Below are positions 1-64,000 of a stretch of DNA of 64,000 bases, in pieces. Below the pieces are notes generated by a model that saw only the letters and a list, made by a program, of their open reading frames with translations, was not told the DNA's origin and ran no database searches. Source of the DNA: Stomatobaculum sp. F0698 (lineage in GTDB: Bacteria; Bacillota; Clostridia; Lachnospirales; Lachnospiraceae); contig NZ_CP130060.1 in NCBI RefSeq assembly GCF_030644385.1, positions 372,001 to 436,000 on the forward strand, written 5' to 3'. Within the stretch, counting starts at the first letter, position 1, and every line of letters starts with the position of its first letter. Position numbers and translations under genes: made by a program.

Positions 1-360
1 AAGTCGAGCGAAGATTATCTGGAGAGCATACTTCGCATCATCAAGGAGAAGGGCGCTTGCCGCCCCACCGACATCGCGGAGCTCATGAACTTTTCGAAGC
101 CGAGCGTCTCGGTTGCGCTCAAAAAGCTGGAAGAAGAAGGGTACATTCACCGCGAGGACTGGCGCATCCAGCTGACGGAAATCGGCGAAGATGCCGCTGC
201 GAAGACTTTTGAGAAGCATGAGTTTTTCCGTCAACTCTTCGAGGAAATCGGTATTGCGCCGGAGACCGCCGAAGAAGAGGCTTGTCTGGTGGAACATGTA
301 ATTAGCGAGGATAGTTTTCACAAGATGCGGGCGTATTGGGAGAAATGCCGAAACGCCTGA
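1..360 (+). CDS. DtxR/MntR-type metal-dependent transcriptional regulator (5' truncated)
   Basis: The reading frame is open from the first base of the window, so the N-terminus is missing. About 119 residues remain. They begin with SSEDYLESILRII, the usual opening of DtxR/MntR winged-helix repressors, followed by a helix-turn-helix (TDIAELMNFSKPSVSVALKK), a wing (YIHREDWRIQLTE) and a dimerisation helix with acidic and His residues (KHEFFRQLF, EEEACLVEHVI) where metal ligands sit in the family. It ends without an SH3-like domain, as in short MntR-like proteins. Such proteins repress metal-uptake genes when Mn or Fe is bound. mntP with its manganese riboswitch lies 5 kb downstream, which suits but does not prove a manganese role. 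Confidence 0.85.
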   Translation, partial: KSSEDYLESILRIIKEKGACRPTDIAELMNFSKPSVSVALKKLEEEGYIHREDWRIQLTEIGEDAAAKTFEKHEFFRQLFEEIGIAPETAEEEACLVEHVISEDSFHKMRAYWEKCRNA

Positions 361-366
361 GCAAAG

Positions 367-406
367 GATACCCGCGCAGTTCTAAAGCGCGGGTATCGTT
401 CTTTGG
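367..406 (+). terminator. Rho-independent terminator after the DtxR-type gene
   Basis: An 11-bp perfect stem (GATACCCGCGC at 367-377 with its complement at 387-397) has a 9-nt loop. A modest T-rich stretch follows. It sits between the regulator stop and the ribosome binding site of the next gene. Confidence 0.65.
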
Positions 407-418
407 AAAGGAGAAACA

Positions 419-1194
<776 letters not shown>

Positions 1195-1198
<4 letters not shown>

Positions 1199-2028
1199 AG
1201 GCGCGGGAAAAGGCGTTTGCCTTCGGTCTGATTCTGTGTGCGCTCTTGCTGGCCTACAGCTATGCGTATCTCGATGCCATACTGGCGGTGCTTTCGGAGA
1301 CGGTGCTCGGCGCTGGCGGTGTGAGCGCAAGTTATCTTGAGGCCAACAGCAATTTGGGGTATACCTGCTCCGCGGCAATTCTGAGTCTCTTTTATTTTTG
1401 GCTTTGGAAACGCATCAAACGAGGCTATCCGGAAAAAAACGCGACCCTTGCCTTTCGACCGTTCGGCGGCGCGTTTCGGATGTTGCTGATCGGGCTCGGC
1501 GCGGGCGGCGTGTCCTTGCTCTGGCTTAACTTTGCGGAGGCCATTCAAAATTCGATTCCGGCTTTACAGTCGAGTTATGACACCTTTAACAGCGAGATGG
1601 GCGCCTTCGAGCAGGGCGATTATATCTGGATGCTCCTAACGGTCTCCGTCATAGGGCCGTTGGTCGAGGAACTCTTATTCCGCGGCCTCGTGTTTCATCT
1701 CTTTGAGCGCAGTTTCAAAAGTGAGCGCGCTGCCATCATTCTCTCGGCGCTGCTCTTCGGTATTTGGCACGAGATTTTTGTGCAGTCGGTCTATACGTTT
1801 ATGATAGGTCTCATTCTGGGCTATCTCTACGCAAAGACAAGAAAGATCATCTGGCCCTTCCTGGTTCATCTGGTCAACAATTTCTCGGGGACTCTGCCGC
1901 CCGGCTTTGACGGCGAATTCGCCAATATGCTGGTGAACCTCGCCTCCTTGATTTGCATCCCGGTGTTATTCATTCTGCTGTGGCGTATGGAAAAAAATAC
2001 AAAGCAAATCGAGAAGACGTTGCCATAG
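1195..2028 (+). CDS. CPBP-family intramembrane metalloprotease
   Basis: About 277 residues with several hydrophobic segments and the three CPBP (Abi/CAAX protease-like) motifs: EELLFR (E158, E159, R163), FGIWH (H192) and HLVNN (H225, N229), which form the membrane-embedded metal site. In Firmicutes such proteins process membrane peptides or confer bacteriocin self-immunity. I place the start at TTG 1195 because it overlaps the HAD stop (TTGA) with GAGG ten bases upstream. The frame is also open from a GTG at 1132, which would add 21 residues inside the HAD gene. A 6-bp hairpin (2018-2033) spans the stop codon. Substrate unknown. Confidence 0.85.
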
Positions 2029-2126
2029 CAACGGAATTCGGCGTCCCTCAGTGATACTATCTTTCCTGTAAAGAGCATAAGCACGGAGCAAGTCGCTCCG
2101 GTTCATATGAAAACAGGAGGATATCA

Positions 2127-3770
2127 ATGGACGCTAAAATGTTTTGTTATCAGTGTCAGGAGACTGCGGGCAACAAGGCTTGCACCGTACAGGGTGTCTG
2201 CGGCAAGAAGTTCGATGTCGCAAGAGCGCAGGATCTTTTGATCTATGTGACCAAGGGTCTCTCTGCGGTTACGACCGCACTCAGAGCAGAGGGCAAGCCG
2301 GTAGCGGCAGAGGTGAATCACCTCGTGTCGATGAACCTCTTCATCACGATTACGAACGCAAACTTTGATCGCAAGGCGATTGAGAAGCACATCACGGACA
2401 CGCTCGCATGTCGCGATGCGCTCCGCAAGGAGCTTTCCGATGCTTCGAAGCTGCCGCTCGCGGCAACCGAGGAGATTCCGGAGAGCGCTTACCCGGAGAG
2501 AGCGGCGGAAGTCGGCGTTCTCGCAACCGAGAACGAGGATGTGAGATCTCTCCGCGAGCTCATCACCTACGGACTCAAGGGCCTCTCGGCTTACACGAAG
2601 CACGCAAACGCCCTGCTTCGCGAGAACGAGGAAGTGGATCGCTTCCTGCAGGAGGCACTCGCTAAGACGCTCGACGACAGCCTCTCGGTCGACGATCTCG
2701 TTGCGCTGACCTTGGAGACCGGTAAGTACGGTGTCGAGGGCATGGCGCTCCTCGACGGCGCAAACACCGGCGCTTACGGCAACCCGGAGATCACCGAGGT
2801 CAACATCGGTGTCCGCAAGAACCCGGCCATCCTGATTTCCGGCCATGATTTGAAGGACCTCGAGATGCTGCTCGATCAGACCCAGGGCACGGGTGTGGAT
2901 GTTTACACGCACTCCGAGATGCTCCCGGCGCACTACTATCCCTTCTTTAAGAAGTATCCGAACTTTGCGGGCAACTACGGCAACGCTTGGTGGAAGCAGA
3001 AGGAGGAGTTCGAGAGCTTCAACGGCCCCATCCTCATGACCACGAACTGCCTGGTTCCGCCGAAGGACAGCTATAAGGACAGAGTCTGGACCACCGGCTG
3101 CGTGGGCTTCCCGGGCCTCAAGCACATCGATGCGCCCTACGGCCAGGTTAAGGATTTCAGCCCGATCATCGAGCAGGCAAAGCAGTGCCCGCCGCCGACC
3201 GAGATTGAGACCGGTAAGATTGTCGGCGGTTTCGCGCACGCACAGGTCTTTGCGCTTGCCGACAAGGTGGTCGATGCGGTGAAGAGCGGCGCAATCACGA
3301 AGTTCGTCGTGATGGCAGGCTGCGACGGCAGAGCAAAGAGCCGTGACTACTACACGGAGTTCGCGAAGAAGCTGCCGAAGGGCGCTGTGATTCTGACCGC
3401 GGGCTGCGCAAAGTACAAGTACAACAAGCTGGATCTCGGCGACATCGGCGGCATCCCGCGCGTGCTCGACGCAGGTCAGTGCAACGACTCCTATTCTTTG
3501 GCGGTCATCGCACTCAAGCTGAAGGAGATCTTCGGACTTGACGACGTGAATAAGCTCCCGCTGGCTTACAACATCGCTTGGTACGAGCAGAAGGCAGTTA
3601 TCGTGCTCCTTGCGCTCCTCTACCTCGGCGTGAAGAACATCCACCTCGGACCGACGCTTCCGGCCTTCCTTTCCCCGAATGTCGCAAACGTTTTGGTCAA
3701 CAACTTCGGCATTGCCGGAATCGGCTCCGTCGAGGACGATATCGAGCTCTTCTTCGGCAAGGAAGCGTAA
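2127..3770 (+). CDS. hcp: Hybrid cluster protein (hydroxylamine reductase)
   Basis: A 547-residue hybrid cluster protein. The N-terminal cysteine motif has C7, C10, C19 and C25 (CxxC-x8-C-x5-C), which bind the cubane cluster in this family. Later conserved Cys segments ([30 protein letters not shown]) supply ligands of the hybrid Fe-S-O cluster. Hcp reduces hydroxylamine in vitro and is linked to nitric oxide and nitrosative-stress defence in anaerobes. The start follows AGGAGG by seven bases. A 6-bp hairpin with arms CGGAGC/GCTCCG (2084-2100) lies in the leader. No Hcr reductase or HcpR regulator gene is adjacent. Codon use is strongly biased, suggesting high expression. Confidence 0.96.
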
Positions 3771-3850
3771 AAAACGCGGACACCGGAGTACCGGATTCAC
3801 ATAAAAGAACATACTTGCAGTACCCTTGCTATTTCATTACCCTCAATGAG

Positions 3851-3882
3851 AGACGGCGGCCCCTGTGTCCGCCGTCTTTTTC
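3851..3882 (+). terminator. Rho-independent terminator of hcp
   Basis: A 9-bp stem AGACGGCGG/CCGCCGTCT with a 9-nt loop is followed by a T run. Confidence 0.85.
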
Positions 3883-4047
3883 TGTACTCGGCGCGCACGT
3901 CGGGGAAAGGAGTCATAGGGTGAAATAAAAATGAGGTCCCAAGCGAAACATAAGAGTCGCTGTAAAACAGAATAGCAGTCATAAGTCGGAAAAAAGCGAA
4001 GCGGAAACGCCTCCGCGAGCGTGTGTTAGTTGAGATGAATACAAATT
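3883..4047. other. Gene-free stretch between the hcp terminator and the rbr control region
   Basis: Together with flanking sites, the hcp-rbr gap is 379 bases. Outside the terminator, operator and promoter listed separately I see no supported gene, RNA or repeat. Confidence 0.5.
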
Positions 4048-4060
4048 AGGAATTATTCCT
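4048..4060. promoter_or_regulatory. Perfect 13-nt palindrome upstream of the rbr promoter (candidate operator)
   Basis: AGGAATTATTCCT reads the same on both strands (6+1+6) and ends 11 bases before the rbr -35 box. Its size and position fit a regulator site, for example of a Fur/PerR-like protein, but it does not match a consensus I can name with confidence. Confidence 0.4.
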
Positions 4061-4071
4061 GTTATTTTTGC

Positions 4072-4099
4072 TTGCAAGTTCAAAAAGCTATGGTATAGT
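4072..4099 (+). promoter_or_regulatory. Promoter of rbr (sigma-A type)
   Basis: -35 TTGCAA (4072-4077), a 16-bp spacer and -10 TATAGT (4094-4099) lie about 50 bases before the rubrerythrin start. Confidence 0.7.
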
Positions 4100-4149
4100 A
4101 GGTGATGTAGCAATTGTTAGAGACTTCACAATAATTAGAGGAGGATAAC

Positions 4150-4725
4150 ATGGCAGACGAGAAGAAGATTACGAGCGGCAACGATGTAAAGACCAAGTAC
4201 GCAGGTACCGAGACCGAGAAGAACCTGCAGAAGGCGTATGCCGGCGAGTCTATGGCGAGAACCAAGTATCTGTACTTCGCTTCCACGGCACAGAAGGAAG
4301 GGTTCCAGCAGATCGGTGCTCTCTTTGAGGAGACCGCAACGAACGAGAATGCGCATGCAAAGATGTGGCTCAAGGAGCTGAACGGCATCGGAGACACGGC
4401 GACCAACCTCCTCCACGCGGCAGAGGGCGAGAGCTACGAGTGGAACGACATGTATGTCGAGTTCGCCGAGACGGCGGAGAAAGAGGGCTTTAAGGAGCTC
4501 GCAGCGAAGTTCCGCATGGTCGCGGCAATCGAGAAGCGCCACGAGGAGAGATACAGAAAGCTCTTAAAGAACGTCGAGATGCAGGAAGTCTTCAAGAAGA
4601 GCGAAGTCAAGGTCTGGGTTTGCCGGAACTGCGGTCACGTTGTGGTCGGCACTTCGGCACCGCAGGTATGTCCGACCTGCCAGCACCCGCAGGCATTCTT
4701 CGAGATTCTCGCAGAGAACTATTAA
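4150..4725 (+). CDS. rbr: Rubrerythrin
   Basis: 191 residues. The N-terminal ferritin-like four-helix domain carries the di-iron Glu/His ligands ([41 protein letters not shown]). The C-terminal rubredoxin-like domain binds one iron through C158, C161, C174 and C177. Rubrerythrins reduce hydrogen peroxide in the cytoplasm of anaerobes using electrons from rubredoxin or NADH-linked partners. The gene is monocistronic, with its own promoter, a strong AGAGGAGG site and a terminator. Codon use is highly biased, indicating high expression. Together with hcp upstream it forms a small oxidative and nitrosative defence patch. Confidence 0.96.
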
Positions 4726-4749
4726 TCGAGAGAGAGCGCATTGTGCTTA

Positions 4750-4791
4750 CAAAATAAAACCGGGAGGCGAAAGCCTTCCGGTTTTATTTTG
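4750..4791. terminator. Bidirectional terminator between rbr and mntP
   Basis: A long hairpin with 14-bp A/T-rich outer arms (starting CAAAATAAAACCGG) and an inner GAGGC/GCCTT stem closes on a GAAA loop. A-tracts and T-tracts on the two flanks let it serve both convergent genes. Confidence 0.85.
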
Positions 4792-4839
4792 TCCGTTGAT
4801 GTGCCGGAAAGCGCAACAAAGATTGGCCTGATCCCGGGC

Positions 4840-5418
4840 TTATCCTGCGATAAAAATACGGGCGCCGATGACAATTAAGATGAGGCCGCCGAGTATCTTG
4901 GCCTGGCGGTTTAAGACAGCGCCCGCCTGCTTTCCAGCGTGGAGTGCGCCGAGACAGAGGAAAAAGGTGGTGAGGGCAATCAGGACCGAGGAGAGCAGGG
5001 CCTCTGCGGCTCGGTAAGAGGCCAGCGTAAAGCCGACCGAGAGTGCATCGATCGAGGTCGCGATGCCCTGTAAGAACAGGGCCTTTATGCCGAGTCCGCT
5101 GTCCGGATTTTCGTCCGTTTCGCCCTTGATGCCCTCGAGGCAAAGTTTACCGCCGATGTAGAGGAGGAGGGCAAAGGAGACAAAGGGAAGGAAGGGGTCG
5201 ACCGCGCGAAATACAGAGAGGAGCGAAGTCACAAAGAACCAGCCGAGCATGGGCATGAGCCACTGGAAAAAGGCAAAGGTGCCGGCTATGCCCGCGGTTT
5301 TTTTGCCGGACATCCCCGGTTCTTCGAGTCCGTTTGCGACCGATACCGAGACCGCATCCATTGCAAGTCCCGCGCCGAGCAATATGCTGTTCAAAATAAA
5401 TCCCGCTTGTGCGTTCAT
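4840..5418 (-). CDS. mntP: Manganese efflux pump MntP
   Basis: A 192-residue integral membrane protein with six predicted helices and the two MntP half-repeats. Conserved Asp-containing helices read GLAMDAVSVSVANG and GIATSIDALSVGF, the signature of the MntP/YebN family that exports Mn2+. The start at 5418 is fixed by GGGAGG eight bases upstream. The frame stays open further upstream but would run into the leader RNA, so the longer version is rejected. The leader contains a yybP-ykoY riboswitch and a terminator (see that entry), so expression should rise when cytoplasmic manganese is high. Confidence 0.94.
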   Translation of the reverse strand: MNAQAGFILNSILLGAGLAMDAVSVSVANGLEEPGMSGKKTAGIAGTFAFFQWLMPMLGWFFVTSLLSVFRAVDPFLPFVSFALLLYIGGKLCLEGIKGETDENPDSGLGIKALFLQGIATSIDALSVGFTLASYRAAEALLSSVLIALTTFFLCLGALHAGKQAGAVLNRQAKILGGLILIVIGARIFIAG

Positions 5419-5449
5419 TCGCTGAACCTCCCGCTTGTGGTTTAAAAGG

Positions 5450-5580
5450 AAAATAAAAAGAGACCGAGAGCACGCACTGCGTGCTTTCTCAGTCTCGCGA
5501 TTTAATCCAAGCCAGGCGAATGCCATTTTGTTGACTTGAAACGCCGCTAGGACGCTCCCTACTCCCTGTAAAGCCTGTTC
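5450..5580 (-). ncRNA. yybP-ykoY manganese riboswitch with expression-platform terminator
   Basis: Read on the minus strand, the leader has the 5' box GGGAGTAG just inside a P1 strand (CTTTaCAG), an internal GTCAACA segment, and a 3' GCGAGA box directly followed by the P1 partner (CTGagAAAG). These are the hallmark parts of the yybP-ykoY aptamer (about 5484-5573). The P1 3' strand is also the start of a strong intrinsic terminator (5460-5496, GAGAC...GTCTC arms, then TTTTTATTT on the minus strand). Mn2+ stabilisation of P1 would therefore prevent the terminator, giving an ON switch, consistent with the downstream Mn exporter. The assignment rests on motif order and location; no covariance search was run. 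Confidence 0.85.
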
Positions 5581-5610
5581 AATTTACCACTGTGCGCGTT
5601 TGTTAGTCAA
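5581..5610 (-). promoter_or_regulatory. Promoter of the mntP leader
   Basis: On the minus strand: -35 TTGACT (5605-5610), an 18-bp spacer and -10 TAAATT (5581-5586). Transcription would start just before the riboswitch. Confidence 0.6.
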
Positions 5611-5640
5611 CGATAAATATAACCGGACGGCAGCGCGGTG

Positions 5641-5669
5641 TTTCCAAAAAAGGGCGGAAAGAGTATAAT
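5641..5669 (+). promoter_or_regulatory. Promoter of the zinc-ribbon/LRR array
   Basis: -35 TTTCCA (5641-5646), a 17-bp spacer and a perfect -10 TATAAT (5664-5669). Confidence 0.6.
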
Positions 5670-5684
5670 CAAAGTAACAAAATC

Positions 5685-5706
5685 AGCAGGCGGGGAACCG
5701 CCTGCT
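5685..5706 (+). promoter_or_regulatory. 5'-leader hairpin of the zinc-ribbon/LRR array
   Basis: A perfect 9-bp stem AGCAGGCGG/CCGCCTGCT closes a GGAA (GNRA-type) loop. It starts about ten bases after the predicted transcription start and 26 bases before the first start codon. It has no T run, so it is not a terminator. A role in mRNA stability or translation is possible. Confidence 0.45.
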
Positions 5707-5731
5707 CATTGGCATGAGCGAGGGGATGAGA

Positions 5732-6499
5732 ATGAAAATTACTTCGTTGACCTGCCCGCACTGCGGCGCCGCGCTGCAATGGGAAGAAGGTCAGGACAAA
5801 GCGGTTTGTCCGTACTGCGGCAGTGCGCTCCGCGTCGATATTTCCGCACCCGAAATCAAGGTGAATTTTTACGGAAACCGCGAGACAGCGCCGGCCTCCG
5901 AGGGACCGGATATCGGACTCAGCTTGGGGCAGAAACTCATTGTCGGGGGAATTACCGCTGCCTGCCTTCTGGTTCCGGTGGTGCTCGGCATCGCGGACAG
6001 CAATGCCTCCGCGCGGCGGCAAAACGCGGAGAGCGCGGCGGCTGCGAGTGCGGCAACGCAGCAGATGGAGCGCTATACCATCTCCGGTGCGGAGAACCTG
6101 GACGAACTTCAGAAAATTACCGGCTTAAAATACCTCACGATTGAGCACGCGGAGGCAATTACCGACTTCGGCGCGCTCGCCCGTCTTCCTTATTTGGAGA
6201 CCCTCACGATACAGGATGCGCCTAAGCTCACGGATCTCGCTTTCGTGAAGAGCTTGAATCAATTGCAGAGCCTTACGCTGAAAAACACGGGCGTACAGGA
6301 TATATCGCCGCTTTCGGGCATGAAATCCTTGGTCGCGGTGACACTGGAGGACAATCAAATTACGGATTTCACGGCGCTTGGGAGTGTGCCGTATTTAAAG
6401 AATGCGGAGATTCGGGCGGATGAAGTCGCGGCGCTTCCGGAGTTTTCGTCCCTGCAGTTTCTGGAGAGCTTCACCGTGAACGGGGAGACAAAAAAATGA
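5732..6499 (+). CDS. Membrane protein: N-terminal zinc ribbon, one TM helix, short LRR ectodomain (array member 1)
   Basis: 255 residues. A four-Cys zinc ribbon (C8, C11, C26, C29) is followed by a single hydrophobic helix at about residues 67-88 and an Ala/Ser-rich linker. About five leucine-rich repeats of 21-23 residues follow from about residue 125 (for example LKNTGVQDISPLSGMKSL). Topology is predicted ribbon-inside, LRR-outside. Three in-frame ATGs occur (5714, 5726, 5732). I choose 5732 because GAGGGG sits seven bases upstream. This is the shortest LRR member and lacks the roughly 100-residue region found before the LRRs in the larger relatives. Its stop overlaps the next start (ATGA). 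I recognise the architecture but no named family and assign no function. Confidence 0.8.
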   Translation: MKITSLTCPHCGAALQWEEGQDKAVCPYCGSALRVDISAPEIKVNFYGNRETAPASEGPDIGLSLGQKLIVGGITAACLLVPVVLGIADSNASARRQNAESAAAASAATQQMERYTISGAENLDELQKITGLKYLTIEHAEAITDFGALARLPYLETLTIQDAPKLTDLAFVKSLNQLQSLTLKNTGVQDISPLSGMKSLVAVTLEDNQITDFTALGSVPYLKNAEIRADEVAALPEFSSLQFLESFTVNGETKK

Positions 6500-8295
6500 A
6501 AGCGAGCGGGCTGGGCTGTAAGCTTCGAAGCGTTGTTGTGCCCTTCGCGTTGCTTTTGGCAAGCGGCGTTGTGCTCGGTGGCTGCAAAGCGGTCTTTGCA
6601 AAGGGGAGGGAGCGAAGCGCGGACGCAGCAATTCGCGTGACCCTGCCTTTCGTTTCGAAGTACAGTCCCAAGTATGCCGACACGCTGACGGATCCGGTGT
6701 TGCGGCGCGCCTTTTCGGAAGTGTTCCGAAAAGATCCCGACGCGATTACGCCGGAAGAGTATCGGCGCGTTCGGGGAATTCGCTTTGAGACCGTAGACTG
6801 GTTTCTGGTTCGCATGGATGTGTTACTGCAAGACGGAAGCAAAGTGCAGGTTCCGATTGTCAACAACGGGGAAGGCATCACCCTCGACGGGAACTCGTTT
6901 CAGGCCTTCCCGAATCTCGAAACGCTCGATATGTCGGGTCAACGCTCTTTGCTTCATGTCACGTTTTCTTCACAGGAGTATGCGAATACGCTTGCCAATC
7001 TGAAGCAGCTGAGCTGTCTCTATCTGCCGGATTCGGGGGACTACCCCGGAAGCCCGGCGGGGCTCGCATATATGGTCGCGAATCCCGGCGCAATGGAAGA
7101 ACTGGGCGGGGTTTCACTCTATGCGACGGCAGATGTCGAAAAACTTGTTCGCACATTTCCGAACTTAAGAAAGCTGCGAATTGTGAGGCGGGAGTTAGGG
7201 GTTAGCTTGTCCGGATTACAGGAATGTAAGGAGCTTAGAGCACTCTATACCCCGCTGCGGCGCGCGGGAAACGAGGATTTACTCGCGCTCACGGGGGTGC
7301 GGGATATGGAACTCATTGCCTCAGAGGGGGATGAGAACATCGAAGATTTCCGCTTTTTGTCGGGACTCACAGAACTGGAGCAGCTCACCCTCCGCGACGC
7401 CGTTGCGCTCCGGAATTTGAACGATATGAAGCCCCTGACAAAGTTGCGGGAACTGCGCCTTTCGGGCGTGACACAGCTCACGAGCCTAGAGCCGCTCCGG
7501 GCGCTCACGGCGCTTGAAACGCTGGATCTCGGGAACAGTTTCAATCTTTCGGACTATGCCGCACTTTACGAGCTTCCGCAGCTCAAAAGACTCAGAATTT
7601 CCGACGGCTGGCAGGCGGGGCGTTTCATACCGGATGTGACCCTGATCCCGGCGCTCGAAGAACTCGAGTGCAGTGCGGAGACGCTCCCGCAGCTGGCCCG
7701 CTGCCGGAAACTGAAAAAACTCACACTCTTTCTCAGTCACTTTGACAGCAAGACGGATTTTTCGGGACTTGCGCGCCTTTCGGAACTCGAGGAACTTACG
7801 TTGAATGTCGAGAGCGCTGCGAAGAATACGGAAACGCTCTATGCACTCCGGGAACTGCCGAAGCTTCGAAAAGTCACCTTCTGTTGCAAAGAGGGAACAG
7901 TTCCGCTGCATGCCTTTCCGGCGGTCGCGGAGCTCACCGTGCTCGGCGAGGATGCGGGAATGGGCGGCAGTGATGCCGAACTGCAAATTCGCGCGGAGAC
8001 CGAGGCGGATGCCCCTGCACTGGAACGTCTCAGCGTCTACGCGCACAACAAGGTGCGGTTTGAGGGCTGGCGCAGCACAACACTCCGGGAGCTGCGCCTC
8101 GGCCGTTGCGGCATCGATACGCTCTCATTTATGGAGGCTTTCCCCAATCTGGAGCTTTTGGACCTCAGCGACAATCGCGTCGAGGATATTGCGGCGCTCA
8201 CCGCGCTGCCAAAGCTTCGCTATCTGCGCTACACGGATAATGTGATTCAAAACATTGCGTTATTAAAGAACAGAGGCATAGTTCTGGTCGAATAA
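6496..8295 (+). CDS. Lipoprotein with LRR ectodomain (array member 2)
   Basis: 599 residues. It lacks the zinc ribbon. Instead it has a signal peptide with a lipobox (LGGC, lipidated C30). Residues of about 60-165 form a module shared with members 4 and 5 (LRRAFSEVFRKDP, then an EEY segment and FQAFPNLETLD). Roughly 18-20 leucine-rich repeats follow, with a conserved C-terminal cap (VIQNIALLKNRGIVLVE). It is expected on the outer face of the membrane. The start overlaps the previous stop by four bases, so it is translationally coupled. LRR surfaces usually bind proteins or glycans; the ligand is unknown. The swap of anchor relative to its relatives is the notable feature. Confidence 0.85.
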   Translation: MKASGLGCKLRSVVVPFALLLASGVVLGGCKAVFAKGRERSADAAIRVTLPFVSKYSPKYADTLTDPVLRRAFSEVFRKDPDAITPEEYRRVRGIRFETVDWFLVRMDVLLQDGSKVQVPIVNNGEGITLDGNSFQAFPNLETLDMSGQRSLLHVTFSSQEYANTLANLKQLSCLYLPDSGDYPGSPAGLAYMVANPGAMEELGGVSLYATADVEKLVRTFPNLRKLRIVRRELGVSLSGLQECKELRALYTPLRRAGNEDLLALTGVRDMELIASEGDENIEDFRFLSGLTELEQLTLRDAVALRNLNDMKPLTKLRELRLSGVTQLTSLEPLRALTALETLDLGNSFNLSDYAALYELPQLKRLRISDGWQAGRFIPDVTLIPALEELECSAETLPQLARCRKLKKLTLFLSHFDSKTDFSGLARLSELEELTLNVESAAKNTETLYALRELPKLRKVTFCCKEGTVPLHAFPAVAELTVLGEDAGMGGSDAELQIRAETEADAPALERLSVYAHNKVRFEGWRSTTLRELRLGRCGIDTLSFMEAFPNLELLDLSDNRVEDIAALTALPKLRYLRYTDNVIQNIALLKNRGIVLVE

Positions 8296-8312
8296 ACGAC
8301 AAGGAGACGGGA

Positions 8313-8678
8313 ATGAATCCGACAAAAATCCGCTGCCCACACTGCGGAAGCAGCATAGCGGTGAGGCAGAGCGGCAAGATGAAATGTCGTGTCTGCGGAA
8401 GCGAGCTCCGGATCGAAGAAGAGAAGCCGGTTAAAAAGAGTGGGATAGCGGAAGTGAACTACGGCAGACGGATGTCATCGGAACTGTTTGCAATCTCGAT
8501 GACAGTCTGCGCACTTGCGAGCATTTTCTTTATTTTATTGCCGGTGCTCGGTCGCGGGGCGCGGAAGAAAGCGCCAAAGGCGGCGCAGGAATATGAGACG
8601 CATGTGAGTGCGGAACCTGGAGAACTCGGCCTGAAGGACTGTGTTCACACGGTGTTCGACTTCGTGCGTACGCTTTGA
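8313..8678 (+). CDS. Small zinc-ribbon membrane protein without LRR (array member 3, probably a truncated paralogue)
   Basis: 121 residues. The first 30 residues nearly match members 4 and 5 (MNPTKIRCPHCG start; C8, C11, C25, C28). One TM helix follows at about residues 58-78, then about 40 residues that show only a trace of the relatives' post-TM region (YETHVS) before ending. No LRR remains. It follows member 2 by 17 bases with its own AAGGAGACGG site. It could be a decayed copy whose ectodomain was lost, or a working stand-alone anchor. Start and ribosome site look intact, so I keep it as a coding gene. Confidence 0.7.
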   Translation: MNPTKIRCPHCGSSIAVRQSGKMKCRVCGSELRIEEEKPVKKSGIAEVNYGRRMSSELFAISMTVCALASIFFILLPVLGRGARKKAPKAAQEYETHVSAEPGELGLKDCVHTVFDFVRTL

Positions 8679-8724
8679 CTTAGGGGCTGCCGCTTGTTTG
8701 TCCCAATCAGATGAGGAGAATAGG

Positions 8725-10689
8725 ATGAATCCGACGAAAATTCGCTGCCCGCACTGCGGAAACAACATACTGGTTAAGCAGAGCGGAAAGGTGGCTTGCC
8801 CCTTTTGCGGGACCGCGCTCTATGTCGAAGAAAAAGAGAAGAAGGTTGAAATCAATGTAAACCTGGGGCGAAAAACCAAGCCCGAAGTGCCGAATTATCT
8901 TCCGGCCTTCATCGGCGGCGGTGCAATTGTCCTTCTGCTGTGTCTGACTCTCCTTCCGTCCCTGCTCCGCGGCAACACGGGGCGCACGCAGACGGAGAGC
9001 AGAGTTCAGAATCACTATGCAAGCGAGGTGCACGATGCGGCGCTTCGCAGAGCCTTTGCGGAAGTGTTTGAGAAGGAGCCGTCCGAATTTACGGCGGAGG
9101 ACTATCAGAGTGTAAGGCGCATTGCCTTCCGGAGAGAGAACGACTATCTCACTTGGATGGAGGTGGGCTTCACGGACGGCAGCGAAAAGCGCGTGCCCAT
9201 GCTCCACAACACCACGGACACGATAGAACTGGACGGAACCGACTTTCAGGCCTTCCCCATGCTCGAAGAGCTGGATACCGCCACTGCCGCAGGCTACGAT
9301 GTGAGTCTCTCGTTTCGCTCCTCGGAGTACACGAATACCCTCGGCAATCTGAAACACTTAAAAAAGCTGTATCTCTCGAATGTCGGCAACAGCAGAGGTC
9401 CGACCGAGTTTGCGGAGCTCTTTGCGGATCCCGCATCGATCGAAGCACTGGGCGGGGTTTTCTTTTTTCGCCAGGGGGATGTAAAGGAGCTGGTTGGGCA
9501 GTTCCCGAAGCTCCGAGAACTCCGCGTCGGCTGGAGAAATGACGAAGTCTCGCTCGCGGCGTTAAAGGACTTAAAGGAGCTTGAGAGTCTCACGGCCACC
9601 CTGCGCCTTAAGGGAAATGAGGACATCCTTGAACTCACACAGCTCAAGGCGCTGGATATTCAGGCAGTCGATTCGGGGGAGAACGTAAAAGACCTGCGTT
9701 TTCTCTCCGGACTCACGCAGCTTGAAAGCCTCACCGTACGAGACGGCCATGACATTAAGAGCCTCAATATGCTGAGCGCGCTCACAAACCTGCGGGAGCT
9801 TCGCCTTCTCGACGGCAGCGATGTGGTCAGCATAGAGCCGCTCCGCGCGCTCACGGAACTGCGCGTACTGGATATCGGAGACTGCACTGATATCACGGAC
9901 TATGCTGCCCTTCCCGCGCTCACCAAGCTGGAAAAATTGCGCGTTTGTGATGATGATTGGCCGCCGTCCGGGACAGTGCCGGATCTGAGTCCTCTCACCT
10001 CTCTTTCGGAGCTTGAACTCTACGCGCGAGATGCAGAGAGCATTGCGAACTGCCGGAGTATCAAGAAACTCACCCTGCTCGCGGAGCGCACGGGGGACGG
10101 CAGCGACTTATCCCCGCTCGCGGGACTGACAGGTCTTGAAGAGCTTAGGCTGAATCTCGCAAGCACGACGGAGGAGCTCCTGCATCAAGAGGTGTTTGCG
10201 GGGCTGCCGTCTCTTAGCAAGGTAACCCTGCGCTGCGACACCAATCCGATTTCTTTGGATTACTTCCCGCAGGTCAAAGAAATTACGATCATCGGAGAGA
10301 GTATCGTCGGCGGTACGCCGTCGGGATCGCTGACCCTGAGTAAGGTAACGAGCGGCGGCAACCCCGCGCTGGAAAGCTTCTCGGTCTATGGCTTCGACGG
10401 GCTGAGACGCGGGGACTACCGAAACGGCTTTGAGGAGGGAAGCGCGGTGCTCGACTTCCTTTCGCACTGCCCATCGCTCCGGGAGCTGCGCATAGAGCAC
10501 TGCAATCTCTCGGATCTCAAGTTCGCGGAGGGGCTATCCGCGCTTCAATTCCTCAATATCGCAGACAATCGCTTTGAGGATGTCGCGCCGCTCTCGGGGC
10601 TCCCGTCGCTTCGCTGCCTGGTCTATACGGAAAACGCGATTCAAAACATCGGTATCTTACAAAATAAGGGAATTGCACTGATCGAATAA
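8725..10689 (+). CDS. Membrane protein: N-terminal zinc ribbon, one TM helix, long LRR ectodomain (array member 4)
   Basis: 654 residues. Zinc ribbon C8, C11, C25, C28; one TM helix at about residues 60-81; the shared module (LRRAFAEVFEKEP ... DGSEKRVPM ... FQAFPMLEELD) at about 100-195; then about 18 leucine-rich repeats and the cap AIQNIGILQNKGIALIE. The start at 8725 follows AGGAGAATAGG. The frame is open for 28 more codons upstream, but those lack a ribosome site. The predicted orientation puts the ribbon in the cytoplasm and the LRRs outside, so the protein could link an outside binding event to an inside partner. No named family recognised. Confidence 0.85.
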   Translation: MNPTKIRCPHCGNNILVKQSGKVACPFCGTALYVEEKEKKVEINVNLGRKTKPEVPNYLPAFIGGGAIVLLLCLTLLPSLLRGNTGRTQTESRVQNHYASEVHDAALRRAFAEVFEKEPSEFTAEDYQSVRRIAFRRENDYLTWMEVGFTDGSEKRVPMLHNTTDTIELDGTDFQAFPMLEELDTATAAGYDVSLSFRSSEYTNTLGNLKHLKKLYLSNVGNSRGPTEFAELFADPASIEALGGVFFFRQGDVKELVGQFPKLRELRVGWRNDEVSLAALKDLKELESLTATLRLKGNEDILELTQLKALDIQAVDSGENVKDLRFLSGLTQLESLTVRDGHDIKSLNMLSALTNLRELRLLDGSDVVSIEPLRALTELRVLDIGDCTDITDYAALPALTKLEKLRVCDDDWPPSGTVPDLSPLTSLSELELYARDAESIANCRSIKKLTLLAERTGDGSDLSPLAGLTGLEELRLNLASTTEELLHQEVFAGLPSLSKVTLRCDTNPISLDYFPQVKEITIIGESIVGGTPSGSLTLSKVTSGGNPALESFSVYGFDGLRRGDYRNGFEEGSAVLDFLSHCPSLRELRIEHCNLSDLKFAEGLSALQFLNIADNRFEDVAPLSGLPSLRCLVYTENAIQNIGILQNKGIALIE

Positions 10690-10701
10690 AGGACGAGGAA
10701 A

Positions 10702-12663
10702 ATGAATCCGACAAAAATAAGATGCCCGCATTGCGGGAACAGTATTTTGATCAAACAAAGCGGAAAAAGCGTCTGCCCTTCTTGCGGGACGCCGCTCTAC
10801 ATCGAGGAAAAAGACAAATCCGTCAATGTCAATGTCACGCTCGGAAACATCGAAAAAAGCGAGGCGAAGCAGAAGGGCTTCTTCCTTGCCCTGCTTGCTT
10901 TTATTTTGCTTTCGGTGTTTTTCATGTTGTTCCTGCCCGCCATCTTCCGCACGGGGCGTAAGGTGCAAAAGACGGTCGCGCCGAAGTACGAGACGAGCCT
11001 TCACGATCCGGTGCTGACCCGGCTCTTTGCGGAAGCCTTCGAGAAGGATCCCGCATCGATTACGGAAGAGGATTATGCGCGCGTCAAGACGATTTCGTTT
11101 CAAAGGGAACTGAGCGGTTTGTTATGGCTGGAAGTCGGCTTTACGGATGACAGCGAGAAGCGCATTCCTCTGGTGTACGACGAGCGGACGGTTGAAATCG
11201 ATGGGACAGACTTCCAGGTTTTTCCGAATCTGGAGGGACTCTATGTCGCGGAGACCGCGACCGGAGGCGATGTTCGCCTTTCCTATGAATCCGAGGAATA
11301 TGCGCACAACCTGGCCAATCTGACGAAGTTAAAATATCTGCATCTCTCGGAGAGAAGCAGCTACGATCGAACCCCGAAGGAACTGGCCGCCTTTGTCGCA
11401 AATCCGGCACAAATCGAGGAACTCAACGGTGTGAGCCTCTATGACGCGGAGGATGTCGAAGCGCTGGTAAAGTACTTCCCGAATCTCAAAAAGCTGATCA
11501 TCGTCGATCGCGGCGCGGATGTCTCGCTTGCCGATTTAAAGCAGCTGTCTCAGCTCGAACTGCTCGCGACAGAACTTCGCGCGGACGGAAACGAGGATCT
11601 CTTGGAACTCACGGGGGTCAAAGAGATGGAGATTCTTGCCCGTGCGGACGGAAATCCGGTCAAGGATTTTCGCTTTCTTTCGGGCCTCACCGGCCTCAGA
11701 AGCCTGACGCTGGTCGGTGCCACCGAGTTAAAAAGTCTCAATGCGCTGAGCCCGCTCACCGAACTTGAGGAATTGCGTATTTACGACGCGCGGGAATTGC
11801 TCAGCATAGAGCCGCTCCGGGGGTTCACGGCGCTTCGTGTATTGGACATCGGAGACAGCACGGCGCTTGAGAATCTGGATGCCCTGCAGTCGCTGACCGC
11901 GCTCCGAAAGCTGAGACTGACCAACAGTGCCTGGGGGGCAAAGGCGATTCCGCCGGATTTGAGCATGCTGACTTCGCTTGAGGAAGCGGAAATCGAGGAG
12001 GACAGCATGGCGTCCGTTGCTGCTTGCCGCAGCCTAAAGAAGCTCACAATTTACATGAATCACTTCGGGGAAGGCAGTGATTTTTCACAGCTTGCCGGTC
12101 TTGAGAATCTGGAGAGCCTGCGTCTCAATATCTCAAGCAGCGCGTATCGGTATACGAATATCGAGCGTCTTTCGGCCCTGCCGAAACTCAGAACGCTCAA
12201 GCTGGTCGGAGACGAAGGCCCGCTTCCGCTGAAAGCATTTCCGCAGGTCACGGAGATTGAGGTCATAGGGAAGAACGTTGTGGCGGATTTCAGTAATTCC
12301 AAGCTGGTCATCGACCCGCTGCCCGACAGCGAAAATACCGCTTTGGAACGCCTGACTGTCATCGGTTTCGAAGGGATTCAGAGCAGCCCGTACGGGAGCG
12401 AACAACAATACGGTTCCGATGTTTTGTCCCGGCTCTCTTACTGCACGTCGCTTCGGGAACTCCGCCTGATTCACTGCGGGCTTACGGATCTTAATTTCGC
12501 AAGTGCCGTCCCGAATGTGGAAGTTTTGGACATCGGCGGAAACCGCATCGAGGATATTTCGCCGCTCACGGCCCTCCCGAAACTTCGGGAGCTTTACTGC
12601 GGTGACAATGAGATTCAAAATATCGCGGTGATGCGGGACAGGGGCATTTTATTGCTGGAATAA
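10702..12663 (+). CDS. Membrane protein: N-terminal zinc ribbon, one TM helix, long LRR ectodomain (array member 5)
   Basis: 653 residues with the same plan as member 4: zinc ribbon C8, C11, C25, C28, TM helix at about 57-80, shared module (LTRLFAEAFEKDP ... FQVFPNLEGLY), about 18 LRRs, and the cap EIQNIAVMRDRGILLLE. It begins 12 bases after member 4 with GGACGAGGAA upstream. Members 4 and 5 are clear tandem duplicates that have diverged most in the LRR surface, as expected if the repeats bind variable partners. Last gene of the array; I see no clear T-tailed hairpin after it. Confidence 0.85.
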   Translation: MNPTKIRCPHCGNSILIKQSGKSVCPSCGTPLYIEEKDKSVNVNVTLGNIEKSEAKQKGFFLALLAFILLSVFFMLFLPAIFRTGRKVQKTVAPKYETSLHDPVLTRLFAEAFEKDPASITEEDYARVKTISFQRELSGLLWLEVGFTDDSEKRIPLVYDERTVEIDGTDFQVFPNLEGLYVAETATGGDVRLSYESEEYAHNLANLTKLKYLHLSERSSYDRTPKELAAFVANPAQIEELNGVSLYDAEDVEALVKYFPNLKKLIIVDRGADVSLADLKQLSQLELLATELRADGNEDLLELTGVKEMEILARADGNPVKDFRFLSGLTGLRSLTLVGATELKSLNALSPLTELEELRIYDARELLSIEPLRGFTALRVLDIGDSTALENLDALQSLTALRKLRLTNSAWGAKAIPPDLSMLTSLEEAEIEEDSMASVAACRSLKKLTIYMNHFGEGSDFSQLAGLENLESLRLNISSSAYRYTNIERLSALPKLRTLKLVGDEGPLPLKAFPQVTEIEVIGKNVVADFSNSKLVIDPLPDSENTALERLTVIGFEGIQSSPYGSEQQYGSDVLSRLSYCTSLRELRLIHCGLTDLNFASAVPNVEVLDIGGNRIEDISPLTALPKLRELYCGDNEIQNIAVMRDRGILLLE

Positions 12664-12687
12664 ATACCGATTTTTGAAAAACAATAC

Positions 12688-12716
12688 TTGCACGAAAAAA
12701 GAGAGTTTGCTATAAC
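12688..12716 (+). promoter_or_regulatory. Promoter of the thioesterase gene
   Basis: -35 TTGCAC (12688-12693), a 17-bp spacer and -10 TATAAC (12711-12716). Confidence 0.65.
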
Positions 12717-12776
12717 ACTTAGTAAGGAATTGTTTTGATAAAAGCTTGGTTTATGAGGCCGAATAAGGAGAGCAAA

Positions 12777-13175
12777 ATGCTGAACATCGGAATCAAGGGA
12801 CACCGGGAAATTACGGTTGAGGAAAAGGATCTTGCGATTCATGTCGGCAGCGGCACGGTGCATGTGCTCGCAACGCCGATGATGATTGCAAATATGGAAT
12901 ATACCGCAGCATCTTCCGTGGAGGAGTTGCTCGGCGAAGGGAAGTCTACGGTCGGCGTGCAGGTCAATGTGAGCCATGTTGCGGCGACGCCGAAGGGAAT
13001 GAAGGTCAGTTTTGATTCGGAACTTCTGGAGATCAGCGCAAACGGAAAGATCCTCACCTTCCGTGTCGAGGCACACGATGAGTGCGGCCTGATCGGTGAG
13101 GGAACCCACCAGAGAGCGATTATCGACCGGGAGCGCTTCGATAACAAGGCACAGGCAAAGTTAGAGCAGAAATAA
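12777..13175 (+). CDS. Hotdog-fold thioesterase, FlK-like
   Basis: 132 residues of single-domain hotdog fold resembling the fluoroacetyl-CoA thioesterase (FlK)-like family common in Clostridia. Recognisable segments are HVLATPMMIANME (the family's substrate-contact stretch), a conserved Glu-containing helix (EELLGEGKSTVG) and VNVSHVAATPKGM. It probably hydrolyses a small acyl-CoA in the cytoplasm; the true substrate is unknown. The start is ATG 12777, seven bases after AAGGAG. The frame is open to a TTG at 12735, but that would place the start without a ribosome site. The small helical protein gene follows 19 bases later, so the two likely share a transcript. Confidence 0.85.
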   Translation: MLNIGIKGHREITVEEKDLAIHVGSGTVHVLATPMMIANMEYTAASSVEELLGEGKSTVGVQVNVSHVAATPKGMKVSFDSELLEISANGKILTFRVEAHDECGLIGEGTHQRAIIDRERFDNKAQAKLEQK

Positions 13176-13194
13176 ATAAGAGGAGGAAAGAAAG

Positions 13195-13425
13195 ATGGCA
13201 CGCACCAAGGGGGCGAAGAATAAGCCGACACTGAGTGTCGCGGAGAGATTGCAAAGAGCAAACGCAGAGCTCACGGAGCTTCAGGAGGCTGTGAAGGCAA
13301 AGAAGGCCGAGATTAAGGAACTTCGGAGAGAGGAAAAGTCCGAGACCCAGCTGGTCATCATGAAGGCCATCGAGGAGAGCGGAAAGACCGCCGAAGAAGT
13401 TCTCGCAATGATTCAGAGACAGTAA
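13195..13425 (+). CDS. Small basic coiled-coil protein, function unknown
   Basis: 76 residues, Lys/Glu-rich and almost entirely helical. The N-terminus MARTKGAKNKP is basic. A heptad-like segment follows (about residues 17-52) and a short C-terminal helix ends in EEVLAMIQRQ. A strong AGAGGAGG site precedes the ATG. Small proteins of this type with an ARTKGAKNK-like start occur in Clostridia; DNA or RNA binding is plausible from charge alone. I do not recognise a named family. Confidence 0.7.
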   Translation: MARTKGAKNKPTLSVAERLQRANAELTELQEAVKAKKAEIKELRREEKSETQLVIMKAIEESGKTAEEVLAMIQRQ

Positions 13426-13473
13426 AACGAAAAAAGACCGCCGCAGTTTTCTGCGGCGGTCTTTTTTCGTTTT
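13424..13473. terminator. Bidirectional terminator
   Basis: A 23-bp perfect stem with A-tract and T-tract ends closes a TTTT loop. It serves the plus-strand thioesterase operon and the minus-strand zinc-ribbon gene. Confidence 0.9.
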
Positions 13474-13503
13474 GATTCACCGTTCGTTCTGTTGCGCTCG
13501 GCC

Positions 13504-14286
13504 TCAGACCAAGGTTTGAAATTCGATTTCCTCGAGCGACCAGACCAGACGGTTCGTCTGCAGAAGGGCGCTCTTACAGAAGGGACAAAATTTCGCATCG
13601 GCACGCTGCAGGGGCGCACCGCAGTGCGGACAGGAGACAGCGGTGATCTTTTGATACCCGCTTTTGTAGTTGACACTCTGGACATGGACCAGAACCGAAG
13701 TGACGGTCGTCTCGACCCGGTGGGGAACGGCGAGCGCCGCTGCGCGCGCCTTGCCCTCGCTTTTCCGGACGGCATCGCCCGCGAGAGAAGCGGTAAAGCC
13801 GATGGAACTCACCAGTCGGATTTCCGTCAGCGTTGCCTGGTTTTTATAGTCCGCAATCGCGGTCTTATGAATCACGATGTCGGAAAAACTGCGCGTCAGC
13901 TCGTTCATGCGGTCATCCTCGATTGCAAGGCGAACGCGCTCCCGCAGGCTCTCGGAGGGAGCGGAGAGTTTACTTAAGTCCAGCGCCTGTCTTGCGGCGA
14001 GCACGGAGACAATGCGCTTTTCGATCGCGACCCGTTCTTCGGGCCAGTTGAAGGCCGGAAAATCGCGGTTGATGGCAGGGAGAAAGAGCTTTGTCATATC
14101 CGGAACGGAGCGCTCCGTAGGGCCCAGCTTTTTACTCTCCTCCGCCGCGCGGAGCAGACTTCTCAGGTCGTGAAGAAAGCCCGAGAATTCGCGGAACGGT
14201 CGGCCGAACAGTCTCGGGAGCAAAAACAAAACAGCAAGTACCGCAAGGAGCGGACGCAATGCGAGAAGAATTTCAGGTACTGTCAT
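13504..14286 (-). CDS. Membrane-anchored protein with C-terminal zinc ribbon
   Basis: 260 residues. One N-terminal hydrophobic helix (about 6-25) precedes a soluble region with a Tim44-like feel (INRDFPAFNW, then a long helical stretch and a beta-rich part ending HVQSVNYKSG). A C-terminal four-Cys zinc ribbon follows (C219, C222, C234, C237), with SCPHCGAPL resembling the ribbons of the nearby LRR array but at the opposite end of the protein. Start ATG 14286 follows CGGAGG. It is transcribed divergently from the kinase gene, with a perfect palindrome between them. The Tim44-like call is tentative; the function is unknown. Confidence 0.7.
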   Translation of the reverse strand: MTVPEILLALRPLLAVLAVLFLLPRLFGRPFREFSGFLHDLRSLLRAAEESKKLGPTERSVPDMTKLFLPAINRDFPAFNWPEERVAIEKRIVSVLAARQALDLSKLSAPSESLRERVRLAIEDDRMNELTRSFSDIVIHKTAIADYKNQATLTEIRLVSSIGFTASLAGDAVRKSEGKARAAALAVPHRVETTVTSVLVHVQSVNYKSGYQKITAVSCPHCGAPLQRADAKFCPFCKSALLQTNRLVWSLEEIEFQTLV

Positions 14287-14309
14287 AAAAGACCTCCGAA
14301 AAAAACAGA

Positions 14310-14326
14310 CAAAGCGAAGCGCTTTG
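14310..14326. repeat. Short perfect inverted repeat in the divergent intergenic region
   Basis: CAAAGCG-AAG-CGCTTTG (7+3+7) lies in the leader of the minus-strand gene, five bases from the larger palindrome. Confidence 0.5.
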
Positions 14327-14330
14327 GTGT

Positions 14331-14361
14331 CAACAGTATAGCATAAAATGCTATACTGTTG
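14331..14361. promoter_or_regulatory. 31-bp perfect palindrome with a -10 box in each arm (divergent operator-promoter)
   Basis: A 14-bp arm (CAACAGTATAGCAT) and its exact complement flank a 3-bp AAA centre. Each arm contains a TATACT -10-like hexamer, one facing each divergent gene (14352-14357 on plus; 14335-14340 on minus). No T run follows, so this is not a terminator. It is well placed to be an operator controlling both the kinase and the zinc-ribbon protein. Confidence 0.6.
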
Positions 14362-14384
14362 AGCAAAAGAAAGGGGGGATTCCG

Positions 14385-15770
14385 GTGCAGGGAGAGAGAA
14401 AAGTAAGGGAGACGGAGCGCTCCGAACAGATGGACGGCGGCTTCCTGAGGCGGCCCTTGGAATTTCACCCGGTGCGGCGCAGCGCGCTGATCGGCGCGAC
14501 GGTCGCCCTGCTCTCTCAGTTCTATTTCAATGTGCTGAGCAGCGATTTCCGCATTTCGATTGCGGTTGTGCTTCTGCCGGTGCTCCTTATGACCATGGGC
14601 GCGCAAATCCACAGCCTCTCGGCTTGCGGCTTCACCGCGCTCATTGTCTTTTTGTTCCGCGTCCTGGTATCGCTCTTGTTGCACGGCCCCGCGGGCGTCA
14701 AAGTATACCAGCAGCTCCCGGGCGCGCTCTTTTATCTCTGTTACGGCCTGCTCTTTAAGCTGCAAATTCCGAATAAGCGCTTTACCTCCCTGCCACGGGT
14801 GTTTGCGGCGGCCTTTTTCTGCGATCTGCTCGCAAATGCGGCGGAACTTCTGTTTCGGGCCTACTTTTTCGGGGCTGCGATCAATTCGGAGAATGCCTCT
14901 TTGGTGCTCTTTTTGGTCGCGTTGCTTCGCTCGGCGCTGGTGCTCCTCATTTTGGTCATGGACCGGCAGTACCGGGAGCTTCAGGTGCGGCACGAGCAGG
15001 AGAGCCGCTACCAGCGCCTCTTCCTCATGATTACGGGCTTAAAGAGCGAGCTCTATCTGATGCGGAAAAATTCGGAGGAAATAGAGCGCGTCATGGGCAA
15101 CGCCTATCGGCTCTCGGAGGAGCTCCGCGCGCAGGAACTGCCCGATGAGATGCAGCGCCGTGCGTTGGACATCGCCCGCGATGTCCACGAGATCAAGAAG
15201 GATTATCTTCGCATCATGCGGGGACTCGAGGAGACCGCGGCCAACGAATACGATGAGGATCACATCCGTTTTCGCGATTTGATGGAAATTCTGGATGCGA
15301 CTTCGAACAGCGTACTCCGCGAGAAGAAGTTGGACATACGTCTGATTTTCGACTGCCGGGATGATTTCCTGACCCGCGAGCACTACGCGCTGATGACGGT
15401 GCTCAAAAACCTGGTCGGCAATGCAATCGAGGCCATCGAGGGAGACAGACGGCGCGGTGTCATCATGGTCTCGGAGCGAAAATACGACGGGACGTATGAG
15501 TTCAAAGTTTCGGACAACGGACCCGGCATCTTGCCGCGGAAGCTCGGAAAGATATTCCGCCTCGGCTATTCGACCAAGTTCGATGAGCGGACGGGCAACA
15601 TCTACCGCGGTGTCGGTCTCGCGGGCGTCAAAAATATGGTGGAAGATCATTTCGGCGGCAGCATAGAAGTGCAGTCAGAGCCCGGTAACACCTGCTTCAC
15701 CGTGCGCATTCCGGTGGGAGCAATTGCATATACAGACGAAGGAAGGGCTGTCCATGGAGAGAGGACTTAG
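14385..15770 (+). CDS. Membrane sensor histidine kinase, GlnK-like
   Basis: 461 residues from GTG 14385 (AAGGGGGG eight bases upstream). Six or so TM helices occupy residues of about 30-190. Then come a coiled coil and a phospho-acceptor region with the His in ARDVHEIKKDY. The C-terminal HATPase domain shows the N box NLVGNAIEA, the G1 box DNGPGI and the G2 box GVGLAG. The adjacent response regulator and its DNA-binding domain type point to the GlnK/GlnL (YcbA/YcbB) class, which in Bacillus subtilis senses glutamine and controls a glutaminase and glutamine transporter. Here the downstream target genes are gltS and gdhA, in keeping with a glutamate or glutamine signal. The next gene overlaps by 17 bases. 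Confidence 0.85.
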   Translation: MQGERKVRETERSEQMDGGFLRRPLEFHPVRRSALIGATVALLSQFYFNVLSSDFRISIAVVLLPVLLMTMGAQIHSLSACGFTALIVFLFRVLVSLLLHGPAGVKVYQQLPGALFYLCYGLLFKLQIPNKRFTSLPRVFAAAFFCDLLANAAELLFRAYFFGAAINSENASLVLFLVALLRSALVLLILVMDRQYRELQVRHEQESRYQRLFLMITGLKSELYLMRKNSEEIERVMGNAYRLSEELRAQELPDEMQRRALDIARDVHEIKKDYLRIMRGLEETAANEYDEDHIRFRDLMEILDATSNSVLREKKLDIRLIFDCRDDFLTREHYALMTVLKNLVGNAIEAIEGDRRRGVIMVSERKYDGTYEFKVSDNGPGILPRKLGKIFRLGYSTKFDERTGNIYRGVGLAGVKNMVEDHFGGSIEVQSEPGNTCFTVRIPVGAIAYTDEGRAVHGERT

Positions 15771-16605
15771 AATTTATATCGTTGAGGACGATGTCAGCAT
15801 GATTGACACGCTCCGTGATTTCATCGAGGACCAGGGTCTCGGGGAAGTGGTCGGCAGTTCGGAGGAGGAAGGCAGCGACGAGCAGCAGATTGCCGCTTTG
15901 AAGCCGGATCTCATTCTGGTGGATTTTCTGATGCCGGGCATGGACGGCGCGGAACTCGTACGGCGTCTTCGGGACGCGGGCTGCGGCGCAAAGTGCATCA
16001 TGCTGTCCCAGGTCACGCAGAAGGACATGATAGGCAAGGCCTATGATGCCGGTGTCGATTTCTTCTTAAATAAGCCGATCAACATCGTTGAACTCCGTTC
16101 GGTAATCGGTTCGGTCGCGCGCCAGCTGGAAAACGAGAGGACCATAGAGGCCCTGCGCCGTGTACTCTTCAGCGGGCAGAGCAAAGCGCCGCAGGACAGC
16201 GACGAGGAGAGCCGGCGGAAAATCAGTGCCATACTCGCAAATATCGGGATGGCGGGAGAAAAAGGCAGCGCGGATATTTTGAATCTCTGTCTCTTTATCA
16301 GGCGGGAGCAAAAGTCCCTGCAGCAGGAGAGCATTCGGGAACTTTGCTCGGAGCTCTCGGACAATCCGCGGAGCATGGAGCAGAGAATGCGGCGCGCCAT
16401 TGCGGTCGGTCTCACAAACTTAGCCCACCTCGGGCTCGAGGACTTCCTGAACGAGAGCTTTACGCGTTACAGCAGCACTCTCTTCCCCTTTGAGGAAGTG
16501 CGCGCCGAGATGGATTTGATTCGTGGTAAAAAGAACTATGGAGGTAAACCTTCTATTAAGAAATTCATCGAAAGTCTTATGCAGCTCGCCGAACAAAGTG
16601 CGTAA
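15754..16605 (+). CDS. Response regulator, GlnL/YcbB-like
   Basis: 283 residues. The receiver domain has acidic residues E11, D12 and D13, phospho-acceptor D57 and K107. The C-terminal region (about 155-283) matches the YcbB-type DNA-binding domain of GlnL-like regulators (ISAILANIGMAGEKG, then SMEQRMRRAIAVGL and LDLIRGKK-like end) rather than an OmpR or NarL wing. The start ATG 15754 lies inside the kinase gene with GAAGGAAGG upstream. It probably acts on the direct repeats upstream of gltS, 16 bases after its own stop. Confidence 0.88.
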   Translation: MERGLRIYIVEDDVSMIDTLRDFIEDQGLGEVVGSSEEEGSDEQQIAALKPDLILVDFLMPGMDGAELVRRLRDAGCGAKCIMLSQVTQKDMIGKAYDAGVDFFLNKPINIVELRSVIGSVARQLENERTIEALRRVLFSGQSKAPQDSDEESRRKISAILANIGMAGEKGSADILNLCLFIRREQKSLQQESIRELCSELSDNPRSMEQRMRRAIAVGLTNLAHLGLEDFLNESFTRYSSTLFPFEEVRAEMDLIRGKKNYGGKPSIKKFIESLMQLAEQSA

Positions 16606-16620
16606 TCCGCAACCGAATTT

Positions 16621-16660
16621 GTGAAACTTCTTGAAACTTCTTGAAACCGTACTCTATAAT
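16621..16660 (+). promoter_or_regulatory. gltS promoter with three phased direct repeats (candidate GlnL-like site)
   Basis: Three copies of [G/T]TGAAAC occur every ten bases (16621, 16631, 16641), the first two extended to TGAAACTTC. The second copy supplies -35 TTGAAA (16631-16636), followed by an 18-bp spacer and -10 TATAAT (16655-16660). One-turn-spaced direct repeats next to a GlnL-like regulator gene are good candidates for its binding site. Confidence 0.65.
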
Positions 16661-16673
16661 ATAGATATCGGTT

Positions 16674-16720
16674 ATCGGCGCGAGGCGGGTACGAACCGGG
16701 AAAGCCCGCTCTAAGCCGAT
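16674..16720 (+). promoter_or_regulatory. Structured gltS leader
   Basis: An outer ATCGGC/GCCGAT pairing (16674-16679 with 16715-16720) encloses a GCGGG/CCCGC stem. The ribosome binding site follows directly, so the fold could influence translation. It does not match a riboswitch class I can name. Confidence 0.4.
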
Positions 16721-16739
16721 GGGGGAAAAGGAGGTTTCT

Positions 16740-17948
16740 ATGCAAACAGTAAAGCTTGATATGTATCAGGCGCTCGCAGTCGCAGTCGTCATGCTGCTCA
16801 TCGGACGCGAATTGGTCGCACGGATTGAGTTTCTCCGTCGCTACTGCATCCCGGCACCCGTTGTCGGCGGCCTTGTGTTCGCAATCGCGCATGCGGTGCT
16901 CCGCGGCACGGGCGTCATGGAGTTCGACATGGACGTCACCCTGCAGAAGGTCTTCATGACCGCATTCTTCTGTTCGGTCGGTTATATGGCAGCCTTCGGC
17001 ATGCTGAAGAAGGGCGGAATCGGCGTGATTCTGTTCCTCGGAGTCTCTGCCGCAATGTGCATCATCCAGGACTTGGTCGGCGCAGTCGGCGCAAAGGCCT
17101 TCGGTCTGGATCCGCGCATCGGTCTCGCAATGGGCTCCATTCCGCTGGTCGGCGGACACGGAACCGCAGGTTCCTGGGGCCCCTTCCTCGAGAATCTCGG
17201 CGTTGCAAACGCAACCACGGTCGCGGTCGCGGCGGCTACCTACGGCCTGATTTCCGGCTGCATGATGGGCGGCCCGATTGCTTACGGCAAGATTAAGAAG
17301 TACGGCCTGAAGTCGAAAGAGCTCAAGGATACGCACAAGACCGCAACAGTCGATGTCTCCGCAGACACCGAGGCGCTCGATGAGAACAACATTCTGAACG
17401 CAGCGCTCTACATTGTCGTCGCGGTCGGCGCGGGAACCGTTGTCTCCTTCTTCATCGGCAAGGTGCTCACCATGCCGGCTTACATCGGCGCAATGATCGT
17501 CGGCGCCATCATCCGCAACATCCAGGAGGCGCGCAAGGTCAAGATGCCGATGGGCGAGATGAATGCGCTCGGCAATGTCTGCCTCTCGCTCTTCCTCGCA
17601 CTTGCAATGTGCAACCTGAAGCTCTGGCAGCTTATCGACCTTGCGGTTCCGATGATTGTCATCCTTCTGCTTGAGACGGTTGTCATGTGGTTCTATGCAT
17701 CCTTCGTGGTCTTCAACATCATGGGCAGAGACTACGATGCGGCTACCATTTCGTCCGGCTTCTGCGGCTTCGGTATGGGCGCTACCCCGAACGCAATGGC
17801 AAACATGCAGGCAATCACGAACATCTACGGACCGGCACCGGTCGCATTCATGATTGTTCCGCTGGTCGGTTCGCTCTTCATCGACTTCGTGAACGGCCTG
17901 ATTATCACGGGCTTCGCAGGTTTCCTGACGAGCTTCTTCCACCTGTAA
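16740..17948 (+). CDS. gltS: Sodium/glutamate symporter
   Basis: 402 residues with about ten TM helices in two inverted halves, typical of the ESS/GltS family. The glycine-rich re-entrant motifs are visible: GSIPLVGGHGTAGSWG in the first half and SSGFCGFGMGATPNAMANM in the second. It imports glutamate with sodium. ATG 16740 is preceded by AAGGAGG; the frame extends seven codons upstream without a better site. It lies just downstream of the GlnK/GlnL-like pair and upstream of gdhA, so import and first catabolic step are adjacent. Codon bias indicates high expression. Confidence 0.95.
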   Translation: MQTVKLDMYQALAVAVVMLLIGRELVARIEFLRRYCIPAPVVGGLVFAIAHAVLRGTGVMEFDMDVTLQKVFMTAFFCSVGYMAAFGMLKKGGIGVILFLGVSAAMCIIQDLVGAVGAKAFGLDPRIGLAMGSIPLVGGHGTAGSWGPFLENLGVANATTVAVAAATYGLISGCMMGGPIAYGKIKKYGLKSKELKDTHKTATVDVSADTEALDENNILNAALYIVVAVGAGTVVSFFIGKVLTMPAYIGAMIVGAIIRNIQEARKVKMPMGEMNALGNVCLSLFLALAMCNLKLWQLIDLAVPMIVILLLETVVMWFYASFVVFNIMGRDYDAATISSGFCGFGMGATPNAMANMQAITNIYGPAPVAFMIVPLVGSLFIDFVNGLIITGFAGFLTSFFHL

Positions 17949-17969
17949 GAGAGAAGACAGGACTTTGGA

Positions 17970-18003
17970 ATAGGCGACAAGCAACCCGGTGCGAGTCGCC
18001 TAT
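17970..18003 (+). other. Hairpin between gltS and gdhA
   Basis: A 9-bp perfect stem ATAGGCGAC/GTCGCCTAT encloses a 16-nt loop. There is no T run, so it may be a weak 3' end or RNA-stability element rather than an intrinsic terminator. Confidence 0.4.
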
Positions 18004-18044
18004 CGTTATATACAATAACCAAAGTGAGAAGACTGATAGCAAAG

Positions 18045-18073
18045 TTACCGGAAAAGTGTTACAATGGTATCAT
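18045..18073 (+). promoter_or_regulatory. Possible gdhA promoter
   Basis: TTACCG (18045-18050), a 17-bp spacer and TATCAT (18068-18073). An overlapping TACAAT at 18060 is an alternative -10. Confidence 0.4.
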
Positions 18074-18149
18074 CGTGAGCGGGGAATCTATTGAAAAACC
18101 TGCCACATAACGTTTTGTATCATTTTATTTTCTGTAGGAGGAAAGTGAC

Positions 18150-19514
18150 ATGAGCAAGTTGAATCCGTACATTGAGAGAGTCATTGCCGAGGTCAAGGCA
18201 AAGAACGCGCACGAGCCGGAGTTCTGCCAGACGGTCGAGGAGGTTTTCTCTTCGCTGAGCCCGCTGGTCGACGCACATCCGGAGTATGAGAAGAACGCTA
18301 TTCTCGAGAGAATGGTCGAGCCGGAGCGTGTCATCATGTTCCGTGTTCCGTGGGAGGATGACAAGGGCAACATGCATGTGAACCGCGGCTACCGCGTCCA
18401 GTTCTCGAGCGTGATCGGACCCTACAAGGGCGGCCTTCGTTTCGCTCCGAGCGTAAACCTTTCCATCATCAAGTTCCTCGGCTTTGAGCAGACCTTTAAG
18501 GATTCGCTCACCACGCTTCCGATCGGCGGCGCTAAGGGTGGTTCCGACTTCGATCCGAACGGCAAGAGCGATGCCGAGATTCAGAGATTCTGCCGTTCCT
18601 TCATGGAAGGCCTGTTCCGCTTCATCGGACCGGATGTCGACTGCCCGGCAGGCGACCTCGGTGTCGGCGGCCGTGAGATCGGCTACATGTTCGGCGCTTG
18701 GAGAAGACTGACTTCCTCCTATGCAAACGGTGCTCTCTCCGGTAAGGACCCGCTGTTCGGCGGCTCCGCATTCCGTCCGGAGGCAACCGGCTTCGGTGCT
18801 GTCTACTACCTCGAGGAGGTTCTGAAGCACGAGAAGGATGAGATGAAGGGCAAGAGAGTCGCACTTGCAGGCTTCGGTAACGTCGCATGGGGCGTTGCTA
18901 CCAAGCTCGCTGAGCTCGGCGCTAAGGCAGTTACCCTGTCCGGCCCGGACGGCTACATCTACGATCCGGACGGCGTTACGACCAAGGAGAAGATCGACTT
19001 CCTGCTTGAGATGAGATCCTCCGGCCGCAACAAGGTTCAGGATTACGCAGATAAGTTCGGCGTTCAGTTCTTCGCAGGCGAGAAGCCGTGGGGCCAGAAG
19101 GATGTCGACATCGTGATGCCGTGCGCAACGCAGAACGACGTTGATATCAACGAGGCAAAGAAGATTGTCGCGAACGGCATCAAGTACTACATCGAAGTTG
19201 CGAACATGCCGACCACGAACGAGGCTCTGAAGTATCTCCTTGAGCAGAAGAACATGATCGTTGCTCCGTCCAAGGCGGTCAACGCAGGCGGTGTTTCCGT
19301 CTCCGCACTCGAGATGTCTCAGAACTCCGAGAGACTCTTCTGGGACGGCGAGGAAGTCGACAAGTGGCTGCACAAGATCATGAAGGGCATCCACGACGGC
19401 TCCGCAGCTGCAGCTGAGCGCTACGGCCTTGGCTACGACCTCGTTGCAGGCGCTAACCTTGTCGGATTCGAGAAGGTTGCAGACGCTATGATTAAGCAGG
19501 GTCGCGCACTGTAA
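18150..19514 (+). CDS. gdhA: Glutamate dehydrogenase, NADP-type family
   Basis: 454 residues, the length of the hexameric 50-kDa glutamate dehydrogenases that interconvert glutamate with 2-oxoglutarate and ammonia. Conserved segments include GPYKGGLRF with the substrate lysine, PIGGAKGGSDF with the catalytic lysine region, PAGDLGVGGREIGYM with the catalytic Asp, and the Rossmann motif ALAGFGNVAWG. Cofactor preference cannot be fixed by eye. The start follows GTAGGAGG. Placement after gltS, and before a 2-hydroxyacid dehydrogenase, suggests a glutamate-utilising block. Strong codon bias; a strong terminator follows. Confidence 0.95.
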   Translation: MSKLNPYIERVIAEVKAKNAHEPEFCQTVEEVFSSLSPLVDAHPEYEKNAILERMVEPERVIMFRVPWEDDKGNMHVNRGYRVQFSSVIGPYKGGLRFAPSVNLSIIKFLGFEQTFKDSLTTLPIGGAKGGSDFDPNGKSDAEIQRFCRSFMEGLFRFIGPDVDCPAGDLGVGGREIGYMFGAWRRLTSSYANGALSGKDPLFGGSAFRPEATGFGAVYYLEEVLKHEKDEMKGKRVALAGFGNVAWGVATKLAELGAKAVTLSGPDGYIYDPDGVTTKEKIDFLLEMRSSGRNKVQDYADKFGVQFFAGEKPWGQKDVDIVMPCATQNDVDINEAKKIVANGIKYYIEVANMPTTNEALKYLLEQKNMIVAPSKAVNAGGVSVSALEMSQNSERLFWDGEEVDKWLHKIMKGIHDGSAAAAERYGLGYDLVAGANLVGFEKVADAMIKQGRAL

Positions 19515-19535
19515 GTCTAAGTTAACAAAACCGAG

Positions 19536-19567
19536 GCGGCCGGAAACCAGTTTCCGGCCGCTTTTTT
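19536..19567 (+). terminator. Rho-independent terminator of gdhA
   Basis: A 12-bp stem GCGGCCGGAAAC and its complement, followed by TTTTTT. Confidence 0.9.
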
Positions 19568-19597
19568 CTAAGAACCCAACACAGGAGGAAAGAAACG

Positions 19598-20545
19598 ATG
19601 AAGTGCCTGATTACAGACGCTGTTTATCCCGGCATTGCCGAGGAGCTGAAGAAGTTCATGGACATTAAGACTTCCGACGGGAAGCCGCTCTCCAAGGAAG
19701 AGATGATTCGCGAGATCGCGGATGCGGATGTGCTCATCATGCGCGTCGATCCGAAGATTGACCGCGATGTTCTGGATGCCGCAAAGAACTTGAAGGCAAT
19801 CGGCGTCTGCGCTGTCGGTCTGAACCACGTTGATCTGGAGTACGCGAAGGAGAAGGGCATTCAGGTCTTCAACGCACCGGGCCTCAACGCAAATGCGGTT
19901 GCGGAGCTCACGATCTCCAAGATGCTGGACATCTCCCGCCACACGATCCCGGCAAACCAGGACGTCAAGGTGAACCACATCTGGGATAAGTACAAGTATG
20001 TCGGCAGAGAACTGCGCGGCAAGACCCTCGGTGTGATGGGCTTCGGCCGCATCGGCCGCCGTGTCGCCGAGCTTGCAAAGGCGTTCGGCATGGACATTGT
20101 CGCTTACGATCCCTTCCTGAAGCCCGAGGACTTTGAGCGCGAGGGCGCAAAGGGCATGGGCATCGACGAGCTCATCAGAGTTTCCGACTTCATCTCCCTG
20201 CACATTCCGCTGACCCCGGAGACCAAGGACCTCTTCAACAAGAAGTCCATCGCCGAGATGAAGGACGGCGCGGTTGTTCTCAACATGAGCCGCGGCGGCA
20301 TTGTCAACGAGCAGGATATGTACGAGGCACTCTGCGAGGGCAGAATCGGCGGCTATGCTGCGGATGTTATGGAGAACGAGCTCGCAGGCAGCGGCCTGAG
20401 CGGCAACGACGAGTTCCAGAGCCCGCTCTTCTCCTGCGACAACTTTGTCATCAGCCCCCACATCGGTGCGCAGACGGTCGACGCTTCGAGAGACATCGGC
20501 CTCCACATCATCGAGAAGGTCAAAGAGGTTATGAACCTCAAGTAA
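19598..20545 (+). CDS. D-isomer-specific 2-hydroxyacid dehydrogenase
   Basis: 315 residues. NAD-binding Rossmann motif GFGRIGRRVAE near residue 148; catalytic Arg in NMSRGGIVNE, Glu in DVMENE and His in SPHIGAQT. The family reduces 2-oxoacids to D-2-hydroxyacids (D-lactate, D-3-phosphoglycerate, (R)-2-hydroxyglutarate and others). There is no ACT domain, which argues against a full-length serine-pathway SerA. Directly after gdhA, 2-oxoglutarate is an attractive substrate, giving (R)-2-hydroxyglutarate, but this is inference from neighbourhood. The start follows AGGAGGAAAGAAACG. It has its own terminator. Confidence 0.9.
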   Translation: MKCLITDAVYPGIAEELKKFMDIKTSDGKPLSKEEMIREIADADVLIMRVDPKIDRDVLDAAKNLKAIGVCAVGLNHVDLEYAKEKGIQVFNAPGLNANAVAELTISKMLDISRHTIPANQDVKVNHIWDKYKYVGRELRGKTLGVMGFGRIGRRVAELAKAFGMDIVAYDPFLKPEDFEREGAKGMGIDELIRVSDFISLHIPLTPETKDLFNKKSIAEMKDGAVVLNMSRGGIVNEQDMYEALCEGRIGGYAADVMENELAGSGLSGNDEFQSPLFSCDNFVISPHIGAQTVDASRDIGLHIIEKVKEVMNLK

Positions 20546-20571
20546 GAGTTCATACGGGTTTTACAGACAAG

Positions 20572-20605
20572 ACAGCTGTCCGCATGCGCGGGCAGCTGTT
20601 TTTTT
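20572..20605 (+). terminator. Rho-independent terminator of the hydroxyacid dehydrogenase gene
   Basis: A 12-bp stem ACAGCTGTCCGC with one G-U pair, an ATGC loop and a run of seven T. Confidence 0.9.
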
Positions 20606-21044
20606 ATTTGTGTTATAGGACAAAAAGAGTTGGTAAAAAGGGCTTGGCATGTAAACCTGTGTCCTTGCGCGATACTTTGTACGAAAAGCGGAAGAAGCAG
20701 CCGGATCTTCGAGGTGGGCTGAGAGGCCTGCTATGTTGCACCCGAAGCAGAAGTGTGTAATCCGGTGTAAATACAAAATGACAACCAGGCTCAAGCGGCG
20801 GAGCGGGAAGCACAGAGATAAGCAAAGAAATCGGTATGCGGAGCGTAAATAGAAAACAAGCAAAATGAACAGCGAAATGAGGCGGGAAGAAAAGCCGGAG
20901 ACCAAGGGCTGTAAGGCCGCCGAAAAAGGACGGCATGTACACAGGAAATTCAAAAAAATATTTCAAAAAAGATGTTACAATGCAGTAACCAATCGGAGAC
21001 GCTTGCGTCTTAATCTATAGAGAAGCAAAACGGGGGAAGTTTGC
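20606..21044. other. Gene-free stretch before the sigma factor gene
   Basis: About 440 bases with no supported gene. Two overlapping minus-strand frames (20561-20953 and 20613-20966) have Cys/Phe/Leu-rich, low-complexity products, no good ribosome site and run through the preceding terminator, so I do not call them. Base usage differs from the flanks (more A/G on plus). A TACAAT at 20976 may be the -10 of the sigma gene, but no matching -35 is clear. Confidence 0.5.
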
Positions 21045-21605
21045 ATGACGGAACAGGAGTTACTCGCGCTCTACGAGCAGCGGGATCAGAGAGCAATACT
21101 GGAGACAGAGGCCGAGTACGGCCGCTATCTGGCGAAGGTCGCCGCTTCGGTGCTCTCCTCGCGAGAGGATGTGGAGGAATGCCTGAATGACACCTGGCTC
21201 AGGGCGTGGAACAGCATACCGCCTGAAAAGCCGCAGTTTTTTCGGGCCTACTTAAGCCGCATTGTCAAGAATTTGGCACTCAGTCTGTTTCGGAAACAGC
21301 ACGCAGAGAAACGCTGCAACGAGAACTTTCAGCTTGCGCTGGACGAACTCGACGAGGACATACTCCCGGCCGTTGAGAGCACGGAGGAGGCGGTGGATCG
21401 AAACCGTCTCAGCGCCTGCATCGACCGCTTCTTGGAGACACTCCCGAAAAAACAGCGCATACTCTTTGTGCGGCGCTACTTCTACACCGATTCCATCAAG
21501 GAGCTTGCGCTCCGGCAAGGCATGAGCGAAAGTGCGGTCAAGGTGAGCTTACACCGAATCCGCAAAAATCTGGAACTCGTGTTGAGAGAGGAGGAATTTC
21601 TTTGA
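21045..21605 (+). CDS. ECF-type RNA polymerase sigma factor
   Basis: 186 residues with sigma region 2 (DVEECLNDTWLRAWNSIPP ending in the -10 recognition helix) and region 4 (LPKKQRILFVRRYFYTDSI then the helix-turn-helix MSESAVKVSLHRIRKNL). No region 1 or 3, so it is an ECF-like group IV factor. The start follows CGGGGGAAG. The stop overlaps a TTG start of an RsiV-like anti-sigma gene, giving a coupled sigma/anti-sigma pair. In the RsiV group the partner is released after binding an outside signal such as lysozyme. Confidence 0.92.
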   Translation: MTEQELLALYEQRDQRAILETEAEYGRYLAKVAASVLSSREDVEECLNDTWLRAWNSIPPEKPQFFRAYLSRIVKNLALSLFRKQHAEKRCNENFQLALDELDEDILPAVESTEEAVDRNRLSACIDRFLETLPKKQRILFVRRYFYTDSIKELALRQGMSESAVKVSLHRIRKNLELVLREEEFL

Positions 21606-22497
21606 AGAGTCTGGACATCATGGAGGCTATTTCCGACATCTCCGAACGCTGGTTGAAGAGGCAGCGGAGACAAGCGACATTCTGCCGATGCGCGAAGGGG
21701 AGTTGGAGAATGTTGCACCGAAGAAGTTAAGACCGCTGAGACGGCACCGCTTGCGGAACATACTCGGCGTGGCGGCAAGTCTCGCAATCATCAGTGCGGT
21801 GCTGCCGAACCTCAATCGCAGCACGGCCTATGCGCTGCAGAATCTGCCCATTGCCGGCGCCTACTTTAAGCTGGTCACGGTGCGGGATTACACCCTCGCG
21901 GAGGGCGACCGCACGGCGACGGTGAAGATAGGAGAAGTGCAGCTTGAGACCGAGAAGGGCAACTCCGCGGAGCGGGCGCAGAAGAGTGCCGAAGAAGTCA
22001 ACGCGGCAATTCAGCGCATCACGGAAGAAGAGATTGCAGCCTTCCGAGAAGAGCTGGGAAGCGAGGGCTTCTCGAATTTGGAAATTACAACGGAAGTTGT
22101 GACAGACAACGAGAATTGGTACTCGGTCTGTTTGACCCAACTCTCTCAGAGCGCGGACAGCGCCGAGAATCTGCACTATTTCACGATACGGAAGCGCGAC
22201 GGCAAGCTGATGGCGCTCCGTGATTTGTTTGCGCCCGGCAGCGATTACCGAAAAAGCGTAAGTGAGGAAATCAAGCGGCAGATGCGGGAGGAAATGGCAC
22301 AGAACCCCGAAAAGGTATACTGGTTGGATACCGACGGCGTCGGAAACGAATTTACGGAGATTTCGGAGCAGCAGAGTTTTTACATCAACCGTGACGGGAA
22401 ACTGGTCATTTGTTTTGATGAAGGCGATATTGCCCCGATGTCCATGGGAAGCCTACAATTTGTGATGCCCGAAGCGTTAAGCGGGCTCACAATGTAA
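21602..22497 (+). CDS. RsiV-like anti-sigma factor, DUF3298 ectodomain, with an apparent frameshift near 21657
   Basis: The main frame (21658-22497) encodes an acidic lead-in, one TM helix (NILGVAASLAIISAVLP) and an ectodomain ending in a DUF3298-like region (LRDLFAPGSDYRKSV), as in RsiV. The family's N-terminal sigma-binding segment is present but in another frame: from TTG 21602, which overlaps the sigma stop and sits eight bases after GAGAGGAGG, one reads KSLDIMEAISDISERWLK. The two parts join logically (WL-E-EAAETSDILPM) only if one base is added near 21657. As written, the upstream frame stops at 21728-21730, and the first ATG of the main frame (21688) has no ribosome site. Either a sequence error or a real inactivation or phase-variable change. 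Confidence 0.7.
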
Positions 22498-22575
22498 ATC
22501 CGGAAGAAAGGAGGACATGCCTACGAGATAAACGAAGCAGTCACAAAAAAGAGAAGCACAACCCCCAAATAAGAT

Positions 22576-22609
22576 CGAGCGCTCTCCCCCGAGCGCTCGG
22601 TTTTTATTT
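22576..22609 (+). terminator. Rho-independent terminator of the sigma/anti-sigma operon
   Basis: Stem CGAGCGCTC/GAGCGCTCG with a six-base loop, then TTTTTATTTG. Confidence 0.88.
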
Positions 22610-22660
22610 GTCTTTTTTTCGCTTGCGGGCATTCGGGAGCGCTCTGCGCCGGGCAAATGT

Positions 22661-22688
22661 TTGCATTGACGAAATTGCGATATATAAT
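22661..22688 (+). promoter_or_regulatory. Promoter of the type VII secretion locus
   Basis: -35 TTGCAT (22661-22666), a 16-bp spacer and a perfect -10 TATAAT (22683-22688). Confidence 0.65.
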
Positions 22689-22696
22689 TACTATAG

Positions 22697-22709
22697 TATC
22701 GAAACGATA
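22697..22709. promoter_or_regulatory. Inverted repeat at the type VII transcription start (candidate operator)
   Basis: TATCG-AAA-CGATA (5+3+5) begins eight bases after the -10 box and would overlap the transcription start. Confidence 0.35.
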
Positions 22710-22747
22710 TCAAAACAGCGGAAGGACGGAGAGGAGCAGCGTGTGCC

Positions 22748-23188
22748 ATGGATGAACTGCATTTGAATCCCGCGACTTTGCGGGAGCGCGCGTACGAGGC
22801 AGAACAGGCCCATACGGATCGGCATCCGGAACTCGACTTATTCAGCGAAGCCTCGGCGGAAAAGAGCGCGCTGCAGCGGGCGGAAAAGCGCGCGGCGCGG
22901 GAAGAACTTCGGGTATCGCTTCGTTTTATGCCAAAAGAGGCACAGGATAGTGAGGCGAATCTACGGGCAAAGACAGAGGCGGAACAGCTCTTTGCGCTGC
23001 CGTTACAGTCCGGCGGGCTGCGGGACGGGAAGACCTTTGCCGATGCCGAGCCGGTGAGTGCGGCGCTCATCGCTCTTTTTGCGCTGCTCGGATTTGGCCT
23101 TGCCTGGTTCATGCGGGGAAAAAGCCGCAAAGATGCCGAGGACAGTGTGCGCACGGACCCGGCAGAGCGTGAGGAAGCAGAGGGGTAA
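22748..23188 (+). CDS. EssA-like type VII secretion protein
   Basis: 146 residues. The N-terminal part has the short pattern seen in EssA proteins: LNPATLRERA, then a Glu/His-rich stretch and LDLFSE. A variable charged region follows, and a single C-terminal TM helix (about residues 102-120) ends in a charged tail. It is first in the locus, just upstream of the WXG100 gene. EssA is a small membrane component of T7SSb machines in Firmicutes. Sequence similarity is weak, so the name rests on pattern, size, topology and position. The ATG is 12 bases after GGAG. Confidence 0.65.
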   Translation: MDELHLNPATLRERAYEAEQAHTDRHPELDLFSEASAEKSALQRAEKRAAREELRVSLRFMPKEAQDSEANLRAKTEAEQLFALPLQSGGLRDGKTFADAEPVSAALIALFALLGFGLAWFMRGKSRKDAEDSVRTDPAEREEAEG

Positions 23189-23231
23189 AGAGAATAAAGT
23201 AAAATAATAGAAACTATAATTGATAAAAGCA

Positions 23232-23260
23232 TTGACTTTAGTAAACTTAATTGATACAAT
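23232..23260 (+). promoter_or_regulatory. Strong promoter of the WXG100 gene
   Basis: -35 TTGACT (23232-23237), a 17-bp spacer and -10 TACAAT (23255-23260). Confidence 0.75.
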
Positions 23261-23302
23261 CGCGTTGTAACAGTGAACAGAAGCCACGAGAGGAGTATAC
23301 GA

Positions 23303-23596
23303 ATGACAGGTCAGATTCGCATCACACCGGAGGCAATGCGCGGAAGAGCCGGGGAGTTTCGGGCGGCGAGAGAGAACTTTCTGAATGTGGTTCAGAGCAT
23401 GAGTAACTTAATCGGCACCCTGCGTGAAGAGTGGGAGGGACAGGCGAGCGAAAAGTTCGCGGAACAGTTTGAGGCGCTACGTCCTTCGTTCAACGAAATG
23501 GGAGAACTCATCGAGAGCATTGCAAAGCAGTGTGACGGCGTGGCCGATGCGACGCAGGCACTGGATGAGGAGATGGCGGCAAAATTTATCTCCTGA
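23303..23596 (+). CDS. WXG100-family type VII secretion substrate (EsxA-like)
   Basis: 97 residues, two helices joined by the W44-E45-G46 turn (EEWEGQASEKF), the size and plan of WXG100 proteins that are exported as helical-hairpin dimers by the EssC motor. I see no YxxxD/E motif after the second helix. ATG 23303 follows GAGAGGAG; the ten codons upstream in frame are unlikely to be used. It has its own promoter and a terminator hairpin right after it, so it can be made in excess of the machine components. Confidence 0.92.
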   Translation: MTGQIRITPEAMRGRAGEFRAARENFLNVVQSMSNLIGTLREEWEGQASEKFAEQFEALRPSFNEMGELIESIAKQCDGVADATQALDEEMAAKFIS

Positions 23597-23603
23597 CGGA
23601 GAG

Positions 23604-23631
23604 GGAGGGGGCGGGAGTCCCCTCCTTTTTT
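23604..23631 (+). terminator. Partial terminator between the WXG100 gene and the rest of the locus
   Basis: Stem GGAGGGG/CCCCTCC with an eight-base loop followed by TTTTTT. It would let most transcripts end after the WXG100 gene. Confidence 0.7.
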
Positions 23632-23721
23632 ACCGAAGGAGAAGCGGTATACGAATCGAGGTAAGCGCTCGGCGAACGCAACAACAGTCGTGCGGGGACA
23701 GCGTAGAACAAAGGGGGAGAG

Positions 23722-25452
23722 ATGCAAAAGAGGCTATGCGCGCTTACGGCCGCAGTCTTTCTGGCAGGCTTTGCGGCGGGCAGCGGATACACGGGACTTA
23801 AAAGTCGTGCTGCTCCCGCCGCTTTTCGCCGGGAGCAGGCGGGAAGCAAGCGGATTGCGGTGGTCAACCTGGATAACGGCATTCGTCAGGCAGGAAAGCG
23901 GATTTACTATGCGGCGGATGCCATGGAGTTTCCGGATGCGGATTTCATCTCGGTGAGTGCGCGAGAGGCGGAACTCGGCTTGGAAAGCGGCTACTATGCG
24001 GCGGCGCTCACGATACCCGGGGATTTTTCGGAACAAGCGGACAGTCTGGCCCGCGTCCCGGGGCAGGCAAGCCTCCGGTATACCGTTTCGGCCGAATTGA
24101 CGGCGGAAGAGCGGGCGGATGTTCAGCGGCGTATCGGAAGCTTCGGAGAGCGCATGAACCGTAACATGGTCTACCTTTATTTCCACGCGATACTCGGCGA
24201 ATTTCATGCGGCGCAGGACGCGGTACGACCGGCGCTTGAAAATCATGCGCTTGCGTTGCAAGAGCTCGGGGGCTTAAACCCCGAGCAGTGGATGCAAGAA
24301 GCGCTGTTGCCGACGGAACCGGAGGAAGCAAGGCCGTCTCGGAGAGCGGTGTATACGACAGCGGCCTATGAGGCGTTGCGCCGTGAACTCGACCGGGAGG
24401 AAGCGCTGCTGTTTGAGATAGCGGAAGAGCAGGCGCGTTTGGAAGCCGAAATTGCGCGTTTTGCGGAGGCGGAGGCGCTGCGTGCGGAGAGTCGCACGGA
24501 GGCGGCGGAGGCCCTGTACCGCGAGCTGTCGGAAACGGCGGAGCGCGAGGCGGCAGATCGAAGTCGTATCACGCTGCGGCTTGCGAGCGCCTCCGATGCG
24601 GAGATTCTGAAAAGCGAGCGCTATCTAAAGCGCACTGCCTCGGCTTCGAACGCGCTCTTCCTTGCAAGCGCTTCGGATGCGCTGCCAGAGACCGAGCGCA
24701 GTGCCTGGCGGGCAGAGCGCCGGCAACTCGCGAGTGCCTCGGATGCGACCCGCGCGGCATTTGCCGCGCTGCAAACAGAACTCGAAGAACTGCCCGCCTT
24801 TCCGGAAGCGGAACTCAGAAAGCGTATCGATGCGGAGGTTTTCGATGCGTCGAAGGAGAGAGAGGAACGCCTTGCGGATTTAAGGCGGCAGAGTGAGCGA
24901 CTCTCAAGGCTTTCGGAAGAGACGGCGCTTACAAACGGCAGAGGCGGAGAACGCCGCCTTGCCCGCAGGGAAGCCGTGCGCGCCGTTTGGGAGGAAAGGG
25001 ATGAACTGCTGGCGGGGATTCGCGCGGAAGAACAGGCGAGGGAAGAGGAACGAAAACAGAGCCGCGCCTACGGTGCTTTGCTAAGAGAAGCCTTGCGGGA
25101 TGCGGAGCTGAAGAGCGGGACCAAAGCCAAAGAGGCTGTGGAGCGGCTGAAGGAAAACGGCGCGACAAAGCTTGCGGAGAACCGACGACTCCTCGGCGGC
25201 TTTGCCGAGCGGCTGCCGCACACGCGAAACGGGAGTCTGCCGAATAAGGCGAGCTACGAAAAAATGGCTGCGCCGCTTCGTCTGATTGAGGAGGGCGGAG
25301 CAGAGCCCCCCGAGACAGTCGGAATCGCGACCGAGCCGGTACAAAGCAGGGAACGGCGGGCGGAAGAACTCCCGTTTCGGCAACTCCTCTTTGCGGGACT
25401 GGCCCTGTCCGCGGGGGCCGGGCTCGGGCTTATCACGGGAAGGCGGCGTTAA
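23722..25452 (+). CDS. EsaA-like (YhgE/Pip-type) type VII membrane protein, short form
   Basis: 576 residues, much shorter than the roughly 1000-residue EsaA/YueB proteins. An N-terminal TM helix (about 5-25) is followed by a YhgE/Pip-like outer region (RIAVVNLDNGIR ... YYAAALTIPGDFS). Then comes a long Glu/Arg-rich helical stretch (about 190-480) and one C-terminal TM helix (about 550-570). The multi-helix C-terminal membrane domain of usual EsaA is missing. Four near-copies of ASASDA/ASASNA occur at about residues 288, 307, 315 and 337. The start follows GGGGGAGAG. In known systems EsaA forms the extracellular stalk and acts as phage receptor in YueB; here a reduced version is likely. Confidence 0.7.
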   Translation: MQKRLCALTAAVFLAGFAAGSGYTGLKSRAAPAAFRREQAGSKRIAVVNLDNGIRQAGKRIYYAADAMEFPDADFISVSAREAELGLESGYYAAALTIPGDFSEQADSLARVPGQASLRYTVSAELTAEERADVQRRIGSFGERMNRNMVYLYFHAILGEFHAAQDAVRPALENHALALQELGGLNPEQWMQEALLPTEPEEARPSRRAVYTTAAYEALRRELDREEALLFEIAEEQARLEAEIARFAEAEALRAESRTEAAEALYRELSETAEREAADRSRITLRLASASDAEILKSERYLKRTASASNALFLASASDALPETERSAWRAERRQLASASDATRAAFAALQTELEELPAFPEAELRKRIDAEVFDASKEREERLADLRRQSERLSRLSEETALTNGRGGERRLARREAVRAVWEERDELLAGIRAEEQAREEERKQSRAYGALLREALRDAELKSGTKAKEAVERLKENGATKLAENRRLLGGFAERLPHTRNGSLPNKASYEKMAAPLRLIEEGGAEPPETVGIATEPVQSRERRAEELPFRQLLFAGLALSAGAGLGLITGRRR

Positions 25453-25459
25453 GACAAGC

Positions 25460-25690
25460 ATGGAAATTACGTTTACACTTCGGGAGGCGGAGCGCGAAGA
25501 GACGCTCTGCCTCGACGACGAACTGCGAATGGACGAAGTCTTAAGGCGGATTGCGGCGCAGGGCAGTTTCACGGCGCGGGCGGCGGACTGCCTTTATCTT
25601 CGCTCGAAGAACGGCGGGGAAGCTCTCTGTACGGCGCAGAGCTTTCGCGCGGCCGGCATTGTGAGCGGTGACGAACTGGAACTCATATGA
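25460..25690 (+). CDS. YukD/EsaB-like ubiquitin-fold protein
   Basis: 76 residues of beta-grasp type (MEITFTLREAEREE start, LDDELRMDEVLRRI helix, ending GDELELI). Such small proteins accompany EssB and EssC in T7SSb loci and are needed for secretion or its regulation. The frame extends 58 codons upstream inside the EsaA-like gene, but ATG 25460, eight bases after that gene's stop, matches the domain boundary. Its ribosome site is weak (GGAAGGCGG), suggesting coupling to the upstream gene. Confidence 0.8.
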   Translation: MEITFTLREAEREETLCLDDELRMDEVLRRIAAQGSFTARAADCLYLRSKNGGEALCTAQSFRAAGIVSGDELELI

Positions 25691-25699
25691 GGAGGGAAA

Positions 25700-26803
25700 A
25701 TGGAAGCGGAAAAGCGCATCTTTGTTCGGAATTCGGAGAGTCGAACGGAGAGACAAAAGAGGGGTTTGCTCGCCGTGAGCAAGCCCCTCTTTTGTCCCTG
25801 TGAACTCGAGGAAGCGGAGAACGGTTTTTACTTCCGTTTCGAAACGGCGGGACTGTGGGAATGGGAGGCGGTGCAAGCGTTGGAGACGGAAGAAAAATTG
25901 CGGCTCTTATTAAACTGCGCCGCGCTCGAAACGCTTACGGCACACTATGTGTTTGCGCTCACGCCCGAAAATCTCTTGTTCGACCGCAATCTCTGCCCGC
26001 GCGTGCTCATAAGGGATATACGTGCGGAAGCGGCGCGGACGGAGGACTTTTTCCGCGCCTATCGTGCGCTCACGGCCTCGGTGCTCTCGAGACGCTATGG
26101 CTTTTCCGATTTTTCGGAGGGCGGAGAGCGTCTCTTTCAGGCAGAGCCGGCCTGTCGCGAACTGCTTTCCCTCGGGTCTGTCGCGGAACTTGTGAGAAAT
26201 CTCACCGCGCGCTGGGAACGGGAACGAAAGCGGTGCAGGGAGGAAACGGTCCGTATCTCCGTGCGGCGTGCGCGCATTCTCGGCGCTGCACTGCCGCTTT
26301 GCGGGGCCGTGATTCTCTGTTTGAGCGCGCTCTGGTTCTTTGCTTACCGCGTGCGGCTTCGGCAGGCCGAACGGCTGATTGCGGCGCAGGAAGCCTATTT
26401 AAGAGAGGACTATCTTGCGGTCACGGCAGTGCTGGGGGAGATAAAGGCAGAGCGACTGTCGCCCGAACTCCGCTATCTCTTTGCGCGCGCCGCGGTCTTT
26501 ACCGAGGGCCTTACGCCGAGACAACGGGAAAATGTTCTCTCCTCGCTTCATGTGAAGAGCGAGGAGAGTCTGCTTTCCTTTTGGATTTTCATCGCGCAGA
26601 ACCGCTTTGCGGAGGCACTCGATGCGGCAAAACGAAGGGATGACAGCGAATTGCAGCTCTATGCGCTCTTAAAGGAGGAGAGCCTGCTCGCGAGTCGCCG
26701 GGACTTAACGGGAGAGGAGCGGGAGGCAGAGGCAGCCGAGATTTCGGCGGCCATCGAAGCCCTGCGGAAAAAACGGGCGGAAACGGGAGGAGGGCAAGAA
26801 TGA
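25700..26803 (+). CDS. essB: EssB/YukC-like type VII secretion protein
   Basis: 367 residues. A kinase-like cytoplasmic domain without catalytic residues (about 1-180; NLLFDRNLCPRVL resembles the pseudokinase core) is followed by one TM helix at about 194-218 and a helical outer domain (about 225-360). That is the plan of EssB/YukC, the bitopic scaffold that contacts EssC. The start follows GAGGAGGG, and the stop overlaps the EssC start by four bases. Confidence 0.88.
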   Translation: MEAEKRIFVRNSESRTERQKRGLLAVSKPLFCPCELEEAENGFYFRFETAGLWEWEAVQALETEEKLRLLLNCAALETLTAHYVFALTPENLLFDRNLCPRVLIRDIRAEAARTEDFFRAYRALTASVLSRRYGFSDFSEGGERLFQAEPACRELLSLGSVAELVRNLTARWERERKRCREETVRISVRRARILGAALPLCGAVILCLSALWFFAYRVRLRQAERLIAAQEAYLREDYLAVTAVLGEIKAERLSPELRYLFARAAVFTEGLTPRQRENVLSSLHVKSEESLLSFWIFIAQNRFAEALDAAKRRDDSELQLYALLKEESLLASRRDLTGEEREAEAAEISAAIEALRKKRAETGGGQE

Positions 26804-29800
26804 AGCGATATCTGTATCGTAGGGAGGATGTGATTCTGGAGACTGCGGAGGCATCTCGGGAGCCCGGTGCGGAGCTGTTGGTTGTGCTCGACGAGGATAG
26901 GCTCTATGCGCTTCCGGAAGAAGCGGTGTTTATCGGCACCGCGCCGCCCTGCCAGCTCGTGTCAAAAGAGAAGGAATTCTTTGCGGTTCTCCGCCCGAAC
27001 GGCGAATTCTGTCTGCGCGCGGGTGTGCTTTATCGAAACGGCAGACGCTTTTCGGAGGGAAGCGTGCGGCTTCAATGCGGAGATAAGCTATACTTCGGGG
27101 AGAGTTTGCTCTGTTTTCGGGGAGACAGCATTGTGCTTTCGGGGGAGAAGATAAGCTGCAGCCTCGAGGAGCTTCCCTTGCTTCGCACGAAACCGCCGCG
27201 TTTTCCGCAGTACAGCCGTTCGCCGCGCACAAAAACGCCGCTTCGGGAGGAGACGGTGGAACTGTTGCGCCCGGAGTGCTTGCCGGAGCAGACGCGGGGC
27301 GATCAACTGCGCCGTATTTTGCTGCCCCTCTGCACCTTGCTCTTAATGGGCGGCAGCGCCTTTCTCTTGGGGCGCTACTCCATGTTGCTTCTCGGCGGCG
27401 GCATGCTGGCCCTCACGCTCTGTTTTGCGCTCGCCGCCTTTTGGAGGGGAAGGCAGACGGCAAGACAGCGGGCAGCCGAACGGGAAGCCGGATACGAGGC
27501 ATATTTGCTGCGGCAACAAAAGCGACTCGCGGGGCTTCGTGAAAGTGCGCGGGCGGCCGCGGCACACGAAGCCCCGGAACTCTCCGCGCTCGAAGAAATG
27601 GCGGAGCGCTATTCGCCGCGCATCTACGAGAGAAGCCCCGCGGACGCCGACTTTCTGGAACTTCTGCTCGGGCGGAGTCGGCAGGCCGCGCCCTTTTGTA
27701 TCCGCTTTGACGCGCAGGAGACCAAGCGGGAACGAGACCCGCTCTGCCTGGAGGCACTCGCGCTTCAGCGGGAGTTTTCGGAGATGGCGGATATGCCCCG
27801 CACGGTGAAACTCACGGAAAGTCAGCTGGGCCTTATCGGAGAACCGGAGCGGCTCGCGAAACTTTTGCGCGGCTATCTGCTGCGCCTCTGTTTCTTTCAC
27901 TCCTATCACGAGCTCCGCGTGGTTCTCCTCTGCCGGGAGAGCACAAGTTCGTGCTTTCGGGCCTTCTCCCGGTGCCCGCATTTCGAACTGCCGGAACTCG
28001 GCGTCCGGGGAGCGGTCTTTCGAACGGCGCAGGCGGAAGCAGTGCTCGCGCGCTTAAGCCGCATCGTACGGGAGCGACGACAGCGGCAGCGCGCGGAAGA
28101 AAGAGGACAGCGTTTTTTGCCGCAGTATCTTCTGGTCGCGGAGGATGCCTCTCTCTTGGCGGAGCACAGCCTGCTCGCACAACTCGGTACCGCTTGGCGG
28201 GAGAGCGGCATCTCTCTGATTTACTGTGCGCGGAGTCGGGAAGCTCTGCCGGAAAGCATACGCACCATCGTCACAGCGGAGGGCGGAAACGAAGGGCTGC
28301 TCTGTCTCCGGGACGGACTGGCCGCGAAGGAACAGCTCTCGTTGGAGGAAATCGGAGAAGAGGCCCTGGAGCGCAGTGTGTGCCGTCTCGCGGGGCTTCG
28401 TCATTTCCGGGATGAGAGTGAGGCTCTGCCGGAGCGCCTCGGCTTTCTGGCGCTCTACGGGGTCAAACGGCCCGAAGAACTGGACATCGCGGGGCGCTGG
28501 GCGCGCAATCGCGCGGCGGAGGGGCTTGCCGCGCCGCTCGGCGTACGCGCGGCCCGGGATACGGTGGCGCTCGATTTACATGAGAGCGCACACGGGCCGC
28601 ACGCCCTGCTTGCGGGGACCACGGGCTCCGGAAAGTCGGAGCTCTTACAGAGCCTGATTCTCTCTCTCGCCCTACAGTTTTCGCCGGAGGAAATCGGCTT
28701 TTTGCTGATTGATTATAAGGGCGGCGGCATGGCCCATCTCTTTGCGGATTTGCCGCAGCTCCTCGGCACCGTCACCAATCTGGACGGCAGTGACAGTCGC
28801 CGCGCCCTGCTCGCCGTAAAGAGCGAGCTTGCGCGGCGGCAGCGGCTGTTTCGCGCGGCGGGCGTGAACCACATCGACGCCTACGGCGGTGCGTATCGGG
28901 GCGGATTCGCCGAAGAACCGCTCCCGCACCTCTTTCTGATTGCCGATGAGTTTGCGGAACTGAAGGCCGAGCAGCCGGAGTTTATGGCGGAGCTCATCTC
29001 GACCGCGCGCGTCGGCAGAAGTCTCGGCATCCACCTGATACTCGCGACACAGAAGCCATCCGGCGTGGTCAATGAGCAAATCTGGAGCAATGCGCGCTGT
29101 AAAATCGCGCTGAAGGTGCAGACGGAGGCGGACAGTCGGGAACTCTTGAAAACAGCGGATGCCGCGGACCTCACCTTGCCGGGACGTGCCTACCTCCAGG
29201 TGGGAAACCGCGAGATTTACGAGCTCTTTCAATCCGCCTATAGCGGCGCCACCTATCGGGGCGGCGATGCGGCAATCGACGACCGCATCTATCGGCTGAA
29301 CGCGCTCGGACAGCGGGAACTCCTCTGTCGCAGTGAAAACGGCGGAGATAAGACCTATCCCGGGGAGAGCGAACTGCGTGCCGTCATTCGGGAAATCCGC
29401 CGGACGGCGGAGCGAACAGAGTTGCGTTGCCCGGCGCAGCTCTGGCTGCCGCCGCTGCCCCGCATCTTGCTCACCCCGCGAGATGGCGGGGGCGATGGCG
29501 ATGGTTTTTCGTTTCCGCTCGGGCTCATGGACCTTCCCGAAGCGCAGTGCATGTTGCCCTGTTCGCATGCGTTTTTCTGCGACGGGAACTTTGCGGTCTT
29601 CGGCGCGGGCGGCATGGGAAAGAGCTCTCTGCTGCAGAGCGCGGCGCTCTCTCTTGCGCGGCGCTATTCCTGCGAGACCCTGTATTTTTATCTCCTGGAT
29701 TTCGGCGCGGGCGCGCTCGCGCCGCTCAAAGACCTGCCGCACGCGGCGGATTACATCAGCTTTGACGAGGAAGAGAAGTTAAAGAAACTCACGGCGCTGC

Positions 29801-31017
29801 TTAACGCGGAAGTAAGACGGCGGAAGCGCATGCTCGCCGAGCGCGGCGCGGCGTTTTCCGCTGTTATCGCAGCGGGGGAGGCACTTCCGGTCATTGTGCT
29901 CTTCTTAGATCACTACGATGCGGTCAAGGAACTGGGGCAGGAAGCGGATCACTTTTTTCTGCAGCTCGCGCGGGAGGGGGCGGCGGTCGGAATCTTCTTG
30001 GCGCTCAGTGCGAGCAGGCCGGGGGCACTTCGTTATGCCCTCTTAAATCACATCAAGGACAAGGTGGCACTCTATTTGCTGGAGCCGGCCGAACGCGCGG
30101 GGGCGGTCGGGCGCACGTCGCTCACGCTTCCGGAGATACGCGGCAGGGCGCTCATTCAGCGGGAAGGCGTGCATCTCATGCAGTGTTACCGCGCGGCGGA
30201 CGCGGAGGGAAATGCCTATGCGGCGGCGCTCGCCGCGGAGGTCGCAGCCTGCGCGGCAAATTCGCGGGGAAAGCGCCCGGCGGCGATTCCGTGCATGCCG
30301 GAGTTTCTTACGGCCGCGGAACTCCGGGCGCGCTACCGCGCGGAAAAACAGGACTTTCGCTATGCCGTTGGTCTGGATACCGGGGAGATTGCACCGCGAA
30401 GTCTTATGCTCTACGGCAATACGACGCTTCTCATCGGGCGGGCGCAGTGCGGTAAGACCAACCTCCTCTCGCTGCTCTATGCGGCCTACGAGGGACAGAA
30501 CTATGTGATTGACGGCAGCGGAGACCTATATCCGCTCGCGGCGAAACTCGGAGCGCGCTACGCGGACGATGCGGCGCGTCTTGAGGAGCTTCGCCTCCTC
30601 CTCGAGGCGGAAATCAAAAAGCGCAGGGCTTCCTACGAACTCAGTGGGAAGACCCTGCGCATGCGGGACTATTTCAAACGGGAGCCCATGCTTGCACTCT
30701 GGATCGATGCGGCGGAACGTCTGCCGCATTGGTGTCAAGCGAAGGCAAATGACTGGGAGCACTTGCTCCGCGCTGCCTTAGAACTCGGGGTAACGATTGT
30801 CGCCACGGCTTCGAGCACGCAACTCGGCTCCTACGATGCGGTGAGCAAGCTGCTGCGGGAGGCACAGTCCGGTGTGATCTTCGGCGCGCCGGATGAGCAG
30901 ACCGTGTTCCGCCTGCCGGGGATACGCAGCCGTTCGTCGGGGCCGGATACGGCCCTGCTCTATGAGAGGGGACGCGTCTTTGAGATTAAAATTCCGCTCG
31001 CGGAAACCTTACTGTAA
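26800..31017 (+). CDS. essC: EssC-type FtsK/SpoIIIE ATPase, type VII secretion motor
   Basis: 1405 residues. An FHA-like N-terminal region (about 20-125) leads to two TM helices (about 168-215). Three FtsK/SpoIIIE-type ATPase domains follow with Walker A motifs GTTGSGKS (606-613), GAGGMGKS (935-942) and GRAQCGKT (1213-1220). Domain 1 has an intact Walker B (LFLIADEFAEL). Domains 2 and 3 have DHYDA and DAAERL instead, as often seen in EssC where only domain 1 is a strong ATPase. It drives export of WXG100 and partner proteins. No LXG or other toxin gene follows; the gene ends 9 bases into a convergent lipoprotein gene. Confidence 0.94.
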   Translation: MKRYLYRREDVILETAEASREPGAELLVVLDEDRLYALPEEAVFIGTAPPCQLVSKEKEFFAVLRPNGEFCLRAGVLYRNGRRFSEGSVRLQCGDKLYFGESLLCFRGDSIVLSGEKISCSLEELPLLRTKPPRFPQYSRSPRTKTPLREETVELLRPECLPEQTRGDQLRRILLPLCTLLLMGGSAFLLGRYSMLLLGGGMLALTLCFALAAFWRGRQTARQRAAEREAGYEAYLLRQQKRLAGLRESARAAAAHEAPELSALEEMAERYSPRIYERSPADADFLELLLGRSRQAAPFCIRFDAQETKRERDPLCLEALALQREFSEMADMPRTVKLTESQLGLIGEPERLAKLLRGYLLRLCFFHSYHELRVVLLCRESTSSCFRAFSRCPHFELPELGVRGAVFRTAQAEAVLARLSRIVRERRQRQRAEERGQRFLPQYLLVAEDASLLAEHSLLAQLGTAWRESGISLIYCARSREALPESIRTIVTAEGGNEGLLCLRDGLAAKEQLSLEEIGEEALERSVCRLAGLRHFRDESEALPERLGFLALYGVKRPEELDIAGRWARNRAAEGLAAPLGVRAARDTVALDLHESAHGPHALLAGTTGSGKSELLQSLILSLALQFSPEEIGFLLIDYKGGGMAHLFADLPQLLGTVTNLDGSDSRRALLAVKSELARRQRLFRAAGVNHIDAYGGAYRGGFAEEPLPHLFLIADEFAELKAEQPEFMAELISTARVGRSLGIHLILATQKPSGVVNEQIWSNARCKIALKVQTEADSRELLKTADAADLTLPGRAYLQVGNREIYELFQSAYSGATYRGGDAAIDDRIYRLNALGQRELLCRSENGGDKTYPGESELRAVIREIRRTAERTELRCPAQLWLPPLPRILLTPRDGGGDGDGFSFPLGLMDLPEAQCMLPCSHAFFCDGNFAVFGAGGMGKSSLLQSAALSLARRYSCETLYFYLLDFGAGALAPLKDLPHAADYISFDEEEKLKKLTALLNAEVRRRKRMLAERGAAFSAVIAAGEALPVIVLFLDHYDAVKELGQEADHFFLQLAREGAAVGIFLALSASRPGALRYALLNHIKDKVALYLLEPAERAGAVGRTSLTLPEIRGRALIQREGVHLMQCYRAADAEGNAYAAALAAEVAACAANSRGKRPAAIPCMPEFLTAAELRARYRAEKQDFRYAVGLDTGEIAPRSLMLYGNTTLLIGRAQCGKTNLLSLLYAAYEGQNYVIDGSGDLYPLAAKLGARYADDAARLEELRLLLEAEIKKRRASYELSGKTLRMRDYFKREPMLALWIDAAERLPHWCQAKANDWEHLLRAALELGVTIVATASSTQLGSYDAVSKLLREAQSGVIFGAPDEQTVFRLPGIRSRSSGPDTALLYERGRVFEIKIPLAETLL

Positions 31018-31629
31018 GCCGGTCGAAGTCATCGAGGAGAGCTTGTCGTTTGCGAAAGTCAGCGCACAACCGGAGCCGTCGGCATTGCTCCAGCTGTAGT
31101 TCGCAATGGTCTGACCGGCAATGAAGCTCGTGCTGACCGGAACTCCTTCGGAGCCCAGGATTTCCTTGACTTCCGCATAGCTGAGCTCCGGGTTCAGCTT
31201 GTTGTAGGCTTCGAGTGTCACCTTTGCGTCCTTGTTTTCGATGACACCGATCTGCGAGACAGCGATCAGCTTGTCATTGTCAAAAGCGACCGTGACAAGC
31301 TTCATGTCGTCGGCGTCGGACCAGGTATAGCTGCCCTTTGCGGCACCGGCCTTGCCCTCGGCGCCGAATATTTTTTTCACTTCTTCATAGCTCATGCCCT
31401 GCTTGAGAGCCAGGTAGCGCGCAGCGGTCGGCTCTCCTTCCGCGGCGGCCTTTTCCTTTGCGTCTTCGGCGCCGGAAGCGCTTTCCGCCTTGCTTTCCGC
31501 GTTTTCTCCGGAGACGGAGGTCTCGCTGTTCACGCTGCTTTCACCGCCGGAAGCCGCCTTTTTTTCGCCGCAGGCAACGGCAAACAAGGAGAGAGAGAGG
31601 GCCAGAGCGAGGATTAATTTTTTCTTCAT
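31009..31629 (-). CDS. Lipoprotein with two BLIP/DUF3862-like repeats
   Basis: 206 residues. Signal peptide with lipobox (AVAC, C20), then a Ser/Glu/Ala-rich spacer and two tandem copies of an approximately 65-residue fold: MSYEEVKKIFG ... YTWSDAD ... VAFDNDKLIAVSQIG and LSYAEVKEILG ... YSWSNAD ... LTFANDKLSSMTSTG. This is the pattern of DUF3862 and beta-lactamase-inhibitor-like (BLIP) domains common in Gram-positive lipoproteins. ATG 31629 follows AAAGGAG. The last nine bases overlap the end of essC on the other strand. Role unknown; protein binding at the cell surface is typical of the fold. Confidence 0.85.
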   Translation of the reverse strand: MKKKLILALALSLSLFAVACGEKKAASGGESSVNSETSVSGENAESKAESASGAEDAKEKAAAEGEPTAARYLALKQGMSYEEVKKIFGAEGKAGAAKGSYTWSDADDMKLVTVAFDNDKLIAVSQIGVIENKDAKVTLEAYNKLNPELSYAEVKEILGSEGVPVSTSFIAGQTIANYSWSNADGSGCALTFANDKLSSMTSTGLQ

Positions 31630-31750
31630 ATTCACGACTCCTTTCAAAAAAATGCGGGTAAACTTAAAATTTCTTACGGAACTCCCATGATAGAATCATA
31701 CTCGATTTTTAGACGCGGAACAAGGTCTGTCTCTGGTTTGGAGTGTGTTC

Positions 31751-32269
31751 ATGAAGAAGATTTTATTTATTTGCCTCGGCAATATATGCCGCAGTCCCAT
31801 GGCGGAATTTATTATGCGGGACCTGGTAAAAAAAGCAGGCGTGGAGGAACAGGTGGAGTGCGCTTCGGCAGCGACGAGTACCCAGGAGATTATTTACGAC
31901 ATGGGGAATCCCATGTATCCGGCTGCGCGGGCCGAATTGAAACAGCGCGGGATTCCCTGCGGGGAAAAGCGCGCGGTGCTGTTAAAGCGCGCGGATTACG
32001 ATGCGTATGATTATCTGATTTGTATGGACCGGAGAAATTTGCTGGATGCGAAGCGCATTCTCGGCGGAGATCCGGACCGAAAACTCGCACTGCTGCATGC
32101 CTTTGCGAAGACAGGCGGCGCGAATTCGGAAATTGCGGATCCCTGGTACACGGGAGATTTCGTGAGCTGTGCCGACCAGATTACGGAGGGCTGCGAGGGG
32201 CTTTTGAAGACGCTCGGCAAAGAAGGCGTAAGAGCAATTGCGGGGGGGGAACATGGCGTGCTAAAATAA
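31751..32269 (+). CDS. Low-molecular-weight protein-tyrosine phosphatase
   Basis: 172 residues. The P-loop CLGNICRSP near the N-terminus carries the nucleophile Cys and Arg. The general-acid Asp is in ADPWYTGDF. These are the standard LMW-PTP motifs. Such enzymes dephosphorylate protein tyrosine or arginine residues, or act in capsule control. ATG 31751 follows TTGGAG by eight bases. gltX follows 40 bases later, possibly on the same transcript. Confidence 0.93.
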
Positions 32270-32309
32270 GGCAAAAGCTGCTCTTGGCAGAACGAAGGGA
32301 GAGTTTAAC

Positions 32310-33758
32310 ATGAAAATCAGAACCAGATATGCGCCGAGCCCCACCGGGCGCATGCATGTCGGAAACCTGCGTACGGCACTTTATGCGTATCTTATCGCAA
32401 AGCACGGGGACGGCACCTTCATCCTCCGCATCGAGGACACGGATCAGGGCAGATTTGTCGAGGGCGCAACGGAAATTATTTATCGCACACTGGAGGAGAC
32501 CGGACTCCTGCACGATGAAGGACCGGATCAGGATAAGGGCTACGGGCCCTATGTACAGAGCGAGCGCATGCGCGCGGGTATTTACATGCAGTATGCGAAG
32601 CAGCTCGTGGAAAAGGGAGAGGCGTATTACTGCTTCTGCGACCAGGAGCGGCTCGACTCGCTCAAGCAGACCGTGAACGGCGAAGTCATCATGCAGTACG
32701 ACAAGCATTGCCTTTCGATTCCGAAGGAGGAAGCGGAGCGCCGGGTTGCCGCGGGCGAGCCCTTCGTCATTCGTCAGAACAACCCCAGAACGGGTACGAC
32801 CACCTTCCACGATGAGATCTACGGCGATATCACGGTGGACAATTCCGAGCTCGACGACATGGTTCTCATTAAGTCGGACGGTTTCCCGACCTATAATTTT
32901 GCGAATGTCGTGGACGATCACCTGATGGAGATCAGCCATGTGGTGCGCGGGCAGGAGTATCTCTCCTCCTCGCCGAAGTACAACCGCCTCTATGAGGCCT
33001 TCGGTTGGGAGGTGCCGATTTATGTGCATTGCCCGACCATTACGAACGAGCTGCACCAGAAGCTCTCGAAGCGGAGCGGCCACGCATCCTTCGAGGATTT
33101 GATCGAGCAGGGCTTTGTGAGCGAGGCGGTCGTGAATTTTGTCGCGCTGCTCGGCTGGTCGCCCGAGGGAGACCGCGAAATTTTCAGCCTCAAAGAGCTC
33201 GCGGAAGTCTTTGACTACAGTCGCATCTCGAAGTCGCCGGCGGTCTTTGATATGACCAAGCTTCGCTGGATGAACGGCGAGTACTTCAAGGCGATGGCGC
33301 CGGAAGAGTTCTACCGGCGGGGCGAGAAGTACCTGAAGGAGTATGTGACGAAGCCCCTGGATTTAAAGAAAATCGCGGAGATGGTCAGAACGCGCGTCGA
33401 GACCTTCCTCGACATCCGGGAGATGGTGGACTTCTTCAACGAGCTTCCGGCCTACGAGACCGAGCTCTTTGTGAACAAGAAGTCAAAGTCGAGCCTCGAG
33501 AGTTCGCGCGAAATTCTCGGAGAGGTTCTGCCGAAGCTGGAAGCCGTCGAAAGCTGGAATAACGACGCGCTCTTTGAACTCCTGAAGGCCTACGGCGAGG
33601 AGAAGGGCTACAAGACCGGCCTCGTGATGTGGCCGCTCCGCATTGCGCTCTCCGGTAAGCTCATGACGCCGGCCGGCGCGACCGAGATTATGGATGTGCT
33701 CGGCAAGGAGGAGTCACTTGCGCGCCTCAGAGAGGGACAGAAGAAACTTGGCGCTTAA
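32310..33758 (+). CDS. gltX: Glutamyl-tRNA synthetase
   Basis: 482 residues of class I synthetase. The HIGH-equivalent is in [12 protein letters not shown] and the KMSKS-equivalent is KLSKRSG. The C-terminal anticodon-binding helical domain is complete. Charges tRNA-Glu, and in organisms without GlnRS also tRNA-Gln for later amidation. The start follows GGGAGAG. The downstream helicase gene begins inside its last codons. Confidence 0.96.
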
Positions 33759-35598
33759 ATCGTATGATAAATTAAATCCGGCGCAGAGAGAAGCGGTCAC
33801 CCACGGGGAGGGACCGCTTCTTGTCATTGCGGGACCCGGCTCCGGAAAGACCTTTGTGCTGACGCAGCGCGTGCGCTATCTGACGGAGGAGCGCGGCGTG
33901 CGGCCGCAGTCCGTTCTGGTTCTCACCTTTTCGCGCGCGGCGGCGCGGGAAATGGAGGAGCGCTACCGAAAAACCGTGGAGAGCGAGCGCACCGGCGTTT
34001 GCTTCGGAACCTTTCACGCCTTCTTTTTCCGCATTCTGAGAACCGCCTACGGCTATCAGGCGGATCAGGTGATCGGCGAGGAGGAGAGACGCGCCTTGGT
34101 CTCCGCGGCGCTTAAGCGGCGCAAGACGGAGAGCGGCGACTTTCGCAGCCTGGTTCAGAACGTGCTTTCGGAGATTGCGCTGGTCAAAGAGGAGAGGGCA
34201 GAGCTCTCGAATTACTATTCCGTGAGTTGTCCCGCCGAGCAGTTTCGGGAGATTTACCGCGAGTATGAAAGCGCGCTCGCAGAGCTCAGAAAGATAGACT
34301 ATGAGGACATGCTCCGCATGTGCTATGAGCTTCTCAAAGAGCGGGCGGATATCCGCGCGGCCCTCTCGGCGCGCTACACCTGGCTTTTGGTCGATGAGTT
34401 TCAGGACATCAACCGCCTGCAGTACGAAATTGTGCGCATGATTGCCGGGAAGAAGGCCAATCTCATGATTGTCGGGGACGACGATCAGTCGATTTACCGT
34501 TTCCGCGGCGCCGCGCCGGAGCTCATGCTGCATTTCACAAAGGATTATCCCAAGGCCGCCAAAGTCGTGTTGAACGTGAACTATCGCTCGACCCCGGAAA
34601 TCGTTAAGACGGCGGGGCGACTGATTGCGCGGAACAAGACGCGTTTCCCGAAGGAAATCAAAGCCGCTCGCCCCTCGGGAAGGCCGGTGAACACGGTGGT
34701 CTGCCCGACCCCGCAGGCGGAGACGGATTATTTGGTGCGGGAGATACGCGCGCTTGCAAAGCAGGGGGCCCGCTATGACAGCATCGCCGTCCTTTACCGC
34801 ACCAATTTGCAGCCGCGTCTCTTAGCGCGGCGGCTTTACCGCGAGAACATCCCCTTCCGCATGCGGGAAATGTTGCCGGATCTCGGCGAACACTGGATTG
34901 CACGGGATCTCCTCGCCTATCTGCGCTTAGCGGGCGACACAGCGGAGCCCGGAGACCTGCTGCGCATCATGAACCGTCCGAATCGCTACATACGCCGCGA
35001 GGCCGTGCGCATGGAGGGGGAGAGCCTCGCGGGACTCAGGGCGCACTATGAGAAGAGCGGCGAGCACTGGATGGATGAGCGACTGGGGCGCTTCGGCAGG
35101 GAACTCAGAGCGCTCTCGCGCATGCGCCCCGCCGAGGCCATTGCCTATATCCGCGGCGAAGTCGGCTACGACGGCTTTCTCAGGCAGTACGCCGAAGAGA
35201 GAGAAATCGAAGAGAGCGAACTCTTCGATATTCTGGAAGAAATCGAGGCCTCCGCGGAGGGCTTTGCGACGCTTGCGGATTGGCGGGCGGACGGACAGGC
35301 CTTCAACGCGGCTATCTCCGCGCGCAGCAAGGCACAGGAGGACGGAGACGAAGTGCAGCTCATGACCTACCACGCCTCCAAGGGACTGGAATTTCAGACC
35401 GTCTTTTTGCTCGATGTCAACGAGGGCATTGTGCCGCACCGCAAGGCGAACAGTCGGGAAGAACTGGAAGAGGAGAGACGCATGTTCTATGTCGCGATGA
35501 CGCGCGCCAAGGACGAACTCCGCATTCTGACCTGTAAGACCCGTTTTCGGCGGCAGGCGGAGGAGAGTCGTTTTGTGCGGGAGTACGAGTCACGTTGA
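33748..35598 (+). CDS. UvrD/PcrA-family superfamily 1 DNA helicase, short form
   Basis: About 616 residues, against roughly 720-750 for PcrA/UvrD. Motif I AGPGSGKT (K34), motif [10 protein letters not shown], motif [16 protein letters not shown] and motif [14 protein letters not shown] are all intact, and the C-terminal tail typical of PcrA is absent. It probably unwinds DNA 3' to 5' in repair or replication restart. I place the start at TTG 33748, 11 bases inside gltX, because the following residues ([15 protein letters not shown]) match the family N-terminus. A GTG at 33694 is open in frame but would add unrelated residues. Confidence 0.9.
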
Positions 35599-35623
35599 CA
35601 GAGGGGCGGGGCATCGCTATAGT
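35595..35623 (+). promoter_or_regulatory. Promoter of the DUF1292 gene
   Basis: Consensus -35 TTGACA (35595-35600) overlaps the helicase stop codon. A 17-bp spacer and -10 TATAGT (35618-35623) follow. Confidence 0.75.
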
Positions 35624-35671
35624 AGGAAGAGCGGAAATCGTTTTATCTTTCTGAGAGTGAGGAAAAGCAAA

Positions 35672-36022
35672 ATGAGCGAACACGAAGAACTGAAGCACGA
35701 GGGTCTGTTTGACGGCGGCGACACCACGGTCACGCTGACGCTGGATGACGGGAGTACCATGGAGTGCGTGGTTCTCACGATTTTTGAGGCGGGCAATGAG
35801 GGCAAGGAGTACATTGCGCTGATGCCGGAGAGCGGCGAGGATGAGGACGGCAATGTCTACCTGTACCGCTACGAGGAGACAGAGGACGGTCAGCCGGATC
35901 TCACGAACATCGAGAGCGATGAAGAGTATGAGATTGTCAGCGATGCCTTTGACGAGATTCTCGACGAGGAAGAGTTCAAGGAACTCATGGAAGGCGAGGA
36001 TGCCGAGGACAACGAGGATTGA
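35672..36022 (+). CDS. DUF1292 protein
   Basis: 116 residues, very acidic. The core (VTLTLDDGSTMECVVLTIF ... YIALMPESGEDEDGNVYLYRY ... IESDEEYEIVSDAFDEIL) matches DUF1292, a small cytoplasmic family common in Firmicutes. No biochemical role is established. ATG 35672 follows GAGTGAGGAAAAG. A terminator follows, so it is a single-gene unit under a strong promoter. Confidence 0.92.
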   Translation: MSEHEELKHEGLFDGGDTTVTLTLDDGSTMECVVLTIFEAGNEGKEYIALMPESGEDEDGNVYLYRYEETEDGQPDLTNIESDEEYEIVSDAFDEILDEEEFKELMEGEDAEDNED

Positions 36023-36051
36023 ATTTAAGAGAAGCTTAACGTTTCTCGAAG

Positions 36052-36082
36052 GGCGCGTCTCCGCCGGGAGGCGCGCTTTTTT
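36052..36082 (+). terminator. Rho-independent terminator of the DUF1292 gene
   Basis: Stem GCGCGTCTCC/GGAGGCGCGC (one G-U) with a four-base loop, then TTTTTTG. Confidence 0.88.
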
Positions 36083-36204
36083 GTATAAAACTAAGAACAT
36101 AATAAGAAATATTAAGAAATTCTTCTAAAATGCTGGCGTTTTTCCGGATTCTCTGTCATAGTATAGCGTAGACATAATATTAACTTAGATGATATGGTGA
36201 GTTC

Positions 36205-37740
36205 ATGAAAATAATCGGAGTGCTCAAGCAAGCCCGGCTCTGGATTGCCGGAGCGGCGCTTGTCTTGTGCGTTTGGGGAATCGGAAAACAATATATAAGG
36301 GGGTCGGACAGGTCACGCTTGGTGCTGATGGCCGTGGAGAACAACCAAGGAACGCAGCAGACCGGAGAAGAGCGCTATACGGCGGAACTCGTCAGCAAGC
36401 AGGGCGAGTCGTTGCAGAGTTTTGCGGTCGATGTGAACCGGAGCCAGAACGGCCGGCGGGTGGATTTGAGTCTCAGGGACGCAATCCCCGCGGATGCGCT
36501 GGAAAAGGGCGTGTATCTGCGCCTGTCCTATCCGCTCCGTGCGAACGGTAGCGCCGTGCGCCTCGAGCAGCCCAATTTAAGCGGTGACGGCGAGTCCATG
36601 CGCTTAAAGAGCGGGCAGCCGGCCCTTGCAATCGGCGGCATGCGCTATCAGTATGATGCGGGCCTGCCGGAATTCAAAAAGCCACTCGCCTGTCTTCTCT
36701 TCCGCAGCGTCGAGGAGAGAGAGGACGGAAAGTTTACGGCCAATCTGTATCTGACCCCGGAGAATGCGGCATTTTCCACGCAGTTTCCGGAGGAAAAGAC
36801 CGTGGAGCGCACCGAGCTGACAAGTCTCAAAAAACTCGGCGAGACAGGCGTTTCCGGTGACGGCGTCGAAGTGGAGTACCGCTATACGACCCGTTTTCAG
36901 GCGGAAGCGCTCGGCAGTTCCGGCAACAGCCTGGAATTGCAGTGCCGGCTGCGCCTTCGCTATCCGACACAGATACGGCTGACCGAGAGCGATAAAACGG
37001 AGTCGACGCAGGATATGTCCCTGGTGTTTACGACCGGAGCCGCGAACGAGACGAAGCTTCGAATTGCGGGGAGTCGCACGGCGGCAAGAAGCACGGCTGT
37101 CGCAGAGAGCAGCAGTGCGGCAGAAAGCACACAGGCAACGGAAATACAGCGGCGCACGGAAAAGACAGAGACAAGCGCTGTCAGACGGCGCGAGACAAGT
37201 GCGTCCGTGCGGCGCACGAGCGCGGCGGCGACAACACAGCAGACCGCCGAGAGCCGTCCGAAGCCGGAGGAAAGTGCGGCGGCGAGCACGGAGGGCGAGA
37301 GCAGCAGCGAAGAGAGCAGCGCAACGCGTGAGAGCGAGCGGCAGACGGTGCGTCGCATCACGAAGCCCGGAAGCGGAAGAGGACGCGGCGGCAGCGGCGG
37401 TCGGAACGAGACTTCGCCGACGGATACTCTGCCGGCCGAGACAAAGGAGAGCGTACCGGAGAGCAAGCCGGAAACGGCCGCGGAGACGAGCGAGTTCAGT
37501 AAGCCGGAAACGACTGCGGAGAGCAGCCGGGAGAGTGCGGCACCGAGCGAGTCCACGGAGTGGGAAACGGAAACGGAGACCGCTTGGGTTACCCAACCCG
37601 ATCTTCCGCCGAACATTCCGACGGATGTTCCGCTGCCCGATTCGACGGACCCGACGTCCCCTTATCCGAGCACAGGCGAGTGGTGGTTCAATCCGAATAC
37701 CGGCGGGAATGCGACGCCGGGGACGGACTGGATTCACTGA
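36205..37740 (+). CDS. Membrane-anchored extracellular protein with Ser/Thr/Glu-rich tail, function unknown
   Basis: 511 residues. One N-terminal hydrophobic segment (about 10-27) is a signal anchor without a lipobox. Residues of about 40-285 form a beta-rich globular region (YTAELVSKQGESLQSFAVDV, then SLRDAIPADAL). Residues of about 290-450 are low complexity, dominated by Ser, Thr, Glu, Ala and Arg with a Gly/Arg patch (SGRGRGGSGG). The end is Pro/Asp/Trp-rich (GEWWFNPNTGG). No LPxTG sorting signal. The tail looks like a wall-spanning or glycosylated linker. Transcribed alone, ending at a shared terminator with ychF. I recognise no family. Confidence 0.75.
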   Translation: MKIIGVLKQARLWIAGAALVLCVWGIGKQYIRGSDRSRLVLMAVENNQGTQQTGEERYTAELVSKQGESLQSFAVDVNRSQNGRRVDLSLRDAIPADALEKGVYLRLSYPLRANGSAVRLEQPNLSGDGESMRLKSGQPALAIGGMRYQYDAGLPEFKKPLACLLFRSVEEREDGKFTANLYLTPENAAFSTQFPEEKTVERTELTSLKKLGETGVSGDGVEVEYRYTTRFQAEALGSSGNSLELQCRLRLRYPTQIRLTESDKTESTQDMSLVFTTGAANETKLRIAGSRTAARSTAVAESSSAAESTQATEIQRRTEKTETSAVRRRETSASVRRTSAAATTQQTAESRPKPEESAAASTEGESSSEESSATRESERQTVRRITKPGSGRGRGGSGGRNETSPTDTLPAETKESVPESKPETAAETSEFSKPETTAESSRESAAPSESTEWETETETAWVTQPDLPPNIPTDVPLPDSTDPTSPYPSTGEWWFNPNTGGNATPGTDWIH

Positions 37741-37749
37741 ATAAAAGAA

Positions 37750-37790
37750 AAAAGCCCCGGTACCTTTCGGTACCGGGGCTTTTTGCCGAG
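37750..37790. terminator. Bidirectional terminator
   Basis: A 15-bp stem AAAAGCCCCGGTACC with its complement and a TTTC loop. It is shared by the surface-protein gene and ychF. Confidence 0.9.
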
Positions 37791-37796
37791 CGAAAA

Positions 37797-38894
37797 TCAG
37801 ACGTTGAAGCGGAACAGGATGACATCGCCGTCCTTGACAATGTACTCCTTGCCCTCGAGACGCATGAGTCCCTTTTCTTTTGCGGCATTCGAGGAACCGC
37901 AGCTCACAAAATCGTCGTAGGAGATAACCTCCGCGCGAATAAAGCCGCGCTCGAAGTCGGTGTGAATTTTACCGGCCGCCTGCGGCGCCTTGGATCCCTT
38001 TTTGATGGTCCAGGCGCGGGTCTCGTCCTCGCCCGTCGTCAGGAAGCTGATGAGGCCCAGGAGCTCGTAGCTCGCGGCAATCAGCTTGTCAAGACCGGAA
38101 GCGGAGATGCCGAGGGCCTCGAGGTAGTCGGCCTTTTCGCTCTCGTCGAGGGCGGAAATCTCTTCTTCAATCTGAGCGGAGACACAGAACACCTTGCTCC
38201 GATGTGCCGCGGCATAGTCCCGAACCGCTGCGACATGCGGATTGGAAGCGCCGTCGTCCGCGAGATCCTCCTCCTTCACATTGGCCGCATAAATCACGGG
38301 CTTTGCGGTCAGAAGGCAGAGAGAGGCGACAAAGCTTGCGCTGTCGTTGTCCTCCGTTTCGTAGGCGGAGGCGGGCTTTCCGTCCTCGAGCAGGGTCTTC
38401 AGCTCCTTCAGAATTTCGAGCTCCTTCTTTAAGCTCTTGTCGTTGTTTGCGGATTTCTGGGTCTTCGCAATGCGGCGTTCCAGCACTTCGAGATCCGCAA
38501 AAATGAGCTCCAGGTTAATGGTCTCGATGTCTCGCACCGGGTCCACGGAACCGTCCACGTGAATCACATTTTCGTCCTCAAAGCAGCGCACCACATGGAC
38601 AATTGCGTCGCACTCGCGTATATTGGCGAGGAACTGGTTGCCGAGGCCTTCGCCTTTGCTGGCACCGCGCACAAGTCCCGCGATGTCGACAAATTCGATG
38701 ACTGCGGGCGTCACCTTTTTGGAGTGGTGCATTTCGCCGAGGGTTTTTAAGCGGGCGTCCGGGACTGCGACCACGCCGACATTCGGGTCGATGGTGCAGA
38801 AAGGATAGTTCGCGGCCTGTGCGCCCGCCTTGGTCAATGAGTTAAAAAGCGTACTTTTTCCGACATTCGGAAGTCCTACGATACCGAGTTTCAT
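37797..38894 (-). CDS. ychF: Ribosome-associated ATPase/GTPase YchF (OLA1 family)
   Basis: 365 residues. G1 GLPNVGKST, G3-like DIAGLVRGA, and an NVKEED segment in place of canonical NKxD, as usual in YchF, whose members prefer ATP. A helical insert follows the G domain, and a C-terminal TGS domain is present (GLISFLTTGEDETRAW ... GFIRAEVISYDDF ... KEYIVKDGDVILFRFNV). It binds ribosomes and modulates stress responses. The start on the minus strand follows AAAGGAGA. Confidence 0.96.
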   Translation of the reverse strand: MKLGIVGLPNVGKSTLFNSLTKAGAQAANYPFCTIDPNVGVVAVPDARLKTLGEMHHSKKVTPAVIEFVDIAGLVRGASKGEGLGNQFLANIRECDAIVHVVRCFEDENVIHVDGSVDPVRDIETINLELIFADLEVLERRIAKTQKSANNDKSLKKELEILKELKTLLEDGKPASAYETEDNDSASFVASLCLLTAKPVIYAANVKEEDLADDGASNPHVAAVRDYAAAHRSKVFCVSAQIEEEISALDESEKADYLEALGISASGLDKLIAASYELLGLISFLTTGEDETRAWTIKKGSKAPQAAGKIHTDFERGFIRAEVISYDDFVSCGSSNAAKEKGLMRLEGKEYIVKDGDVILFRFNV

Positions 38895-38962
38895 AAATTG
38901 GGAGTCTCCTTTGACTGTTTTCCGATGACTGTCCGCGAGAGAACAGTGTGCGTTTGGGCTTC

Positions 38963-38991
38963 ATTGTAACAGAGAGGCGCAGTGCTCTCAA
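38963..38991 (-). promoter_or_regulatory. Promoter of ychF
   Basis: On the minus strand: -35 TTGAGA (38986-38991), a 17-bp spacer and -10 TACAAT (38963-38968). Confidence 0.65.
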
Positions 38992-39063
38992 GGAAGATTT
39001 GCGTGGAAAGCGGCGGGGCTTTTTGTTATGCTCGAAGCCGGAAAACGGAAAGGAAGGATCATT

Positions 39064-39930
39064 ATGGCTTACGATTTACGTTTTGTGCATCTCGGCATTA
39101 CGATTCAACACTTGCAAAATCACATCACGATATTCGGATTTTCGATTGCCTTCTACGGCATCATCATCGGCATCGGCATGTTGCTCGGCATTACGCTCGC
39201 CGCGCGGGATGCGGCAAGGCGCGGCATCGGAGAGGATACGATATATGATTTTGCGCTCTTTGGCATCATTGTCGGGGTGATGGGCGCACGTCTCTATTAT
39301 GTGATTTTTCAGTGGGAAAATTACCGCGGAAATCTCCTCGAAATCCTGAATTTGAGAGCCGGAGGACTTGCGATTTACGGCGGCGTAATCGGCGGCATTG
39401 TGAGCCTCGCGGTCTTCTGCAAACGGAAGAACAAGAATTTTTTGATGCTCGCGGATTCGCTGATACTCGGTGTATTGGTCGGCCAAATTCTGGGACGCTG
39501 GGGTAATTTTTTCAATGCGGAGGCGTTCGGGCGCTATACGGACAGTCTGTTTGCCATGCAAATTAAGCGCGCCGTCGTAAACCCGATTATGATAGATGCG
39601 GCGCTCTTACAGCATCTCGTCACCGTCAACGGGGTCGAATATATCCAGGTGCACCCCACCTTTCTCTATGAGTCGCTCTGGAACCTGGGCCTCTTACTGT
39701 TCCTGCTGCGATACCGCGACAAGAAGCGCTTTGAGGGCGAGATATTCTTTCTCTATCTCGGCGGTTACGGGCTCGGAAGAGTCTGGATCGAAGGGCTCAG
39801 GACAGACTCTCTCCTCTTGCCCGGTACGGGCATTGCGGTCTCGCAGGCGCTTGCGGGGCTCTGTGTGCTGCTCGCGCTTTTCTGCCTCTTTTACGGGAGA
39901 AAGCGCGCGGCGCGCAAGGCGGAAAAATAA
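39064..39930 (+). CDS. lgt: Prolipoprotein diacylglyceryl transferase
   Basis: 288 residues with about seven TM helices. Conserved segments include FYGIIIGIGM, GARLYYVIFQ, the Lgt signature GGLAIYGGVIGG and GRWGNFFNAEAFG. It transfers diacylglycerol to the lipobox cysteine of lipoproteins such as MetQ and array member 2 in this window. ATG 39064 follows GGAAAGGAAGG; the frame is open 12 codons further upstream. Confidence 0.95.
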   Translation: MAYDLRFVHLGITIQHLQNHITIFGFSIAFYGIIIGIGMLLGITLAARDAARRGIGEDTIYDFALFGIIVGVMGARLYYVIFQWENYRGNLLEILNLRAGGLAIYGGVIGGIVSLAVFCKRKNKNFLMLADSLILGVLVGQILGRWGNFFNAEAFGRYTDSLFAMQIKRAVVNPIMIDAALLQHLVTVNGVEYIQVHPTFLYESLWNLGLLLFLLRYRDKKRFEGEIFFLYLGGYGLGRVWIEGLRTDSLLLPGTGIAVSQALAGLCVLLALFCLFYGRKRAARKAEK

Positions 39931-39948
39931 CGGAATACGCCATAGCTA

Positions 39949-39977
39949 TGGAAAAACGGCGCCTGTTTTGGTATTAT
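39949..39977 (+). promoter_or_regulatory. Possible promoter of the dcw cluster
   Basis: -35 TGGAAA (39949-39954), a 17-bp spacer and -10 TATTAT (39972-39977). It partly overlaps a 12-base palindrome CCATAGCTATGG. Confidence 0.45.
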
Positions 39978-40017
39978 TTTTCCAAAGCGAATGTGTTTTG
40001 AAATAAAAGGACAGCCT

Positions 40018-40962
40018 ATGAATTTCCAGCATATCTCGGTGCTCCCGCGGGAGACCATCGATAGTTTACAAATTCACCCGGACGGCATTTATGTGGACGG
40101 GACACTCGGGGGAGGAGGACATGCCTCTCTGGTCGCGGAAAAACTGGGCCCGGCGGGGCGTTTGATCGGCATCGATCAGGATGCGGATGCCATAGTCGCG
40201 GCCGGAGAGCGGCTTGCGCCCTTCGGCGATCGGGTGACCGTCGTGCGCGATAATTATGTCAATATCCCTGCGGTGCTCCTCGGATTGGGAATTTCCGAGG
40301 TTGACGGCATCTACCTGGATCTCGGCGTCTCCTCGTATCAGCTGGACACCGCGGAGCGGGGCTTTAGTTTCATGGCGGATGCTCCGCTCGACATGCGCAT
40401 GGACCGGCGGCAGGAGAGAACGGCGGCGGAACTGGTAAACGAGGCGAGCGAGCAGGAATTGGCCCGCATCATCCGCGTCTACGGGGAGGATCGCTTCTCG
40501 AATCAGATTGCGCGCCGCATCGTGCGCGAGCGCGAAAGAAAGCCGATCGAGACCACGGGTGAACTCGCCGCGCTGATTAAAAGCGTGATTCCCATGCGAT
40601 TGCAGAAGACGGGAGGACATCCCGCGATGCGCACCTTTCAGGCGCTTCGCATTGCGGTGAACGGCGAGCTCACGGTGCTCGAAGAGGCGCTGGAACAGAT
40701 GATACGCTGTCTGAGACCGGGCGGACGCCTCTCCATCATTACCTTCCACTCGCTGGAAGACAGAATCGTAAAAGAGGGCTTTCGGCGCAGCGCCTCGCCC
40801 TGTACCTGCCCGCCGGATTTCCCGGTCTGTGTCTGCGGAAAAAAGAGCCTCGGACGTGTCATCACCGGAAAACCCATCGTGCCGACAGCGGAGGAAGTGG
40901 AAGAGAACCCGAGGTCGCGGAGCGCAAAACTCCGCGTGTTTGAGAGAGGAGGCGCGCTGTGA
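40018..40962 (+). CDS. rsmH: 16S rRNA (cytosine-1402-N4) methyltransferase
   Basis: 314 residues. The SAM-binding motif region is [11 protein letters not shown], with LGVSSYQLD and the late motif [19 protein letters not shown]. The C-terminal Cys-rich turn [10 protein letters not shown] is typical. It methylates C1402 of 16S rRNA. It opens the division/cell-wall cluster, with no mraZ in front. ATG 40018 follows AAAAGGA. Its stop overlaps the next start (GTGA). Confidence 0.96.
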
Positions 40963-41477
40963 ATCGAGAGGATAACAAGAGAAGCGTCAAACGGCGCGGC
41001 AGCCTGCCGGGCTATAACTACGGGAGCGCGGCGCGGCAGCCGGAGCCGGAGGGAGAAGAACGCAGAAGGCGGGCGGCGAGCGCGAAGCGGCGCGGAAAGC
41101 CGGCCGAAAAGCGGACGCCGGCCCCGGCTCCCGCACCGAAGCACAGTGCGGGCAAGTTCTTCGGCAGCATACTTGCAGCCGCGGTACTGGTCGGCTTTTT
41201 CGGCTTCCTGGGCTCTGTTTATCTGAAGAGCGAAAAGCGTGTGGCACAGGCAGAGCGCGCCCGCAACGAGGCACAGAGCAAGCTGGAAGCGCAGCGGGAA
41301 GTCAACGACACCCTGCAGGTGGAAATCAACCGCAAGGAAGATTTGGATCACATCCGCGATTTGGCGGTGAACCGCTACGGTATGGTGCAGCCCGGCCAGG
41401 ATCAAATACGCTATTACAAACGGGTAGAACAAGGCTACGTGAGGCAATATGAAAACATCCCGAAAAAATCCGATTAG
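40959..41477 (+). CDS. ftsL: FtsL-like cell division protein
   Basis: 172 residues. A long basic Arg/Pro/Ala-rich cytoplasmic N-terminus (about 1-64) leads to one TM helix (about 67-88), then an extracellular coiled coil (about 90-125) and a short C-terminal part ([19 protein letters not shown]). This is the FtsL/DivIC plan. Identity rests on position between rsmH and the PBP gene, since FtsL sequences drift quickly. The cytoplasmic tail is longer than usual. GTG start. Confidence 0.85.
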
Positions 41478-43635
41478 GAAACCGAGCTCGGAGCGCTACG
41501 CGGTCGGCAGGGGGCTCAAAGCCAGGCTGATCGGCTTTCTTATTTTCAGCGCAGCCTCCTTCGTGCTGCTCGGCTTCTATGTTCACAGAGTGCAGCAAGA
41601 GAACGAAAAGGCGGCGAGCCAGTATGTACTCGGCAGGAAACTGGGAAAAGCCAAGGAGATTCCCTATCGTCGCGGCGACATTCTGGATCGGAACGGCACG
41701 TATCTCACGACCACCGAAAAGCGCTACCAGATGACCGTTTCGCCGCGCGACTTGCTGAGTCCCGCGGACCGCGACAAGTACTATGACTGTACTGTCAATG
41801 CGCTCACCGATTTTTTCGGACTTCCGGAAAATGAACTCCGAAAACAAATCGAGGAAAATTCCACGAGTCAGAGCTTAAAGGTCGGCGCGCCGCTCTCGCC
41901 GGAAGACCGGCTTCGCTATTTGGATTTTAAGGAGCACATCAACCGGCTCGGGGACTACGAGGCGAAAAAAAAGAAAGAAGATCCGAGCTACGAAGGGTTT
42001 ACGGAGGAACAAAAAACACGCTACAAGGGTTTGGTCGGAGCCGATAATCTGAACGACTATTACGAGCGCAGTTATCCCTACGGCGAACTTGCCTGCAATG
42101 TGCTGGGCTTTTACCGGAGTTACGACGATCGGCGAGTCGGCGTGACCGGAATCGAGCAGTATTACAACAGTCAGCTCTCCGGCACGGACGGACTGCGCTA
42201 TCGCTATATGGACGCGAGCGGTGACACCGAAAGTGTGACCAGGGAACCGCAGGACGGAAATTCCGTCGTGAGCACAATAGATATCAAGGTGCAGCAGAGC
42301 GTGGAGCGCCACATCAAGGAGTACATGGAGACGACCGGCGCGGAGAATATCGGCGTCATTGTGATGAATCCGAACAACGGAGAAATTCTGGCGCTCGCGA
42401 CCAACCATCCCTTTGATTTGAACGATCCCGGCAATTTGCAGAAGTACTACAGCGTCAATGCGCTGAAGCAGATGACAAGCGAGGAGGCGACCCAAAAACT
42501 CTGGAATAACTTCTGTGTGAGCACTGTCTTCGAACCGGGTTCCACGGCCAAGATTTTTACGATTGCGGGTGCAATGGAAAACGGCGCGATCACAGGGACC
42601 GAGACTTATAACTGTACGGGAGAAGTCGAAGTACAGGATACCCTCATTCACTGCGGAAAGAGGACAGGTCACGGCATCGTCGATGTGACCGGCGCGCTCG
42701 AACAGTCCTGTAACGTGGCTTTGGTGCGCATCGCACAGAAGCTCGGACGAGAGAGCTTTCAGAAGACCCAGAATCTCTACGGCTTCGGTGTGAGCAGCGG
42801 AATCGATCTCCCGGGCGAGCCGGATACCTCGTCCCAGATTCACGTTCTGAATCCGCCGGAAAACGCGGAGAATCGGCGCCTCGGCCCGGTTGAGCTTGCG
42901 ACCGACAGCTTCGGCCAGGGTTTCGGCTGCACGATGATTCAGCTGGCGGCGGCCTTTTCCTCCGCAATCAACGGCGGTTCCTACTACCGCCCGCATGTGG
43001 TGAAGCAGGTCCTGAATTCCCAGGGCACGGTCATTCGGGATTACGGCGCGGAGCTGGTGCGAGAGACCTGTTCGCAGGAGACTTCGCTCTTTCTTCGTAA
43101 GGCGCTGCGCGGCGTTGTGACCAACGGTACCGGAGACGCGGCAGAGGTTGTGGGCTATGAGATCGCCGGTAAAACCGGAACTTCGGAGAAGTGGCCCAGA
43201 AACAAGAAAAACTACCTGCTCTCGTTCTGCGGCTATGCGCCCGCAAACAATCCGCAGGTGCTCTGCTATGTTGTTGTCGACCAGCCGCACGTGAAGGATC
43301 AGGCACACAGTACCTTTGCGTCGGTGCTGTTCCAGAACATTATGGCGGATATCCTGCCCTCTCTGAATGTATTTCCGGGTGAAGCGCCGAGTGCGGAGGC
43401 AACGCCGCTGCTCGAGGGCATTCACGAGGGCATTGCCTCCGGCCGGGAAGAAGCGGTCGCGGGTGGCAGCGGCGAGACGGCAGCGTCTTCGGAGGGCGCT
43501 GCGGAGACAAGTGCGGCCGCAGAGAGCGGCACGGCGGAGATAAGCACCGCCGCGGAGAGTGCCGCTGCCGAAAGCAGCGCGAAGCACAAAAGCGCGGAAA
43601 GCCGCACGGAGAGCGCAAGCGCTGCAAGGCGGTAG
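41449..43635 (+). CDS. Division-type class B penicillin-binding protein (FtsI/PBP2B/SpoVD-like)
   Basis: 728 residues. N-terminal TM helix (about 27-46), a pedestal domain beginning RRGDILDRNG, and a transpeptidase domain with S365-x-x-K (GSTAK), S420-C-N and K575-TG (KTGTSEK). It cross-links septal peptidoglycan. No PASTA domain. The last about 75 residues are an Ala/Ser/Glu-rich low-complexity tail on the outer side. The start lies 29 bases inside ftsL, so the two are coupled. Confidence 0.93.
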   Translation: MKTSRKNPIRKPSSERYAVGRGLKARLIGFLIFSAASFVLLGFYVHRVQQENEKAASQYVLGRKLGKAKEIPYRRGDILDRNGTYLTTTEKRYQMTVSPRDLLSPADRDKYYDCTVNALTDFFGLPENELRKQIEENSTSQSLKVGAPLSPEDRLRYLDFKEHINRLGDYEAKKKKEDPSYEGFTEEQKTRYKGLVGADNLNDYYERSYPYGELACNVLGFYRSYDDRRVGVTGIEQYYNSQLSGTDGLRYRYMDASGDTESVTREPQDGNSVVSTIDIKVQQSVERHIKEYMETTGAENIGVIVMNPNNGEILALATNHPFDLNDPGNLQKYYSVNALKQMTSEEATQKLWNNFCVSTVFEPGSTAKIFTIAGAMENGAITGTETYNCTGEVEVQDTLIHCGKRTGHGIVDVTGALEQSCNVALVRIAQKLGRESFQKTQNLYGFGVSSGIDLPGEPDTSSQIHVLNPPENAENRRLGPVELATDSFGQGFGCTMIQLAAAFSSAINGGSYYRPHVVKQVLNSQGTVIRDYGAELVRETCSQETSLFLRKALRGVVTNGTGDAAEVVGYEIAGKTGTSEKWPRNKKNYLLSFCGYAPANNPQVLCYVVVDQPHVKDQAHSTFASVLFQNIMADILPSLNVFPGEAPSAEATPLLEGIHEGIASGREEAVAGGSGETAASSEGAAETSAAAESGTAEISTAAESAAAESSAKHKSAESRTESASAARR

Positions 43636-43637
43636 GC

Positions 43638-43666
43638 TTGCGCAAGGCTTTTGGCAAGGGTATACT
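43638..43666 (+). promoter_or_regulatory. Internal dcw promoter before mraY
   Basis: -35 TTGCGC (43638-43643), a 17-bp spacer and -10 TATACT (43661-43666) occupy the only sizeable gap in the first half of the cluster. Confidence 0.55.
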
Positions 43667-43710
43667 GTGAAAGAAACGAATGAATCTCGGAGAAACCGGA
43701 GGCACGGCGC

Positions 43711-44682
43711 ATGCTGACTGACACCATATTGGCGCTTTTTATCGCATTTTTTGCCTGCGCGGCACTCTGCCCGCTGCTGATACCGCTGCTTCACCGCATG
43801 AAGTTCGGCCAGCAGGTCAGAGACGACGGACCCCAGTCACATTTAAAGAAGAGCGGCACCCCGACCATGGGCGGGATTATGATCGTCATTGCGATTGCGC
43901 TCGGTTGCCTGCCTTTTCTGAAGAAGGCGCCGGAGACACTTCCGGTCCTTTTGTTCACGCTGGCCTTCGGCTTCATCGGTTTTTTGGATGACTTCCTCAA
44001 AATCAAGAGAAAACAGTCGGAGGGCTTAAAGGGCTGGCAGAAGTTTGCGCTGCAGCTGCTTGCGACCGGCGTGCTTGCATGGCGCTTGTTGGCTTCCGGC
44101 GCTTACAGTGAAATTCTGGTGCCTTTTACGGGAAACACGGAGACCGGACTCATGTTGCCGCTCGGCGCGCTCTTTGTGCCCTTTGTGTTTCTGGTAGTGC
44201 TCGGCACGGACAACGGGGTCAATTTTACGGACGGACTCGACGGGCTCTGCTCCTCGGTGACCATAGTCGTGGCGCTCTTTTTTGCGGCGGTTGCCTGCCG
44301 CTTCACGCCCGGCGCCGCACCGGTGAGCGGAGCGGTTATCGGGGCCTTGCTCGGCTTTTTGCTCTTTAACTGTTATCCGGCCAAGGTTTTCATGGGAGAC
44401 ACCGGCGCGCTGGCGCTCGGCGGCTACGCGGCTGCGATTGCGCTGGTGCAGAGAATGCCGCTCTTCCTCATGGTGGTCGGCATCATTTATATGGCGGAGG
44501 TCATCTCGGTCATTCTGCAAGTCGGCTACTTCAAGGCGACGAAGGGGAAACGCCTGTTTCGCATGGCGCCGCTGCACCATCACTTTGAGTTGGGCGGTTG
44601 GTCCGAGACGCGCGTTGTCACGGTCTTTACGATTTTCACACTGATTTTGTCACTCGCAGCATGGATGGGACTCGGAGAATGA
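43711..44682 (+). CDS. mraY: Phospho-N-acetylmuramoyl-pentapeptide transferase
   Basis: 323 residues, about ten TM helices. Family motifs: SGTPTMGG, LDDFLK, the cytoplasmic DNGVNFTDGLDG, MGDTGAL and the His-rich PLHHHFEL. It makes lipid I on the inner face of the membrane. The start follows GGAGG. murD follows 15 bases after the stop. Confidence 0.96.
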   Translation: MLTDTILALFIAFFACAALCPLLIPLLHRMKFGQQVRDDGPQSHLKKSGTPTMGGIMIVIAIALGCLPFLKKAPETLPVLLFTLAFGFIGFLDDFLKIKRKQSEGLKGWQKFALQLLATGVLAWRLLASGAYSEILVPFTGNTETGLMLPLGALFVPFVFLVVLGTDNGVNFTDGLDGLCSSVTIVVALFFAAVACRFTPGAAPVSGAVIGALLGFLLFNCYPAKVFMGDTGALALGGYAAAIALVQRMPLFLMVVGIIYMAEVISVILQVGYFKATKGKRLFRMAPLHHHFELGGWSETRVVTVFTIFTLILSLAAWMGLGE

Positions 44683-44696
44683 AGGGAGGAGACTCT

Positions 44697-46049
44697 ATGA
44701 ATGAAAAGATCATGGTCGCCGGTGCCGGCAAAAGCGGCATCGCAGCGGCAAAATTGATTCTGGAAACGGGCGGTGAGGTGTTGCTCTACGACGGCAACGA
44801 AGCGCTTTCCGAGGAGCGTTTGCTCGCGGAATTTCCGGAGGACGCCTGCATCACACTCTGCCTCGGCGAGCTCGATGAGACGCTGCTGCAGGGCGTTCAG
44901 ATCTGCGTGATGAGTCCCGGCATCGATCTCGAGACTCCCTTTGTGAAAACCCTGACCGAGCGAAAGATTCAGCTTTGGTCCGAAATCGAACTGGGCTTCC
45001 AGGTTGCCAAGGGGCGCTTGGTCGCAATCACCGGAACCAACGGCAAGACAACGACGACGGCACTGACCGGTGCCATCATGGAGCGCGCGTTCGGGAACAG
45101 CTTTACGGTCGGCAACATCGGCCTACCCTATACCGAGGTCGCTTTAAAGACCACGGAGAAGTCGGTCACGGTGCTCGAGGCATCGAGCTTTCAGCTGGAA
45201 ACCATCATTCACTTCCGACCGCATGTCGCGGCGATTACGAACATCACGCCGGATCATCTGAACCGCCATCACAGCATGGAAAACTACATTCGCATCAAGG
45301 AGGACATCAGTTCCAACCAGACTGCGGATGATTTTATTGTATTGAATTACGACGACGAGGTGCTCCGCGCCTTCGGCGAGCGGAAGGATTTAAAGCCGAA
45401 GGTGGTCTTTTTCTCGAGCACGCAGCTGCTCGAGGACGGCTATGACCTGGAGGACGGTGTCATCTGCCGCAAAGAAAAGGGCGAAAAGACGGAACTGATC
45501 CGTACGGATGAACTCAAGCTGCTCGGCCGCCACAACTTTGAGAACGTGATGACGGCCATTGCGATTGCGGTCTGCATGGAGGCGCCGATGGATGCGATTT
45601 TGGATGCGGTGCGCAAGTTTGAGGCGGTGGAGCATCGCATTGAGTTTGTTGCGGAGCGCTACGGCGTCAAGTATTATAACGACTCGAAAGGCACCAATCC
45701 GGATGCGGCGATTCAGGCGATTAAGGCCATGCCGGGACCGACGCTCTTAATCGGCGGCGGCTATGACAAGGGCTCCTCTTACGACGAGTGGATCGATGCC
45801 TTTGACGGGAAAGTGCGTTATCTGGTACTGCTCGGCCAGACAAGAGATGCCATTTCGGACTGCGCAAAGCGCCACGGATTTACGAATATCATGTTCGCCG
45901 AGGATATGCAGGAGGCCGTCAAGGTCTGTGCTTCCTATGCCAACGCGGGCGACTATGTGCTGCTCTCTCCCGCCTGTGCAAGTTGGGGAATGTTTCCGAA
46001 CTACGAGGTGCGCGGCAAAGTATTTAAGGAGTGCGTGCGGGCATTATGA
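44697..46049 (+). CDS. murD: UDP-N-acetylmuramoylalanine--D-glutamate ligase
   Basis: 450 residues. ATP loop GTNGKTTT (about 113-120), family Glu/His residues (LEASSFQLE, NITPDHLNRH) and a C-terminal domain with YNDSKGTNPDA. It adds D-glutamate to the peptidoglycan precursor. ATG 44697 follows GGGAGGA; the frame is open 33 codons further upstream inside mraY. The stop overlaps the ftsW start (ATGA). Confidence 0.96.
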   Translation: MNEKIMVAGAGKSGIAAAKLILETGGEVLLYDGNEALSEERLLAEFPEDACITLCLGELDETLLQGVQICVMSPGIDLETPFVKTLTERKIQLWSEIELGFQVAKGRLVAITGTNGKTTTTALTGAIMERAFGNSFTVGNIGLPYTEVALKTTEKSVTVLEASSFQLETIIHFRPHVAAITNITPDHLNRHHSMENYIRIKEDISSNQTADDFIVLNYDDEVLRAFGERKDLKPKVVFFSSTQLLEDGYDLEDGVICRKEKGEKTELIRTDELKLLGRHNFENVMTAIAIAVCMEAPMDAILDAVRKFEAVEHRIEFVAERYGVKYYNDSKGTNPDAAIQAIKAMPGPTLLIGGGYDKGSSYDEWIDAFDGKVRYLVLLGQTRDAISDCAKRHGFTNIMFAEDMQEAVKVCASYANAGDYVLLSPACASWGMFPNYEVRGKVFKECVRAL

Positions 46050-47530
46050 CGGTGAAACCGTCCAAGGGAACAGGGACAAGGAACGCGCAGCAGAGAGAGC
46101 CGCGCGGGAAACAGCCGGGAGCGGCGCAGCGGCGAAGCGTGGGGCCGCGCCCGGTTACGCCGCAAAACAGACGGAGTGCCGCTTCGCAGAACCGAAGTGC
46201 GGGACCGCGCCCGGTTGCGCCGCAAAACAGACGGAGTGCCGCTTCGCAGAACCGAAGTGCGAGACCGCGCCCGGTCGCGGCGGGGCCGCGCGTCAAGGTT
46301 GCCGGCGCATCCAAGGTGAGAGCGGTCTATCCGGAGCGGGTCGGAACAAAAAAACGCATCGGAGAGCCGTGGAATACGCTCTTCTTTGCGGTACCCTGTG
46401 CGAGCGGGGCGCAGGCAAAGAAGACCCGCAGGCGGGCGGACCGCTATATTTTCGGCTTTACCGTACTTCTGGTGTTATACGGTCTCGCGATGATTTACGC
46501 AGCCTCCTCGTTTCGTCTGGACGATCCGCTCGGTGCGGTCAAAAAACAGGCGATGTACGCGGGACTCGGGCTTGCGCTCATGGTTTTTTTACCGTTCATT
46601 GATTACCACCGCCTACTGAGTCTCGGCTGGTGTACCTCTTACAGTGCCGGACTCGTTTTGGTCGTCGCGACCATGGCGGTCGGAAGACGGGCAAACGGTG
46701 CGGCGCGCTGGATTCAGATCGGCAGCGTGAGTTTTCAGCCCTCCGAGTTTATGAAAACCGCGTTGATTTTGTTTTTTGCGGTCTATCTGGTCAACGAATA
46801 TCGGCGTTTTGCGCGAACGCCCGAGCAGATTATCTGGGTCATGGCAGTTTTCGGCGGGGTGCCGGCCTACCTGGTGTCGCGTCAAAACCTGAGCACCGGT
46901 CTTTTGATCGCGAGTCTGGTGTTTTTCATTACCTTTCTCGGCGTCAAGAGCACCCGCATACACATCGGGATTATCCTACTGGCGGCCTTTGCGTTCTGGA
47001 TTGTCGTGAACTACTACAAACAAATGCCGTTTTTGAAGGCCTACCAGATTGGGCGCATTGACAATTGGCTGCATCCGGTGACAAAGTTGCGGGGACAGCC
47101 GGATCAGGTGACCGGCGGTAAGTTCGGCTTAAGCATCGGCAGCTGGCTGGGAACCGGAATCGGCAGAGGCTATATCAAGCGGGACCTCCCCGAAGCCGCA
47201 AACGATATCATTCTCGCGGTAATCGGCGAGGAACTCGGCCTGGTCGGAATCTGCATCCTCTTGCTCTTTTACCTGAGCCTTTTGTTTTGCATCATACAGA
47301 CCGCGCTTAAGGCGCCGGATCGCTACGGGGCGCTGCTCTGCGGAGGCGTTGCGATTCATATTTTCTTGCACACCGCGATGAACATCATGGTTGTGACCGG
47401 CGCCATGCCGAATACCGGTGTTACCCTGCCCTTTGTGAGCAGCGGCGGCACCTCCTTGCTCTGCTTTATGGCCGAGATTGCATTGGTGCTCTCGGTTTCC
47501 AGAGAAGTGCGCCCGGAGAAATCGCTATGA
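46046..47530 (+). CDS. ftsW: FtsW/RodA/SpoVE-family peptidoglycan glycosyltransferase with repeat-bearing N-terminal extension
   Basis: 494 residues. The last about 370 form the SEDS domain with around ten TM helices and conserved segments (GRRANGAARWIQIG, FQPSEFMK, NDIILAVIGEELG, MPNTGVTLPFVSSGGTS). The first about 125 are a basic cytoplasmic extension of Arg, Pro, Gln and Ala that contains a 20-residue tandem repeat (see the repeat entry). SEDS proteins polymerise glycan strands with the class B PBP encoded upstream. Start ATG 46046 overlaps the murD stop; a GTG at 46031 is a possible alternative. Confidence 0.93.
   Translation: MTVKPSKGTGTRNAQQREPRGKQPGAAQRRSVGPRPVTPQNRRSAASQNRSAGPRPVAPQNRRSAASQNRSARPRPVAAGPRVKVAGASKVRAVYPERVGTKKRIGEPWNTLFFAVPCASGAQAKKTRRRADRYIFGFTVLLVLYGLAMIYAASSFRLDDPLGAVKKQAMYAGLGLALMVFLPFIDYHRLLSLGWCTSYSAGLVLVVATMAVGRRANGAARWIQIGSVSFQPSEFMKTALILFFAVYLVNEYRRFARTPEQIIWVMAVFGGVPAYLVSRQNLSTGLLIASLVFFITFLGVKSTRIHIGIILLAAFAFWIVVNYYKQMPFLKAYQIGRIDNWLHPVTKLRGQPDQVTGGKFGLSIGSWLGTGIGRGYIKRDLPEAANDIILAVIGEELGLVGICILLLFYLSLLFCIIQTALKAPDRYGALLCGGVAIHIFLHTAMNIMVVTGAMPNTGVTLPFVSSGGTSLLCFMAEIALVLSVSREVRPEKSL
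46141..46280 (+). repeat. 60-bp tandem repeat inside the ftsW N-terminal extension
   Basis: Two full copies (46141-46200 and 46201-46260) differ at two or three positions, and a third partial copy follows. The unit keeps the reading frame and encodes 20 residues of PRPV-type and QNRRSAASQNRS-type sequence. Such repeats expand and contract by slippage or recombination. Confidence 0.9.
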
Positions 47531-48237
47531 AACTGCGAATCAAAATCCTGCTCGGCAGTTTGATTTTGCTGGCGGTGCTCGCCGCGGCGGCAATCTATTT
47601 TGTCCGCATCGAGAAGGTCACCGTGCGGGGCAACCGGATTTACAGCGAGGAAGAGGCGCGTAAACTGCTCCTGCCCCGTGCGGAAGGTATGCGCACGGCA
47701 GAGCTTTTTCTCGAGTGCCGTCAGCGTAAAAAAAAGCAACCGGCGTTTCTCGACGACTATGAAATTCGATTTACTTCACCGTTTTCCGTGGAACTCGTGC
47801 TGCACGAAAAAAACGTGCTCGGCTATGTGCGTTATATGAGTGCGGATTTCTATTTTGACCGCGAACTCCGTGTCGTGGAGAGTGTGCAGGAGGCGATTCC
47901 GGGCTATCCGCTGGTTTCCGGTCTGCAGAACGGAACAGTCGGTGTCGGCGAGTATCTGCTCTCGGACGATCGCAACGGAAGAACCATCGTCGGCAATCTG
48001 CTCTACAACCTCCGGGAAAACGGTATCCGTGCGGAAGAGGTCTCCTTTGACAGCGCCTACCGCGCAACCCTTTCCTGCGGCAAAATCACCGTGCTCTTCG
48101 GTGGCGCGCAGGAGACGGAGGAGAGGTGTAAGGATCTCTCGACGGCGCTTCCCAGATTGGGCGATGCGGCCGGAATTTTGGATTTTCAGGAGAGGAGGGC
48201 GGACGGAACCTACTCGTTTCGGCCCGCACAGCCCTAA
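47527..48237 (+). CDS. ftsQ: FtsQ/DivIB-type division protein
   Basis: 236 residues. Short cytoplasmic N-terminus, one TM helix (about 7-27), then a POTRA-like domain starting VEKVTVRGNRIYSEEEA-like (here IEKVTVRGNRIYSEEEAR) and the beta domain. It joins the FtsL/FtsB-type complex at the septum. The start overlaps the ftsW stop by four bases (ATGA). Confidence 0.9.
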   Translation: MKLRIKILLGSLILLAVLAAAAIYFVRIEKVTVRGNRIYSEEEARKLLLPRAEGMRTAELFLECRQRKKKQPAFLDDYEIRFTSPFSVELVLHEKNVLGYVRYMSADFYFDRELRVVESVQEAIPGYPLVSGLQNGTVGVGEYLLSDDRNGRTIVGNLLYNLRENGIRAEEVSFDSAYRATLSCGKITVLFGGAQETEERCKDLSTALPRLGDAAGILDFQERRADGTYSFRPAQP

Positions 48238-48251
48238 AATCGCAAAGCTGC

Positions 48252-48280
48252 TTGCACTTTTCCCGAAAAATAAGTATGAT
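48252..48280 (+). promoter_or_regulatory. Promoter of ftsZ
   Basis: -35 TTGCAC (48252-48257), a 17-bp spacer and -10 TATGAT (48275-48280). Confidence 0.7.
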
Positions 48281-48339
48281 AGACCATATTATCCAGTGTG
48301 AAAGAATCTGTGAATAAGCAGTTACAGGAGGCAGGTACC

Positions 48340-49680
48340 TTGTTAGAGATCAAACTGAACGAAGACGATAATACTGCAAAGATCATCGTAGTCGGCGTTG
48401 GCGGCGCAGGCAACAATGCAGTGAACCGCATGATCGACGAGAACATCGAAGGGGTAGAGTTTATCGGCATCAACACCGATAAGCAGGCGCTCCAGTTCTG
48501 CAAGGCCTCGACCGTCATGCAGATCGGAGAGAAGCTTACGCGCGGCCTCGGTGCCGGCGCAAAGCCGGAGGTCGGCGAAAAAGCGGCGGAGGAGAGCACC
48601 GAAGATTTGACGGAAGCGCTGAAGAATGCGGACATGGTCTTTGTGACCTGCGGCATGGGCGGCGGAACCGGTACCGGTGCGGCACCTGTCATTGCGCGCA
48701 TCGCAAAAGAGATGGGTATACTCACGGTCGGTGTCGTGACCAAGCCGTTTAACTTTGAGGGCAAGCAGCGCATGAACAACGCGCTCTCGGGCATCGAGCA
48801 TCTCAAGGATTCGGTCGACACCCTCATTGTGATTCCGAACGATAAGCTCCTTGAGATTGTGGATCGCCGCACCTCTATGCCGGAGGCTTTCGGCAAGGCG
48901 GACGAGGTGCTCGAGCAGGCAGTGCAGGGCATCACGGATCTCATCAATATGCCGGGTCTCATCAACCTCGACTTCGCGGATGTGCAGACCGTTATGACCG
49001 ACAAGGGCATTGCGCACATCGGTATCGGTAAGGCGCACGGCGACGACAAGGCGCTCGAGGCAGTCAAGATTGCCTGCGCGTCTCCGCTGCTTGAGACCAC
49101 GATTGACGGCGCAAGCAATATCATCATCAATATCTCGGGCGACATCAGCCTTATCGAGGCGAATGAAGCGGCGAGTTACGTACAGGAGCTGGCGGGAGAC
49201 GATGCGAACATCATCTTCGGCGCAATGTACGACGAGAACGCGCAGGATGAGTGCTCGATTACCGTTATCGCAACCGGCCTCGACCAGGCGGCAAGCCAGC
49301 AGGCAAAGGAGCAGCGCGCGGCGGGCTATCGCAGAAACGCGCAGGCCAACGCAGCGAAGCAGGGCACACCGATTCGCGTCGCACAGCCGCAGCAGGGACA
49401 GGCAGCACCCCAGCAGGAGCAGCAGCCGGTACAGCCGCAGCAGCAGACCGCGGGCTTCAACGGGACCATGAACCCGCTGTTCCAGCAGCAGCCGCAGCAG
49501 TCGGCACAGCCGCAGTATCAGCAGCCCCAGTACCAGCAGCCGGCACAGCCGCAGTATCAGCAGCCGCAGCAGCAGTTCCAGCAGCCGGAGCAGCCGCAGC
49601 AGGGCGCTTACAGCTTTGAGCCGCGTCAGAATAAAAACGTGCAGATCAATATTCCGGACTTCTTAAAGAGCCGGAAGTGA
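48340..49680 (+). CDS. ftsZ: Cell division GTPase FtsZ
   Basis: 446 residues. The GTPase domain has [12 protein letters not shown], the tubulin signature GGGTGTG (about 107-113) and the T7-loop NLDFADV. A Gln/Pro/Tyr-rich linker (about 340-425) with QPQYQQP-type repeats leads to the C-terminal peptide [11 protein letters not shown] that binds FtsA or other partners. Start TTG 48340 lies eight bases after ACAGGAGG; a GTG at 48298 is open in frame but lacks a site. It has its own promoter at the end of the cluster. Confidence 0.96.
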
Positions 49681-49684
49681 GCAT

Positions 49685-49714
49685 AAAAAAAGAGAGCCTC
49701 GGCTCTCTTTTTTT
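49685..49714. terminator. Bidirectional terminator after ftsZ
   Basis: Stem AGAGAGCC/GGCTCTCT flanked by seven A and seven T. It can serve ftsZ and the convergent coaX. Confidence 0.9.
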
Positions 49715-49747
49715 GTGCCGCGGAAGGCGGCATAAACACCGCCGCGC

Positions 49748-50512
49748 TCAGCTGTTTTTGCGGTATAGGATCAGCAGGCCCTTTAAGAGCAGGAGATCGT
49801 CGAACTCGATTTGATGTGAGCAGAGCGGGGTCACAAAGCGCGCCAGACCGCCGGTCGCGACAATGGTCGCCTTGCTGCCGAGTTCTTTTTCCATGCGGGA
49901 GAGTATGCCGTCCAGCATGCCGGCGGTGCCGTAGAGAATCCCGCTCTGCATGGCCTCGATGGTGTTTTTGGCGAGGGCCCGTCCCGGGGACTCGAGATCG
50001 ATCGAGGGGAGCTGCGCGGTGCTGCCGCTCAGGGTGTTCAGCGAGACGCGGAGACCGGGGTGGATGACGCCGCCCACATAGTCGCCGTTTTTGTCCAGGG
50101 CGGTGATCGAGGTCGCCGTTCCCATGTCAATCACAATGATGGGAAGCGGGTAGTTTGCCTTGGCCGCGACGGAGTCGACAATCAAATCGGAGCCGATGTG
50201 CTTCGGGTCGTCCATGCGTATGTTCATGCCTGTCTTCATGCCGGCGCCGACCAGCTTGCAGGCAAGTCCCGTGACCTTGCGGACCGCTTCGGTGATGACG
50301 GCGTTCAGCGGAGGAACCACGCTCGACAGGATGGCACCCTCGAGATCCTCGGCTGCGATGTGATGCAGATCCAGTATGCTCTTTAAGCTCACGGCATATT
50401 CGAGGTCCGTTTTCCGCGTGTCGGTCGTGATGCGCTCCATAAAGTGCGTGTTTGTCTCGTCGATGCCGCCGATTACAATATTGGAGTTGCCCATATCAAT
50501 GGCGAGTATCAT
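49748..50512 (-). CDS. coaX: Type III pantothenate kinase
   Basis: 254 residues of the ASKHA fold. Phosphate loop DMGNSNIVIGG at the N-terminus, second motif DMGTATSITAL with the catalytic region, GGVIHPG and LYGTAGMLDG. It phosphorylates pantothenate in the first step of coenzyme A synthesis, in a form insensitive to CoA feedback. The start on minus follows GAAAGGAAGGAATC. Confidence 0.95.
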   Translation of the reverse strand: MILAIDMGNSNIVIGGIDETNTHFMERITTDTRKTDLEYAVSLKSILDLHHIAAEDLEGAILSSVVPPLNAVITEAVRKVTGLACKLVGAGMKTGMNIRMDDPKHIGSDLIVDSVAAKANYPLPIIVIDMGTATSITALDKNGDYVGGVIHPGLRVSLNTLSGSTAQLPSIDLESPGRALAKNTIEAMQSGILYGTAGMLDGILSRMEKELGSKATIVATGGLARFVTPLCSHQIEFDDLLLLKGLLILYRKNS

Positions 50513-50577
50513 GATTCCTTCCTTTCCGCGCCGAAATATGGTATAATTTCCCGCGCAAAAACAGCGTATTCTAGGGT

Positions 50578-50606
50578 TTTATAACATAGATCGGCTGGAA
50601 AAACAA
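50578..50606 (-). promoter_or_regulatory. Possible coaX promoter
   Basis: On the minus strand: TTGTTT (50601-50606), a 17-bp spacer and TATAAA (50578-50583). A plus-strand TATAAT at 50542-50547, a likely -10 for prfC, lies beyond it, so the two 5' leaders would overlap. Confidence 0.4.
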
Positions 50607-50621
50607 CGACAGGAGGCGCAA

Positions 50622-52217
50622 GTGGCTAGCGAATTTGAGGAGATTAAAAAGCGGCGGACCTTTGCGATTATCAGCCACCCGGACGCGGGAAAGACGACGC
50701 TGACCGAGAAATTATTGCTCTACGGCGGCGCCATCAATCTGGCCGGTTCGGTCAAGGGGCGAAAGACGGGCAAGCACGCGGTCAGTGACTGGATGGACAT
50801 CGAGAAGGAGAGAGGTATCTCGGTCACGAGTTCGGTGCTGCAGTTCAATTACGAGGGCTTCTGCATCAACATTCTGGACACGCCGGGACACGAGGACTTC
50901 TCGGAGGATACTTACCGCACGCTGATGGCTGCGGACTCGGCGGTCATGGTGATCGATGCCTCGAAGGGCGTGGAGGCGCAGACCAGGAAGCTCTTTAAGG
51001 TCTGTACCCTGCGCCACATCCCGATTTTCACCTTCATCAACAAGATGGACCGCGAGGCGAGAGATCCCTTCGCGCTGACCGATGAGATCGAAGAGCTGCT
51101 CGGCATACGCACCTGCCCGGTGAACTGGCCGATCGGTTCCGGCAAGAACTTTAAGGGTGTCTTTGACCGTAACACGAAGAAAATCACGACCTTCCGGGCG
51201 GCGCACGCCGGCATGCAGGAAATCGAGACGGAGGAGCTCTCCCTCGAGGATGAGAAGCTCGGCTCTGTGATCGGCGAGGACTTTCTTTCGCAGCTCCTTG
51301 AGGAGAGCGAGCTCCTGGACGGTGCGAGCGATGAACTCGATATGGAGCGCGTGTCCCGCGGCGATTTGACGCCGGTTTTCTTCGGTTCCGCACTCACGAA
51401 CTTCGGTGTCGAGACCTTCCTCGAGCACTTCTTAAAGATGACAAGCTCTCCGCTCGCCAGAAAGACGACGACGGGTGAGGTGGACCCGATGAAAGATGCC
51501 TTCTTCTCTGCCTTTGTCTTCAAAATCCAGGCGAATATGAACAAGGCACACCGCGACCGCATTGCTTTCATGCGCATTTGCTCGGGCGAGTATCAGGCCG
51601 GCATGGAGGTCGCGCATGTGCAGGGCGGTCGAAAGATACGTCTGAACCAGTCGACGCAGATGATGGCGGACGAGCGGAAGATCGTCGAGACCGCCTACGC
51701 GGGCGATATCATCGGTGTCTTCGATCCCGGCATCTTTGCGATCGGCGACACGCTGGAAAATGCGCGGGAACGCATTGAGTTCGAAGGCATTCCGACCTTT
51801 GCCCCGGAGCACTTTGCGAGAGTGCGCCAGATCGACACGATGAAGCGAAAGCAGTTTACCAAAGGCATAGAGCAGATTGCGCAGGAGGGTGCGATTCAGA
51901 TTTTCCAGGAGCGCAACACCGGTATGGAAGAGATTATTGTGGGTGCGGTCGGCGTTCTTCAGTTTGAAGTGCTGACGTACCGCCTCAAAGCGGAGTATAA
52001 TGTAGAGGTGAGGTTGGATACCCTGCCCTACGAGTACATCCGTTGGATCGACGAGCCGGAAAAGGTGGATGTCGATAAGATTCAGGGCACCAGCGACATG
52101 AAAGCGATTCAGAATTTGAAGGGAGAACCCCTGCTGCTCTTTACCCACCCCTGGAGTGTCAGAATGGTGGAAGAGCGCAATCCGGGGCTCAAGCTTCTTG
52201 AGTTTGGCAAATCCTGA
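50622..52217 (+). CDS. prfC: Peptide chain release factor 3
   Basis: 531 residues. GTPase motifs: G1 SHPDAGKTT, G2-region and G3 DTPGHEDFSEDTYRTL, G4 NKMD. The sequence ISVTSSVLQF and the overall length mark RF3 rather than EF-G or TetM-type protection proteins. It recycles RF1/RF2 from the ribosome. GTG start after AGGAGG. Confidence 0.95.
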   Translation: MASEFEEIKKRRTFAIISHPDAGKTTLTEKLLLYGGAINLAGSVKGRKTGKHAVSDWMDIEKERGISVTSSVLQFNYEGFCINILDTPGHEDFSEDTYRTLMAADSAVMVIDASKGVEAQTRKLFKVCTLRHIPIFTFINKMDREARDPFALTDEIEELLGIRTCPVNWPIGSGKNFKGVFDRNTKKITTFRAAHAGMQEIETEELSLEDEKLGSVIGEDFLSQLLEESELLDGASDELDMERVSRGDLTPVFFGSALTNFGVETFLEHFLKMTSSPLARKTTTGEVDPMKDAFFSAFVFKIQANMNKAHRDRIAFMRICSGEYQAGMEVAHVQGGRKIRLNQSTQMMADERKIVETAYAGDIIGVFDPGIFAIGDTLENARERIEFEGIPTFAPEHFARVRQIDTMKRKQFTKGIEQIAQEGAIQIFQERNTGMEEIIVGAVGVLQFEVLTYRLKAEYNVEVRLDTLPYEYIRWIDEPEKVDVDKIQGTSDMKAIQNLKGEPLLLFTHPWSVRMVEERNPGLKLLEFGKS

Positions 52218-52261
52218 AGATATAAGACAAATACAGAGGCAGTGAGAAGGAGGCGACCGGT

Positions 52262-53707
52262 ATGAATCACAAGGAACAGATTTCGGCGTGGGTGGATGCA
52301 CACAGAGAGGCATTTTTGGAGGATGTGAAGACCCTCTGCCGCATTGATTCGAGTAAGGGCGCCGCGGAGCCCGGCAAGCCGTTCGGAGACGGCCCCTACC
52401 GCGCGCTCTTGGCAGCGGAGGAAATGCTGAAGGGCTACGGCCTTGCAACCAAGAACTACGAGAACTATGTCCTTGCGGCGGACCTCGGCGAGGGCGAGCG
52501 CGAGCTCGATATTCTGGCGCACCTCGACGTGGTGCCGGGCCAGGGCGACTGGACCGTGACCGAGGCCTTCGAGCCGATCGAGAAGGACGGCGTTCTTTAC
52601 GGCCGCGGTGTCGCGGACGATAAGGGCCCGGCGGTCGCGGCGCTCTACGCGCTGCGCGCGGTCAAGGAGCTCGGCATTCCGCTCAAAAAAAGCGTGCGTC
52701 TGATACTCGGCACCGACGAGGAGAGCGGTTCCGGCTGCATTGCGCACTACTACGCGAGCGAGAAGGAAGCGCCCTGCACCTTTTCGCCGGATGCGGAGTA
52801 CCCGGTGGTCAACATGGAGAAGGGCAGACTCGCAGGTGAGTTTTCCCTCAGCTTTACCGCGGAGACGAGCGGCGCGCGCCTCATTTCGCTGACCGGCGGC
52901 AGCATTGAGAATGCGGTGCCGCCGCGGGCAAGTGCCGTGCTCGCGGGCGTTCCGCGCATGGTGCTCGATGTGACCGCGGACACGGTGCGGAAGCAGACCG
53001 GTTTAAAAATCGAGATCTCGGCGCTCAGCGCCCGGGAGGGGACGGCGGCCGAAGAGCAGGGTCACGTGACCCTGCAGAAGGTGGAAGTCAGCGGCAGAAA
53101 TGCACACGCGGCGGCGCCGGAATCCGGCAAGAACGCGCTGACCGGCCTCCTGCTCTTTGTCTCCCTCCTGCCGCTCACCAAAAATAAGCTCACGGAGGCA
53201 ATTCAGGGACTCGTGGCCCTCATGCCCTACGGCGAGACGAACGGAACATCGCTCGGCGTCGCATTCGAGGACAAGGAGAGCGGCCCGCTCACCCTGGCCT
53301 TCTCGAAACTCTCGATTGACGAGACTTCCCTGCACGGTCTCTTTGACTGCCGCTATCCGGTCACGATGGACGGCGCGGGTCTCGTGAAGACCTGCGAGGC
53401 GGCTTTCGGGCGCTACGGCCTTGTCTTCGACGGCAGACGGCTTCGCGCGCCGCACGCGGTTTCGGCGGATTCGCCCTTTGTGCGGGAACTGAACCGCGTC
53501 TTTGAGGCCTACACCGGTCTGCCGGGCGGTACGGTCGCAATGGGCGGCGGCACCTATGTTCACGACTTGAAGAACGGCGTTGCCTTCGGTGCCTTCTACC
53601 CGGGCAGCGACACGCGTATGCACGCGCCGGATGAGCAGGCAAACGTAGAGGAACTCCTGACTTCGGCAAAGATTTTTGCGCAGGTCATCGTGGATCTCTG
53701 CGGCTGA
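52262..53707 (+). CDS. pepV: Dipeptidase, PepV-like (M20 family)
   Basis: 481 residues. Zinc-site segments: LAHLDVVPGQGDW, GVADDKGP and GTDEESGSGCIAHY, then PDAEYPVVNMEKG and the C-terminal His in MHAPDEQANVEEL. These are the PepV/Sapep motifs. It cleaves dipeptides with broad specificity in the cytoplasm and would act on products of PepF and imported peptides. The start follows AAGGAGGCGACC. Confidence 0.93.
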   Translation: MNHKEQISAWVDAHREAFLEDVKTLCRIDSSKGAAEPGKPFGDGPYRALLAAEEMLKGYGLATKNYENYVLAADLGEGERELDILAHLDVVPGQGDWTVTEAFEPIEKDGVLYGRGVADDKGPAVAALYALRAVKELGIPLKKSVRLILGTDEESGSGCIAHYYASEKEAPCTFSPDAEYPVVNMEKGRLAGEFSLSFTAETSGARLISLTGGSIENAVPPRASAVLAGVPRMVLDVTADTVRKQTGLKIEISALSAREGTAAEEQGHVTLQKVEVSGRNAHAAAPESGKNALTGLLLFVSLLPLTKNKLTEAIQGLVALMPYGETNGTSLGVAFEDKESGPLTLAFSKLSIDETSLHGLFDCRYPVTMDGAGLVKTCEAAFGRYGLVFDGRRLRAPHAVSADSPFVRELNRVFEAYTGLPGGTVAMGGGTYVHDLKNGVAFGAFYPGSDTRMHAPDEQANVEELLTSAKIFAQVIVDLCG

Positions 53708-53757
53708 TGAAAGCTATTAAAAAAAGTAATAGAATCAGATAGAGATATAGTATGAGC

Positions 53758-53800
53758 AAATGCGCGCGCCCGCGTTGACAGGGCGCGCGCATTTCTTTAC
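53758..53800. promoter_or_regulatory. 14-bp palindrome that ends pepV and embraces the metNIQ -35 box
   Basis: Arm AAATGCGCGCGCCC (53758-53771) and its exact complement (53781-53794) flank a nine-base centre that contains TTGACA. The hairpin may end pepV transcription (a short T-rich stretch follows). In DNA form it could be an operator for the met operon. It is upstream of the predicted metN transcription start, so it is not in that mRNA. Confidence 0.6.
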
Positions 53801-53803
53801 AAT
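53775..53803 (+). promoter_or_regulatory. Promoter of metNIQ
   Basis: Consensus -35 TTGACA (53775-53780), a 17-bp spacer and -10 TACAAT (53798-53803), 32 bases before the metN start. The short leader leaves no room for a SAM riboswitch. Confidence 0.75.
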
Positions 53804-53834
53804 GCCACATATCAGTGAAAGAGAGGAGGCGGGT

Positions 53835-54848
53835 ATGGCAGTCGATATCATACGAATCAGCCATCTGGTCAAGGAATTTAAGACGGCGAACGGCGTAGTC
53901 CACGCATTGGATGATGTCAACTTAAGCATACGCCACGGCGAGATTTACGGCATCATCGGACTCTCGGGCGCAGGCAAGTCGACGCTGGTCCGCTGTATCA
54001 ACTATTTGGAGCGCCCCACCTCGGGCGATGTGTTTTTTGACGGTGTGAGCCTGTCGCAGATGAAAGAGAGGGACAGGCGCGAAGTGCGCCGCTCGATGGG
54101 CATGATTTTCCAGCAGTTCAACCTCCTGGAGCAGAGAAATGTGTTGAAGAATGTCTGCTTTCCTTTGGAACTCGGCGGCATGAAACGGGTGAAGGCGGAG
54201 GCAAGGGCCAGAGAACTTCTGAATCTGGTGGGGCTCGCGGATCGCGAGAAGGCCTATCCGGCACAGCTCTCCGGCGGACAGAAGCAGCGCGTTGCGATTG
54301 CGAGAGCCATTGCGACCGAGCCGCGCGTGCTGCTCTGCGACGAGGCGACCTCGGCGCTCGACCCGAACACGACCGAGTCTATTCTGAATCTCATCCGGGA
54401 TATCAACCGGACGCTCGGCATCACGGTCGTCATGATCACCCACCAGATGTCGGTCATCGAGGCGGTCTGCGACCGCGTCGCCATCATCGACCAGAGCCGC
54501 ATTGCGGAGGAGGGAGAGGTGCAGCGCATCTTCTCCGCGCCGCAGTCCAAGATAGGGCGCGAGCTCATTCTGGGCGGCGATGTGCGCCAGGAAGAATTCG
54601 GCGCTTCGAAGAAGATACGCGTGACCTTCGACGGACGCTCCGCCTTTGAGCCCGTCATCGCAAACATGATTCTCGGCTGTCAATTGCCGGTGAACATCCT
54701 CTTTGCGGCGACCAAGGAAATCGGCGGTAAGGCGGCGGGACAGATGGTGCTCCAGCTTCCGGAGAACGAGGCGGATGCGATGAAGCTCATCCACTACCTG
54801 CGCGATCGGGGCGTCAACCTGGAGGAGGTGAAGAACAGTGATTTTTAA
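53835..54848 (+). CDS. metN: Methionine ABC transporter ATP-binding protein
   Basis: 337 residues. Walker A GLSGAGKST, ABC signature LSGGQKQRVAIARA, Walker B VLLCDEATSALD, then a C-terminal NIL (ACT-like) domain (about 265-337) that binds methionine and inhibits transport in MetN. ATG 53835 follows GAGAGGAGG. It overlaps metI by 11 bases. Confidence 0.95.
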   Translation: MAVDIIRISHLVKEFKTANGVVHALDDVNLSIRHGEIYGIIGLSGAGKSTLVRCINYLERPTSGDVFFDGVSLSQMKERDRREVRRSMGMIFQQFNLLEQRNVLKNVCFPLELGGMKRVKAEARARELLNLVGLADREKAYPAQLSGGQKQRVAIARAIATEPRVLLCDEATSALDPNTTESILNLIRDINRTLGITVVMITHQMSVIEAVCDRVAIIDQSRIAEEGEVQRIFSAPQSKIGRELILGGDVRQEEFGASKKIRVTFDGRSAFEPVIANMILGCQLPVNILFAATKEIGGKAAGQMVLQLPENEADAMKLIHYLRDRGVNLEEVKNSDF

Positions 54849-55503
54849 TTCACAGATTGTAGACATGTTGTTGCTCGGCCTAAAAGAGACGGTCTACATG
54901 GTCTTTCTCTCGTCCTTTCTGTCCTATGTGATCGGCATACCGCTCGGCATTCTCCTGGTTGTCACGGACCGGGACGGCATACAGCCGAACATCATCGTAA
55001 ACACCCTGCTCGGTATTATCATCAACATTCTGCGCTCGGTGCCCTTTATCATCATGTTGCTCGCGGTGCTACCGATTACCCGCTTCATTGTCCGGACCAC
55101 ACTCGGACCGAGCGCGGTGGTCGTGCCGCTGGTCATTGCGGCCTCGCCCTACATTGCCCGCATGGTGGAGAGCTCCTTAAAGGAGATGAACGCCGGTATC
55201 GTTGAGGCGGCAAAGTCGATGGGGGCAAGCAACTTCCAGATTATCTGGAAGGTCATGCTGCCGGAGTCCATGCCCTCGCTGCTCACCGGTGCCGCGATTT
55301 CCATCACGACCATACTCGGATACTCCACCATGGCCGGCTTTGTGGGCGGCGGCGGTCTGGGAACCCTGGCCATCAACTACGGCTACTACCGCTATCGCAT
55401 GGATGTGATGATGGTGACCGTCGTGGTCCTTGTGATCATCGTCCAACTGATACAGGAGTTCTTCTTATTCCTGTCGCGCCGCGCCGATAAGCGCGCGCGC
55501 TGA
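54838..55503 (+). CDS. metI: Methionine ABC transporter permease
   Basis: 221 residues, about five TM helices, with the permease coupling motif EAAKSMGASNFQIIWKVMLPE. GTG start after CTGGAGGAGG, inside the end of metN. Forms the membrane channel of the MetNIQ D/L-methionine importer. Confidence 0.95.
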   Translation: MIFNSQIVDMLLLGLKETVYMVFLSSFLSYVIGIPLGILLVVTDRDGIQPNIIVNTLLGIIINILRSVPFIIMLLAVLPITRFIVRTTLGPSAVVVPLVIAASPYIARMVESSLKEMNAGIVEAAKSMGASNFQIIWKVMLPESMPSLLTGAAISITTILGYSTMAGFVGGGGLGTLAINYGYYRYRMDVMMVTVVVLVIIVQLIQEFFLFLSRRADKRAR

Positions 55504-55580
55504 GACAACACGCTTTGATTCCGCCGTCGGCGGCATATCATAGACATCAAACAAACAACAAGATTTGGGAGGAAACAAAA

Positions 55581-56462
55581 ATGAAGAAAAAGGTATTTTT
55601 AGCGGCAACGCTTCTGGGACTGTCTCTGCTCACGGCTTGCGGAAGCCAGAAGAAGGCGGAGAGCAGCGCTTCGGGAGACAGCAGCGCAGCGGGCAGCAGT
55701 GAGGCAGGCAGCAGCGCGGCAGAGGCTACCGGCGACAAGGTCATCACGGTCGGCGCTTCCCCGTCCCCGCACGCGGAGATTCTGGAGGCTGCAAAGGACG
55801 CGCTGAAGGCAGAGGGGTATGAGCTCAAGGTGGTTGAGTACACCGATTATGTGCAGCCGAACCTTGCGCTCGAGTCGAAGAGCCTTGATGCAAACTACTT
55901 CCAGCACCTGCCCTACCTTGAGAACTTCAACAAGGAGAGAGGCACGAAGTTAGTCAGTGTGGCGGCAATTCACTACGAGCCCTTCGGCATCTATGCGGGT
56001 AAGTCGAAGGATTTGAAGAACCTTCCGGACGGCGCAAAGATTGCGGTTCCGAACGATGTGACGAACGAGGCGAGAGCGCTACTGCTCCTTGCGGATCAGG
56101 GGCTCATTACCCTGAAGGACAACACGGACATCAATGCGACCAAGCAGGACATTGTCGAGAACCCGCACAACATTGAGATTGTCGAGGTCGAGGCGGCACA
56201 GGTTCCGCGTTCCCTCCAGGACGTCGACTTCGGCGTTGTGAACGGCAACTTTGCGATTGCTTCCGGCCTGAAAGTTACGGACGCGCTTGCAACCGAGGCT
56301 GCGGATTCGGTCGCGGCGAAGACCTACGCAAATATCGTTGTGGTTCGCGAGGGCGATGAGAACAGCGAGAAGATCCAGGCGCTGGTGAAGGCACTTACGA
56401 CCGCCGAGATCAAGCAGTTCATTGAGAATAAGTACCAGGGCGCGGTTGTCCCGATTTTCTGA
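55581..56462 (+). CDS. metQ: Methionine-binding lipoprotein
   Basis: 293 residues. Signal peptide with lipobox LTAC (C20), a Ser/Ala/Gly-rich linker, then the NlpA/MetQ fold: VGASPSPHAEIL, YTDYVQPN, LDANYFQHLPYL, and NGNFAIASGL. It captures methionine for MetNI and needs Lgt for lipidation. ATG 55581 follows GGGAGG. Confidence 0.95.
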   Translation: MKKKVFLAATLLGLSLLTACGSQKKAESSASGDSSAAGSSEAGSSAAEATGDKVITVGASPSPHAEILEAAKDALKAEGYELKVVEYTDYVQPNLALESKSLDANYFQHLPYLENFNKERGTKLVSVAAIHYEPFGIYAGKSKDLKNLPDGAKIAVPNDVTNEARALLLLADQGLITLKDNTDINATKQDIVENPHNIEIVEVEAAQVPRSLQDVDFGVVNGNFAIASGLKVTDALATEAADSVAAKTYANIVVVREGDENSEKIQALVKALTTAEIKQFIENKYQGAVVPIF

Positions 56463-56482
56463 CAGTGAGTAAAAACGATACG

Positions 56483-56515
56483 GAGAGAGAGAACCTTTCG
56501 GTTCTCTCTTTTTTT
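56483..56515 (+). terminator. Rho-independent terminator of metNIQ
   Basis: Stem GAGAGAACC/GGTTCTCTC with a TTTC loop and eight T. Confidence 0.9.
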
Positions 56516-56679
56516 ATGCTCGAATGAATCCGCGTATATTCCGGCTTTCGTCCGATTTTGTATCGCTTATAACGGCGAGGTGCGAAAACTTAGAACGGAT
56601 ATTTATAAGCCGATAGCAGATAGCGTAAATGTCCATATCCGAAGCGCTGCCGCTATGACTAGGCAGCTTTGGGAAATAG
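56516..56679. other. Gene-free stretch between metQ and pepF
   Basis: The whole metQ-pepF gap is about 350 bases. Apart from the terminator and the extended -10 promoter I see no gene or repeat; the sequence is more AT-rich than its surroundings. Confidence 0.45.
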
Positions 56680-56688
56680 TGCTATAAT
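56680..56688 (+). promoter_or_regulatory. Extended -10 promoter of pepF
   Basis: TGC-TATAAT (TGn extension plus a perfect -10) with no clear -35 box at 17 bp, about 120 bases before the start codon. Confidence 0.55.
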
Positions 56689-56811
56689 ACGCCTGATTAT
56701 CAGGGTGGCATTTCGTGCAAAAGCGCGGGATTCATAAAGAAAGACAAAACATCCTGGACCAAAATTGAAGCAATACGGGGATCATCAGACAGTTGTGGAA
56801 GGAGAAAGAGC

Positions 56812-58500
56812 ATGAAATTCAGCGAACTTGAATACCGCCGTCCGGATGTCGCGCGCATTGAGGAGGATTACAAAGCCCTCATTGAGCGGGTCAAAAAAGC
56901 GGAGACCGACGAGGAAATTTTGGATATCTGGGCAGCGCACCAGCGCCTCAGCACCGAATTCAATCTCTCGGACAGAACCGTCTATATCCGCAATACAATG
57001 AACACCAAGGATGAGTTTTATCTTGGCGAGAAGGCATATTTCAACAGTGTCTCGCCGAGTTATTACAACACGCAGAACCAGCTTTACAAGGCGCTCCTCG
57101 AGCACCCGAAGCTGCAGGTTCTCGCGGATAAGTTCGGATCGATTCTTCCAAAGAAGATGCAGGTCGCGCTGGACGCTGCGGATGAGAGCGTCATTGACCT
57201 CCAGAGAGAGGACAACGCACTGGTTCAGGAGTATGACGAGCTCTACGCAAGCTACATGGTCGAGTTTGAGGGCAAGCAGATGACGCTCCCGCAGCTTGCG
57301 ATTTACATGATGGGCGGCAAGGATTCCGCGACCCGCCGTGCGGCGCGCGAGACCGACGGCAAGTGGTTCGACGAGCACCACGAGAAGCTCGACGACATCT
57401 TCAGCCGCATGATTCAGAACCGCAACGAGCAGGCAAAGCGCATGGGCTATCGCGACTACTCCGAGCTCTCCTACCTCCGCATGGGCCGCATCGGCTATAA
57501 CATGAAGGACATCGAGAACTACAGAGAGCAGGTCGCAAGAGACTTGGTCCCGGTCGCAAAGCAGCTCATGGATCTTCGCATGCAGCGCGTCGGCATCGAG
57601 AACCCGAAGCTCTACGACCTCGATATTTGCTTTAAGGACGGCAACCCGGAGCCGGCAGGCGATTCCGACTACATGCTCGCGATGTGCAAGAAGATGTACG
57701 ACGAGCTCAGCCCGGAGACCGCCGAGTTCATCGACTGGATGTTTGAGAACGAGAGCTTCGACGTGCTGACCAAGCCCGGCAAGCTCCTCGGCGCTTACAT
57801 GTACAATGTGAGCGGCTACGGTCCCTTCGTGTTTGCGAACTGGAACGGCAGCGCCTTTGACGTCGATACGATTACCCACGAGATGGGACATGCGTTCCAG
57901 GGCTATGTGGGCAACAAGCTCGGCCTCACGCTTGAGCTCGTCGAGCCGGCCATGGAGACCTGCGAGATTCACTCCACCTCGATGGAGTTCCTGACCTCGC
58001 CCTTCCACCACCTCTTCTTCGGCAAGGATACGGCGAAGTACCAGCTGCAGCACGCAGAGGATGCGCTGGTTGCAACTTGCTACGGCTGCCAGGTCGATGA
58101 GTTCCAGCACATTGTCTACCAGAAGCCGGAGCTCACCCCCGCGGAGCGGAATCAGGTATGGCTTGAGCTCGACAAGAAGTATCGCCCGTGGATTGACAAC
58201 GACGGTCTTCCGTTCTACGCGGACGGCGGCGCTTGGCAGAAGCAGAAGCACATCTACGAATTCCCGTTCTACTTCATCGACTATTGCCTCGCGAGAACCG
58301 CGGCACTCCAGTTCTTTGCCCTTCACCTGAAGGATGAGAAGGAAGCTTGGAAGCGCTATGTGGAACTCGTGAAGAAGGGCGGCAGCGAGACTTACTCCGA
58401 CCTTCTGCAGCAGGCGGGCTTCCAGAATCCCTTCGGCGAGGGCAGCATGAAGGAAATTGCGGAAACACTGGCAACATGGTGCAAGGAGAATCAGGTCTGA
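56812..58500 (+). CDS. pepF: M3-family oligoendopeptidase (PepF-like)
   Basis: 562 residues. Zinc motif HEMGH in ITHEMGHAFQGY with the downstream Glu in EIHSTSMEFL, typical of M3 oligoendopeptidase F. It cuts peptides of roughly 7-17 residues in the cytoplasm. The start follows AAGGAGAAAGAGC. Only 26 bases separate it from the first peptide transporter gene, with no terminator, so uptake and cleavage are probably co-transcribed. Strong codon bias. Confidence 0.94.
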   Translation: MKFSELEYRRPDVARIEEDYKALIERVKKAETDEEILDIWAAHQRLSTEFNLSDRTVYIRNTMNTKDEFYLGEKAYFNSVSPSYYNTQNQLYKALLEHPKLQVLADKFGSILPKKMQVALDAADESVIDLQREDNALVQEYDELYASYMVEFEGKQMTLPQLAIYMMGGKDSATRRAARETDGKWFDEHHEKLDDIFSRMIQNRNEQAKRMGYRDYSELSYLRMGRIGYNMKDIENYREQVARDLVPVAKQLMDLRMQRVGIENPKLYDLDICFKDGNPEPAGDSDYMLAMCKKMYDELSPETAEFIDWMFENESFDVLTKPGKLLGAYMYNVSGYGPFVFANWNGSAFDVDTITHEMGHAFQGYVGNKLGLTLELVEPAMETCEIHSTSMEFLTSPFHHLFFGKDTAKYQLQHAEDALVATCYGCQVDEFQHIVYQKPELTPAERNQVWLELDKKYRPWIDNDGLPFYADGGAWQKQKHIYEFPFYFIDYCLARTAALQFFALHLKDEKEAWKRYVELVKKGGSETYSDLLQQAGFQNPFGEGSMKEIAETLATWCKENQV

Positions 58501-58526
58501 GTCGAATACAGTAGGGGGATAAGGCT

Positions 58527-60056
58527 ATGCAGGACGTAAAAGTTTTGTCAGCGGAAGAGAAACAGAGAGAAATTGAAAAGATTCAGGCGGACAAGAGATT
58601 CGTGGGACACCCGGTCGGCGTGCTCACCATCGGACTCAAGTTCATGTGCAATTCGTTTTCTTACTACGGACTCACCTCGATTCTGATTTATTACCTGTAC
58701 GCAGCACTTCCGGAGGGACTGGGACTCACCAAGACCGAGGCCTCGCAGCTCCTCTCGCTCTACTACGCACTGGTTATCATCTGCGGCGTCATCGGTTCTT
58801 ACATGGCAGACCGCGTATTCGGACCGCGTACGGCAATTCGGCTGACCTGTATCGTAATGCCGATTGCCTACCTCCTGCTCGCAATCCCGGGCCTCGGCAT
58901 TGCGGGGTATGCGGGCGCGCAGGGTATGATGCTCTTCTCGAGCATGCTCGGCGGCCGCAGCATGGACGCGCTGACGGCAAAGCTCTATAAGAAGGGCGAC
59001 ACCAGAAAAGACAGCGCGTTCGCAATCACCTATGTCATTTCGAACATCGGTGCCTGCGTTCCGGGCATCACCGGAACCATCGCGATTGTGGCGGGCTACC
59101 ACACGGCCTTCCTTGCCTGCGCGGTGTTCTCGCTGATCGGTTCCATCTTCTTCATCGTGAGTGAGAAGAAGTCCTTCGGCATCATCGGCACGGAGCCGGA
59201 CGATCCGCTGCCGCCTGCGGCGCGTCGCACGGCTGTCTTAAAGCTGGTTGCCGGCGTCGCGGTGGTCGCAGCGCTGCTCAGCTTCCTGTTTACAAATCGG
59301 ATTATCACCATCACCCAGTTTGCGAATGCGGTAAGTAGTGTAGGTGTAGTTGCGCCCGTGGCATATTTGTTGTATATTATGTTGAGCCCAAAGACGACAA
59401 AAGAGGAACGGGCTCGTCTGGTTTACATCATTCCGATGTTTATCGCTGCCAGCTTTACGTTACTTGTGAACTATCAGGCGACCACGGTGCTTGCGATTTA
59501 TGCGGAGACCAACGTAAACCGCAACCTCTTCGGCTTTGAAATCACCCCGGCGGCATACTGGACGCTCAACGCCTTTTTCGCCGTCATCTTCGGTGCGGTT
59601 CTGACCGGAATCTGGGGTAAGCTCGGCAAGAAGCAGCCGTCCACACCCGCGAAGATGGGCATCGGCACGGCACTCTACGGAATTTCGATTCTCTTTATGA
59701 TCATTCCGTTCAGCCTCTTCCCGGCGGATGTCAAGGTGAGCCCCATGTGGCTGGTCGTTTTCTTCGCAATCATGACCATCGGTGAAGCGATTGTCACCCC
59801 GGCCGGAGAGTCGGCGGCATCGCATGTGGCACCGGCCGCATTCTCGACGCAGATGATGACGGTCTGGGCCATGGGACAGTCGACCGGCGCAAGCCTGAGT
59901 TCGCTCGTGGTGAACTTTTACCGCGAGGGCAGCGAGCCGCTCTACTTCCTTGCAATCGGCGCGGCGGTAACGCTCTGCGGCGCGATTGTCGTGATCTTCA
60001 GCAAAAAGCTCGCAAAGGGCATGGGCATCGGCACCGGCCACGGAGACGAGCAATAA
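58527..60056 (+). CDS. POT/PTR-family peptide transporter (array copy A)
   Basis: 509 residues, about 12-14 TM helices, with MFS loop 2 GSYMADRVFG and the family stretch FSYYGLTSILIYYLY in TM1. In canonical POT carriers TM1 reads ExxERFSYYG; here it is FMCNSFSYYG, so both Glu and the Arg used in proton coupling are replaced. It likely imports di- or tripeptides, by analogy. About 100 bases (59326-59425) use rarer, AT-richer codons than the rest. The start follows AGGGGGATAAGGCT. Paralogues follow directly. Confidence 0.9.
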   Translation: MQDVKVLSAEEKQREIEKIQADKRFVGHPVGVLTIGLKFMCNSFSYYGLTSILIYYLYAALPEGLGLTKTEASQLLSLYYALVIICGVIGSYMADRVFGPRTAIRLTCIVMPIAYLLLAIPGLGIAGYAGAQGMMLFSSMLGGRSMDALTAKLYKKGDTRKDSAFAITYVISNIGACVPGITGTIAIVAGYHTAFLACAVFSLIGSIFFIVSEKKSFGIIGTEPDDPLPPAARRTAVLKLVAGVAVVAALLSFLFTNRIITITQFANAVSSVGVVAPVAYLLYIMLSPKTTKEERARLVYIIPMFIAASFTLLVNYQATTVLAIYAETNVNRNLFGFEITPAAYWTLNAFFAVIFGAVLTGIWGKLGKKQPSTPAKMGIGTALYGISILFMIIPFSLFPADVKVSPMWLVVFFAIMTIGEAIVTPAGESAASHVAPAAFSTQMMTVWAMGQSTGASLSSLVVNFYREGSEPLYFLAIGAAVTLCGAIVVIFSKKLAKGMGIGTGHGDEQ

Positions 60057-60078
60057 ACACAACAGTATCCGCAGCTCG

Positions 60079-60098
60079 GAGGGCGCTACGGCGCTCTC
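60079..60098 (+). other. Hairpin with UACG tetraloop after transporter copy A
   Basis: Stem GAGGGCGC/GCGCTCTC (one G-U) closes a stable UNCG-type loop 23 bases after the stop. No T run; a 3'-end or processing element is possible. Confidence 0.45.
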
Positions 60099-60133
60099 TG
60101 CCTGCGATATGATATTTCGAGAGAGGAGGAACA

Positions 60134-60184
60134 ATGCAGATAACCCTGTGGGGCAGCGAGTTGCGAGCTCGGCTCTGTCCGTAA
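60134..60184 (+). CDS. Possible 16-residue leader peptide upstream of transporter copy B
   Basis: ATG 60134 follows a strong GAGAGGAGG site by five bases and opens a frame of 16 codons (MQITLWGSELRARLCP) ending in TAA. A terminator-like hairpin follows within ten bases. This is the plan of an attenuation leader, though no obvious run of one regulatory codon is present. Too short to confirm from sequence alone. Confidence 0.35.
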   Translation: MQITLWGSELRARLCP

Positions 60185-60194
60185 AATGACAGGG

Positions 60195-60243
60195 AGTAAC
60201 TAGGAGGGGGAGCAAGTAATACTTGCAGTTACTTTTGTTTTTC
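60195..60243 (+). terminator. Candidate attenuator hairpin upstream of transporter copy B
   Basis: Inner stem GCAAGT-AAT-ACTTGC inside an outer AGTAAC/GTTACT pairing, followed by TTTTGTTTTTC. An AGGAGGGGG run lies in the bulge. It sits between the leader frame and the transporter start, so it could end transcription conditionally. Confidence 0.5.
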
Positions 60244-60281
60244 TATCAGAATTACCGTTTTAATTCAGACAGGAGGATTTT

Positions 60282-61814
60282 ATGGAAGCAGCTGTAAACA
60301 CAGAACTGGATGCAAAGAGAAAGGAGGAGCAGGCTCAGCTCGAAAAGCTTCAGAATGAGCGTTGCTTCATCGGCCATCCGTTCGGTATCGGAATTGTGAG
60401 CTTTAAGTTCTTCATGACCTCGCTCACGAGCTACGGTATGAGCGCAATTCTGATTTACTATTTCTACGCAACGGCACCGGAAGGCCTCGGCCTCACCAAG
60501 GTTCAGGCGTCTCAGATGATCACCCTGAACTCGGCACTCGGTTCCATCTTCAGCGTCATCGGTTCCTACATGTCGGACCGCGTCTTCGGTAACAGAAAAG
60601 CATATCGCTTTGTTAACTTTACCGGACCGTTCCTGTACTTCCTGCTTGCAATTCCGGGCCTCGGCATGACGGGTGTTATCCTGCAGTACGCGCTCGGTAA
60701 CGTCAACTCAATGATCGCCGGAAGCTCGCTCTACACCCTGATGGGTAAGCTCTACGCAAAGGGCGATAAGAGACGTGACGGTGCGTTCGCAATCACCTAC
60801 GTGCTTTCGAACATCGGTGCTATGTCTCCGATCGTCGCAGGTACGCTCGCTAAGGTTGCGGGTTACCACTTCACCTTCTTCGTGCTCGGTATCCTCGGCG
60901 CACTCGGCTCTCTCGTTTACCTTCTCTTTGAGAAGAGAGCTTTCGGCCCGATCGGCATGGAGCCGGACGATCCGCTTCCGCCGGCTGAGAGAAAGAAAGC
61001 TGTCATCTACCTGATTGTCGGCACCCTGGTGTTCTGCGGCATTCTGGCTGCACTGTTCCTGAGCGGCGTCGCTACCATTGCGAACTTCTCGAACACGGTC
61101 AGCACCATCACCCTGTTCCTGCCGGCTGCTTATTTTGTCTTCATGTACAAGAGCAAGAAGACCACGAGAGAAGAGGCGCACAAGCTCCTCTACATCATCC
61201 CGATGTTCATCGCAGCTTCCTTTGCAATGATGGTTTGGTACCAGGCTACCACGATTCTCGCAATCTACGCGGAGACCAGCGTTGACCTCAACTTCTTCGG
61301 CCACGAGGTTTCCCCGACCATCTACATGACGCTCCAGGCTATCATGGCAATCGTCTTCGGTTCCATCATCACCGGTCTCTGGAGCAAGCTCGGCGACAAG
61401 CAGCCGTCCACCCCGTGGAAGATGGGCTTCGGTACCATGCTCTACGGTGTCGGCACCCTGATCATGATTCTTCCGTTCCAGCTCTATGCGCCGGGCGTGA
61501 AGGTAAGCCCGTTCTGGCTTGTTGCATTCTACATGGTCGTTATCATCGGTGAGGGTATCTCCTATCCGGCTGGTAGCGCATCCGCTTCCGCACTCGCACC
61601 GGCAGCGTTCGCAACCCAGATGATGCAGACTTGGACTATGTCCATGAACGCAGGCGCAAGCCTTTCGAACCTCGCTTCGAACTTCTACAAGGAAGGCAGC
61701 GAGACCACGTACTTCCTGCTCATCGGCGGCAGCACCTTCCTGGTCGGTTTCATCATTCTCCTCGTCTCCAAGAAGCTCGCGAAGGAGATGGGCTTCTCGA
61801 AGCAGGCGGCTTAA
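60282..61814 (+). CDS. POT/PTR-family peptide transporter (array copy B)
   Basis: 510 residues, MFS fold with GSYMSDRVFG loop. TM1 reads KFFMTSLTSYGMSAIL, again without ExxER and also with TSYG in place of SYYG. Closest in sequence to the partial copy B' at the window end (shared CFIGHPFG and IVSFK). The start follows GACAGGAGG. Its codon bias is the strongest of the four, suggesting it is the most expressed. Confidence 0.9.
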   Translation: MEAAVNTELDAKRKEEQAQLEKLQNERCFIGHPFGIGIVSFKFFMTSLTSYGMSAILIYYFYATAPEGLGLTKVQASQMITLNSALGSIFSVIGSYMSDRVFGNRKAYRFVNFTGPFLYFLLAIPGLGMTGVILQYALGNVNSMIAGSSLYTLMGKLYAKGDKRRDGAFAITYVLSNIGAMSPIVAGTLAKVAGYHFTFFVLGILGALGSLVYLLFEKRAFGPIGMEPDDPLPPAERKKAVIYLIVGTLVFCGILAALFLSGVATIANFSNTVSTITLFLPAAYFVFMYKSKKTTREEAHKLLYIIPMFIAASFAMMVWYQATTILAIYAETSVDLNFFGHEVSPTIYMTLQAIMAIVFGSIITGLWSKLGDKQPSTPWKMGFGTMLYGVGTLIMILPFQLYAPGVKVSPFWLVAFYMVVIIGEGISYPAGSASASALAPAAFATQMMQTWTMSMNAGASLSNLASNFYKEGSETTYFLLIGGSTFLVGFIILLVSKKLAKEMGFSKQAA

Positions 61815-61865
61815 ACAACCGAACAAAACGGAAATAAACTTCAGCACATTTAAAATGTAAGTTGC

Positions 61866-61908
61866 GCTGTCGGACCCGTGTCAAACGGGTTCGGCAGCCT
61901 TTGTTTTT
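61866..61908 (+). terminator. Rho-independent terminator of transporter copy B
   Basis: A 14-bp stem GCTGTCGGACCCGT with two G-U pairs, a five-base loop, then TTTGTTTTT. Confidence 0.85.
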
Positions 61909-61966
61909 CGGGATAGTACACCGCGACGCTCTGCGCGAATCAGAGCCAACAGAAAGGGGAAAGACC

Positions 61967-63463
61967 ATGGCAGGCAGACCTATGCTTGACAATGAGGCGA
62001 TTTTCAAAGATCGCAGTTTTCTGGGGCATCCGAAAGGCTTGCTCACGATATGTCTACGGTATTTGTGTAACTCCTTTTCCTACTACGGTTTTACGGCAAT
62101 CCTGATCTACTATCTCTACAAGGAAGCGCCGGTCGGTCTCGGCTTCGATAAGACCGAGGCGGCACAGCTTTTGTCGCTCTACTTTGCGCTCGTGGTTATC
62201 TGCGGCGTGGTCGGCTCCTACATGGCGGACCGTGTCTTCGGTGTCCGGAAGGCCCTGCGCATCATGAATATAATAGCGCCGATTCCCTACATGATCCTTG
62301 CGATTCCGGGCTCCGGCGTCATCGGTTACGCGGCGGCAACCGGCCTTCTGCTCTGCAACAGTATGATTGCGGGCCAGTCCATGAACACCCTGACCGCAAA
62401 GCTCTATCAGCAGGGCGATGCGAGACGAGACAGCGCCTTCGCGTACATCTACATCATTGCAAACATCGGCTCCGCAATTCCGGCTGTGACCGGAACCATT
62501 GCGCTGCTCTTTAGCTACCACGCTGCATTCGCGCTCTGCGCGGCGGCATCTGTGGTCGGTTCCACGATTTTCCTCTCGACGGAGCGCCGCGTGTTCGGCA
62601 GCATCGCGGAGGAGCCTGCGGATCCGTTCCCGGAGGCGACCAGAAAGAAGGCGGTCTTCGTGCTTGCGGGCATTGTTGCAATCGTCGCGGCAATCCTTGC
62701 ATATCTCTTCAGCAACCGCATCATCACGATCAAGCAGTTTGCAAACACGGTGAGCTCGGTCGCAGTCTTCCTGCCGGCGATTTACCTGGTCTATGTGATT
62801 TCGAGTCCGAAAACCAAGCCGGAAGAGAAGCGCCGCGTGCTCTTCATTATCCCGATTTTCATTGCCTACTGCTTCACGAACCTGGTCTCTTACCAGGGTA
62901 ACACCGTGCTCAGCATCTATGCGGAGACTTCGGTGAACATGAACTTCTTCGGCAAGGAGATCACCCCGGCATCCTTTGTGACCCTGCAGTCGATTTTCTC
63001 GATTCTGCTCGGCTCCGCGATTTCGGGACTCTGGGCGAAACTCGGCAAGAAGCAGCCCTCCACCCCCGGCAAGATGGGCATCGGTACGCTTTGCTACGGC
63101 ATCTCGATTTTAATCATGGTCCTGCCCTTCCAGATCTATGCGCCGGGTGAGAAGGCGAGCCCGCTCTGGCTCGTCGCGTTCTATGCGATTTACACGATAG
63201 GCGAGGCCATCTGCTGGGCGGCCGGAACATCGGCGGCGACCATTGTCGCACCGGCAGCCTTCGCAACGCAGATGCTCACCATCTGGTCCATGGGCCAGTC
63301 GACCGGCGCCAGCCTCTCTGCACTCGCGGCCAATTTCTACAAAGAGGGCAGTGAGTCCGTCTACTTCCTGGTCATCGGCATTGCGGTCATTGCGGCGGCG
63401 GTTACCATATTGGTGCTGCAGAAGCCGCTGGCACACGGCATGGGACTGGACAAGAAGGACTGA
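61967..63463 (+). CDS. POT/PTR-family peptide transporter (array copy A')
   Basis: 498 residues. Nearest to copy A: TM1 RYLCNSFSYYGFTAIL, then TEAAQLLSLYFALVVICGVV and GSYMADRVFG. ExxER is missing here too. ATG 61967 follows AAAGGGGA; the frame is open 35 codons upstream through the terminator hairpin, which argues against an earlier start. Confidence 0.9.
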   Translation: MAGRPMLDNEAIFKDRSFLGHPKGLLTICLRYLCNSFSYYGFTAILIYYLYKEAPVGLGFDKTEAAQLLSLYFALVVICGVVGSYMADRVFGVRKALRIMNIIAPIPYMILAIPGSGVIGYAAATGLLLCNSMIAGQSMNTLTAKLYQQGDARRDSAFAYIYIIANIGSAIPAVTGTIALLFSYHAAFALCAAASVVGSTIFLSTERRVFGSIAEEPADPFPEATRKKAVFVLAGIVAIVAAILAYLFSNRIITIKQFANTVSSVAVFLPAIYLVYVISSPKTKPEEKRRVLFIIPIFIAYCFTNLVSYQGNTVLSIYAETSVNMNFFGKEITPASFVTLQSIFSILLGSAISGLWAKLGKKQPSTPGKMGIGTLCYGISILIMVLPFQIYAPGEKASPLWLVAFYAIYTIGEAICWAAGTSAATIVAPAAFATQMLTIWSMGQSTGASLSALAANFYKEGSESVYFLVIGIAVIAAAVTILVLQKPLAHGMGLDKKD

Positions 63464-63493
63464 GCCCGTCCGCAAAGTAAGATACAAGAGTAA

Positions 63494-63540
63494 GAATGTC
63501 CGCACTCCGGCGAAATGCCGGTGTGCGGACATTCTTTTTT
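63494..63540 (+). terminator. Rho-independent terminator of transporter copy A'
   Basis: Stem GAATGTCCGCAC and its complement with an inner CCGGC/GCCGG stem and GAAAT loop, then TTCTTTTTTT. Confidence 0.9.
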
Positions 63541-63585
63541 TATATTTCGGGAATAGTACACAAAAATCTGTAAATAAAGCCGGGA

Positions 63586-63614
63586 TTGTACTTGTAAATG
63601 CTGAAAGATATGAT
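63586..63614 (+). promoter_or_regulatory. Promoter of transporter copy B'
   Basis: -35 TTGTAC (63586-63591), a 17-bp spacer and -10 TATGAT (63609-63614), about 120 bases before the start. Confidence 0.6.
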
Positions 63615-63737
63615 ACGCTTATGCAAAACAGCACGGATTATGCATAAAACCGGGCGCGCATCAAGGAGGAGAGGAGGTTCGTTTTTCACGGGCGTTTTGT
63701 TCGGCATTGATTCAACTTTGAACAGGAGGTTTTCGGT

Positions 63738-64000
63738 ATGGAAGCGCTTGCAACGGCAGAGAAGGAGAGGACTCGGCAGGAGGAAATCAGCAAACTGCAA
63801 AACGAGACCTGTTTCATCGGCCATCCCTTTGGTGTAGGCATTGTCAGTTTCAAGTACATGATGGGCAGCGTCACAAGCTACGGCTTCAGCGCCATCTTCA
63901 TCTATTATCTCTATGCGGCGACGCCGCAGGGACTCGGGCTCACCCAGCTTGAGGCTTCGCAGTTCATTACCCTCGACATAGCCCTCGGCTCCATCTTCGG
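63738..64000 (+). CDS. POT/PTR-family peptide transporter (array copy B', 3' truncated by window end)
   Basis: The first about 87 residues are visible. They match copy B (CFIGHPFGVGIVSFKYMM, then SVTSYGFSAIFIYYLYAATPQGLGL), including the missing ExxER motif. ATG 63738 follows GAACAGGAGG. The rest lies beyond the window. Confidence 0.88.
   Translation, partial: MEALATAEKERTRQEEISKLQNETCFIGHPFGVGIVSFKYMMGSVTSYGFSAIFIYYLYAATPQGLGLTQLEASQFITLDIALGSIF

Follow-up and report, generated by a model that had tools for sequence, protein, structure and literature searches.

Among the described proteins that come closest to the locus reported here are Llmg_0524 and Llmg_0526 of Lactococcus lactis and TcaA of Staphylococcus aureus. 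For the lactococcal pair, the Cys motif is reported to bind zinc, and PhoA fusions to place the ribbon ends in the cytoplasm (PMC4628341). TcaA is described as a 454-residue zinc-ribbon protein of an operon (PMC10611510). Here we analyzed a 64-kb window (the whole stretch of DNA under study) of Stomatobaculum sp. F0698, in which related ORFs, three of them with an N-terminal ribbon, a membrane helix and a leucine-rich-repeat (LRR) region, lie in a row.

Layout of the array

Five ORFs, G1-G5, follow one another on the + strand, and their coordinates confirmed the tandem same-strand arrangement that a first-pass annotation had described, with a 4-base overlap between G1 and G2 and gaps of 17 (G2-G3), 46 (G3-G4) and 12 bases (G4-G5). 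G1 (5732..6499, 255 aa; start at 5714 in the ORF list) carries a ribbon (5753-5818), a predicted membrane helix (~5933-5995) and a short LRR (~6095-6460), while G2 (6496..8295, 599 aa) is without a ribbon and begins with a lipoprotein-type signal (lipobox LLASGVVLGGC at residues 20-30, with its Cys at 6583-6585) ahead of a cap and LRR. G3 (8313..8678, 121 aa) consists only of a ribbon (8334-8396) and a predicted helix (~8484-8549). The two longest members are alike in plan, G4 (8725..10689, 654 aa; start at 8641 in the ORF list) having a ribbon at 8746-8808, a helix at ~8896-8967, a cap and an LRR at ~9217-10686, and G5 (10702..12663, 653 aa) a ribbon at 10723-10785, a helix at 10876-10953, a cap and an LRR at 11191-12660. 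Thus the earlier statement that three modules are common to all five genes held for G1, G4 and G5 and did not hold for G2, which has a lipobox and no ribbon, or for G3, which has no LRR. The ribbon spacing is CX2CX13CX2C in G3-G5, with X14 in G1, and LRR_4 matches in G1, G2, G4 and G5 (E 5e-11 to 5e-24) were far above chance. An AlphaFold2 model of G5 (mean pLDDT 80.9) predicted ribbon strands at residues 4-37, a helix at 59-84 and an LRR solenoid at 164-653.

On balance, we consider the array to be probably a lineage-specific tandem set of envelope proteins whose LRR solenoid serves for binding and is displayed at the outer face of the membrane. The small N-terminal four-Cys ribbon of G1, G4 and G5 would be zinc-bound, cytoplasmic and structural, serving as a folded stop on the cytoplasmic side that sets orientation and lends stability, and one helix would both export and anchor the C-terminal LRR. 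G2 would have a lipid anchor in place of the ribbon and helix, and G3 would have lost its LRR. What these proteins do is the least certain element; most likely, they would bind a conserved partner, either a protein or a polymer, at the surface of the cell, for adhesion or upkeep of the envelope, and would not serve to recognize changing targets.

The genes may be transcribed together from a candidate promoter (TTTCCA-17-TATAAT, 5641..5669, + strand; 10/12 matches in a motif scan), both hexamers of which are also present upstream of the corresponding array of a sister species (locus L027), in the part that aligns. The scan returned 4 sites against 3.4 expected by chance, and promoter and terminator scans of the array gave no excess over shuffles, which counts against the envelope-display reading. 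A perfect, G+C-rich hairpin of 9 pairs (5685-5706) sits between the candidate promoter and G1, with no conservation in the aligned L027 region. An RNA element was rejected, since no Rfam family reached its gathering score anywhere in the window.

Elsewhere in the window, a type VII secretion (T7SSb) locus occupies 23722-31017, with EssC above its cut-off (1123.7 vs 778.4 bits), EssB/YukC above the Pfam cut-off and below that of NCBIfam (171.5 vs 229.75), and an EsaA-like N-terminus that did not reach its cut-off (70.6 vs 122 bits). Three tandem transporter ORFs that look alike by eye lie at 58527-63463, the first being a POT/PTR2 family member by scan, and a 511-aa protein (36205-37740) with an N-terminal hydrophobic stretch and, by eye, a long Ser/Thr/Glu-rich tail had no Pfam match at E <= 0.001.

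History of the array in two species

The sister species is represented by Lachnospiraceae bacterium ACC2 (JH590862.1; genome G005 of the same genus), a strain that we take to be Stomatobaculum longum. Its record was the only one to be confirmed when named genomes were scanned with two short patterns. Its locus L027 holds a syntenic four-gene array with the same neighbors as in the window, and the eleven flanking genes compared were 69-98% identical at the protein level. G1 and G2 were 64% and 78% identical to their orthologs, the latter with its lipobox kept, and G5 was 59% identical to the fourth sister gene (L027:10001-11947), whereas G4 had no clear ortholog in L027. The third sister gene (L027:8038-9984) is full length (648 aa), and G3 matched its N-terminus at 60% over 100 residues, its match to the fourth gene being 42% over 104. 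Because its best partner is the N-terminus of this intact gene, G3 reads as a truncated copy.

A tree was built from 29 family rows, of which 28 came from the 34-member family cluster of our neighbor clustering and one was the third sister gene. The rows did not include the two G1 genes, G3, L104 (442 aa), L105 (a 421-aa frame that lacks a ribbon) or, by oversight, L096 (631 aa; ribbon present). Rows were started at the M nearest the ribbon, possibly wrongly for L084, L089 and L093. A branch with support of 100/100 set the six array proteins apart from the other rows, and inside this clade the G2 pair was firm, while G4 stood apart (94/89) and the G5 pair was joined (90/77), both with supports under the mark of the tool. 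We infer that the array expanded at its present site before the two species diverged, with later changes on both sides, and G4 may have been gained after the split.

Synonymous divergence was uneven, such that dS of the G1 pair (1.37) and G5 pair (1.63) lay above the whole range of the eleven compared flanking genes (0.18-1.09), with G2 in between at 0.59; within the G5 pair, it was 0.63 over the last 78 residues vs 2.08 in the rest of the LRR. These values could reflect gene conversion, paralogy of long standing or rapid change at synonymous sites.

Distribution of the family and the role of the ribbon

Database searches revealed that the plan is not confined to these two genomes. Single-sequence searches matched 23/61 genomes (that of the window and relatives) at E <= 0.001 and 36/397 Lachnospiraceae genomes at E <= 1e-8, with G5 matching genome G207 over residues 1-646 of 653 (E 1.6e-37). 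A four-Cys motif was present within the first 150 residues at 23/29 inspected loci and absent at 6/29, each locus being judged by its frame richest in LRR motifs. A profile of the 29 rows matched 28/397 Lachnospiraceae genomes at E <= 1e-60, a census that is not independent of the model since the rows include some of the genomes later searched. In 25 of these 28, the match began at the ribbon (model start <= 3), and in the other three it began at 52, at 176 and, in a match lying at the edge of a contig, at 275. G5 and G4, which are themselves rows, covered positions 1-616 and 1-615 of the 618 in the profile, and members such as L074, L075 and L084 are homologous from end to end, from the ribbon and helix through the cap region to the cap that closes the LRR at the C-terminus. 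Identity to G5 was 20-26% for the 23 non-array rows. With at most three candidates scored per genome, 24 genomes gave one match, two gave two, and both array genomes gave three.

Closer to and further from the window, the array was found in 2/7 genomes of the genus; of the other five, G002 gave LRR matches together with a weak one to the ribbon, the matches in G001, G003 and G006 were confined to the ribbon, and G004 gave no match at E <= 0.001. In G002, a protein kinase domain, a helix and an LRR could be read on one chain (L165:2466-4169), and frames joining a kinase domain and LRR were likewise read in L016, L017 and L019. A class-wide sample yielded 2/291 matches at 1e-60, the window genome and G350, both Lachnospiraceae and already counted. 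At 1e-20, 34/295 genomes of an order-wide sample matched, most of the matches listed covering the LRR part alone.

No recurrent partner emerged from the neighboring frames of 34 loci (28 with a family member), in which no non-family cluster occurred at more than 10 loci, the count reached by neighbor cluster 1. These neighbors were longest non-overlapping frames, prone to wrong-strand picks in G+C-rich DNA (an antisense frame was chosen over Hcp in the window, and the third L027 gene was missed), and several loci were cut by contig ends, so that a conserved partner could have escaped. The missing neighbor also weighs against the envelope-display reading. Given mostly single copies and no shared neighbor, the gene seems to stand alone and the array to be the exception, which has the look of an uncharacterized family amplified in tandem within one lineage, not of a new system. 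The label of an undescribed system was therefore too strong, with the plan mostly single-copy across Lachnospiraceae and an operon of ribbon membrane proteins already published (Llmg_0524-0526, PMC4628341). What had seemed a one-off becomes a recognizable, apparently unnamed Lachnospiraceae protein family with a fixed plan. In the open-license literature, we found no paper on an LRR version of ribbon-helix proteins, nor on internalin-like proteins of Lachnospiraceae.

A signaling role for the ribbon is the main rival to envelope display. As transmembrane sensors, the proteins would bind an outside ligand with the LRR and pass a signal through the cytoplasmic ribbon to a partner protein, and it fits such a role that the ribbon is kept in 27/29 family rows and is among the best-conserved parts of G1 and G5 (80% identity to the sister in each, a value that the end of the G5 LRR also reaches). 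However, no constant partner gene lies beside the family, as far as the crude gene calls show, and G2 and its ortholog do without a ribbon, and we regard this role as unlikely, if worth keeping in mind. A more elaborate form, a family of one-helix receptors that link an LRR outside to a zinc ribbon in the cytoplasm and whose paralogs split the work (G1, G4 and G5 as full receptors, G2 as a lipid-anchored co-receptor, and the G3 stub as a possible signaling or dominant-negative partner), strikes us as decidedly doubtful.

Variation and constraint in the LRR

The copies had been said to differ most in the LRR region, as members of a diversifying recognition set would if their LRR surfaces varied to meet changing targets. 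Regional comparisons revealed otherwise, in that between G4 and G5 the lowest amino acid identity was in the TM/linker (18%), compared with 38-54% in the LRR, 57% in the cap and 75% in the ribbon, so the LRR does differ more than the ribbon. Against the sister, the lowest region was again the TM/linker or signal segment (G5 36%, G1 28%, G2 47%), with LRR identities of 75% in G1, 83% in G2 and, for G5, 57% over the main part and 80% at the end.

Nei-Gojobori counts between the two species gave an overall omega of 0.21 in G1, 0.24 in G2 and 0.21 in G5, the G1 and G5 values being rough because dS is 1.4 and 1.6, and an omega of 0.11-0.21 in the LRR. Flanking genes ranged from 0.035 to 0.25 (CPBP 0.248, MntP 0.244), and the array is thus among the faster genes, yet within the local range. 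Higher values occurred in the G1 TM/linker (0.95), the G2 signal segment (0.56) and the G3 stub against its full-length partner (0.44), an unevenness of constraint that speaks against our preferred reading.

To map variable positions, LRR faces were read off the DSSP strands in a single G5 model, with a convex class that includes buried residues. Nine pairwise tests showed no concave excess, the one nominal result (G2/G4, p 0.011) having the concave face lower, and across the six array members column entropy was 1.08 bits on the concave face vs 1.13 on the convex (p 0.38), and 1.08 vs 1.26 against polar convex columns (p 0.036). Diversifying selection on the LRR face is thus unsupported for the array by regional dN/dS, pairwise counts or column entropy, in selection tests that span two species. 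Beyond the array, concave columns were the more variable, both across all 29 rows (2.58 vs 2.20 bits, p 0.0006) and in the 23 non-array rows (2.44 vs 2.04, p 0.00015), but this excess fades to p 0.18 and 0.085, respectively, against polar-majority convex columns. Several divergent paralogs (43-59% identity to G5) and copy turnover, with G3 truncated in the window and G4 unpartnered in the sister, are what a recognition set might also leave behind; with low omega and a concave face no more variable than the convex in the array, we nonetheless judge such a set improbable. Tandem LRR arrays therefore call for caution before they are named diversifying receptor sets without a selection test.

A ribbon protein with another ectodomain (L155:1493-2494 and L157; hydrophobic stretch under the hydropathy threshold of 1.9, no Pfam family for the ectodomain at E <= 0.01) is 95.8% identical between the two species, which suggests that the N-terminal ribbon itself is not tied to fast change.

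Anchors and orientation

The position of the LRR outside and the ribbon inside, as first proposed, stands as likely on the strength of the lipoprotein-type paralog G2 and the Llmg_0526 precedent, with the G5 helix charges pointing the opposite way. In both species, G2 has a lipoprotein-type signal with a lipobox ahead of a homologous LRR, though the sister signal, despite its matching lipobox, falls under the hydropathy threshold of 1.7, a point against envelope display. The charges flanking the helix are likewise not favorable to it under the positive-inside rule, with the N side more positive in 15 of 27 ribbon rows, the C side in 10, and 2 ties.

Should the topology be inverted, with the LRR in the cytoplasm and the ribbon outside, the charges of G5 (+1 before and +4 behind the helix; N minus C difference -3) and of the two sister proteins (-2 each) would be explained, with G4 even at 0. 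This arrangement appears quite improbable, as the homologous G2 LRR lies behind a lipoprotein-type signal in both species, PhoA fusions reportedly located the Llmg_0524/0526 ribbon ends inside (PMC4628341), and 15/27 rows of the wider family show the opposite charge bias.

Under the envelope-display reading, the ribbon and helix would be one of two interchangeable anchors. Frames with a near-N-terminal ribbon and a single predicted helix also occur at L167, L171 and L172 of the window genome (those at L167 and L171 cut by the locus end), which would fit a reusable anchor. G2 appears to have exchanged this anchor for a lipid, which argues that the LRR of that protein can do its work without a ribbon, and the array thereby offers a natural test of the ribbon, with a similar ectodomain on a ribbon-helix and, probably, on a lipid anchor. 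A 442-aa LRR protein at L104:7474-8802, with nine LRR_4 stretches and by eye a lipoprotein-type N-terminus, is perhaps a second lipid-anchored LRR protein. In the window, a neighbor of the array (13504-14286, - strand; 85% identical in the sister) has its modules in reversed order, the helix being N-terminal and the four-Cys ribbon C-terminal.

Comparison with described systems

An anti-phage defense system was rejected, as PADLOC at E <= 0.01 placed no defense model over any of the five array proteins and PDC-S64 was touched only by the ribbons of G3 (E 3e-4, residues 5-33) and G4 (8.5e-4, 5-31). A mobile origin was likewise rejected, with plasmid (4) and phage (6) records giving generic LRR matches only (22-25% identity); a scan of viral contigs with two short peptide patterns gave no confirmed relative, and the window has flat G+C and no tRNA. 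Nor did BspA-type LRR_5 (PF13306) appear at E <= 0.01 in 5/6 proteins, its score in L027:8038-9984 being 18.0 bits vs a cut-off of 27.7, and in G2 it was not among the 11 families at E <= 1.

Internalin A and its Listeria relatives have the same general LRR solenoid, and differ in anchor, flanking domains and export signal. In sequence, the array LRR matched chains of internalin A (E 3e-18 to 1e-17), and it matched internalin models weakly and internalins by fold, but the top sequence match was a Roco protein (1e-20), curated models stayed far below their cut-offs (79.5 vs 1600 bits for InlA at best, 56.7 vs 1050 for InlH), and the Z of Leptospira LRR proteins and SDS22 equaled or exceeded that of internalins. 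Eight of the nine array proteins of the two species are LRR proteins whose chain ends in or just behind the LRR, no LPxTG-like motif was found near the C-terminus of any of the nine (an internal LPDSG lies at residue 177 of G2), and G1, G4 and G5 have a ribbon and helix instead of a cleaved signal. That these are internalin-type adhesins is thus very unlikely, failing on anchor and curated score, while a shared adhesive function could be argued.

The ribbon proteins provide a further comparison, made from their descriptions for TcaA and Llmg_0526. A Pfam scan at E <= 0.01 returned only LRR and ribbon-type families for the array. Llmg_0524/0526 share with the array an N-terminal four-Cys motif, a membrane helix and genes in a row, with both lactococcal genes in one operon and a short gene in between. 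They differ in spacing (CX2CX10CX2C vs CX2CX13-14CX2C), in the two helices predicted for Llmg_0524, and in that the authors saw no further motif (PMC4628341). TcaA, as described there, resembles the array in its cysteine motif, helix and long extracellular chain (PMC4628341). Set beside these proteins, what is new here is the LRR variant of the plan and the swap of its anchor.
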